Below the pieces are notes generated by a model. The model did no database searches. It was not told where the DNA came from and saw only the letters and a program-made list of their open reading frames with translations. Positions 1-30,204 of a DNA stretch of 30,204 nucleotides are shown piece by piece (position 1 is the first letter of the stretch; every line of letters starts with the position of its first letter). The position numbers and the translations under genes were made by a program. Source of the DNA: a virus; IMG/VR virus record IMGVR_UViG_3300046816_000177, positions 1 to 30,204 of that record, one strand, 5' to 3'.

Positions 1-2
1 TC

Positions 3-512
3 GCGCGCAACCTCGGCGCAGCCTATCGAGCGATCCTGTCTCGGCTGCAGCCGAATGATGATTGCGTCTTTCTCGACCACGATGCCTGTTTCACAACTCG
101 CGGCTGGTATCCGCAACTGCTGGCAGCGATCGAGCGGTACCCGGATGCCGGACTCTTCGGCGCGATGACGAACCGGATCGGCAACAAAGAACAAATCCCA
201 GCGGGAGCGCCGGCAGGTCACGACATGCTGGTCCACAGGCAATTCGGGCTCGCTCTGCAACAGCAATACGGAACGGAAGCGATTGACATCACGGACCGAC
301 ATTTGCTGAGCGGCGTGGTCCTATGCCTTACCGCAGCGGGCCGAGTCGGGATGCAGATTCCAGACGGCTTCTTCGGAGTGGACAACCAAATGCACCGCGA
401 GAGCCGACGCATGGGGAAGCGGATCTATCTGCTGCGCGGATTTTACGTGCAGCACCTTTATAGAGCTGATGGCATTGGCCACCCGGGTGCGCCGAGGGCT
501 GCCAAGCGCTGA
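3..512 (+). CDS. Glycosyltransferase, GT-A/family 2 type, 5'-truncated by window edge
   Basis: The reading frame is open from the first in-frame codon at position 3 to the TGA at 510-512, so the N-terminus lies outside the window. The visible part begins with NLGAAYRAI, followed by CVFLDHDACF. The hydrophobic strand ending in DHD is what I would expect for the metal- and nucleotide-sugar-binding DXD of GT-A transferases, and the preceding 'N-G-A-R' segment also fits family 2. An ATG at 165 lies downstream of the DHD motif, so starting there would remove the catalytic signature and I treat it as internal. Its likely job is sugar transfer onto host surface glycan or onto a virion protein; the acceptor cannot be read. 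It lies directly upstream of tail genes on the same strand. Confident as a sugar-transferase fragment, not on substrate. Confidence 0.65.
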   Translation, partial: ARNLGAAYRAILSRLQPNDDCVFLDHDACFTTRGWYPQLLAAIERYPDAGLFGAMTNRIGNKEQIPAGAPAGHDMLVHRQFGLALQQQYGTEAIDITDRHLLSGVVLCLTAAGRVGMQIPDGFFGVDNQMHRESRRMGKRIYLLRGFYVQHLYRADGIGHPGAPRAAKR

Positions 513-535
513 GACCGAGACAATAGGAGGACAGG

Positions 536-943
536 ATGGCTGAACCGACAATCGCGCTAGAAGTCTGCCAGGCGGAATTCGAGCGCTTCACCGAAGCGAT
601 GGGGCTCGAGCTCTACGAGTCCGGCATGGCGGAGGAAGATCGGAAATCCTTCGTCGTCGCGCGCGAGCGCCTGTTCAAGGCCATGCAGGCCGGGAGCCTC
701 GTCATCGATGAATCGGGCCGAGCCGTCTTCACGCCGGTCGTCGGAGACCGTTCGCCCATCGTGTTCCACGAACCGTCGGGCGCGTCGCTCATGGCGATGG
801 ATCAGAAGAAGACCGGGCACGACGTCGGCAAGATGTTTGCCTTCATGGCGGACGCGACCAAGCAGCCGCCGTCCCGGTTCGCTGGAATGGCCAACCGAGA
901 CTTGAAGGTCTGTCAGTCGATTACGATGCTTTTTTTGGGCTGA
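536..943 (+). CDS. Tail assembly chaperone, zero-frame product (Mu gp41 / P2 gpE type)
   Basis: A 135-residue protein with a good Shine-Dalgarno (AGGAGG, 525-530) before the ATG at 536. The second half reads FHEPSGASLMAMDQ (about residues 77-90) and DLKVCQSITMLFLG at the C-terminus. This matches the 'F-x-x-PTG-x-D/SL ... D-x-x-x-x-x-x-x-x-FLG' layout of small chaperones encoded just before the tape measure in P2, Mu and related phages. They coat the tape measure protein during tail tube polymerisation and are not kept in the virion. The last codons are CTT TTT TTG GGC TGA, which contain a slippery heptamer, so this is the short product of a two-product gene. The family assignment rests on size, position, C-terminal pattern and the frameshift. 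Confidence 0.8.
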   Translation: MAEPTIALEVCQAEFERFTEAMGLELYESGMAEEDRKSFVVARERLFKAMQAGSLVIDESGRAVFTPVVGDRSPIVFHEPSGASLMAMDQKKTGHDVGKMFAFMADATKQPPSRFAGMANRDLKVCQSITMLFLG

Positions 944-1179
944 GGGCAGTCGCGCTCCTCGTTCGAGGAGGCAAAGACGCGCGGCTGCCGCCCGAGAAAG
1001 ATACGGGGAGAGAGCTGCACACGCTCGCACGAGTACACGGTGAGATGCTGCTGCAGATCTGCCGCGACTATCCGGGGCTCCCCGATCCTCGCACCATGAC
1101 GCTCGCAGAGATCCGATTCTTTTACGACGGGCTCCGTCCCGAGCTCCGCGAGACGACGAAAGCGCGACCGAAGAGATAG
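536..1179 (+). CDS. Tail assembly chaperone, -1 frameshift fusion product (gpE+E' type)
   Basis: Reading T TTT TTG at 931-937 with a -1 slip continues in frame from codon 937-939 to the TAG at 1177-1179. That adds 80 residues, for about 214 in total. The added segment starts GLRAVALLVRGGKDARLPPE and ends with TLAEIRFFYDGLRPELRE. It has no convincing start of its own, and the 241 bases between the zero-frame stop and the tape measure start would otherwise be empty. In lambda (G/GT) and P2 (E/E+E') the rarer fusion protein recruits the tape measure through this C-terminal extension. The next gene here is the tape measure, as expected. The slippage itself is inferred from sequence. Confidence 0.78.
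931..937 (+). promoter_or_regulatory. -1 ribosomal frameshift slippery site T TTT TTG
   Basis: In the zero frame the codons are CTT (929-931), TTT (932-934) and TTG (935-937). The heptamer T TTT TTG allows tandem slippage of both tRNAs by one base, and it is the heptamer used in the P2 E/E' gene. The zero-frame stop TGA follows one codon later at 941-943. Confidence 0.8.
945..989 (+). promoter_or_regulatory. Possible frameshift-stimulating RNA stem
   Basis: GGCAG (945-949) can pair with CTGCC (985-989), CGCG (951-954) with CGCG (978-981), and an inner hairpin CTCCTC (955-960) with GAGGAG (965-970) around a GTTC loop. The outer stem would start about 7 bases after the slippery heptamer, a usual spacer for -1 stimulators. 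Pairing was worked out by eye; no folding energy was computed. Confidence 0.5.
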
Positions 1180-1183
1180 AACG

Positions 1184-3331
1184 ATGGCCGGACGGTTTTC
1201 AATTGAGGCTTTCTTTAAGGCGATCGATGGCTTCTCCGCTCCCGTCGCGAAGATGCAGACCGGCCTCACCAAGTTCACGAGGAGCGCGAGCGTCGGCCTC
1301 GGTCAGCTGAACGGCGGCGTAGACAAGGCAATGGGCGCGCTGAAGGCGCTCGGCGCCGCGACGGTCGCTGTAGGGCTGGTCGGCGGCGCTGCCATGCTGC
1401 ACGTCGGCGAAGCGGGAGCGCATTTCGAACAAGCGATCACGAACGTGGGCGCCGTTATGGGCAAGAACCGCGGCCAGATCCAGGAGCTCGAAAAGGAGGC
1501 CATGCGCCTCGGCGTCGTGACTCAGTTCTCATCGAGCGAAGTCGCCGACGCCATGGAGATGATGGCCCGCAAGGGCTTCGACTCGAAGGAAATCCTGGCG
1601 GGCATCCCGGGCGTGCTGAACGCCGTCGCGGCGTCCGGCGAGGGCATGGCCGAGGTGAGCACGGTCGTCGGTAGCGCGATCCGAGGTTTCGGCCTGGAGG
1701 CGTCGCAGACGGACAAGGTCGCCAACATCCTTGCATTCACAGCAGAGAAGACCGGCGCTCGCATCACCGAGATGGGCGAAGCGCTCTCGATTGCAGCGCC
1801 TACCGCGAAGACTCTCGGCGTCTCGATCGAGGACACGGCTACCGCGGTCGGACTGCTCCAGAAGATGGGCATCGATGCCAGCACGGCGGGCTCGGCTACC
1901 GCGACGATGCTCGCGAAGATCTCGAAGCCATCGAAAGAGGCCGCCGACAAGATGGCGGCCATGGGGATCAAGTTCAAGGACTCGAAGGGCAACATGCTCG
2001 CCTTTCGAGACGTCCTCGGGCAGTTCATCAAGGTCGGCGACAAGGCCGGCGGCAATATGGACCGGATGGCCTTCTTCGCCGAGCTCGTCGGGCTCCGTGG
2101 CGACAAGGCCGCCCTCGGGCTCGCCGACATGGCCAAGTCGGGCGACTTCGACAAGCTCGCCGATGGCGTGCGAAACGTTGGCGACTATGCCGGCAAGGTC
2201 GCCAAGATCCGAATGGACACGACGATGGGATCGTGGAAGCTCCTGACGTCCACCGTCGAGGTGCTCGAGACGAAGCTCTTCAACCTGAAGAGCGGGGCCC
2301 TCCGCGGCGTCATCGACGGCACGAATGCGTGGATTGCTGCGAACCAAGATCTCATAGTGCAGAAGGTCCAGGACACGATCGCCGGCATCGCCGACAACCT
2401 GCCGAAGATCGTCATGTGGGGCGAACGTATCGGGAAGATCGTGGGCGTCTTTACTGCCGTCGCCGTCGCCATCAAGCTAGTGGCGGCCGCGCAATGGGTT
2501 TGGAACGCAGCAGCCGCAGCCAACCCTTTCACCCTCTGGATCGTCGGCCTCACGATCGTCACCGCGCTGCTTATTGCGTTCTGGCCAGAGGTAAAACAGG
2601 CCGGCGAGTGGATCGGCAGGCTGTCGACGGCGGTGAAAGTTTCGGCGGTCGCCCTGGGCATTCTGATCGCCGTGCAGACGTCCTCCCGCGTCGCGATGAT
2701 CGCGAGCACTGCCGCCTCATGGGCCTACAACGCGGCGCTCGCGATCGGGCAGGCGAGCACGACTGGCTTCACGGCGTCGACCATCGCGTCTTCCCTCGCT
2801 TCCGGAGCATGGTCGGCAGTCCTATGGCTGCGCACGGCGGCGACCACGGCTTACACGACCGTCACGGAGGTGGCGACCGCGGCGATGGCCGCCTACCGGC
2901 TGGCCTCCATGGAGGGCATAGCGGCGACGGTAGCAGCCACCATTTCATTCGCACCGTTCCTCGTAACGGTCGCAGCGGCTGCGGCCGCGATTGGCGCCCT
3001 CGTTCTGGCCTGGAATCAGTGGAAGGCGCTGAACGCCGAGACGGGCGGACTCGGCATTACCGGCACGATCGGCGAAATGATCAAGCAAGGAACATTCGAC
3101 CCCGCGAAAGCCGTCAACACCTTCCAGAATCAGCAGGCGCAGGCCAACGCTACGGACACGACTCAGATGGTACCACCTCGCGCCTCTCTCTCGACGACTA
3201 GCATCGAGCAGATCAACTCGACGAGCCGAGGCGAGGTCACGATCAGGGATACGACTGGAAAGGCCGCCATCACGAAGAAACCGACTGGCGGCGGATTCGG
3301 TCTCGCACTCACGCCGAGCGGAGCCTACTGA
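1184..3331 (+). CDS. Tail tape measure protein (TP901/PhageMin_Tail type)
   Basis: A 715-residue protein starting five bases after the frameshift product ends. The N-terminal third has the recognisable tape-measure core: EQAITNVGAVMGKN, then VTQFSSSEVADAMEMMA, then an EVSTVVGSAIRGFGL-type segment, and LGVSIEDTATAVGLLQKMGI. Hydrophobic helices near residues 50-72 and 415-470 (for example ANPFTLWIVGLTIVTALLIA) are typical; these proteins are thought to enter the host envelope during DNA ejection. Tape measure length sets tail length; at roughly 1.5 Angstrom per residue this would give a tail near 100 nm (inference). Its position after the chaperone and before the Mu N-like gene confirms the call. 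The stop overlaps the next start (TGATG). Confidence 0.93.
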   Translation: MAGRFSIEAFFKAIDGFSAPVAKMQTGLTKFTRSASVGLGQLNGGVDKAMGALKALGAATVAVGLVGGAAMLHVGEAGAHFEQAITNVGAVMGKNRGQIQELEKEAMRLGVVTQFSSSEVADAMEMMARKGFDSKEILAGIPGVLNAVAASGEGMAEVSTVVGSAIRGFGLEASQTDKVANILAFTAEKTGARITEMGEALSIAAPTAKTLGVSIEDTATAVGLLQKMGIDASTAGSATATMLAKISKPSKEAADKMAAMGIKFKDSKGNMLAFRDVLGQFIKVGDKAGGNMDRMAFFAELVGLRGDKAALGLADMAKSGDFDKLADGVRNVGDYAGKVAKIRMDTTMGSWKLLTSTVEVLETKLFNLKSGALRGVIDGTNAWIAANQDLIVQKVQDTIAGIADNLPKIVMWGERIGKIVGVFTAVAVAIKLVAAAQWVWNAAAAANPFTLWIVGLTIVTALLIAFWPEVKQAGEWIGRLSTAVKVSAVALGILIAVQTSSRVAMIASTAASWAYNAALAIGQASTTGFTASTIASSLASGAWSAVLWLRTAATTAYTTVTEVATAAMAAYRLASMEGIAATVAATISFAPFLVTVAAAAAAIGALVLAWNQWKALNAETGGLGITGTIGEMIKQGTFDPAKAVNTFQNQQAQANATDTTQMVPPRASLSTTSIEQINSTSRGEVTIRDTTGKAAITKKPTGGGFGLALTPSGAY

Positions 3332-4698
3332 TGGCCTTCCCGCCTGACGTGCCACCGCTCCTCGCCGCCGCCCTCGGGCTCTTCGGCGTCGATCAGAGCT
3401 GGAAGGATCGCCTCCGAGAGGCCGCCTACACGTCCCCGAAGGGCACGCGCATCAAGTTCGCCTACGAGGAGGTCAGCCGCGAGACGTCGAAGCGCGGCAC
3501 GGCCTTTGAATTCCCCGGCGTAAATAACGGCTACGTCCAGCAGAACGGCTACGGCTCGAGACGTTACCCGCTCCGCTGTTTCTTCTGGGGGAAGGACAAC
3601 GACCGGATCGCCACCGCGTTCGAGAGCGCGCTGCTCGAGGATGGCCTCGGTAAGCTCGAGCACCCACTCTACGGCTCGCTCAAGGTCGTCCCGTTCGGTG
3701 ACGTCGTCCGTCGCGATAACCTGAAGGAAGAGGCGAATCAATCGGTCGTCGAGGTCACGTTCTTCACGACGACCGGAGCCGTCTACCCGTCATCGACGGC
3801 GAACGGAGCCGACGAGATCGCGGCGGCACTCCTCGGCTTCGACGTCGCCGCCGCACAGCAGTTCTCCGCCAGCACGGATCTCCTCGGCGAGATCAACAAG
3901 GCCAACATCAAGGGCACGATTCGGAAGTTCCTGCGTGAGGTGAGCGCGGCCATTCAGAGCGTTTCCGATGCGACGACTTCCGTCAGTCGGGAGTTCCGGG
4001 ACATCCAACGGCTCGTCAATCTCAGCATGGACGTGCTCGTCGGGCAGCCTCTCCTGCTCGCCCAGCAGATCTCCAACCTCATCAAGGCCCCCGGGCGCGC
4101 GCTCGCGGGCATCGAATCGCGGCTCGACGCCTACGCGGCGCTGGCGAAACGGATCTTCGGCAGCGCGGCGGGGCGACCTGGGGACGCGTTCAGCGGCGAT
4201 AGCCCCATCCCTCAGCGAAGAAAGCGCATCGCGAACGACTTCCATACGTCCGACCTCTTCGCGATGAACGCGGTCGCCGGGAGCGTGCTCTCGGTCGCCA
4301 ACACCACATTCGATACGAAGACGCAAGCGATCGCCGCCGCCGCCGCCATCCTGACCCAGGTGGACGACGCCGTTGCGTGGAGAGACGCGGGTTTCAAAGC
4401 GCTGAGCGGCATTGCCGACGTCGGCACCTATCAGGTCGACACGGGGGACGCCTTCCAAGCCGTACAGCACGCGGCCGCGCTCGCCGCCGGCTTCCTCATC
4501 CAGATCTCGTTCTCGCTCGCCAACGAGAAGCGCATCACGCTCGACCGACCTCGGACGATCATCGACCTTTCCGCGGAACTCTATGGCAGCGTCGACGATC
4601 GGCTCGACTTCATCATCCAGACGAACGACCTGACGGGCTCGGAAATACTGGAGCTCGATAGAGGTAAGAGGCTGGTCTACTACCCGCAAAATCCATGA
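3331..4698 (+). CDS. Tail/DNA circularisation protein, Mu gpN-like
   Basis: A 455-residue protein whose start overlaps the tape measure stop. The N-terminal ~150 residues have the DNA circularisation domain pattern: SWKDRLREAAYTSPKG, FAYEEVSRET, GTAFEFPGV, YGSRRYPLRCFFWG, then ALLEDGLGKLEHPLYGSLKV and NQSVVEVTFF. In Mu this protein (gpN) is a tail/baseplate component encoded right after the tape measure; the 'circularisation' label comes from an older observation and is not its main role in the virion. The rest is mostly helical and less conserved. The gene ends in ATGA shared with the next gene, so the two are probably translationally coupled. Confidence 0.88.
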   Translation: MAFPPDVPPLLAAALGLFGVDQSWKDRLREAAYTSPKGTRIKFAYEEVSRETSKRGTAFEFPGVNNGYVQQNGYGSRRYPLRCFFWGKDNDRIATAFESALLEDGLGKLEHPLYGSLKVVPFGDVVRRDNLKEEANQSVVEVTFFTTTGAVYPSSTANGADEIAAALLGFDVAAAQQFSASTDLLGEINKANIKGTIRKFLREVSAAIQSVSDATTSVSREFRDIQRLVNLSMDVLVGQPLLLAQQISNLIKAPGRALAGIESRLDAYAALAKRIFGSAAGRPGDAFSGDSPIPQRRKRIANDFHTSDLFAMNAVAGSVLSVANTTFDTKTQAIAAAAAILTQVDDAVAWRDAGFKALSGIADVGTYQVDTGDAFQAVQHAAALAAGFLIQISFSLANEKRITLDRPRTIIDLSAELYGSVDDRLDFIIQTNDLTGSEILELDRGKRLVYYPQNP

Positions 4699-5936
4699 CC
4701 GGCCTGCCTTCGTTCGCCATACCGGGCGGCGGGAAGCTCGGTGCGCCGCTCGATCGGATGTCGCTGACGATTGGCGGCAAGAACTTCGACTTTTGGACCG
4801 AGGCGGAACTCACCCGCTCGATTGACGGCTACTCGACGGTCTCGTTCTCGGCGCCATTCGAGCCGGAACGGAAGGACTTCAGAGCGACCTTCAAGCCGTT
4901 CTCCTTCCAGCCGGTCACGCTCCTCATCGGTGGGAAGAAGGTCTTCACCGGCACGCTCATCGACATCGACCCGGATGCGGACGCCAACTCCTCGACCGTC
5001 AAGGTCACCTGCTACGCGCGCCCCGCTGTGCTGCACGACTGCGAGCCACCCGCGAGCGCCTATCCGCTCGAGTTCAACGGCCTCGATATCGTCCAGATCG
5101 CTACACAGATTTGCAAGCCATTCGGCTTCACCGCGAGCGTAGAGACGCCGACGATCGCTCGGGACGGGTCGACGATCGACGCCGAGTTCATCCGACGGGC
5201 CGTCCACCGAGGCAAGCGAGGCGGCATCAAGGGCGGCAAGGGCAGCAAGTTCGCACGCCTCGCACTGAACCCGGGCGACAACCCGCAGGAGTTCCTCGCG
5301 GGGCTCGCGAAACAGCGGGGCGTCGTCATCACGGACGACGCCGACGGGAATCTGCTCTTCCGCAACTCGGTCGACGAGGGCAGCCCGGTCGTCACCCTTG
5401 CCGAGGGGCATCAGCCGCTCCTTTCGGTGAAGGCGAACTTTAACCCGCAAGACTATTTCAGCGAGATCACAGCATTTACCCCAGCCGTGCGGAATCGGAA
5501 GGGTGCGAACTACACGCAACCGAACCCGCGGCTGACCGGCGTCGTGCGCCCAACTTCGTTCAAGCCGGACGACACCGACAAGTCGGAAGCGCCCGATGCC
5601 GCGGCGGCCAAGATGGGCCGCATGTTCGGTCAAATGGTCGGCTGGGACGTCGAGGTGCCGACGTTCTTTGATCCGAAGGGCGTCCTCTTCGCTCCGAATA
5701 CGACCATCAAACTGAAGGCGCCACGCGCCATGATCTACTCTGAGACCGAGCTACTCGTGAGGACCGTGAAGCTGCGGCAAATGGCCGACTCCGCTATCTG
5801 TTCGCTCGGCGTCGTGCTGCTAGGGGCTTTCTCGGGAGAGTTCCCAGATTCGTTCCCATGGGACGAGGCGTCCGCGACAGGTCTCGGCGCTGGGTTGAAC
5901 GCCATCCAATCTCTCGCCAGCAAGGCAGGGTTCTGA
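4695..5936 (+). CDS. Baseplate hub protein, Mu gpP-like (gp27/gpD fold expected)
   Basis: A 413-residue protein with a four-base ATGA overlap with the gene before it. The N-terminus (DRMSLTIGGKNFDFWTEAEL, then SIDGYSTVSFSAPFEPER) and the segment VTLLIGGKKVFTGTLIDIDP match Mu-like gpP proteins. So do PLEFNGLDIVQIATQICKPF and the later 'LLFRNS...SPVVTLAEGHQP' stretch. These proteins form the trimeric hub under the tail tube that carries the spike. Its place between gpN-like and gp45-like genes is the Mu order. A Lys/Gly-rich patch (RGKRGGIKGGKGSKFARL, around residues 171-190) looks like an exposed loop. Confidence 0.87.
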   Translation: MTGLPSFAIPGGGKLGAPLDRMSLTIGGKNFDFWTEAELTRSIDGYSTVSFSAPFEPERKDFRATFKPFSFQPVTLLIGGKKVFTGTLIDIDPDADANSSTVKVTCYARPAVLHDCEPPASAYPLEFNGLDIVQIATQICKPFGFTASVETPTIARDGSTIDAEFIRRAVHRGKRGGIKGGKGSKFARLALNPGDNPQEFLAGLAKQRGVVITDDADGNLLFRNSVDEGSPVVTLAEGHQPLLSVKANFNPQDYFSEITAFTPAVRNRKGANYTQPNPRLTGVVRPTSFKPDDTDKSEAPDAAAAKMGRMFGQMVGWDVEVPTFFDPKGVLFAPNTTIKLKAPRAMIYSETELLVRTVKLRQMADSAICSLGVVLLGAFSGEFPDSFPWDEASATGLGAGLNAIQSLASKAGF

Positions 5937-6478
5937 TGGGCCAGATTGGCGAGGTCATCAAGACCGAGAAGAGCACGCTGGACGATGGCTCCGAGCTCGT
6001 CGATGTCGTCGTCGATCCGGGCGGTGGTGCGAATCTGAAGATCGCTCATTTCGCGGATGCCGGCGACGACTCGAAACCCCTGCCGGGAGACTTCTGCGCC
6101 TCCGAGGACGGCGGCGAGGGCACTGGCACTCAGCAGTCGACCGGCTACCACGACGCGAAGAACGCGTCGAAGTCCGCGGAGGGCGAGAAGCGGATCTATT
6201 CGCGCACGCCAGCAGGACTGCCAGCTGCGGAGATCTGGCTCAAGAAGGACGGCACGGTAGAGATCAACGGGCTGCTGATCGGTGGCGGGAAAGCGAAGCT
6301 CGATCCTCTGACGGGCGAGTGGGACTTCAACGGATTGAAGATCGACAAGGACGGGAACCTGACGACGCCTGGAGAGATCACCGCGAAGGATGCGACGCCA
6401 ACAACGGCAGTGAAGCTCTCGACGCATCTTCACGGGACTGGGGTTGGGCCTACTACGCCCCCACAGGGGGGCACGTAG
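5936..6478 (+). CDS. Baseplate spike/assembly protein, Mu gp45-like
   Basis: A 180-residue protein. I chose the ATG at 5936 because it overlaps the stop of the hub gene (TGATG), as elsewhere in this operon. An upstream in-frame ATG at 5858 would add an Arg-rich stretch inside the previous gene. The N-terminal half is the OB-fold-like region (MGQIGEVIKTEKSTLDDGSE). The C-terminal half is a short-repeat beta region (IDKDGNLTTPGEITAKDA) ending in THLHGTGVGPTTPPQGGT. The His-Leu-His at 164-166 is the likely metal-binding tip motif seen in phage central spikes. The protein should pierce the outer membrane on tail contraction. Confidence 0.87.
   Translation: MGQIGEVIKTEKSTLDDGSELVDVVVDPGGGANLKIAHFADAGDDSKPLPGDFCASEDGGEGTGTQQSTGYHDAKNASKSAEGEKRIYSRTPAGLPAAEIWLKKDGTVEINGLLIGGGKAKLDPLTGEWDFNGLKIDKDGNLTTPGEITAKDATPTTAVKLSTHLHGTGVGPTTPPQGGT
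6453..6478 (+). other. Stable hairpin over the spike gene stop codon
   Basis: CTACG (6453-6457) and CCCCC (6458-6462) can pair with GGGGG (6466-6470) and CGTAG (6474-6478) around an ACA loop with a three-base bulge. The arm includes the TAG stop. There is no T-tract, so it is not a standard terminator. It separates the baseplate gene from the inserted endonuclease gene. Confidence 0.45.
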
Positions 6479-6493
6479 TGCTATAACGCGAAT

Positions 6494-6525
6494 GCGCCTC
6501 GCGACGCTGCAAACGTCCGAGGCGC
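6494..6525 (+). other. Inverted repeat in the leader of the HNH gene
   Basis: GCGCCTCG (6494-6501) and CGAGGCGC (6518-6525) form a perfect 8-bp stem, extendable by a T-G and an A-T pair, with a 16-base loop. It lies between the spike stop and the HNH start and just upstream of the likely ribosome binding site (AAAGGA, 6537-6542). Leader hairpins are known to limit expression of some phage homing endonucleases; that role is inferred here. Confidence 0.4.
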
Positions 6526-6551
6526 GTGGCCCACGGAAAGGATTGGTTCCC

Positions 6552-7256
6552 ATGGACAAGGCAACGGTCGCACGCTTCTGGTCTCGGGTCGACAAGAACT
6601 GGGCCGTGCCTGCGCGCGCTCCGCAGCTAGGACCATGTTGGATTTGGAGGGGGAAGACGCGAAAGGACGATCGCGGAATGATGGTCGCGAACGGCAGGGA
6701 GCAACGCGTCTCTCGGATTTCTTGGCAGATCCATGCGGGCCACGCACCAGGCGCGCTGTCCGTTCTGCACAAGTGCGACAATCCAAGATGCGTGAATCCG
6801 CGGCACCTCTTTCTTGGCACAGCATTGGACAACGTTCGAGACATGGACGCTAAGGGCCGCCGAGTGACGGTCGCGATGCGCGGCTCGTCGAACGGTAATT
6901 CGAAGCTCCGTGCTGAGGACGTGATTCGAATTCGCGACCTCTACACCGCTGGCACCACGCAGCCGGTTCTCTGCAAGATGTATGGAATTGCTCAAAGCAG
7001 CGTGTCTCGAATCGTACTGTCCAAAGGATGGCCAGACGTTCTGGCTTCGAAGGCGCCGATCATTCGAGAAAGAAACAAAGCCGCGACGACCGGAGAAGCC
7101 AATCACAACGCGAAGATGACGGCCGCATCGGTCCGAAGAATGCGGGAACGCTTTGGAAACGGCGCCGGCATCGCTCAGCTAGCCAGCGCGTTTTCCCTAA
7201 GCAAGACAAGCACCAGAAAGATCGTTAATCGAACTTCGTGGCGCCACGTGGCCTAA
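6552..7256 (+). CDS. Free-standing HNH homing endonuclease with duplicated C-terminal DNA-binding units
   Basis: A 234-residue protein from the ATG at 6552, preceded by AAAGGA. Earlier in-frame codons only add a stretch overlapping the spike gene. The nuclease core is VLHKCDNPRCVNPRHLFLGT at residues 71-90, followed by N94 and D97. This is the HNH_3-type layout with H73, the Cys pair and the NPRHL motif. The C-terminal part holds two related units, SSNGNSKLRAEDVIRIRDLY (from 112) and GEANHNAKMTAASVRRMRER (from 181). Each is followed by a helix-turn-helix-like segment ending at a Trp, as in modular homing endonucleases. It should nick or cut phage DNA at a specific site and spread the gene. 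It sits between two baseplate genes whose order it interrupts. Confidence 0.9.
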   Translation: MDKATVARFWSRVDKNWAVPARAPQLGPCWIWRGKTRKDDRGMMVANGREQRVSRISWQIHAGHAPGALSVLHKCDNPRCVNPRHLFLGTALDNVRDMDAKGRRVTVAMRGSSNGNSKLRAEDVIRIRDLYTAGTTQPVLCKMYGIAQSSVSRIVLSKGWPDVLASKAPIIRERNKAATTGEANHNAKMTAASVRRMRERFGNGAGIAQLASAFSLSKTSTRKIVNRTSWRHVA

Positions 7257-7696
7257 TGCCTCTCTCCGCGTCGACCCTCAAGTCTCAGCTCGCATCCTGC
7301 TTCGCGAACCCGCCCGCGACGCTCGCCGCCTGCGCGCAGTCCTGGGCGGACGCCATGCAATCCTACGCGGCGGCCATCGTCCCCCCCTCCTCGACGGTGG
7401 CCGCGGCGGTCTCTACGCTCTCCGGAGCGCTCGCGTCGGCATTCGCGGCACCGGCTGCCGCTCCAGGAATGGAGAGCGCCTTCGCCGCCTTCGCGACGAC
7501 CGTAGGCGGCGGCATGGCCGGATTCGCTCCCATCCCACCGCCCGCGCCGGTCGGCTTCGCGAGTCAGTTCGCGGGGCCTTATCCCGAGACGCACGAAGCG
7601 GCCGGCGACCAAATTGGAACGCTCATTCACTCCTGGATGTCGACCGGTTCGTCGACTCTCATCGCCCCGCCAAACACGCTCACGCCTTGGACCTAA
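7256..7696 (+). CDS. Unknown small protein of the baseplate operon
   Basis: A 146-residue, Ala/Pro-rich protein from the ATG at 7256, which overlaps the HNH stop (TAATG). An upstream codon at 7238 would add six residues within the HNH gene. Visible features are an N-terminal helix region (LSASTLKSQLASCF), a tract rich in A, S and P, and a C-terminal segment IGTLIHSWMSTGSSTLIAPP. I do not recognise the family. Genes before and after are baseplate components, so a tail role is likely, but Mu has no obvious equivalent between gp45 and gp46. Confidence 0.72.
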   Translation: MPLSASTLKSQLASCFANPPATLAACAQSWADAMQSYAAAIVPPSSTVAAAVSTLSGALASAFAAPAAAPGMESAFAAFATTVGGGMAGFAPIPPPAPVGFASQFAGPYPETHEAAGDQIGTLIHSWMSTGSSTLIAPPNTLTPWT

Positions 7697-8131
7697 ATGA
7701 CCGACGTGCTCCTCCGACAGACCGACGACGGGGGAGAAATATCCTACGTCAATGGCGCCGCCATCATGTCGGATGGGCTCGAGAGCGCCGTCTATCTCAG
7801 CCTCTTCGGCGGCAACATCGACGATGGCGGCCTGACAGAGGACGACGCGCGGAGCTGGTGGGGCAACGCGATCGAGCCGCTTGAGGAGCGCCGCTACCGA
7901 AGCCAGACGCAGGGCGTCCTCCGGTCCATGCCTGCCATCCCTGCGAACCTCCAAAGGGTGGACGATGCGGTCGGCGCCGATCTCGCGTGGATGCTGGACA
8001 CGAAGCTCGCAACGTTCGTCGGCTCGGCCAGCACCATGCCCGCTATCAACACCGTGAAGATTTCAATCCGCGTCGAGATCGACGGCAAGATCTTCCCGTT
8101 CGAGTTCACAGAACCCTGGCGTAACAAATGA
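7697..8131 (+). CDS. Baseplate wedge protein, Mu gp46-like
   Basis: A 144-residue protein that starts directly after the previous stop (TAAATG). The segment SAVYLSLFGGNIDDGGLTED followed by RSWWGNAIEP is the signature region of Mu gp46-like proteins, where 'LFtd.Ra..dd..... WWGd' is typical. The C-terminus (INTVKISIRVEIDGKIF) fits the expected beta-strands. It is related in role to gpW/gp25-type wedge proteins and should join the baseplate to the tail tube. It overlaps the next gene by four bases (ATGA). Confidence 0.86.
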   Translation: MTDVLLRQTDDGGEISYVNGAAIMSDGLESAVYLSLFGGNIDDGGLTEDDARSWWGNAIEPLEERRYRSQTQGVLRSMPAIPANLQRVDDAVGADLAWMLDTKLATFVGSASTMPAINTVKISIRVEIDGKIFPFEFTEPWRNK

Positions 8132-9324
8132 GCCTCGCTGTCCCCACGACCGCCGAGATTTCGGACACGATCATCGCGCAGCTGGAGTCATCTCTTTCGG
8201 AGACGATTCCGCTGCTCCCGAAGTCGTTCTCCCGCGTGCTCGCCAAGGTGCTGGCTGGCGTCTTCATCCTGCTCTACAAATACGGCGGGTTCATCTTCCT
8301 CCAGCTCTTCGTCGCACACGCGACGATGCGGGAGACGATCGTCAACGGAAAGACGATCCGCCCGCTGGTCGAATGGGGTCGGCTCATCGGAGTAGGCGAT
8401 CCGATAGACGCAACCCTCGCCGAACTGGTCGTCACTGTGACGGTGACCAATCAGGTCGGGAACCTCGATGGCGGCGCGCAGCTCGTGCGAGCCGAGACGG
8501 GCTTCGTCTACGACTCGGTTGCAGCGGTCGCGCTCAGCGCGCCGACCGTCCAGATCACCATCAAGGCCGGCTCCGACCAGGACGGGAACGGCGGGGTCGG
8601 CGCGGTCGGGAACCTGCAACCCGGAGATATCGTTTCCTTTGCGAACCCGCTGCCCAACGTGCAGAGGGACGCTATCGTCCTTTCGCAGGCCGTCACGGCC
8701 GCAGACGCAGAGACCGTCGAGGCGTACAGAGCCCGCATCCTTCGGCGCTTTCAGAGGAAGCCGCAGGGCGGCGCATATGCCGACTATCAGGAGTGGAGCG
8801 ACGGCGTCGCTGGCATCCTGAACGCATACCCCTACGCGGGCAACCCGGGCGAGGTCGACGTCTACATCGAGGCTACGGTGGCCAGCTCTGGCTCTCCTGA
8901 TGGCATCCCGACCGGCGCGCAGCTCATCGCGGTGAACGATGCCATCCAGCTCGATGTCGCTGGGCTCGCGACGAACCGACCGGTGAATGCGGCCGTCAAC
9001 GTGTTGCCGATCACGCGCTCTGGTTTCGACGTCGTGATCTCTGGACTGGTGGCGGACGATCTCCCGACGCTGAAAACGTCCATCGAGACCGGGCTAGACG
9101 AATACCTGAGATCCCGCGAGCCCTTCATCGTCGGACTCTCGGTGCTGCCACGCGACGATCGCATCACGGTCGCGGCACTCGGCGGATTGGTCGACGGCAT
9201 CGTCAGCGCGGCTGGCGGCACATGCACGTCCGTCGGATTCTCCGTCGATGCCGTAGGCCAGACCGCCTACACGCTCGGCAACGGCGAAAAAGCGAAGCTC
9301 ACGATTCCAGCGACCTACATCTAG
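8128..9324 (+). CDS. Baseplate J-like protein, Mu gp47-like
   Basis: A 398-residue protein with ATGA overlap at its start. Typical segments are YGGFIFLQLFVAHATMRETI and VEWGRLIGVGDPIDATLAEL. Further on are GGAQLVRAETGFVYDSVAAV, GNLQPGDIVSFANPLPNVQR, then AETVEAYRARILRRFQRKPQ and ADYQEWSDGVAGILNAYPYA. This is the classical baseplate_J arrangement (arm domain plus core) of wedge proteins that drive baseplate rearrangement before sheath contraction. Length is normal for the family. In Mu the next gene would be gp48; here three other genes intervene. Confidence 0.92.
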   Translation: MSLAVPTTAEISDTIIAQLESSLSETIPLLPKSFSRVLAKVLAGVFILLYKYGGFIFLQLFVAHATMRETIVNGKTIRPLVEWGRLIGVGDPIDATLAELVVTVTVTNQVGNLDGGAQLVRAETGFVYDSVAAVALSAPTVQITIKAGSDQDGNGGVGAVGNLQPGDIVSFANPLPNVQRDAIVLSQAVTAADAETVEAYRARILRRFQRKPQGGAYADYQEWSDGVAGILNAYPYAGNPGEVDVYIEATVASSGSPDGIPTGAQLIAVNDAIQLDVAGLATNRPVNAAVNVLPITRSGFDVVISGLVADDLPTLKTSIETGLDEYLRSREPFIVGLSVLPRDDRITVAALGGLVDGIVSAAGGTCTSVGFSVDAVGQTAYTLGNGEKAKLTIPATYI

Positions 9325-9331
9325 GAATTCA

Positions 9332-10150
9332 ATGGCCATCGACCCATCATCCACGTATCCAGCGCAGACCATCGCGGATGGGAACTATCCATACGGTAAG
9401 GCGCGGAATGACCAGGTCGAAGGTGACGGCACCGGCACGCCACTCGAGGCGGATCTCGTCAACGACATCTTTGGATTTCAGCAGGCGCTTCTGGGCTCCG
9501 CGAGCCTTACTCCCTCCGGCACGCCGGATAGTGCCTCGTCGTCCCAGTATCTGCTCGCCGTCCGCTACGTTGCGACGCACCCAATAAGCCGTCCGGTCTT
9601 CCTCTACGGTCTCGACGTCACGACGCTCGACGTATCAGATGGGCTGACCGTGGGCGTGACGGCCCTCGCTACATTCCACGGCGGCGTATTGGCGAGCGGT
9701 TTGCTGTGCGGTGGGGGCGCGTTCTCGGATCCAGTGTCGTTCGCGGCCCTAGCGACATTCAACGGCGGCATTTTAACAACTGGGCTGTTTTGTGGCGGTG
9801 CGGCGTTCTCCGGAGAGATCGCTCTCTCTGGGGCTGGCCGCATCCGTCAGCATGTCATTTATGCCCCCGACGCCGACCATACCTATTCGGAGGGAGACGG
9901 AACCGTCATCGTCGTGGAAGGCTTCGTCACCGCGACGCGCATCTACAAGATCAACGATGCAGCCAATGAGGGAGCGGAGCTCGAGCTCTATAACTGGACT
10001 AGCAACGTCATGACGCTCCAGAACCAGAGCGGCGGCGCGCTGCACACGCTCGCAGTGATCAATGGCAGCGGCATTCCAGGCTACGTCAAGCTCAGCTGGC
10101 ACAACAACGGCACCACGACCGCGTGGCACCCAGTGCTAGCCGGGTCGTGA
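9332..10150 (+). CDS. Tail fibre-type protein
   Basis: A 272-residue protein with an AGGAATT ribosome binding site a few bases upstream. The N-terminus (YPYGKARNDQVEGDGTGTPL then EADLVNDIFGFQQALLGSAS) resembles tail fibre N-termini that carry 'G.GTPLEADLVNDIFGFQQALL'-style segments for attachment to the baseplate. The middle has an internal duplication: ALATFHGGVLASGLLCGGGAF and ALATFNGGILTTGLFCGGAAF, residues about 109-129 and 137-157. Such short beta repeats are usual in trimeric fibre shafts. The C-terminal ~100 residues may form a small receptor-binding head. It lies between the gp47- and gp48-like genes, an unusual place for a fibre. Confidence 0.72.
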   Translation: MAIDPSSTYPAQTIADGNYPYGKARNDQVEGDGTGTPLEADLVNDIFGFQQALLGSASLTPSGTPDSASSSQYLLAVRYVATHPISRPVFLYGLDVTTLDVSDGLTVGVTALATFHGGVLASGLLCGGGAFSDPVSFAALATFNGGILTTGLFCGGAAFSGEIALSGAGRIRQHVIYAPDADHTYSEGDGTVIVVEGFVTATRIYKINDAANEGAELELYNWTSNVMTLQNQSGGALHTLAVINGSGIPGYVKLSWHNNGTTTAWHPVLAGS

Positions 10151-10153
10151 TCG

Positions 10154-10783
10154 GTGGCGTTCGCCGATATCTTCCCAGATCTCCTGGCGCTCTGCGCCAC
10201 GGCGGGAGAGGTGCGCGCCGGACCGGTGATCGTGGGCTCCAGGTTTCGTGGCGTCGCCCACCTCCTGCTCGCGCGCGAGATGGCATTTCGGTTGCGGCTT
10301 CTACCTCGCGATCTCGACGCAAAGTCCACTACGCGGAAGGATGGCTCCGTCTCGACGAACCCGGCGCACTTCGCCTTCGTCGATGAGCGCCTCGGCGAGG
10401 CGTTCGACTGCACAACAATGCTAGACGCCATTGTCAACGACGAGCCGATCCAAGCGGGCCTCCCGCATGGTGGACCGCACTCCGCGGACAGGTATCTCGG
10501 CTATGCCACCGATCCGGATCTCTTCCCGGTCGGCTCGGTCCCGAAGATTCCAACGACCGAGACGGATCCGACCCCGATCATCGTCGCCGATTACGCGCTA
10601 CTCGCCGCGGCAGTCACGGCGCGCGTAACTCTCGACGCTGCGATCGATGCCACCCTCGCCGGGGACGTCGTCGATGCAGTGGCAGCCGCACGAGCCGATT
10701 ACGTGGACGCGATTGCAGCACGGGACGCGCGCGCGGCCATCGCACAGCCGGGACCGGACAACATCTGGGAGGGCGGATCGTAG
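10154..10783 (+). CDS. Unknown protein beside the fibre gene
   Basis: A 209-residue protein starting with GTG three bases after the fibre stop. It begins MAFADIFPDLLALCATAGEV. It shows an N-terminal mixed region with several Arg/Leu-rich segments, a central GLPHGGPHSADRYLGYATDP, and a long Ala-rich helix near the C-terminus (ADYALLAAAVTARVTLDAAI onward). I do not recognise it. Its position directly after a fibre gene suggests a fibre chaperone or fibre-associated subunit, which is inference from context. It ends five bases before the convergent lipoprotein gene. Confidence 0.7.
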   Translation: MAFADIFPDLLALCATAGEVRAGPVIVGSRFRGVAHLLLAREMAFRLRLLPRDLDAKSTTRKDGSVSTNPAHFAFVDERLGEAFDCTTMLDAIVNDEPIQAGLPHGGPHSADRYLGYATDPDLFPVGSVPKIPTTETDPTPIIVADYALLAAAVTARVTLDAAIDATLAGDVVDAVAAARADYVDAIAARDARAAIAQPGPDNIWEGGS

Positions 10784-10787
10784 ATGC

Positions 10788-11528
10788 TTAGCGACAATTG
10801 ACGCCGCCGGATTCACAGCAGATTTGCCGCTTCTGCACGAAGCGTGAGGCGTCGAATCCGCAAGAATAGTAGCCGAGTCCGCCATCGGAGTTCGAGTCAG
10901 CATTCCACTGCACCAGAGTGTTACCCCACCATCCTGTTTCACCGCATGCAGGCAGCTGCCCCGTTGGAGGGCACGGACTTTTCCAACATTTCAGCCAACC
11001 ATTGCGGTCGTCGCCATAGGCAGGTGGTCCCGCCGCGGCGTTCACCATACCGACGTAGTCGCAACTAAAACCGGGTGGCCATGACTTCGGCGGTGGACAG
11101 GAATTGTCCAGCACCGGGCACGTCGCGAAATAGATGAAGCTTGGGTACAAGGTCGGCGCGGCGACCGTTCCTCCGCTTCCTCCAGCACCGCCCGTCCCGA
11201 CGACTCCGCCCGTCCCAGCGATCGCCCCGCCATTCCCAATCGTGCCGCCCGTGGCTGCCCCTCCGCTTCCCTGGCTCCCTCCAGCCTCGACGACATCGCC
11301 GCCCGCTCCGTGGTCGCCGCCTGACGAATAGCCTCCAGGGGGCCATGTAGCGCCCCCTGAGGAGGTCGAAGCGTCTCCAGCACCGAGCCGCGCGGGCGAG
11401 CCGCCAGTGCCTACGTAGGTGGCGCTTTCCCCTCCCGTCCCCTGGAGCCTTGCGGTCACCTCCGACGGGGACGCCCCGCCACACGCGACCAGAAGGACAG
11501 CTCCGAACCCGCCAAGCAAGAGCTTCAT
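10788..11528 (-). CDS. Gly-rich, Cys-rich secreted lipoprotein (moron candidate)
   Basis: A 246-residue protein from the ATG at 11528. A TTG at 11537 would add three residues. The GGAGG at 11531-11535 sits only two bases before the ATG, so the exact start is uncertain. The N-terminus is a lipoprotein signal peptide: MKLLLGGFGAVLLVACGG, lipobox LVAC with C16. Residues about 25-125 form a low-complexity linker of TGG/GTGG/SGG units. The C-terminal ~120 residues hold ten Cys and several Trp (for example GWLKCWKSPCPP, RQICCESGGVNC), implying a disulfide-bonded outer-surface domain. This architecture is common in cell-surface proteins of Polyangia. It is the only minus-strand gene within the structural region, so it may be expressed from the lysogen, for example for surface change or exclusion. 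The function is unknown. Confidence 0.8.
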   Translation of the reverse strand: MKLLLGGFGAVLLVACGGASPSEVTARLQGTGGESATYVGTGGSPARLGAGDASTSSGGATWPPGGYSSGGDHGAGGDVVEAGGSQGSGGAATGGTIGNGGAIAGTGGVVGTGGAGGSGGTVAAPTLYPSFIYFATCPVLDNSCPPPKSWPPGFSCDYVGMVNAAAGPPAYGDDRNGWLKCWKSPCPPTGQLPACGETGWWGNTLVQWNADSNSDGGLGYYSCGFDASRFVQKRQICCESGGVNCR

Positions 11529-11581
11529 TTCCTCCAATGGTCCGCACGCTTCCGATCCGCGTCAACTGAACGCCCGGCTAC

Positions 11582-12358
11582 ATGTCATTTTTCCGCATCT
11601 ATCAGCACCTTTTGCCGTCAGGAGCTGCCTGGCGCACCACCATCCAGAAGACGCTGCGGAGCTTCTTCGATGGTCTGGCCGGGGGCCCGTCTGACGCGCG
11701 CGACTACATCGACGCCCGGTTCGAGGATGCCTTCCCTGCCACGACGAGCCTTACGGCGCTGGCTGCCTGGGAAGCTCAGTTCGGCATCCAGCCGAATCCG
11801 GACGAGGCGACGCGACGGCTCAATCTTGCGGCGGAATGGGCGGCGGGTGGCGGGCAGTCGCCCAGCTACATTCAGGGCGTCCTTCAGACTGCCGGCTTCG
11901 ACGTCTACGTCCATGAGTGGTGGTCATCGGGTCCGCCATACGTTTCTCGAGACCCGCGCGACTACACGACTCGGCCGCTCGTCGGCACGTGGCGGTGCAG
12001 CGCGTTCGCGAGCCAACCGACCTGCTCGGGGTTCGCGACTCGTCCGCGGTGCAATCGTTTTCTCAACAACGATCCGCACTATCTCGTAAACAAGAACCTT
12101 ACGAACGTCGCGCCCCCTCCGGTCCCGAATGATCCAGCGCGTTGGCCGTACTTCGTCTATGTCGGCGACGAAACGTTTCCCGACCTCGCCAACGTCCCGG
12201 CGTCGAGGCGTTCCGAGTTCGAGCGGCTGATCCTGAAACTTCGACCGCTGCACAACTGGATCGTCACGCTCATCGTCTACGTATCGAGCGACGTGGCTCT
12301 GACGACGGAAGACGACATCGACATCACGACAGAGGGCGACGTCACCCTGGTGGCGTGA
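11582..12358 (+). CDS. Tail protein, Mu gp48-like (DUF2313/YmfQ type)
   Basis: A 258-residue protein. The first half matches the family: IYQHLLPSGAAWRTT, LTALAAWEAQFGIQPNPDEA, TRRLNLAAEWAAGGGQSPSY and IQGVLQTAGFDVYVHEWW. In Mu, gp48 closes the baseplate and lies between gp47 and the fibre genes. The second half contains a Cys-bearing stretch (ASQPTCSGFATRPRCNRFL) and the usual C-terminal RRSEFERLILKLRPLHNWIV. It is transcribed away from the lipoprotein gene, with about 50 bases between the two starts. I see only a weak ribosome binding site. Confidence 0.87.
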   Translation: MSFFRIYQHLLPSGAAWRTTIQKTLRSFFDGLAGGPSDARDYIDARFEDAFPATTSLTALAAWEAQFGIQPNPDEATRRLNLAAEWAAGGGQSPSYIQGVLQTAGFDVYVHEWWSSGPPYVSRDPRDYTTRPLVGTWRCSAFASQPTCSGFATRPRCNRFLNNDPHYLVNKNLTNVAPPPVPNDPARWPYFVYVGDETFPDLANVPASRRSEFERLILKLRPLHNWIVTLIVYVSSDVALTTEDDIDITTEGDVTLVA

Positions 12359-12373
12359 CCGAGAGCAATTCCA

Positions 12374-13498
12374 ATGGGCATCAAAATCTCAGCGCTGGCA
12401 ACGGAGTCAACCCCAACCGGAGCGGCTCTGCTTCCTCTCGTCCAGGGTGGCGTCACGAAGAAAGCGACACTCACCAGCCTTTTGGCGCTTGCATCCGGGG
12501 CGGTGCCACCGCTGAGCAACGTCCATTTCGTCGACCAGGGAAGCGGCGTTTCGTCCGGCAATGATGGGTCTATCGGCAAGCCCTGGCTGACCGCTGCTGA
12601 TGCGCTCGCCGCGCTTCCGCCGGACAGCACCCCGCATACCATCCTTCTGACGCCCGCGGACTATTCTGGAGAGGGAGCCCTCAGCACTCCGGGCGGATTC
12701 TCTGGGCTCGTGACGCTGGTCGGCCTGGCTCTGGATCCGGATGCCACCATGCTCGGCAATATTACAACGGCCCCGAGCATCATCCTCGAAGGAATCTCCG
12801 CCTTAGGGGTAACAGCGGGCTCGCAACTCTTCACACGGGATTGCGTCCTTCAAGGTATAGAGGCTTACAACATCGATCTGCGAAGCACGAAGATCAACGA
12901 TTCTACCTGCGATGGTGGGAGCTTCGTTTCGCAGAGCAGTACGTTCAACGGGGCAATCGCTTCCGCCGGTACCTCCATCATCTTCCGGGACGCCACGTTC
13001 ACCGGCGGAGCGGTGGGGATCACATTCACCGGGGATCCTGGCATCGTTGAGATGGACGAAAGCAGCTATCGGTCGGCGCTCGATGCCGGCGGATTGACGA
13101 TCACGAACGGGACGCTGGCGTTTAACGAGAATCTTGCGCAGGTAACGCCAGCAACGACGAACGAAAACTATGACTTCGGGGATCCCGTCGCATGGGCGAA
13201 AGCACGATCCGCATCTCTGTACAAGACGACTAATTTCACCATTGGTGGGCTCGTAGCACCAGGCATTCACGACCCACACGTGAAGGATATTTTCTTCTGG
13301 CTCGACGCCGGGTCCGGGACCGTGACGATCGCCTGTGAGGACACAGGCTCCGCAGCGGCGAACAGGATCCTGACCGGCACGGGAGTCGACATCATCGTCG
13401 TCAACGTCGGTGTGACAGGCCCCTACGGCGTCCGAAGGTTCCAATATTCCAGGGACCTACAACGTTGGTTGATGAGCAAGTCGCAGTTCCCCAACTGA
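12374..13498 (+). CDS. Tail fibre/spike protein with probable beta-helix
   Basis: A 374-residue protein. The N-terminus (MGIKISALATESTPTGAALL then PLVQGGVTKKATLTSLLA) is a very common phage fibre attachment segment of the type 'ISdLpaat.ltgtelvpvvqgg.tkk.t'. Residues about 90-260 alternate short hydrophobic strands and turns (IILEGISALGV, STKINDSTCDGG, TSIIFRDATFTGGAVGITF), which suggests a right-handed parallel beta-helix as in tailspikes. No catalytic residues can be assigned. It follows the gp48-like gene, the normal place for the receptor-binding protein. Confidence 0.8.
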   Translation: MGIKISALATESTPTGAALLPLVQGGVTKKATLTSLLALASGAVPPLSNVHFVDQGSGVSSGNDGSIGKPWLTAADALAALPPDSTPHTILLTPADYSGEGALSTPGGFSGLVTLVGLALDPDATMLGNITTAPSIILEGISALGVTAGSQLFTRDCVLQGIEAYNIDLRSTKINDSTCDGGSFVSQSSTFNGAIASAGTSIIFRDATFTGGAVGITFTGDPGIVEMDESSYRSALDAGGLTITNGTLAFNENLAQVTPATTNENYDFGDPVAWAKARSASLYKTTNFTIGGLVAPGIHDPHVKDIFFWLDAGSGTVTIACEDTGSAAANRILTGTGVDIIVVNVGVTGPYGVRRFQYSRDLQRWLMSKSQFPN

Positions 13499-13565
13499 TC
13501 ACGGCTTCTCCCGCCACGTCGGCGGAGGAGCGCACAGATTCGCCAGAACGGCGAGGAGCAACACC

Positions 13566-13886
13566 ATGAATCAAGCAGCAGAAGTGCTCGTCAGCGAGAG
13601 CGTGACGCGCAGCGATTGCGGAACGGACATCCCGACCGCCGACACGATCATCTACACGGACAGCCCGCGATCCGCCTTCGTCGAGAAGATGCGTGAACTC
13701 GCGACGCGCGTGGAGAGCGGCGCGCTGAATGGTGCCTCGTGCCAGTGGAACGACAACCCCGACCAGCCGGCCATGGTCTACGTCGAAGCCTTTCCCGTCG
13801 TCGATGGGCAGAGGACGACTCGCCTGGTGCGGGTGACGTTCGAGAAACCGGAATCTCGCATGCGCCTCGTGGCGGAAAGGGTCTGA
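13566..13886 (+). CDS. Unknown small phage protein
   Basis: A 106-residue protein with a plausible ribosome binding site (GCGAGGAGC) before the ATG. The 67 bases upstream contain a short GC-rich hairpin (13508-13527) with no T-tract. The sequence is mixed alpha/beta with no motif I recognise; the C-terminal part (VVDGQRTTRLVRVTFEKPES) looks like two beta-strands. It sits in a run of fibre-region genes, so a virion-associated or assembly role is possible but not shown. Confidence 0.68.
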   Translation: MNQAAEVLVSESVTRSDCGTDIPTADTIIYTDSPRSAFVEKMRELATRVESGALNGASCQWNDNPDQPAMVYVEAFPVVDGQRTTRLVRVTFEKPESRMRLVAERV

Positions 13887-13889
13887 CAG

Positions 13890-14297
13890 ATGGCCTTGAA
13901 CCCAAAGACTTCGCTCGCGTCACGCGCCCTCGCCTTGAACGCGGCCTTCGACATCCTCAACTCGGGGAAGCTCGAGATCTACGACTCCACTCAACCGACC
14001 GACGCGGACACGGCTCTCGGCGCTCAACAGCGGCTTGCCGGCCTGGTGCTGAATGCGACGGCGTTCGCAGCGGCCTCGGCTGGCAGCAAAGCCGCCAACG
14101 CGATCACCCAGGACTCGAGCGCGGATGCAACGGGCACGGCCTCCTGGGGCACGCTGGTCGCGTCGGCTCGCACGACGACCGGCACGCTCGACTTCTCGGT
14201 CGGGACGTCGGGCGCGAACCTGAACCTCAACAGCGTGGCGATTTCGAGCGGCGCGGCCGTTTCGTGCTCGTCCTTCACCATCACGCAGGCGGCTTGA
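13890..14297 (+). CDS. Conserved phage structural-type protein (unknown role)
   Basis: A 135-residue protein. Its pattern is one I recognise from many phage genomes, where it is annotated only as hypothetical or structural: an N-terminal helix (LASRALALNAAFDILNSGKL), then EIYDSTQPTDADTALGAQ. The rest is beta-rich: NAITQDSSADATGTASWGTL, GANLNLNSVAISSGAAVS and SSFTITQAA. The beta-rich Ser/Thr/Ala composition fits a surface-exposed or fibre-associated domain. It starts three bases after the preceding stop and precedes the polyglycine proteins. Confidence 0.75.
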   Translation: MALNPKTSLASRALALNAAFDILNSGKLEIYDSTQPTDADTALGAQQRLAGLVLNATAFAAASAGSKAANAITQDSSADATGTASWGTLVASARTTTGTLDFSVGTSGANLNLNSVAISSGAAVSCSSFTITQAA

Positions 14298-14302
14298 TTC
14301 CA

Positions 14303-14608
14303 ATGGCGAAAGTTTTCTACCTACGACATCAGGCAGCTGGGATCCTGACCCAGTTCCCGTTCACCCAGAAGCCGACCGACGCGCAGCTCAAGGCTGTCGG
14401 CGCGATCTGCGGAGCGGTGCACGGCGAGAACCACCCGAAGACCGATGAGCCGTACTGGCTGACGGTCGTCGAGGCGACGATGTTCGGTCCGACCGACATC
14501 CCGGAAGTTCCGGAGCCCACTGCTGCGGACGAACGGGTGCGTGGGAGCGCCGCCGCGGGACTCGGGGACGTCGGGGCCTCCGGGGTCGGGCACGTCAAGA
14601 ACCGCTGA
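14303..14608 (+). CDS. Unknown small protein in the fibre region
   Basis: A 101-residue protein from the ATG at 14303, preceded by ATTCCA. The same ATTCCAATGG context precedes the spike gene at 12374. The longer open frame reaching back to 13739 overlaps two real genes and is rejected as a start. The sequence begins MAKVFYLRHQAAGILTQFPF, then a helix DAQLKAVGAICGAVHGEN and a Pro/Glu-rich segment FGPTDIPEVPEPTAADE. The C-terminus is Gly-rich. I do not recognise it. Confidence 0.7.
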   Translation: MAKVFYLRHQAAGILTQFPFTQKPTDAQLKAVGAICGAVHGENHPKTDEPYWLTVVEATMFGPTDIPEVPEPTAADERVRGSAAAGLGDVGASGVGHVKNR

Positions 14609-14617
14609 GGCGACGAG

Positions 14618-15577
14618 ATGACTGCGCCGCTCGTTGAAACATTCACCGCCGGATCCCCTGCGACCTGGACGCCGAACGCCGCCGCCACGTCGTTTTTCCT
14701 CCAGGCATGGGGACCCGGTGGCGGTGGCGGCGGCGGTAAGACTGGCGCGACGTCCACGGTCAGGCAGGGCGGCACGGGTGGCGGCGGTGGCGCTTACTTC
14801 GAGGTGATGATTACCGACGCGACGAAGATCGCCGCCATCATCGCCTTGGGAGCCTACACGGTTACGACCCCAGGGGGAGCGGCGGGCGGCCCGGTCAGCA
14901 CGGCAGGCACGAGTGCGACGACGCCGTGCAGTGTCGTCAATGGTACCGACATTCTGATCTCTGCGTTCGGCGGCGGCGGCGGAGCGGGCGGCGCCGCAAG
15001 CGGAGCGAAGTGTGGCGGATCCGGCGGCGGATGCACGGCGGTCGGGGTCGTCGGCACAACGGCTGCCGTGGCCGGCGGTGGCTCAAACACTGCCAACCTA
15101 AACGGTGTCGGGTATGAGGGTGCAGGATGCACGACTGGTGCCGTCGGTAACCCGGGCTGTTTCGGCGGCGCTGCGGGCGGTGGCTGCGTGACGACGGCGG
15201 GCACTTCGTTCGCTGGAGGAGCGTCGCTCCTCGGTGGTGGTGGTGGTGGTGCGGGCGGCGGCTGCACTTCGAGCAACGGCAACGTCGCATCCTCGGCGGG
15301 TGGCTTCGCCGGTGCTCGCACCGATGGAGCTACCTCTGGGAATGGCGGCCTCGCCGGCACGACGGCGGGCGGCCTCGGCGGTACTGGCGCAGCGGGCGAC
15401 AACACGAAGGGCGGGGCAGGCGGCGGGGGAGGTGGCCCGAGCGCTGCTGGCACGGGTGGTGCTGGTGGCCCGGGTGGTATTCGAGGCGGCGGAGGCGGTG
15501 GTGGCGGCGGTGGAATTACCGGCGGAGTCGGAGGAGTCGGTGGGGCTTCCTACATCTCCATCACGACGACGTTTTGA
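14618..15577 (+). CDS. Polyglycine-rich tail adhesin-type protein 1
   Basis: A 319-residue protein. The first ~100 residues are a folded module (LVETFTAGSPATWTPNAAAT, then FFLQAWGPGGGGGGG and AYFEVMITDATKIAAIIALG) of a type common in phage 'glycine-rich domain' fibre proteins. From about residue 115 to the end it is dominated by Gly runs separated by short Ala/Thr/Ser-rich spacers. In the S16 gp38 adhesin, Gly runs pack as a polyglycine II sandwich that presents variable receptor-binding loops; a similar fold is likely here (inference from composition). The inter-run spacers would be the specificity loops. The next gene is a second protein of the same kind. Confidence 0.82.
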   Translation: MTAPLVETFTAGSPATWTPNAAATSFFLQAWGPGGGGGGGKTGATSTVRQGGTGGGGGAYFEVMITDATKIAAIIALGAYTVTTPGGAAGGPVSTAGTSATTPCSVVNGTDILISAFGGGGGAGGAASGAKCGGSGGGCTAVGVVGTTAAVAGGGSNTANLNGVGYEGAGCTTGAVGNPGCFGGAAGGGCVTTAGTSFAGGASLLGGGGGGAGGGCTSSNGNVASSAGGFAGARTDGATSGNGGLAGTTAGGLGGTGAAGDNTKGGAGGGGGGPSAAGTGGAGGPGGIRGGGGGGGGGGITGGVGGVGGASYISITTTF

Positions 15578-15587
15578 GTGATCCAAG

Positions 15588-16619
15588 ATGTCCACGTTTG
15601 GAATCCCGATCGGTTGGACGAAGGTTCGCGAGACCATTTACTCGGCGAACGATACATGGGCGCCAAATGGGCGGACGTTGCTGGTCGACGTCGAGGCCGT
15701 AGGCTGCGGCGGATCGGGCGGCGGTGGCGGTGCTGATGTCAATCAATTTGGTTCTGCCGGCGGCGCGGGTGCTCGCGTTCGTCGTCGATTCTTCCTCACG
15801 TCTCTGACCGCGACGGTAGCGATCACGTGTCAGGCCGCTCCTACGGGGGCCGCTGCGACCGCAGATGGCACGGCAGGCGGCTACGCTGCATTCGGAGCCT
15901 ACGTCACTGCATACGGCGGCGGTGGTGGCTCGGGCAGCGGTAGCGGGCTTGGCGGCGGCGCGGGCGGTGGCTGGATGGGGGCTGGTGGCACGGTCAACAC
16001 CGGCATCGGCGGTGCTCCGAGCATGGCACCCGTTGGCGGCGCCGGCATCGACAACATTGGATTCGGCGGTGGTGGTAATCGAGGTGCAGCTCAGGTCTGG
16101 GCGCGTGGTGCGGTGTGGGGCGGTCCGAGCGGCGGCTTCGCGACTTCAGGTCAGCCCGACACCGCGTATCAAGGCGCTCGCGGCTTCCTTGGTCCTGGCG
16201 GTGGCGGCGGCGGTGGTTCGGTCAACGGCAATCCCACTCAAGGGCAGGCCGGCGGCAGCTCCGGTCCGTGGACGGCAGCTAAACCCGTCGCCGACCCGTC
16301 CCGACTCGGCGGTGGCGGTGCCGGCGGTGTCGGCACGACGGGCGCCGATGGCACCGGGGGCGCCAATGGGGACGGCTTCACGCTCGGCGCTGGCGGCGGC
16401 GGTGGCACCTACAACACCGGTGGTACGGGCGGCAAGGGAGCCTCCGGCGGCTATCCTGGCGGCGGAGGTGGCGGCGGTGGATCGAGCGCTACGACGGGCG
16501 GCGCAGGCGGCTCGGGCGGCGGCTCACAGGTGCGTGTCACCGAGTGGGGGCCGCCCGCCTCCGATGCCTGGATGCCGCTTCAACAACGGCAGCAGCTCCG
16601 CACCCTTCTCTGCATGTGA
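15588..16619 (+). CDS. Polyglycine-rich tail adhesin-type protein 2
   Basis: A 343-residue protein, related in plan to the one before it but not a simple copy. The N-terminal module is IPIGWTKVRETIYSANDTWA then PNGRTLLVDVEAVGCGGSGG. From about residue 100 on come Gly runs with spacers carrying aromatic and charged residues (AQVWARGAVWGGPSGG, DTAYQGARGFLGPGG, RLGGGGAGGVG). The C-terminus returns to VRVTEWGPPASDAWMPL. The expected fold is a polyglycine II sandwich adhesin. Two adjacent genes of this class suggest two receptor specificities or a heteromeric tip. Confidence 0.82.
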   Translation: MSTFGIPIGWTKVRETIYSANDTWAPNGRTLLVDVEAVGCGGSGGGGGADVNQFGSAGGAGARVRRRFFLTSLTATVAITCQAAPTGAAATADGTAGGYAAFGAYVTAYGGGGGSGSGSGLGGGAGGGWMGAGGTVNTGIGGAPSMAPVGGAGIDNIGFGGGGNRGAAQVWARGAVWGGPSGGFATSGQPDTAYQGARGFLGPGGGGGGGSVNGNPTQGQAGGSSGPWTAAKPVADPSRLGGGGAGGVGTTGADGTGGANGDGFTLGAGGGGGTYNTGGTGGKGASGGYPGGGGGGGGSSATTGGAGGSGGGSQVRVTEWGPPASDAWMPLQQRQQLRTLLCM

Positions 16620-16628
16620 AAGCAAACC

Positions 16629-17096
16629 ATGGGACGACTTTACACAGCGGTTTTTCAGGCCGTGGCCGTCACGGCCGCACAGGATCTGATCTCGTTGCTC
16701 ACGACGGCAGCGAGCCCGGTGCGCGTGCACTACTTCTCGTGCGGGCAGTCGTCGGACTTCGGCGACGCCCAAGACGAACTTCTCCGCATTCGGATCCAGC
16801 GCGGAATGACGACGGTCGGCAGCGGCGGGACCGTTCCGGCCGTGAACCCGATCGATGCTGCCAACACGATGGCCGCCGCCACGGTCGCGCGCGCGAACGA
16901 CACGACGGCGGCGAGCGCTGGCACGATCACACAAATCTGGGAAGAGTGTTTCAACGTGCGAGCGGGCTACATCTTCATGCCGACTCCGGAGATGCGTCCG
17001 ACCATCGCGGTGAGCACGCGGCTCGCATTCAACCTGGTAGCCGCCCCAGCCGATTCTCTGACGATGAGCGGCACGATCGTCTTCGAGGAATACTGA
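16629..17096 (+). CDS. Conserved phage virion-type protein (unknown role)
   Basis: A 155-residue protein. The pattern is one I recognise from phage genomes without an assigned function: MGRLYTAVFQAVAVTAAQDL at the start, HYFSCGQSSDFGDAQDELLR, RIQRGMTTVGSGGTVPAVNP, and a C-terminal strand pair (LTMSGTIVFEEY). The single-domain size and beta-rich C-terminus fit a small capsid- or fibre-decorating protein. It lies between the polyglycine genes and the repeat protein. Confidence 0.72.
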   Translation: MGRLYTAVFQAVAVTAAQDLISLLTTAASPVRVHYFSCGQSSDFGDAQDELLRIRIQRGMTTVGSGGTVPAVNPIDAANTMAAATVARANDTTAASAGTITQIWEECFNVRAGYIFMPTPEMRPTIAVSTRLAFNLVAAPADSLTMSGTIVFEEY

Positions 17097-17106
17097 GAAA
17101 CGCGCG

Positions 17107-19425
17107 ATGAGCTACGTTTTCCGCCGCCCGTTCTTTCGCTCGCAACGCGCGCCCATCATCGCCGCGCTGACGGCGGCGTCTGGGTTCACCGGTAGCGCGG
17201 ATGCGGCGATCTCGCCATTCGCCTGCACGGCGAGCGGCACCGTCACCTTCGACGGTTCCGCATCTGCCGCGATGTCCGCGTTTGCCGCCAGCGGGGTGGC
17301 CGCCGAAGCTTTCACTGGCACGGGGAACTCTGCTGAGAGCCCATTTGCCTGCTCGAGTTCAGGCGCCGAGGAATTCACCGGGACCGGTTCTGCGGCGTGC
17401 TCCTCATTCGCCGCCGATGCGAGCGGGATCGCTGCGGACTTCTTCGGGGCCGCAAGCTCCGCCATTAGCTCTTTCGCATGCGATGCGACTGCCGCGGAGA
17501 CGTTCTCCGGATCGGCAAGCGCCGCCCTGTCGAGCTTCGCCTGCACGGCCTCCGGGGCTGAGGAATTCGCATGCACGACAACGGCGGCCCTATCTCCATT
17601 TGCCTGCACGGCCTCGGCCAGCGAAGCCTTCGACGGCTCGGCCTCGGCAGCTCTCTTCCCATTCGCCGCGACCGCAGCGGGCTCCGAGGAGTTCAGCTGC
17701 ACGGCGAACGCCGCAGCGTCACCCTTCGGCTGCAGCGCCTCTGCGGAGGAGACGTTCTCGGCGAGCGCGACAGCAGCCCTGGCGTCGTTCGACTGCACGG
17801 GGGACGCGAGCGAATCATTCTCCTGCACGGCTAGCGCGGCAACTTCGCCGTTTGATTGCGATGCCTCGGGTAGCCGGTCGGAGTTTTTCGGCTCCGCTGA
17901 TGCGGCATTCTCACCGTTCGCATGTGCTGCCTCCGGTTCGGAAATTTTCGACGGATCCGCCTCGGCTGCCTGCTCTTCGTTCGATGCAAGCGCTACGGGC
18001 GCCGAATCCTTCGAAGGGAGCGCGAGTGCGGCCTGCTTGCCATTCGACGCGGATGGTACGGGGGCGACTGGCGTCAGCTTCACGAGCACTGCGTCGTGCG
18101 CCGTTTCACCGTTCGCAGCCGATGCTACGGCCTCGGAGATCTTCGACGGATCCGCGTCAGCCGTATTCGCTCCTTTCGCCTGTGCGGCGTCGGGCGCCGA
18201 GACGTTTTCCGGAGCCGCCTCGGCGGCATGTTCGCCGTTCGCGGCAACGGCCTCGGGATCCGAAAGCTTCACCGCCACTGCCTCAGCGGCTTGCCAGCCC
18301 TTTGATGCCGATGCGACTGGCACCGCCCAGGCGGGCTTCACCTGCACGGCCTCGTGCGCCGCGTCTCCATTCGCTGCGAGCGCAACCGGTGAGGAAATCT
18401 TTACCGGTTCGGCTGCCGCCGCCATTGCACAGTTCGCATGCACCGCTTCCGGAGCGGAGGACTTCGACGGATCCGCGACCGCGGCATGCGTGCCATTCGA
18501 CGCGGCTGCCACCGGGGCGGTGGGGACGAGCTTTACGAGCACGGCGTCGGCTGCCGTCTCGCCCTTCGCCGCGGCAGCGTCAGCCAAGGAGACGTTCGCC
18601 TCGACGGCAACGGCTGCCGTTCAGCCCTTCGCCTGCACGGTCGCAGCCCTCGAGACGTTCACCGGGACCGGCTCGGTCGCTTCCCAGCGGTTCGCCTGCG
18701 CGGCAGCGGGTATCAACCTCCTCGCGATCACGAGTTCGGGATCGGCCGCGTTGTCGCGATTCGCTTGCTCTGGATCGGGCGCGGAGGCGTATTCCTCGAC
18801 GGGCGCGGCGGCTGTAAAGCCATTCGGCGCGACCGCTACGGCGAAAGAGACCTTCTCGGGTGCCGCTATGGCCGTCGAGCAGCCCTTCGCCGCGGCAGCC
18901 TCGGGGGTCTACGATCCGTCCGTCCACGCGACCGGGAGCGCGGCTGCCTCGCGCTTCGGTGCGACGGCGACAGGGGCCGAATCGTTCACGAGCTCGGCGA
19001 CAGCCTCGTGCTCGCCGTTCGGCGCGCATGCAACGGCATCGCAGGGGATCAGCGGTTCGGCCTCCGTGGCCGTTCAGCCGTTCGCGTGCCTGGCGGACGC
19101 GGCGCTCGTCTTCGCCTGCACGGGTTCCGCCTCGACGGCGAGCTTCGCAGCATCGACCGCTGCCCTCGAATCGTTCTACGCTTCCGGCTCCGCCGCGCTG
19201 CACCCGTTCGGCTGCTCTGCTGGCGCCCACAACTTCTCGCCGATACTGCCCGTCCCCGGGCATCACTATCCGCTCGGCGGCAAGGCGGAGGCTCTCCGGC
19301 TCCTCGGCGGCGCACCGGTCGAGCGGATTGTCTTCGGTGAACGAGTCCACAAACTGACGCTTGGCGGCGCAGAGGTCGCTCCAATCTTCCTCGGTGGGCC
19401 GCCCGCGCGAAAGAAAACCGTATGA
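17107..19425 (+). CDS. Giant 21-residue-repeat virion-type protein, unknown family
   Basis: A 772-residue protein. After a 23-residue basic N-terminus (MSYVFRRPFFRSQRAPI), residues 24-705 divide without remainder into 32 units. Most are 21 residues; longer ones are 22-23. A representative unit is SGAETFSGAASAACSPFAATA: Phe at position 6, Gly near 8, Cys or Ala at 14, Pro-Phe at 16-17, Cys or Ala at 19. The final 67 residues are different, with several LGG turns (HYPLGG, LRLLGG, KLTLGG, IFLGG). The strict period and alternating small/hydrophobic residues suggest a beta-solenoid or beta-rich fibre shaft, possibly with Cys ladders. Its position among adhesin genes supports a fibre role. I know no family match. 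Confidence 0.82.
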   Translation: MSYVFRRPFFRSQRAPIIAALTAASGFTGSADAAISPFACTASGTVTFDGSASAAMSAFAASGVAAEAFTGTGNSAESPFACSSSGAEEFTGTGSAACSSFAADASGIAADFFGAASSAISSFACDATAAETFSGSASAALSSFACTASGAEEFACTTTAALSPFACTASASEAFDGSASAALFPFAATAAGSEEFSCTANAAASPFGCSASAEETFSASATAALASFDCTGDASESFSCTASAATSPFDCDASGSRSEFFGSADAAFSPFACAASGSEIFDGSASAACSSFDASATGAESFEGSASAACLPFDADGTGATGVSFTSTASCAVSPFAADATASEIFDGSASAVFAPFACAASGAETFSGAASAACSPFAATASGSESFTATASAACQPFDADATGTAQAGFTCTASCAASPFAASATGEEIFTGSAAAAIAQFACTASGAEDFDGSATAACVPFDAAATGAVGTSFTSTASAAVSPFAAAASAKETFASTATAAVQPFACTVAALETFTGTGSVASQRFACAAAGINLLAITSSGSAALSRFACSGSGAEAYSSTGAAAVKPFGATATAKETFSGAAMAVEQPFAAAASGVYDPSVHATGSAAASRFGATATGAESFTSSATASCSPFGAHATASQGISGSASVAVQPFACLADAALVFACTGSASTASFAASTAALESFYASGSAALHPFGCSAGAHNFSPILPVPGHHYPLGGKAEALRLLGGAPVERIVFGERVHKLTLGGAEVAPIFLGGPPARKKTV
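17176..19221 (+). repeat. 32 tandem protein-level repeats (about 63-69 bp each)
   Basis: The units diverge at DNA level but stay in frame, and all keep the F...G.A.AA..PF layout. Units 15, 19 and 22 share an extended 23-residue form (TGATGVSF, TGTAQAGF, TGAVGTSF), which repeats at intervals of four and three units. That suggests higher-order duplication blocks. Confidence 0.88.
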
Positions 19426-19718
19426 CCTCAGTCGTTCAAGACCCGAGCGGGATCATCAAATACACCGGCACGTGGAAGCTGCGCTTTCCCGAGGGGGACA
19501 TCGCGGATTCGACGTGGGCGGTCACCGACAGCGATGACCTGCCGAGCGATGACCTCGTGATTTCCGGCAACGGCTTCAGTGGTCTCGACGTCGCGTGGAC
19601 GGTCACGTGCGCGGGGGACGTGGTCGTCGGCGCCGTCTACGACGTGACCAATCACGTCATCATGGCGGACGGGCAGGAAGACGACTGGACGATCCGCTAC
19701 ACGATTCGACAGCGATAG
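19422..19718 (+). CDS. Small phage protein of Ig-like type
   Basis: A 98-residue protein overlapping the repeat protein stop by four bases (ATGA). The pattern is DPSGIIKYTGTWKLRFPEGD, IADSTWAVTDSDDL, ISGNGFSGLDVAWTVTCAGD and VYDVTNHVIMADGQEDDWTI. It is of a kind seen in many phage genomes, with 'dp..vldY..dW...L..gdtI..StW' and a C-terminal strand after 'TNhv.t..Gq.d'. It is predicted to be a compact beta-sandwich. The exact role is unknown; it is probably virion-associated. Confidence 0.75.
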   Translation: MTSVVQDPSGIIKYTGTWKLRFPEGDIADSTWAVTDSDDLPSDDLVISGNGFSGLDVAWTVTCAGDVVVGAVYDVTNHVIMADGQEDDWTIRYTIRQR

Positions 19719-19731
19719 AAGGAGAGTTTCC

Positions 19732-20391
19732 ATGCTTCCATTCCTCCAACAGTTCCGCACTTACCTCGACGCGATTCAGCCCGGGCTCTTCAATGCCTCG
19801 TTGGCTGGGCTCCTGTTCGCCGCGTTGTGGCTGCTCCGCAAGTTCAAGCCGCTGTTCTTCGCGAAGCTGCCGCCGTCGCTCCAGGCATGGCCAGCGCTCG
19901 CCACCGGGGCAGTGATTGCGGCGCTCTCGGCCTCGACGGACGGGAACCTCGGAGGCGCTGTGCTGAACGCACTCGGCATGGCGTTCACGGGTCTGCTCTC
20001 TGGCGTCATGGCGAGCGGGATTCATCGCACCCTGAAAGAGAGCGCACTCCCGTACGGGACTTCGGACGTGCCTCCGAAGAAGTCACCGACGCCGCTCGTC
20101 GGCATCGTGTGGCTGGTGGCGCTGCTTGGGGTCTGTGGGTGCGGCTCGTTCCTGCATGTCGCCGATCCGACGATCGACGACGACATCAGCAAGCTTTGCT
20201 CGACGCTCGGAACCGAGAAGACGGCAGCCATCCAAGCCGAGGCTGACAAGCAAAAACTTTCCTTCGATGACGTCAAGCACCTATTCGACGTCGCTTGCGC
20301 ACTCCGCATCAAGCAAGGTCTCGAGCCCGCCAAAGCGGCTGGGCTTGCGGCGGCGCGGCATGAACGCGAGAGCGATGCGGGGACGCCATGA
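19732..20391 (+). CDS. Multi-TM (holin-like) protein joined to a lipoprotein-like domain
   Basis: A 219-residue protein with a strong ribosome binding site (GAAGGAGAG). It has hydrophobic segments near residues 21-36, 53-68 and 74-95, as in holins. These are followed by a hydrophilic hinge (YGTSDVPPKKSPTP) and a fourth hydrophobic stretch, LVGIVWLVALLGVCGCGSF. That stretch looks like a lipoprotein signal, with C137 in a V-C-G-C context. The remaining ~80 residues are soluble and helical with two Cys (C155-type KLCSTLG and DVACALRIKQG). Either this is a genuine fusion of a holin-like membrane domain with a lipoprotein-like domain, or two products arise from one frame. It opens the lysis-type cassette and overlaps the peptidase gene by four bases. 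Confidence 0.72.
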   Translation: MLPFLQQFRTYLDAIQPGLFNASLAGLLFAALWLLRKFKPLFFAKLPPSLQAWPALATGAVIAALSASTDGNLGGAVLNALGMAFTGLLSGVMASGIHRTLKESALPYGTSDVPPKKSPTPLVGIVWLVALLGVCGCGSFLHVADPTIDDDISKLCSTLGTEKTAAIQAEADKQKLSFDDVKHLFDVACALRIKQGLEPAKAAGLAAARHERESDAGTP

Positions 20392-21209
20392 GAGGTCTTG
20401 GTTACGTCCGCGACGTTCCGGATGCTCGCGATCATCTGTTCGCAGCTCATCCAGCATCGGCGGCGTCCATCATCTCGTTCGCAACGAACGATCGGGACGA
20501 CGTCAATCCGAAGAACCAGCTTCAAACGTCGGCATGCTGCGGCAACGGCAGCACCAAGATCTTGCAGCTCTCCTCAATGAAAGCGGGCATTGACTGCCCG
20601 GAGCTTTCCGCACCCTTCGCCTACCGGATGGCGTTGAACCTCGACGGAGTGAACACCGACGAAGGCACGCAAGTCCGACAGGTCGTGAAGGGCATCATGA
20701 ACATGGGAGCGTGCCCCGAGACCGACATGCCCATGACCGCGAAGACCGACATCCTCGCGCAGCCTTCCTTCGCTGCCGAGCATGACGCTTTCGATCGGCG
20801 CGGGCTTCGCGGCTACCACCGAATTGCCGACGGTGATCTCGACGGCGTCCGTCGCGCGCTTGCGGCGGGCTTCGGGCTCGTCGCGGGCTGGGACGTCACC
20901 GAGGCGTTCTGCTCGGCCGATGGCAAGGACGTGATCGGCGCACAGATCGGGCCGATGGCGGGCGGCCACTGCATGGGGATCGTGGGCTACGGCTCCTCGT
21001 CCGACTGGGAGACGCGATACTCGGCGTTCCGCCCGTCGAAGACCTACCCGCTGCTCGGTCGCATCATCGGATCGTGGGGCGGTGATGTGGAGGTCTCGGG
21101 AGAACCGCCGACCCATTACGGCTACAACGGTCGGATCTTCGTCGCTCCGGAATTCCTGGAGCAGGCCACAGACATTTGGGCGCTGGACGTCAGAGGAGAC
21201 GCATCGTGA
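20388..21209 (+). CDS. Papain-like C1 family cysteine peptidase
   Basis: A 273-residue protein without a signal peptide. The active-site segment is NQLQTSACCGNGS: Gln44 precedes Cys50 by six residues, exactly the papain Gln19-Cys25 spacing. The His motif is GGHCMGIVGYG with His194, equivalent to papain H159-AVGYG. The Asn motif, normally NSWG, reads GSWG at 228-231, so the third catalytic position is Gly. The C-terminal YGYNGRIFVAPEFL matches the final strands of the fold. It sits between a holin-like gene and a lipoprotein gene, so a role in cell wall or envelope protein cleavage at lysis is possible, as is virion or host protein processing. Confidence 0.82.
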   Translation: MRGLGYVRDVPDARDHLFAAHPASAASIISFATNDRDDVNPKNQLQTSACCGNGSTKILQLSSMKAGIDCPELSAPFAYRMALNLDGVNTDEGTQVRQVVKGIMNMGACPETDMPMTAKTDILAQPSFAAEHDAFDRRGLRGYHRIADGDLDGVRRALAAGFGLVAGWDVTEAFCSADGKDVIGAQIGPMAGGHCMGIVGYGSSSDWETRYSAFRPSKTYPLLGRIIGSWGGDVEVSGEPPTHYGYNGRIFVAPEFLEQATDIWALDVRGDAS

Positions 21210-21553
21210 AACACATCCTACTTGCCCTCCTCCTGGCCGGCTGCTCGGGTTGCAACTCGACGCCAGTCCCGGTGACGCCCGAGCCCGCTCCGACGCCCAC
21301 AGCGCCCGTGCCGCCCCCTGTGGCCGACGCTGGGCCGGCAGCGGACGCGGCGCGCGGGGATGCTTGCTCGAAGGCATGTGCCCACCTGCGGGCGCTCGGC
21401 TGTCCTGACGGCCAGCCCACTGCGGCTGGCAGCTCCTGCGAGACCGTCTGCCGCTCGGACCGCTCCAAGCTAGAGGCGCGGCTCACGGCGGCATATCTGG
21501 GGTGTCTTGCGTCGGTAAAGGCTTGCGCTGACGAGGTTCTGTGCAGACGCTGA
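21206..21553 (+). CDS. Small Pro-rich, Cys-rich outer-membrane lipoprotein (o-spanin candidate)
   Basis: A 115-residue protein starting with the GTG at 21206, which overlaps the peptidase stop (GTGA) and is preceded by GAGGAGA. An upstream codon at 21176 would place an Arg-rich stretch before the signal peptide. The signal peptide is MKHILLALLLAGC with lipobox LAGC (C13). A Pro-rich linker follows (STPVPVTPEPAPTPTAPVPP), then a domain with eight Cys (54, 58, 66, 78, 82, 100, 107, 113), likely four disulfides. Pro-rich small lipoproteins in lysis cassettes recall Rz1-type outer-membrane spanins, but Rz1 lacks such a Cys domain, so the role is tentative. Confidence 0.75.
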   Translation: MKHILLALLLAGCSGCNSTPVPVTPEPAPTPTAPVPPPVADAGPAADAARGDACSKACAHLRALGCPDGQPTAAGSSCETVCRSDRSKLEARLTAAYLGCLASVKACADEVLCRR

Positions 21554-21681
21554 TCCGTGGCGCCCGCTTCGCCTGGGATCTAACCGTCGTCTTCGCCCTC
21601 GGCTTCCGAGACGACTGGCGCGAGATCAGGCGCGAGGCACGTTCCGACCTGCGCAGCGTGACGCGCGGGACTCCGGATTGA
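21541..21681 (+). CDS. Possible 46-residue small protein
   Basis: A short frame starting with GTG at 21541, overlapping the lipoprotein stop by 13 bases and ending three bases before the next ATG. The product begins MQTLIRGARFAWDLTVVFAL, a weakly hydrophobic amphipathic segment, then a strongly charged stretch GFRDDWREIRREARSDLRSV. It fills the only gap in an otherwise tightly packed cassette, which is the main reason to believe it. No family is recognised and no clear ribosome binding site is seen. Confidence 0.42.
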   Translation: MQTLIRGARFAWDLTVVFALGFRDDWREIRREARSDLRSVTRGTPD

Positions 21682-21684
21682 GCC

Positions 21685-21966
21685 ATGTCTGCCTCGCAAT
21701 CGCTGAAACGAGCCTTGATCTGCCTGCGCGCCGTGATCGCGAAATATCCATCGGACCAAGACTTGCGCGAGGCTGAGACCGTTTTTGTGGAAGAGATTGC
21801 CGAGCTCACTCCACGCGACCCGTTCGCGATTCCTACCCCAGTCGTCCGCCCGTCGCGCCAGAGCTCCGCAGGGTTCCGCGCTGCCACTGAAGATCTAAAG
21901 GCAGCAAGCGAAGCCGCGAAGGCGAAGACGCGGCGGAAATCGTTGCCTCCGAAAAGGGCCACATGA
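21685..21966 (+). CDS. Unknown small protein of the lysis-type cassette
   Basis: A 93-residue protein. The N-terminal half is helical (SQSLKRALICLRAVIAKYPS, then EAETVFVEEIAELTP), followed by a Pro-rich hinge and a basic Lys/Arg-rich C-terminus. No signal or TM segment is seen. It overlaps the following gene by ATGA, so the two are probably co-translated. I do not recognise it. Confidence 0.65.
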   Translation: MSASQSLKRALICLRAVIAKYPSDQDLREAETVFVEEIAELTPRDPFAIPTPVVRPSRQSSAGFRAATEDLKAASEAAKAKTRRKSLPPKRAT

Positions 21967-22664
21967 CCGCGCAATTCATTGACGACCTGCTGACCCCGGT
22001 TTCTGTCGATGCGCTGCTCCTGGCGCTGCACGGCGGCTACGTTCGCGTCATGGGCGCAGCAACCGACAAGGTGCCATGCCTTGCCGCACTCGGTGCGCAG
22101 CTCTGCCTCGAGAGCGGGAACGGGCAGCTGGCGCATCGGTTCAACTGGGGAAACCGGAAACGCCCAGCGGACTGGGATGGACTCTTCACTCGTTTTCAGT
22201 GTGACGAAATATTCGACCGACAGACTGCGGATCGCGCGAAGACGCTCGGCCCATGCGCGGTCACGTTGTGGCGTGGCGGCCCGCTGTATCGCGTCGTACT
22301 CTTCCCGCCTCACCCCTGGTCAGAATTCGTGGCGTTCGTGACGGCGGATGAGGGAGCCGCCGACTATATCTCCCTGCTGGCGTGCTCCGACCGATACCGG
22401 GCCGCGTGGCACTGCGCGTACGCCGGGGATGCCGCGGGCTTCTCGCTCGCCTTGGGGAGGGCCAAGTATTACACCGCGGACGTCGAGCCCTACACCAAGG
22501 GCCTGGTGTCGATCGCGGCGCGTATCCTGCCCGCGTGTGAGCGCATTGCGAACGGGCTCGATCACGGGCTCACGGACGAGGATCGCGCGTTCATTGAGGC
22601 AACTGTCTACGAGACGATCCTAGACCATGGCGATAAAACCACGCCTCTCCCTCCAGCAGCATGA
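21963..22664 (+). CDS. Peptidoglycan hydrolase, glucosaminidase-like endolysin
   Basis: A 233-residue protein. The core segment AALGAQLCLESGNGQLAHRF followed by NWGNRK has the 'E-S/T-G-x-G ... H-x-x-N-x-GN-x-K' pattern of glucosaminidase/transglycosylase lysozyme-like folds, with Glu50 as likely catalytic acid. Further on, ALGRAKYYTADVEPYTKGLV matches the 'gYyTad..Y...v' segment of such enzymes. It lacks a signal peptide, so it would need a holin or other release. It should cut peptidoglycan glycan chains at lysis, or act as a tail lysin. Its neighbours in the cassette favour endolysin. Confidence 0.75.
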   Translation: MTAQFIDDLLTPVSVDALLLALHGGYVRVMGAATDKVPCLAALGAQLCLESGNGQLAHRFNWGNRKRPADWDGLFTRFQCDEIFDRQTADRAKTLGPCAVTLWRGGPLYRVVLFPPHPWSEFVAFVTADEGAADYISLLACSDRYRAAWHCAYAGDAAGFSLALGRAKYYTADVEPYTKGLVSIAARILPACERIANGLDHGLTDEDRAFIEATVYETILDHGDKTTPLPPAA

Positions 22665-23269
22665 TGACCGATCCACATAATCGCCGTCTGACTCCGACGC
22701 CCTGGGACACACTCCATCAATCCTCGATGCCACCTACCGACGATAAGCCCGACAGTGACCGCATAGCCGCACCCGACGACATGCCGCACGAGCATCGGGA
22801 CACCGATAGAGCAGCAGCGATTGAAGAGGCGGAATTCCAGGAAAACACCCCGGTGGACCGCGGCGAGGAAGAGCCGCCGACCACGCTCGATGTTCTGCTC
22901 CACGAGATTCGATTCTCGCGAAACGACATCGACACGAAGATCATGGGGCTGGCGAGCCGGTTCACGGACCTTCAAAGCGTGCTCCTTCACGTGCTGCATT
23001 CGCAAAACGTGCAGGGTGAACGGTCGCTCGCATCTGAAGAAACGGTTTACAACGCTGCGATCGAGATGCGAAAAGCGGCGACTCCTGAGCGTGGCGATAG
23101 CCCGGAGATGGCCACGCTGAAAGTAAAGCTGCTCGTCTTCGCCAACGTGCTCGGCGGCAATCCACCACGGAAACGCAGTCTCGCTATCAGCGAGATCGAG
23201 AAGCTGCTTACCGATCGCACTAGTCCGGCGTCGCCCGGGTCGAGCAAGGGCAAGAGACGCGGTGGCTGA
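22661..23269 (+). CDS. Unknown acidic/coiled protein
   Basis: A 202-residue protein starting in an ATGATGA overlap with the preceding stop; the second ATG (22664) is equally possible. Residues 1-75 are acidic, Pro-rich and probably disordered. Residues 78-150 are helical (LLHEIRFSRNDIDTKIMGLA, SEETVYNAAIEMRKAATPE). The last part is basic (SKGKRRGG). There is no TM or catalytic motif. It overlaps the next gene by eight bases. Confidence 0.66.
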   Translation: MMTDPHNRRLTPTPWDTLHQSSMPPTDDKPDSDRIAAPDDMPHEHRDTDRAAAIEEAEFQENTPVDRGEEEPPTTLDVLLHEIRFSRNDIDTKIMGLASRFTDLQSVLLHVLHSQNVQGERSLASEETVYNAAIEMRKAATPERGDSPEMATLKVKLLVFANVLGGNPPRKRSLAISEIEKLLTDRTSPASPGSSKGKRRGG

Positions 23270-23780
23270 GCCCTGGGACACGCTACGCACCATTTGCACG
23301 CCGGCATTCGCGATCCTGGCTGGTGGCGCGGTCTTCAAGCTGCTTTTCAGCGGGCGCATCGACGATCTGAAAACCGGTGGGCGAGACGCGATCAAGGCCG
23401 CGAACGAGGAGCGCGACCGAGCCATCGAAGACCGAAACCGCGCGCTGGATGATCTCGCGAACGAGCGCGCGTCGCACGACAAGCTAAAGAGCCATTGGAA
23501 GAGCAGTGTGATTGCGCAACGGGAAGCGCGAAGACTCGAAGAGGTCATAACGGTCGGCGCTCCATCCGTCCCGCCGCTCTCGAACGAGGAGCCCACCGGC
23601 CGCTACTACGTCGACGAAGACGCCGATCAGGACTGGCGTCGGAGAAGCGAAGAGCGCCGGGCCGCACTCGCGAGGGAACGCGACGGACTGACCAAGGACT
23701 ACGTGAGCGACATGACCACGACTCCGCCTGACCCCGTGCGAGCTCTGCCGACTCCACGAATCAAGCCACGTCCGCGCTGA
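23262..23780 (+). CDS. N-terminal TM plus coiled-coil protein (i-spanin-like candidate)
   Basis: A 172-residue protein starting with GTG. One hydrophobic segment near residues 11-30 (ICTPAFAILAGGAVFKLLF) is followed by a long charged helix predicted to be coiled coil (RIDDLKTGGRDAIKAANEER, continuing through LDDLANERASHDKL). The C-terminus is Pro/Arg-rich. A single N-terminal TM with a periplasmic coiled coil is the plan of inner-membrane spanins (Rz), and a Pro-rich lipoprotein is encoded 1.7 kb upstream. The pairing is inference; most spanin pairs are adjacent or overlapping. Confidence 0.65.
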   Translation: MAEPWDTLRTICTPAFAILAGGAVFKLLFSGRIDDLKTGGRDAIKAANEERDRAIEDRNRALDDLANERASHDKLKSHWKSSVIAQREARRLEEVITVGAPSVPPLSNEEPTGRYYVDEDADQDWRRRSEERRAALARERDGLTKDYVSDMTTTPPDPVRALPTPRIKPRPR

Positions 23781-23794
23781 AAGGAAAACCGCCC

Positions 23795-23962
23795 ATGCTC
23801 CTAATCATCATCTGGCCGCTGCTCGTTGCCGCCATCGGTGCACTCATCTTCGCCTATGCGAAAAGTGGCGCTCTGAAAGAGATCGGGCGGCTCCTTTTCT
23901 TCGTCGGCGCCTTCTGGACGGTTTACCTGCTCACCGGGCGCGAGTTCCGGATCGGCCACTAA
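23795..23962 (+). CDS. 55-residue two-TM protein (small holin candidate)
   Basis: An ATG at 23795 preceded by AAGGAAA opens a 55-codon frame ending in TAA at 23960-23962. The product has two hydrophobic helices, MLLIIIWPLLVAAIGALIFA and LLFFVGAFWTVYLL, joined by a short basic loop (YAKSGALKEIGR), and ends in a charged tail. This is the size and topology of small holins or antiholins. It is the last plus-strand gene before the terminator. Good ribosome binding site and composition make it very likely a real gene. Confidence 0.72.
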   Translation: MLLIIIWPLLVAAIGALIFAYAKSGALKEIGRLLFFVGAFWTVYLLTGREFRIGH

Positions 23963-24001
23963 ACCCATCCCCCTCCCGCGCGTCATCCGGCGCGGATTCA
24001 T

Positions 24002-24044
24002 GCCCCGATGCTTCCGGTTATTCCGGCGGCGTCGGGGCTGTTTT
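24002..24044 (+). terminator. Rho-independent-type terminator of the plus-strand late operon
   Basis: Bases 24002-24017 pair with 24023-24038 as a 16-position stem with two wobble pairs and one mismatch, closed by a five-base TTATT loop. It is followed by TGTTTTCGTTTC. The stem lies 40 bases after the last plus-strand gene. The minus-strand gene ends within it: its TAA stop is the complement of the loop bases TTA (24018-24020). Confidence 0.72.
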
Positions 24045-24215
24045 CGTTTCAAGCAACGGCATGCGGCACGCGCAGAGCTCCTGGCCGTCCTTGTAGCAGT
24101 CTTTTCGGCGATGGCGCCCCATAGAGCATCCGCTGCATGGAACGAATCCCATGCCGAAGCAGTCCTCGCACACATCGAGTTGCTGTCCCGGGGCGTAGCT
24201 CTCGAGTACTCTCAC
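24018..24215 (-). CDS. Cys-rich zinc-finger-type small protein
   Basis: A 65-residue protein starting with GTG at 24215, overlapping the upstream gene's stop as GTGA. It has CEDC (16-19), CSGC (27-30), then C40, C48 and C50: the two CxxC pairs could bind one zinc, as in zinc-ribbon or DnaJ-type knuckles (CxxCxGMG at 16-23). The C-terminus is Pro/Thr-rich. It is the last gene of the minus-strand operon, and its stop codon lies in the loop of the convergent terminator. The role is unknown; small zinc proteins of phage early operons often bind host proteins or nucleic acid. Confidence 0.66.
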   Translation of the reverse strand: MRVLESYAPGQQLDVCEDCFGMGFVPCSGCSMGRHRRKDCYKDGQELCACRMPLLETKTAPTPPE

Positions 24216-24430
24216 CGGAAGTCCTTCTCGGCATCGGCTTCACCGAAGAGCCTAGCCGCGTTGTGCCAAGTGATGACGGGCGGCGATTCCTTCGGCATGT
24301 CGCGTCTCGTTGGGTAGCCGTGGAGCCGCTTGAGCGCGCCGACCAGATTTGCGATGAGGCCGCGGAGCTTCGGCGTTGGCGTGATTACATAGCGCCTCGG
24401 GCAGCCTACGCCGCGCGTGCTACGGGTCAT
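24212..24430 (-). CDS. Unknown small basic protein
   Basis: A 72-residue protein from the ATG at 24430; a GTG at 24442 would add four residues. The start lies 22 bases after the preceding stop. The sequence begins MTRSTRGVGCPRRYVITPTP, then a helix LRGLIANLVGALKRLHGYP and a C-terminal part ending ARLFGEADAEKDFR. No family is recognised. The GTGA overlap with the following zinc-finger gene supports co-translation. Confidence 0.6.
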   Translation of the reverse strand: MTRSTRGVGCPRRYVITPTPKLRGLIANLVGALKRLHGYPTRRDMPKESPPVITWHNAARLFGEADAEKDFR

Positions 24431-24452
24431 TTCCCCACCCACCCGCGCCAGG

Positions 24453-24593
24453 TCACGGCTTCACCTTCGGCAAAACTCTTCCCCAAATGATAACCTGTCC
24501 AATCTTCTTCGGGTCGCCGCACCCGGGACCCCAGACATAGCCGCGGTTCGTATAGAGATAGAAGAGCGGCTCGTTTTTTTTCGAGTTGGACAT
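24453..24593 (-). CDS. Possible 46-residue small protein
   Basis: A frame from the ATG at 24593 to the TGA at 24453-24455, starting eight bases after the previous gene's stop. The product begins MSNSKKNEPLFYLYTNRGYV, followed by WGPGCGDPKKIGQVIIWGRV, and ends in KVKP. The mixed aromatic/Gly composition looks like a small folded domain. It is preceded and followed by the same stop-linked element (GGTGAAGCCGTGA), which also contains a GGTGA that could serve as ribosome binding site. No family is recognised. Confidence 0.58.
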   Translation of the reverse strand: MSNSKKNEPLFYLYTNRGYVWGPGCGDPKKIGQVIIWGRVLPKVKP

Positions 24594-24601
24594 TGGAAAA
24601 C

Positions 24602-24781
24602 TCACGGCTTCACCTTGCATCGTTCTTCATGCTTTGCGTGAATGGCCGCTCTCGTCTCAGCGCGGAAAACCTCGCCGTCTTCCTGTCCGGGGCAACACCC
24701 GTCGCACATCGGCAGCCCATCGAACCACCAGCGCGGATCGGATTCGCGGTCGCACGCGGCACATTCTGGCAATGGGATCAC
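24602..24781 (-). CDS. Cys-rich zinc-binding-type small protein
   Basis: A 59-residue protein from the GTG at 24781, chosen because it forms a GTGA overlap with a 12-codon frame upstream. The same frame is open back to 24862, but that start would overlap the preceding zinc-knuckle gene by 50 bases. It has CAAC (7-10) and CDGCC (26-30) around a WWF-containing segment (DPRWWFDGLP), giving a likely four-Cys zinc site. The C-terminus is a charged helix (AETRAAIHAKHEERC) ending KVKP. The role is unknown. Confidence 0.62.
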   Translation of the reverse strand: MIPLPECAACDRESDPRWWFDGLPMCDGCCPGQEDGEVFRAETRAAIHAKHEERCKVKP

Positions 24782-24816
24782 GGTTTCACCGCCGTCCTCA
24801 GCCCGCGAATCTTCAT
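24778..24816 (-). CDS. Possible 12-codon coupling micro-ORF
   Basis: ATG at 24816 overlaps the upstream stop (ATGA). The frame reads MKIRGLRTAVKP and its TGA (24780-24778) overlaps the GTG start of the next gene (GTGA). It could pass ribosomes between the two flanking genes rather than make a functional peptide. The case rests only on the two exact overlaps. Confidence 0.3.
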   Translation of the reverse strand: MKIRGLRTAVKP

Positions 24817-24926
24817 ACGCTCCAGCCTTTCCCGTGGCACCGGGGGCATCCTGGGTCGCCACGTCCGGAGCAGAACGGACACGGACGCGCTGGGTATTGG
24901 CGGACTAGCAGCAGTGGCTGCTTCAT
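24813..24926 (-). CDS. 37-residue double zinc-knuckle microprotein (DnaJ-type CxxCxGxG)
   Basis: The ATG at 24926 follows immediately after the TAG of the gene upstream. The product begins MKQPLLLVRQYPARP, followed by CPFCSGRG (16-23) and CPRCHGKG (27-34), then a short aromatic tail. Two CxxCxGxG units separated by three residues are exactly a pair of DnaJ central-domain knuckles, enough to bind one zinc. It is one of the smallest convincing zinc-binding proteins in the window. It has the same motif type as its upstream neighbour, suggesting duplication of a knuckle pair. The function is unknown. Confidence 0.66.
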   Translation of the reverse strand: MKQPLLLVRQYPARPCPFCSGRGDPGCPRCHGKGWSV

Positions 24927-25136
24927 CTACGAGCCCTCTCGCTCGGAGCCAGTCCCACTCACCTGCGGCTCATATCCGGTACCGCCGCAGTGCTTGCAGT
25001 CCCTGCCGCCACTCGGCCAGCTTCCGATGCTAACGCCGACCCCGTCACAAGCTGAACAATCATCGCGCGGAGGCTCATCGTCGTCGCCCGCTTGAACCTC
25101 GACGTGAATTGTCGACCAACCCCAGAATCCGGTCAT
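24927..25136 (-). CDS. Small double zinc-knuckle protein (DnaJ-type CxxCxGxG)
   Basis: A 69-residue protein with an ATGA overlap at its start. It contains CSACDGVG (27-34) and CKHCGGTG (47-54), the two half-sites of a DnaJ-like zinc knuckle, joined by a Ser/Gly/Trp loop. The N-terminus (MTGFWGWSTIHVEVQAGDDD) may be a short beta hairpin with an acidic tail. It directly precedes the 37-residue knuckle protein with zero intergenic bases. No J domain is present, so it is not a co-chaperone in the usual sense. Confidence 0.74.
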   Translation of the reverse strand: MTGFWGWSTIHVEVQAGDDDEPPRDDCSACDGVGVSIGSWPSGGRDCKHCGGTGYEPQVSGTGSEREGS

Positions 25137-25312
25137 AGTCGGCTCCTTCGTGCCGCATCGAGCACCAATCGCCTACAGCGCTCGTCTGCCATGACCGAGC
25201 GCAGGAGCGCGACGAGTTCCGGGTCTCGGTTGATGTGCTCGCCAAGCGTCTCCTTGATGGTCAGAACTGACCGAGTGCGAGCCTTGCGATTCCGGTGAGT
25301 GCCCTGCTTCAT
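25133..25312 (-). CDS. Small basic helical protein, unknown
   Basis: A 59-residue protein from the ATG at 25312, which makes an ATGA overlap with the upstream stop; the longer frame to 25354 would lie within the upstream gene. The N-terminus is very basic (MKQGTHRNRKARTRSVLTIK), the rest helical (ETLGEHINRDPELVALLRSV). The basic tail could bind nucleic acid. No family is recognised. Confidence 0.66.
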   Translation of the reverse strand: MKQGTHRNRKARTRSVLTIKETLGEHINRDPELVALLRSVMADERCRRLVLDAARRSRL

Positions 25313-25602
25313 TCGCGCGGGTCCTTTCGCGGAGCTACGGGCACCCATGCCCAATGGGTGATGCGGCTCTCAATGAGTCGTCCTCGTTCATCGTAGTAGA
25401 GCTCCAACGGAGCGGCCCGATTCCCAAAGCAAACGCGACCGTTTTCTGCGGCGAGCATCACTCGCTTTCCGACGATGGGCTTTGTGACGTCACGGTCGAA
25501 CCACTCGATTGTAGGTGGCGCGAGTGTGAAAGTAACCAGCGGTATCCGAACCGAAGTCGTCGGGACCACCGTTGCCGCAGATTCAGTAGCGTCCTGCTTC
25601 AT
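25309..25602 (-). CDS. Unknown protein, 97 residues
   Basis: The ATG at 25602 overlaps the upstream stop (ATGA); the same frame is open to 25662. After a Thr/Val-rich start (MKQDATESAATVVPTTSVRI), the C-terminal part resembles a small beta-rich domain: KPIVGKRVMLAAENGRVCFG then LELYYDERGRLIESRITHWA. The 'YYDERGRLI...ITHWA' pattern looks like a DUF551-type tail (strand, turn, 'itHWapl P'), a domain often found in phage early operons. That similarity is a weak, by-eye impression. Confidence 0.68.
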   Translation of the reverse strand: MKQDATESAATVVPTTSVRIPLVTFTLAPPTIEWFDRDVTKPIVGKRVMLAAENGRVCFGNRAAPLELYYDERGRLIESRITHWAWVPVAPRKDPRE

Positions 25603-25853
25603 TGCGACCTCGCTAGTCGCGCGGCGCTGGTCCCGCGGACCTTCCGGTAGACCCGTCGGCACAGCTCGAGAAACTCCGCTTCCGTCGTGACCACGCCCTT
25701 GCGCTCCTCAATCGAGGACGCATCGACCATGGCAAGCGCGGCGACGAGGAGAGATTGCATGCGGACCGCGCGCGGCACTTCTCCGAACCGGTGGGTGAGC
25801 TGCATGAGAAGCTCATCGAAGCCGTGCCGCATCTTGGTGACTCGCTCAGCCAT
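25599..25853 (-). CDS. Unknown small helical protein
   Basis: An 84-residue protein overlapping the end of the ATPase gene by eight bases. It is predicted all-helical: MRHGFDELLMQLTHRFGEVP, AVRMQSLLVAALAMVDASSI and TEAEFLELCRRVYRKVRGTS. No motif is recognised. The tight coupling to the HerA-like ATPase suggests a partner or accessory subunit, by context only. Confidence 0.68.
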   Translation of the reverse strand: MAERVTKMRHGFDELLMQLTHRFGEVPRAVRMQSLLVAALAMVDASSIEERKGVVTTEAEFLELCRRVYRKVRGTSAARLARSQ

Positions 25854-27576
25854 GGACGAGCCTTTCGTTCGCAGTCATTCCGTCGTTGCCGCCCGTTACG
25901 AGCATCAACGTTCTCAGCTTGCCCGCTGCGTTGCGAATGCCTCCGGAGGTCACGGAATAGCCGCACTCCTCGGCGGCCCGGGACAGGGATACCGGGCGCG
26001 GGTACGCCTGCACGACGACGGCAAGAATCTCCCTCTCCGCCTTCGGCAACTGTCCATACCAGTGCGTCGCGAGATCGGGCCCGACCGGCAGCGAAGGGAC
26101 CGGGCCGAGCGCCGTCAGCCCTTCCGGCGTCGCCGTCATCGCATCGTTGCCTCCGTCGATGTAGCCGAGCGACCGGAGCGAGCCAGCGGCGTTCCGCATG
26201 CCTCCGCTCTTCGCCGAGTAGCCGGCGATCATCGCCGCTTGGGTGAGGCTGAGGGTTCCGTGCTGCACGAGGGTCGCGAGGATCTGACGCTCGGCCTTGG
26301 GGAGTCCGGTAGACGCGCCGTTCGTGCGTTTCGCATCGTTCCGAGCGACCGCATCCGTCACGGAATGGTGGGTGTTGCGCGGGCCCATGGGAATGCCAGG
26401 GGGCCGCATCGAGAGCCGCGAGACCCCCTTCTCGCCGGCACCTGCGGCCGTCGCGCACCGTGTCCGGTATTCGTTCATGAGCCGTCCGACCTCGAACTTT
26501 GCGCCCTCGACGAGGCCGCCAATCGCTTGGAGCTGACCGAAGACGCTCTCGTGCAGTCCGTCCAGCAGCTTCCGGTCGAAGACGGGCACCTCGACGCGGA
26601 CAATCTCGGGGGGCTGTCCCGCCGCGGGCTTCTTGGCGATCTCTCCCCTCAGCTTCGCGATCTCCGCTCGGAGCGCCTTTGGGTCGTCCGCCTTGGCCCT
26701 CTCGATGGTCTCGACCATCGCCTTGCTGAGCTCCGTCAGATCGATCGGCTGGAGCTTCTTCTGTGAGAACGCCTTCACGCCCACCTTTGGGGTCTGCGAC
26801 GTGTCGAGACTCTCGATCGGTAGGATCCGGACGACTTTCGAGATCTTGAGCCACTGGGGACTCCATACGTGGGGCGCTCCGACCTCGAGCGTTGGCAGGA
26901 TGTCGGCGAGCTTCCCGTCGAAGCCCTTGTCGCTCAACCAATACTGGAGAGCCTTCCGCTCCTGCGGGCCCGTCATCTGGAAGGCAAACACGCATTCTGC
27001 CTGGTTCAGTGCCTTCTTTGAGACCTCCTGGGGCCGCTGGGAGAGGAAGCTGACCCCGATGCCGTGGGGCCGCCCCTGCTTGGCGATGCGCTGGAATTCG
27101 TGAAGCATCCGCTCTTCGCCACGTTGCTGGTTTTCCGGAATGTAATCCTGGCACTCCTCGAGCACGAGGTGCACGGCGCCGGGGGACGCCTTCTTTCGTT
27201 GGAAGAACCGCTGTCCGAACGCGGTAGCGAAGCGCGTACGCTCCGAGTCGAGCATCTGGCTGACGTCGATGACGATGCTGGTGCCGCGGTCGACGATGAT
27301 GTCCGCTACGAGCGCCCCTGCTGTCGGCTCGAGCGGGATGTCTCCGTAGAGGCCGCCTAGCACCGGTATGTCGAAGCTCTTTGGGCCGAGCCGGAGCCCG
27401 GGCCAGCCGCCGGCGCCATCGAGGATGACCACCTGAGCGCCAGCGTGGAGCATCTGCTCGACCATGCGCTTGCAGCCGAACGTCTTACCGCTCCCCGTGC
27501 GGCCCATCCATGCGAGTTTCTGGGTGACGGCGTCGAGCGGAAGAACGAGGTCGGTGGAGATGCGGAGCGTTTTCAT
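25846..27576 (-). CDS. HerA/FtsK-like P-loop ATPase with duplicated C-terminal winged helices
   Basis: A 576-residue protein preceded by AAGGA. Walker A is GRTGSGKT (25-32); Walker B is HLVLEECQD (136-144) with the Glu pair expected in HerA-type enzymes. Then come RIAKQGRPHGIGVSFLSQRP (163-182), the sensor/arginine-type region, and a C-terminal lid. These enzymes form hexameric rings that translocate along double-stranded DNA. Residues 290-315 are coiled coil. The C-terminus has two copies of a winged-helix-like unit: LPKAERQILATLVQ...AGYSAKSGGMRNAAG (425-482) and LPKAEREILAVVVQ...CGYSVTSGGIRNAAG (510-569), each ending GGND(A/G)MTA. No NurA-type nuclease is adjacent. Likely roles are DNA transport or processing in replication or recombination. 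Confidence 0.87.
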   Translation of the reverse strand: MKTLRISTDLVLPLDAVTQKLAWMGRTGSGKTFGCKRMVEQMLHAGAQVVILDGAGGWPGLRLGPKSFDIPVLGGLYGDIPLEPTAGALVADIIVDRGTSIVIDVSQMLDSERTRFATAFGQRFFQRKKASPGAVHLVLEECQDYIPENQQRGEERMLHEFQRIAKQGRPHGIGVSFLSQRPQEVSKKALNQAECVFAFQMTGPQERKALQYWLSDKGFDGKLADILPTLEVGAPHVWSPQWLKISKVVRILPIESLDTSQTPKVGVKAFSQKKLQPIDLTELSKAMVETIERAKADDPKALRAEIAKLRGEIAKKPAAGQPPEIVRVEVPVFDRKLLDGLHESVFGQLQAIGGLVEGAKFEVGRLMNEYRTRCATAAGAGEKGVSRLSMRPPGIPMGPRNTHHSVTDAVARNDAKRTNGASTGLPKAERQILATLVQHGTLSLTQAAMIAGYSAKSGGMRNAAGSLRSLGYIDGGNDAMTATPEGLTALGPVPSLPVGPDLATHWYGQLPKAEREILAVVVQAYPRPVSLSRAAEECGYSVTSGGIRNAAGKLRTLMLVTGGNDGMTANERLVHG

Positions 27577-27597
27577 GGTCGTTCTTGTCCTTGATGC

Positions 27598-27960
27598 TCA
27601 TCGGTCGCGCTCTTCGCGCAGGAAGGCCCGCGCATTGTCGGCGATCATCATCGAAAAGTTCGCACAGTCAGCGGCTTCGTCGATTACGTTCTCGATGGTC
27701 GCGAGTTCCACGATCGGAGCATACACTGCGGCTTTCTCGATCTCATCGGCGAGCTTCCGGAGCGCTCTCGAGAGTTCCTTCGCCTCCTGATGCAGACGAC
27801 GCGATAGGTAGCCCATCTCGCAATTGTCCCAGTGCCCCTTGTGGTCGTTCGCCTTCAACTTCCGCTCCATCCTCTCGGCGAACCAGAGGACTTCCTCTCG
27901 TGGCGTCACCACGGTGCACGCCGCAACTCGTTCATCGCTTCCCTTTCGGCTTCCTGCCAT
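27598..27960 (-). CDS. MazG-like all-helical nucleotide-pyrophosphohydrolase-type protein
   Basis: A 120-residue protein overlapping the previous gene by 29 bases. The pattern EEVLWFAERMERKLKANDHK, then RRLHQEAKELSRAL and ENVIDEAADCANFSMMIADN fits a phage family of MazG-like proteins. The EAKEL (59-63) and DEAAD (94-98) acidic pairs would hold the metal ions that act on nucleoside triphosphates. If active it would clean nucleotide pools or lower alarmone levels during infection. There is no sign of the longer two-domain MazG. It starts from ATG; later GTG codons near residues 17-18 are alternatives. Confidence 0.7.
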   Translation of the reverse strand: MAGSRKGSDERVAACTVVTPREEVLWFAERMERKLKANDHKGHWDNCEMGYLSRRLHQEAKELSRALRKLADEIEKAAVYAPIVELATIENVIDEAADCANFSMMIADNARAFLREERDR

Positions 27961-28150
27961 TCCGCGCCACCTTCGGAGCGAGCTGGTACCTGTTGAACGT
28001 CAGGCAGCCCTTCCCGCACACCGAGCAGACCTTGCCGAATGCATGAGCCGGAACGGGCTGCTTCGTCTGGACCTGCATGTCTCCGCCGCACATGTTGCAG
28101 GCGCCGACGTGAACGGTCGTATGCGGTGGCTTGAGCGCAGGAAGCGTCAC
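27932..28150 (-). CDS. Small zinc-ribbon protein
   Basis: A 72-residue protein from the GTG at 28150, which forms a GTGA overlap with the upstream stop. An ATG at 28162 and a longer frame to 28234 also exist but lie inside the upstream gene. It contains CNMC (18-21) and CSVC (42-45), a four-Cys zinc ribbon, with a basic C-terminus (APKVARNGRKPKGKR). This is the plan of many small phage nucleic-acid-binding zinc ribbons. No specific function can be given. Confidence 0.68.
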   Translation of the reverse strand: MTLPALKPPHTTVHVGACNMCGGDMQVQTKQPVPAHAFGKVCSVCGKGCLTFNRYQLAPKVARNGRKPKGKR

Positions 28151-28680
28151 GGCGGCGACCATCCCTCGAGCGGCGTCGAATAGGCGATCCTCGACGTGTG
28201 CCGCGGTGACCCGTCCGCTGTCGTCCCGAGGCAATGCAACGGCCCTGTGAGCAGGGCTCTCACCGCCGCGATCCGTTCGTGTGTCGCCATCGGATGAGAA
28301 CCCCAGGCGGCGAGGAATAGCGTCCTGTCGGGGTTCAGCTTCGCGACTTCTGCGGCGATCGCCTCGTCGTTCTGCTCGCCGACTACGGACCGGGCCGGGA
28401 TACCTTCGAGGTCCGTGGACGCGGTCAGGATCCAGCCGTAGAGGTTCACCTTCACGAGCCGCGTGCAGAGGAGGCGTTTCGCGAAGCCGACATCTTTGCG
28501 GATCGTCTGGTCGTCATCGATACCGGCGAGCGACGGGTTGAGCCCAATGGAGAAGAGGATCCGCGGCTCCGTGTCGAACGCGCCGGACCAATCACGGCCG
28601 AGCGCGTATCGGTGCGCCTTGAAGACCGAGAAGATGGCCCACGAGCGACCGTCAACCGAGGCGAGGCGACGGGTCGTCAC
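28147..28680 (-). CDS. DUF1643 family protein
   Basis: A 177-residue protein from the GTG at 28680, chosen for its GTGA overlap with the methyltransferase stop; the frame is open to 28695. Segments typical of DUF1643 are RYALGRDWSG, RILFSIGLNPSLAG, DDDQTIRKDVGFAKRL and KVNLYGWILTASTDLEGIP. FLAAWGSHPMATHERIA and the final LTGPLHCLGTTADGSPRHTS also fit. The family's biochemical role is not established; members are common in phages and near modification genes. The arrangement next to a DNA methyltransferase suggests a link with DNA or nucleotide modification (inference). Confidence 0.82.
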   Translation of the reverse strand: MTTRRLASVDGRSWAIFSVFKAHRYALGRDWSGAFDTEPRILFSIGLNPSLAGIDDDQTIRKDVGFAKRLLCTRLVKVNLYGWILTASTDLEGIPARSVVGEQNDEAIAAEVAKLNPDRTLFLAAWGSHPMATHERIAAVRALLTGPLHCLGTTADGSPRHTSRIAYSTPLEGWSPP

Positions 28681-30203
28681 GCTGCCACCGCCCATTGGAC
28701 TGGAAGGTTCGCCCGTAGCACCGCTTCGGCGAGCTCCGGCGGCACGCTATTTCCGATCAGCCGAATCGCATCCGCCTTCGTCGTGGCTGCGCTCATGTCG
28801 TAGCTGGCGGCATACTTGCCGAACTGCGCCCGGAGCAACTCGCTCGGCTGCAGCATGCGAAATCCGATGTCGACGAGCTGATAGTCGACACCATGCACGG
28901 TCACGAGCCCGAGGCAGTGTTTCGCGCGGATCGTCCGCATGGGCTCGAGAAGGCCCTGGCCTCCGGTGGCATCCGTTCCGTAATAAGCCGTCAGGAACGC
29001 TCGGACCTCCGCGACGTGGATCCCTCCAGCGGAGATTGTCGGAAGCGGTTCCTCGACGGAGGCGCTGCCCGGCTGGCTCGGATGCGTGCCGCGGAACTTC
29101 GCGAGGTAGGCGAGGCTCAAGCCATGATGATCCCGAGCCGTCACGGTTCCGATCGGGCGCTCGAGATCGTCGCCCACGACGACACCTCCTCCGCCATCCG
29201 CACGGATCGGATCGCCGAAATACTTCGTGAGCCATGCGAGGACCAGTGCGTGCTTTTGGCCGTCGACCAGCGTGCCGAGGGGCGCCTCGATGTCGTAGAC
29301 GCGACCGCGCTGCCCGACCCGTTCGCCGTTCCCGGAGTGTTGAAGGACCGGCACGACGAGACCGTGCCCCCGCTGCGTTGCCGTCACCGTGGACAGGGGC
29401 AAATCGATGTCCTCGTGCCGCGGCTCCCACTTGCCATGGTTCGGTTTCACGATGAACGGGCGAGGATTGTCGAACACGAACCGTTTCAAGCCTTGAGCGA
29501 TCCTCCACATGGTCTTTTCTACGAGCGGCTTTAGTCCGTGCTTCTCGCGCTCGAAGATCGACGGGCAGGGTAGCGACCAGTCGATACATTCGGCCGCGGT
29601 GTGAAACGGTAAGAGTCCTGGGCCGTGGGTGCGTTCCGGCCAGACGATCGGATTGCCGTCCCGCCGCGCGATGACGAAGAGCCGCTTCCGCCGGGTCGGG
29701 GCGCCGTAATGCGAAGCGTCTAGTATGCGGTGGTCGACCTGATATCCAAGGCCCCGGAACTCCCCGAGCCAGCGCTCGAAGAACTCGCCCTGCCGCGACT
29801 TGATGGGCTTGCCGGAGCCGTCGAGGGGGCCCCACTTTTGCAGCTCGGGCACGTTCTCGATGAAGGCCATGGCCGGACGAAGCTCGGCGCACCACTCGGG
29901 TACGACGTCGGGAAGGGCCCGCAGCTTGTTCTCGCGCGGCTTGCCACCCTTGGCGCGGGAGTGGTCCCGGCAATCGGGGGATGCCCAAATGAAGCCGGCT
30001 CGGCCGCTTGGGCATGCCTCTCGAGGCCGAACCTCGCGGATGTCCTTCATTAGGTGGCGCGTCTGCGGGTGATTCCGTTGGTGCACGGCTATCGCGACGG
30101 GCCAGTGGTTCACCGCTACGTCTACATCGCGTCCGATGACAGCGCGCACGGCAGCGGACACGCCGCCCCCGCCGCAGAAGAGATCGACGAGGTCGCCGGT
30201 CAC
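28677..30203 (-). CDS. C5-cytosine DNA methyltransferase (start at or beyond window edge)
   Basis: A frame of 508 codons opening with GTG at 30203, one base from the window edge, so a further upstream start is possible. Motif I is VDLFCGGGGVS (6-16). Motif IV is ASPDCRDHSRAKGGKP (74-89) with catalytic Cys78; the Pro-Asp-Cys form in place of Pro-Pro-Cys is known in a phage subgroup. Motif VI is FIENVPEL (114-121), motif VIII TRRKRLFVIARR (170-181), motifs IX-X RMLQPSELLRA and RLIGNSVPPELAEAVL (481-496). The long target-recognition part holds five short repeats of a 'P-hydrophobic-x-T-hydrophobic-x-A...H/L-G-L' unit. It methylates cytosine at C5 in a specific site, probably to protect phage DNA; no partner restriction enzyme is visible. 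Confidence 0.92.
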   Translation of the reverse strand: MTGDLVDLFCGGGGVSAAVRAVIGRDVDVAVNHWPVAIAVHQRNHPQTRHLMKDIREVRPREACPSGRAGFIWASPDCRDHSRAKGGKPRENKLRALPDVVPEWCAELRPAMAFIENVPELQKWGPLDGSGKPIKSRQGEFFERWLGEFRGLGYQVDHRILDASHYGAPTRRKRLFVIARRDGNPIVWPERTHGPGLLPFHTAAECIDWSLPCPSIFEREKHGLKPLVEKTMWRIAQGLKRFVFDNPRPFIVKPNHGKWEPRHEDIDLPLSTVTATQRGHGLVVPVLQHSGNGERVGQRGRVYDIEAPLGTLVDGQKHALVLAWLTKYFGDPIRADGGGGVVVGDDLERPIGTVTARDHHGLSLAYLAKFRGTHPSQPGSASVEEPLPTISAGGIHVAEVRAFLTAYYGTDATGGQGLLEPMRTIRAKHCLGLVTVHGVDYQLVDIGFRMLQPSELLRAQFGKYAASYDMSAATTKADAIRLIGNSVPPELAEAVLRANLPVQWAVAA

Positions 30204-30204
30204 G

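Follow-up and report, generated by a model that had tools for sequence, protein, structure and literature searches.

A 32-unit repeat protein encoded beside a conserved jelly-roll-like protein in an uncultured phage: a candidate rod of a modular virion appendage

An uncultured contractile-tailed phage (IMGVR_UViG_3300046816_000177) encodes a 772-residue protein, P0001, that consists almost entirely of one short repeated unit, and this raises the question of what such a protein is and which part it might play in the virion. Here, the window refers to the whole stretch that was analysed, positions 1 to 30,204 of this record. The initial annotation of the window had counted 32 units in P0001 and had suggested a new fibre or surface-binding fold. 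Taken as a whole, the observations are best explained if P0001 forms the structural rod of a fibre on the virion surface, belonging to a modular appendage in which it would be docked by its N-terminal tag, a reading that we favour with some reserve.

An old repeat with two predicted strands per unit

The genes and segments considered here all lie on the plus strand of the window:

14618-15577, plus strand: second Gly-rich protein, probable fibre component, judged from sequence only
15588-16619, plus strand: Gly-rich protein upstream of X, weakly similar in sequence to phrog_863 (tail fiber assembly)
16629-17096, plus strand: protein X, 155 residues, conserved and jelly-roll-like, proposed hub (relatives, AF2, Foldseek)
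17107-19425, plus strand: P0001, 772-residue repeat protein, proposed fibre rod (ORF, periodicity, unit split)
17107-17184, plus strand: basic N-terminal tag of P0001, residues 1-26, MSYVFRRPFFRSQRAPIIAALTAASG, proposed docking peptide (tag alignment with loci L042 and L083)
17185-19233, plus strand: 32 tandem units, residues 27-709, each of two half-repeats (11+10) (self-identity, unit split)
19234-19422, plus strand: C-terminal LGG-rich segment, residues 710-772 (translation)
19422-19718, plus strand: 98-residue protein of the Gp77 family (PF23148, fiber-tail adaptor; Pfam), whose start overlaps the stop of the P0001 gene

The ORF and its 32 units were confirmed: the self-identity of P0001 peaks at 0.376 at a lag of 21 residues, against a maximum of 0.20 over 500 shuffles (lags 5-59), and the sequence splits into 24 units of 21 residues, five of 23, two of 22 and one of 20. 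"Perfect-phase" units of 21-23 residues, as first described, is thus slightly too strong a wording for a range of 20-23. The repeat drawn there is real, but each unit is made of two half-repeats, F-x-[GCSA]-[ST]-[AG]-[ST]-A-A-x-S-P (11 residues) followed by F-[ADG]-[CA]-x-A-[ST]-[GA]-x-E-x (10 residues). Phe occupies position 12 in all 32 units and position 1 in 28 of them. Positions 1/3/5/7 and 12/14/16/18 hold Phe or small, non-polar residues, positions 2/4/6 and 15/17 are for the most part polar, chiefly Ser or Thr, and Glu is found at position 20 in 21/32 units. Such an in/out alternation within both halves is the hallmark of beta-strands that bury one face and expose the other. The units are flanked, as had been noted, by a basic N-terminus (net charge +4) and an LGG-rich C-terminus.

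Cys residues occur at four unit positions (16/32, 7/32, 5/32 and 2/32). The "alternating Cys" of the initial annotation fall at its positions 14 and 19, our positions 9 and 14, where Cys is found in 7/32 and 16/32 units, the latter position holding either Cys or Ala throughout. The Cys ladders that had been imagined from them found no support, since Cys and Ala replace each other freely (16:16 at the main site) and Cys is sparse or missing in relatives such as L164; Cys thus seems to be one more small buried residue. A disulphide- or Cys-ladder repeat protein was rejected on the same grounds, Cys being conserved at no fixed unit position and varying among relatives. A functional amyloid of the curli/FapC type was also rejected: the Asn/Gln ladders of 19-22-residue repeats are absent from P0001, which has only 4 Asn and 9 Gln among its 772 residues.

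We then asked how the array has evolved. The units have an amino-acid identity of 0.444, while at conserved four-fold sites the identity of their third bases is 0.302, composition alone predicting 0.299, and adjacent units are no closer in sequence than units far apart. Synonymous saturation together with a kept protein pattern indicates that the array is old and selected at the protein level: P0001 is a true repeat protein, under selection, that had not been classified before. The tandem arrangement, taken alone, could have suggested that slippage expanded the repeat recently, no function being maintained; this is contradicted by synonymous similarity at the level of composition and by neighbours that are no more alike than distant units, and we regard it as extremely improbable. 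P0001 could also be a flexible, low-complexity Ala/Ser spacer devoid of a fold, as its composition (Ala 28%, Ser 16%, Ala+Ser 43%) and the low confidence of its AF2 model would allow. The Phe at positions 12 and 1, the strict in/out alternation, the fixed unit length and the conservation of the protein pattern despite saturated synonymous sites all speak against such a spacer, which we consider improbable.

For structure prediction, AF2 was given seven P0001 units with an alignment of five rows, all of them units of P0001 itself. The model shows two regular strands per unit at modest confidence (mean pLDDT 59, pTM 0.50). Foldseek found no significant match to it (E at least 0.44); the weak matches were mostly beta-solenoids, the best of them being SufB/SufD, HpmA, the bactofilin BacA and the FapC amyloid, none of which has sequence similarity to P0001. 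The suggestion of a "new fold" was thus not borne out, as this low-confidence model resembles ordinary beta-solenoids. The length of the units lies within the ~18-30 residues per coil of beta-solenoids, and their alternating in/out side chains with stacked core residues are those of the same class. Altogether, the repeat is probably a beta-solenoid, and at this pLDDT its fold is only moderately supported. The two beta-strands of each 21-residue unit would make up a single coil of a parallel beta-solenoid, whose interior would be filled by stacked Phe and tiny residues and whose exterior would carry Ser/Thr. Beta-solenoids rise by 0.48 nm per coil; at that rise, the 32 coils (32 x 0.48 nm) would build a rod of about 15 nm.

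Relatives of the repeat and their neighbours

P0001 gave no profile or sequence match above cut-off in Pfam, PHROGs or the PDB, nor any match in 50,697 phage records (tblastn, blastn), in agreement with the initial annotation, which knew of no described phage protein with this unit. A first scan of viral contigs with the whole of P0001 returned no relatives, and these were found only by conserved-column patterns drawn from its units. The repeat is present in six other uncultured phages (L159, L160, L161, L162, L164 and L168). A profile built from the units finds L159-L162 at E 1e-32 to 1e-44, and its two further matches among 9,662 ORFs of the sampled loci (E 0.08 and 0.26) are at best on par with a shuffled decoy. 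L164 and L168 were added by direct reading of the sequence. Neither of the observations that the initial annotation had named as counting against its reading was made: no characterised repeat family was hit, and the unit pattern is conserved in all six. A degenerate DNA pattern and the Gp77 gene used as bait gave no match, the baseplate-wedge gene used as bait recovered phages devoid of the repeat, and in the literature we found no description of the repeat, of X or of the module.

The array occurs in several fusions. It sits behind an N-terminal domain homologous to proteins encoded upstream of X in L164 (E 1e-62) and L160 (E 1e-13), and is likewise fused behind an N-terminal domain in L168; the identification of these three domains as Laminin_G_3 was tested and rejected. 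In L161, a small C-terminal beta-rich domain follows the array in the same polypeptide (weak LtfC-like match, E 0.07). In the other phages, the gene directly after the array encodes a protein of ~100-130 residues, which belongs to the Gp77 family in the window, that of the fiber-tail adaptor of podophage GP4 (PF23148), to the BppU N-terminal domain family (BppU_N, PF10651) in L162, L159 and L168, and to no assigned family in L160 and L164. Repeatedly, the array thus has a beta-rich body on one side and a small adaptor-like protein on the other, the placement expected of a rod. The repeat protein itself matches neither Gp77 nor BppU_N, but the presence of such genes next to the array suggests that adaptors of this kind serve to mount the rod; the C-terminal end of the rod would meet the small Gp77/BppU_N-type adaptor encoded next.

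Two known systems can be compared. BppU and the carbohydrate-binding baseplate accessory proteins of mycobacteriophages have a similar layout, with a small Ig-like adaptor, exchangeable glycan-binding beta domains and a conserved core; the text of that study nowhere mentions repeats or solenoids (PMC13252515). The tandem BACON domains of crAss-like phages are also repeats of a phage protein linked to carbohydrate binding (PMC6949934), but they are whole domains, unlike the 21-residue two-strand units of P0001, for which Pfam gives no match.

Protein X and the slot downstream of it

The gene of protein X lies directly upstream of that of P0001. Relatives of X were confirmed in viral contigs (n=135), whereas only two X loci were found in bacterial genome contigs and only four in the 50,697 phage records, all four from one uncultured podovirus type. 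In the sequenced actinomycete Spongiactinospora sp. TRM90649 (L154), a prophage-like region encodes X together with a tagged protein rich in Ala, and L154 is a possible laboratory system. X of the window is 61-65% identical to those of L042, L041 and L081. Its AF2 model (74 sequences; pLDDT 93.8, pTM 0.87) is a single jelly-roll-like beta-sandwich, a fold common to uncharacterised phage proteins such as LIMEzero F4N9W0 (Foldseek). The structure search gave no informative solved structure, the PDB matches being poor jelly-roll or TNF-like overlaps (TM <0.4); X is called jelly-roll because of these weak matches to jelly-roll capsid and TNF-like proteins. Among the six repeat relatives, X is recognisable in L160 only (E 5e-4), where it is followed by an apiosidase-like protein (PF13204) with a basic N-terminus and then by the SPF-repeat protein.

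Across 75 non-redundant X loci, 36 have, directly or closely downstream of X, a gene whose product has a basic N-terminus followed by a periodic body (z >5), with a period that is usually 18-24 residues or double. About half of the loci lack a clearly periodic next gene. As a control, 22/637 other ORFs of the X loci are periodic, several of them being shifted members of the same tagged class. The bodies are mostly unrelated in sequence, and none pairs with the P0001 body at E 1e-3. The N-terminal tags do align: VFRRPFFRSQRAPIIAALTAASG of the window and VYRRRWFAPPRAAIVAVLTAAQSG of L042 reach z 8.5 against z 2.5 for the bodies, and the window and L083 reach z 6.3 against z -0.3.

On the other side of X, upstream genes frequently end in a basic-hydrophobic C-terminal tag (24/62 vs 10/723), the tag regexes having been written post hoc on sequences already seen, so that Fisher values overstate the significance. 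Otherwise unrelated proteins share this short tag, as seen in L083:4495-5970, L042:7225-7974 and the window protein at 15588-16619, which ends in QQRQQLRTLLCM. Families encoded upstream of X include Laminin_G_3, minor tail and virion structural proteins, while BppU_N near X is generally rare (2/40 records, both weak). A single protein of L083 bears both tags around an apiosidase-like PF13204 domain, and in L069 and L151 such domains are enclosed within tagged repeat proteins. The tagged repeat proteins of L056, L061, L066, L068, L051 and L077 end in RPxxGxTxRP repeats, a recurrent C-terminal module.

Kept tags, swapped bodies and embedded apiosidases suggest that the tags are docking peptides and that the bodies can be exchanged, glycans being the likely target. 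P0001 is better viewed as one of a group of rods that share a pitch but not a sequence and that occupy a conserved slot downstream of X. The rod would be docked by its basic N-terminal tag, and the simplest candidate for a conserved docking partner is the jelly-roll X; an arrangement in which interchangeable rods are mounted on a hub by their tags is plausible. We tentatively extend this to an adhesin-display module of a general kind, not described before, in uncultured phages, in which X might be a hub binding short terminal tags and any body, be it a same-pitch solenoid rod of unrelated sequence, a lectin or an apiosidase-like enzyme, could be exchanged by gaining a basic N-terminal or an RR-x-LLxR-type C-terminal tag. 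In such a mix-and-match appendage, phages would swap rods and lectin-like or glycosidase bodies with one another but retain X and the docking tags, and an appendage built in this way probably reaches and engages host surface glycans.

Conversely, the array may itself be a multivalent binding surface rather than a spacer, its exposed Ser/Thr and Glu faces binding glycans or other surfaces. Indeed, the outward faces form regular Ser/Thr ladders, punctuated by the Glu at position 20, and no other binding domain is recognisable in the P0001 sequence. However, the array is merely attached to a separate domain in L160 and L164, and other arrays flank an enzyme in L069 and L151, which suits a scaffold; moreover, the filling of the slot by sequence-unrelated arrays suits selection on length and pitch. 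We therefore find a binding array unlikely and retain the rod as the preferred reading.

Location on the virion and significance

In the window, the module lies downstream of the tape-measure, hub and baseplate-wedge genes and is followed by the Gp77 gene and a weak holin match, so that P0001 is encoded among tail, fibre and lysis genes, as a tail fibre would be. The proposal of a fibre protein draws support from this fibre-like context, from the predicted all-beta units of two strands and from the conserved relatives. The picture is mixed among relatives, several of which have the module flanked by capsid or portal genes on one side and by the tape-measure gene on the other. It is possible, though on balance doubtful, that the fibre belongs to the capsid or neck and not to the tail, X decorating the head or neck with the tagged proteins radiating from it. 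Genes flanking the module match portal, capsid, protease and terminase families; in G006 the portal (2560-3225) and capsid (4994-5824) genes precede X (7835-8290), in G010 the capsid (39322-40161), X (about 36346-36801) and tape-measure (30398-31000) genes are all on the minus strand, and in MW202742 X is downstream of the portal and putative major capsid genes. Against a capsid or neck position stand the order of genes in the window, where tape-measure, hub and wedge come first and a fiber-tail adaptor comes next, and the presence in L162, L159 and L168 of BppU_N, a baseplate protein family. The rod may be attached to the head, the neck or the tail.

Other genes of the window deserve mention. 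The weak holin match (19732-20391) is next to papain-like peptidase-like (20388-21209, plus strand) and glucosaminidase-like (21963-22664, plus strand) ORFs, and from their sequences these probably form the lysis region. Within the tail module, the product of a reverse-strand ORF (10788-11537) is a lipoprotein-like secreted protein rich in Gly, Ser and Thr, of a style that we take to be that of Myxococcota; this ORF is a possible lysogenic-conversion gene and host clue. An HNH-endonuclease-like gene (6444-7256, plus strand) between baseplate genes overlaps the preceding gene and, judged from sequence only, looks like a homing insertion. Finally, a HerA/DUF87-like ATPase (Pfam E 1e-5) is encoded on the minus strand at 25846-27576; its C-terminal part contains two winged-helix-like segments that resemble each other.

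In cultured phages, X and the repeat family are missing altogether or nearly so, and in dozens of related phages the slot of P0001 holds same-pitch rods of unrelated sequence. If our reading is true, evolution replaces the sequence of the rod encoded in a single gene slot but keeps its pitch (18-24 residues per coil) and its architecture, and the slot after X would be a natural experiment on the requirements of a beta-solenoid. Docking through short tags, an idea directly testable with two small proteins, would explain how host-recognition parts are swapped among uncultured phages.
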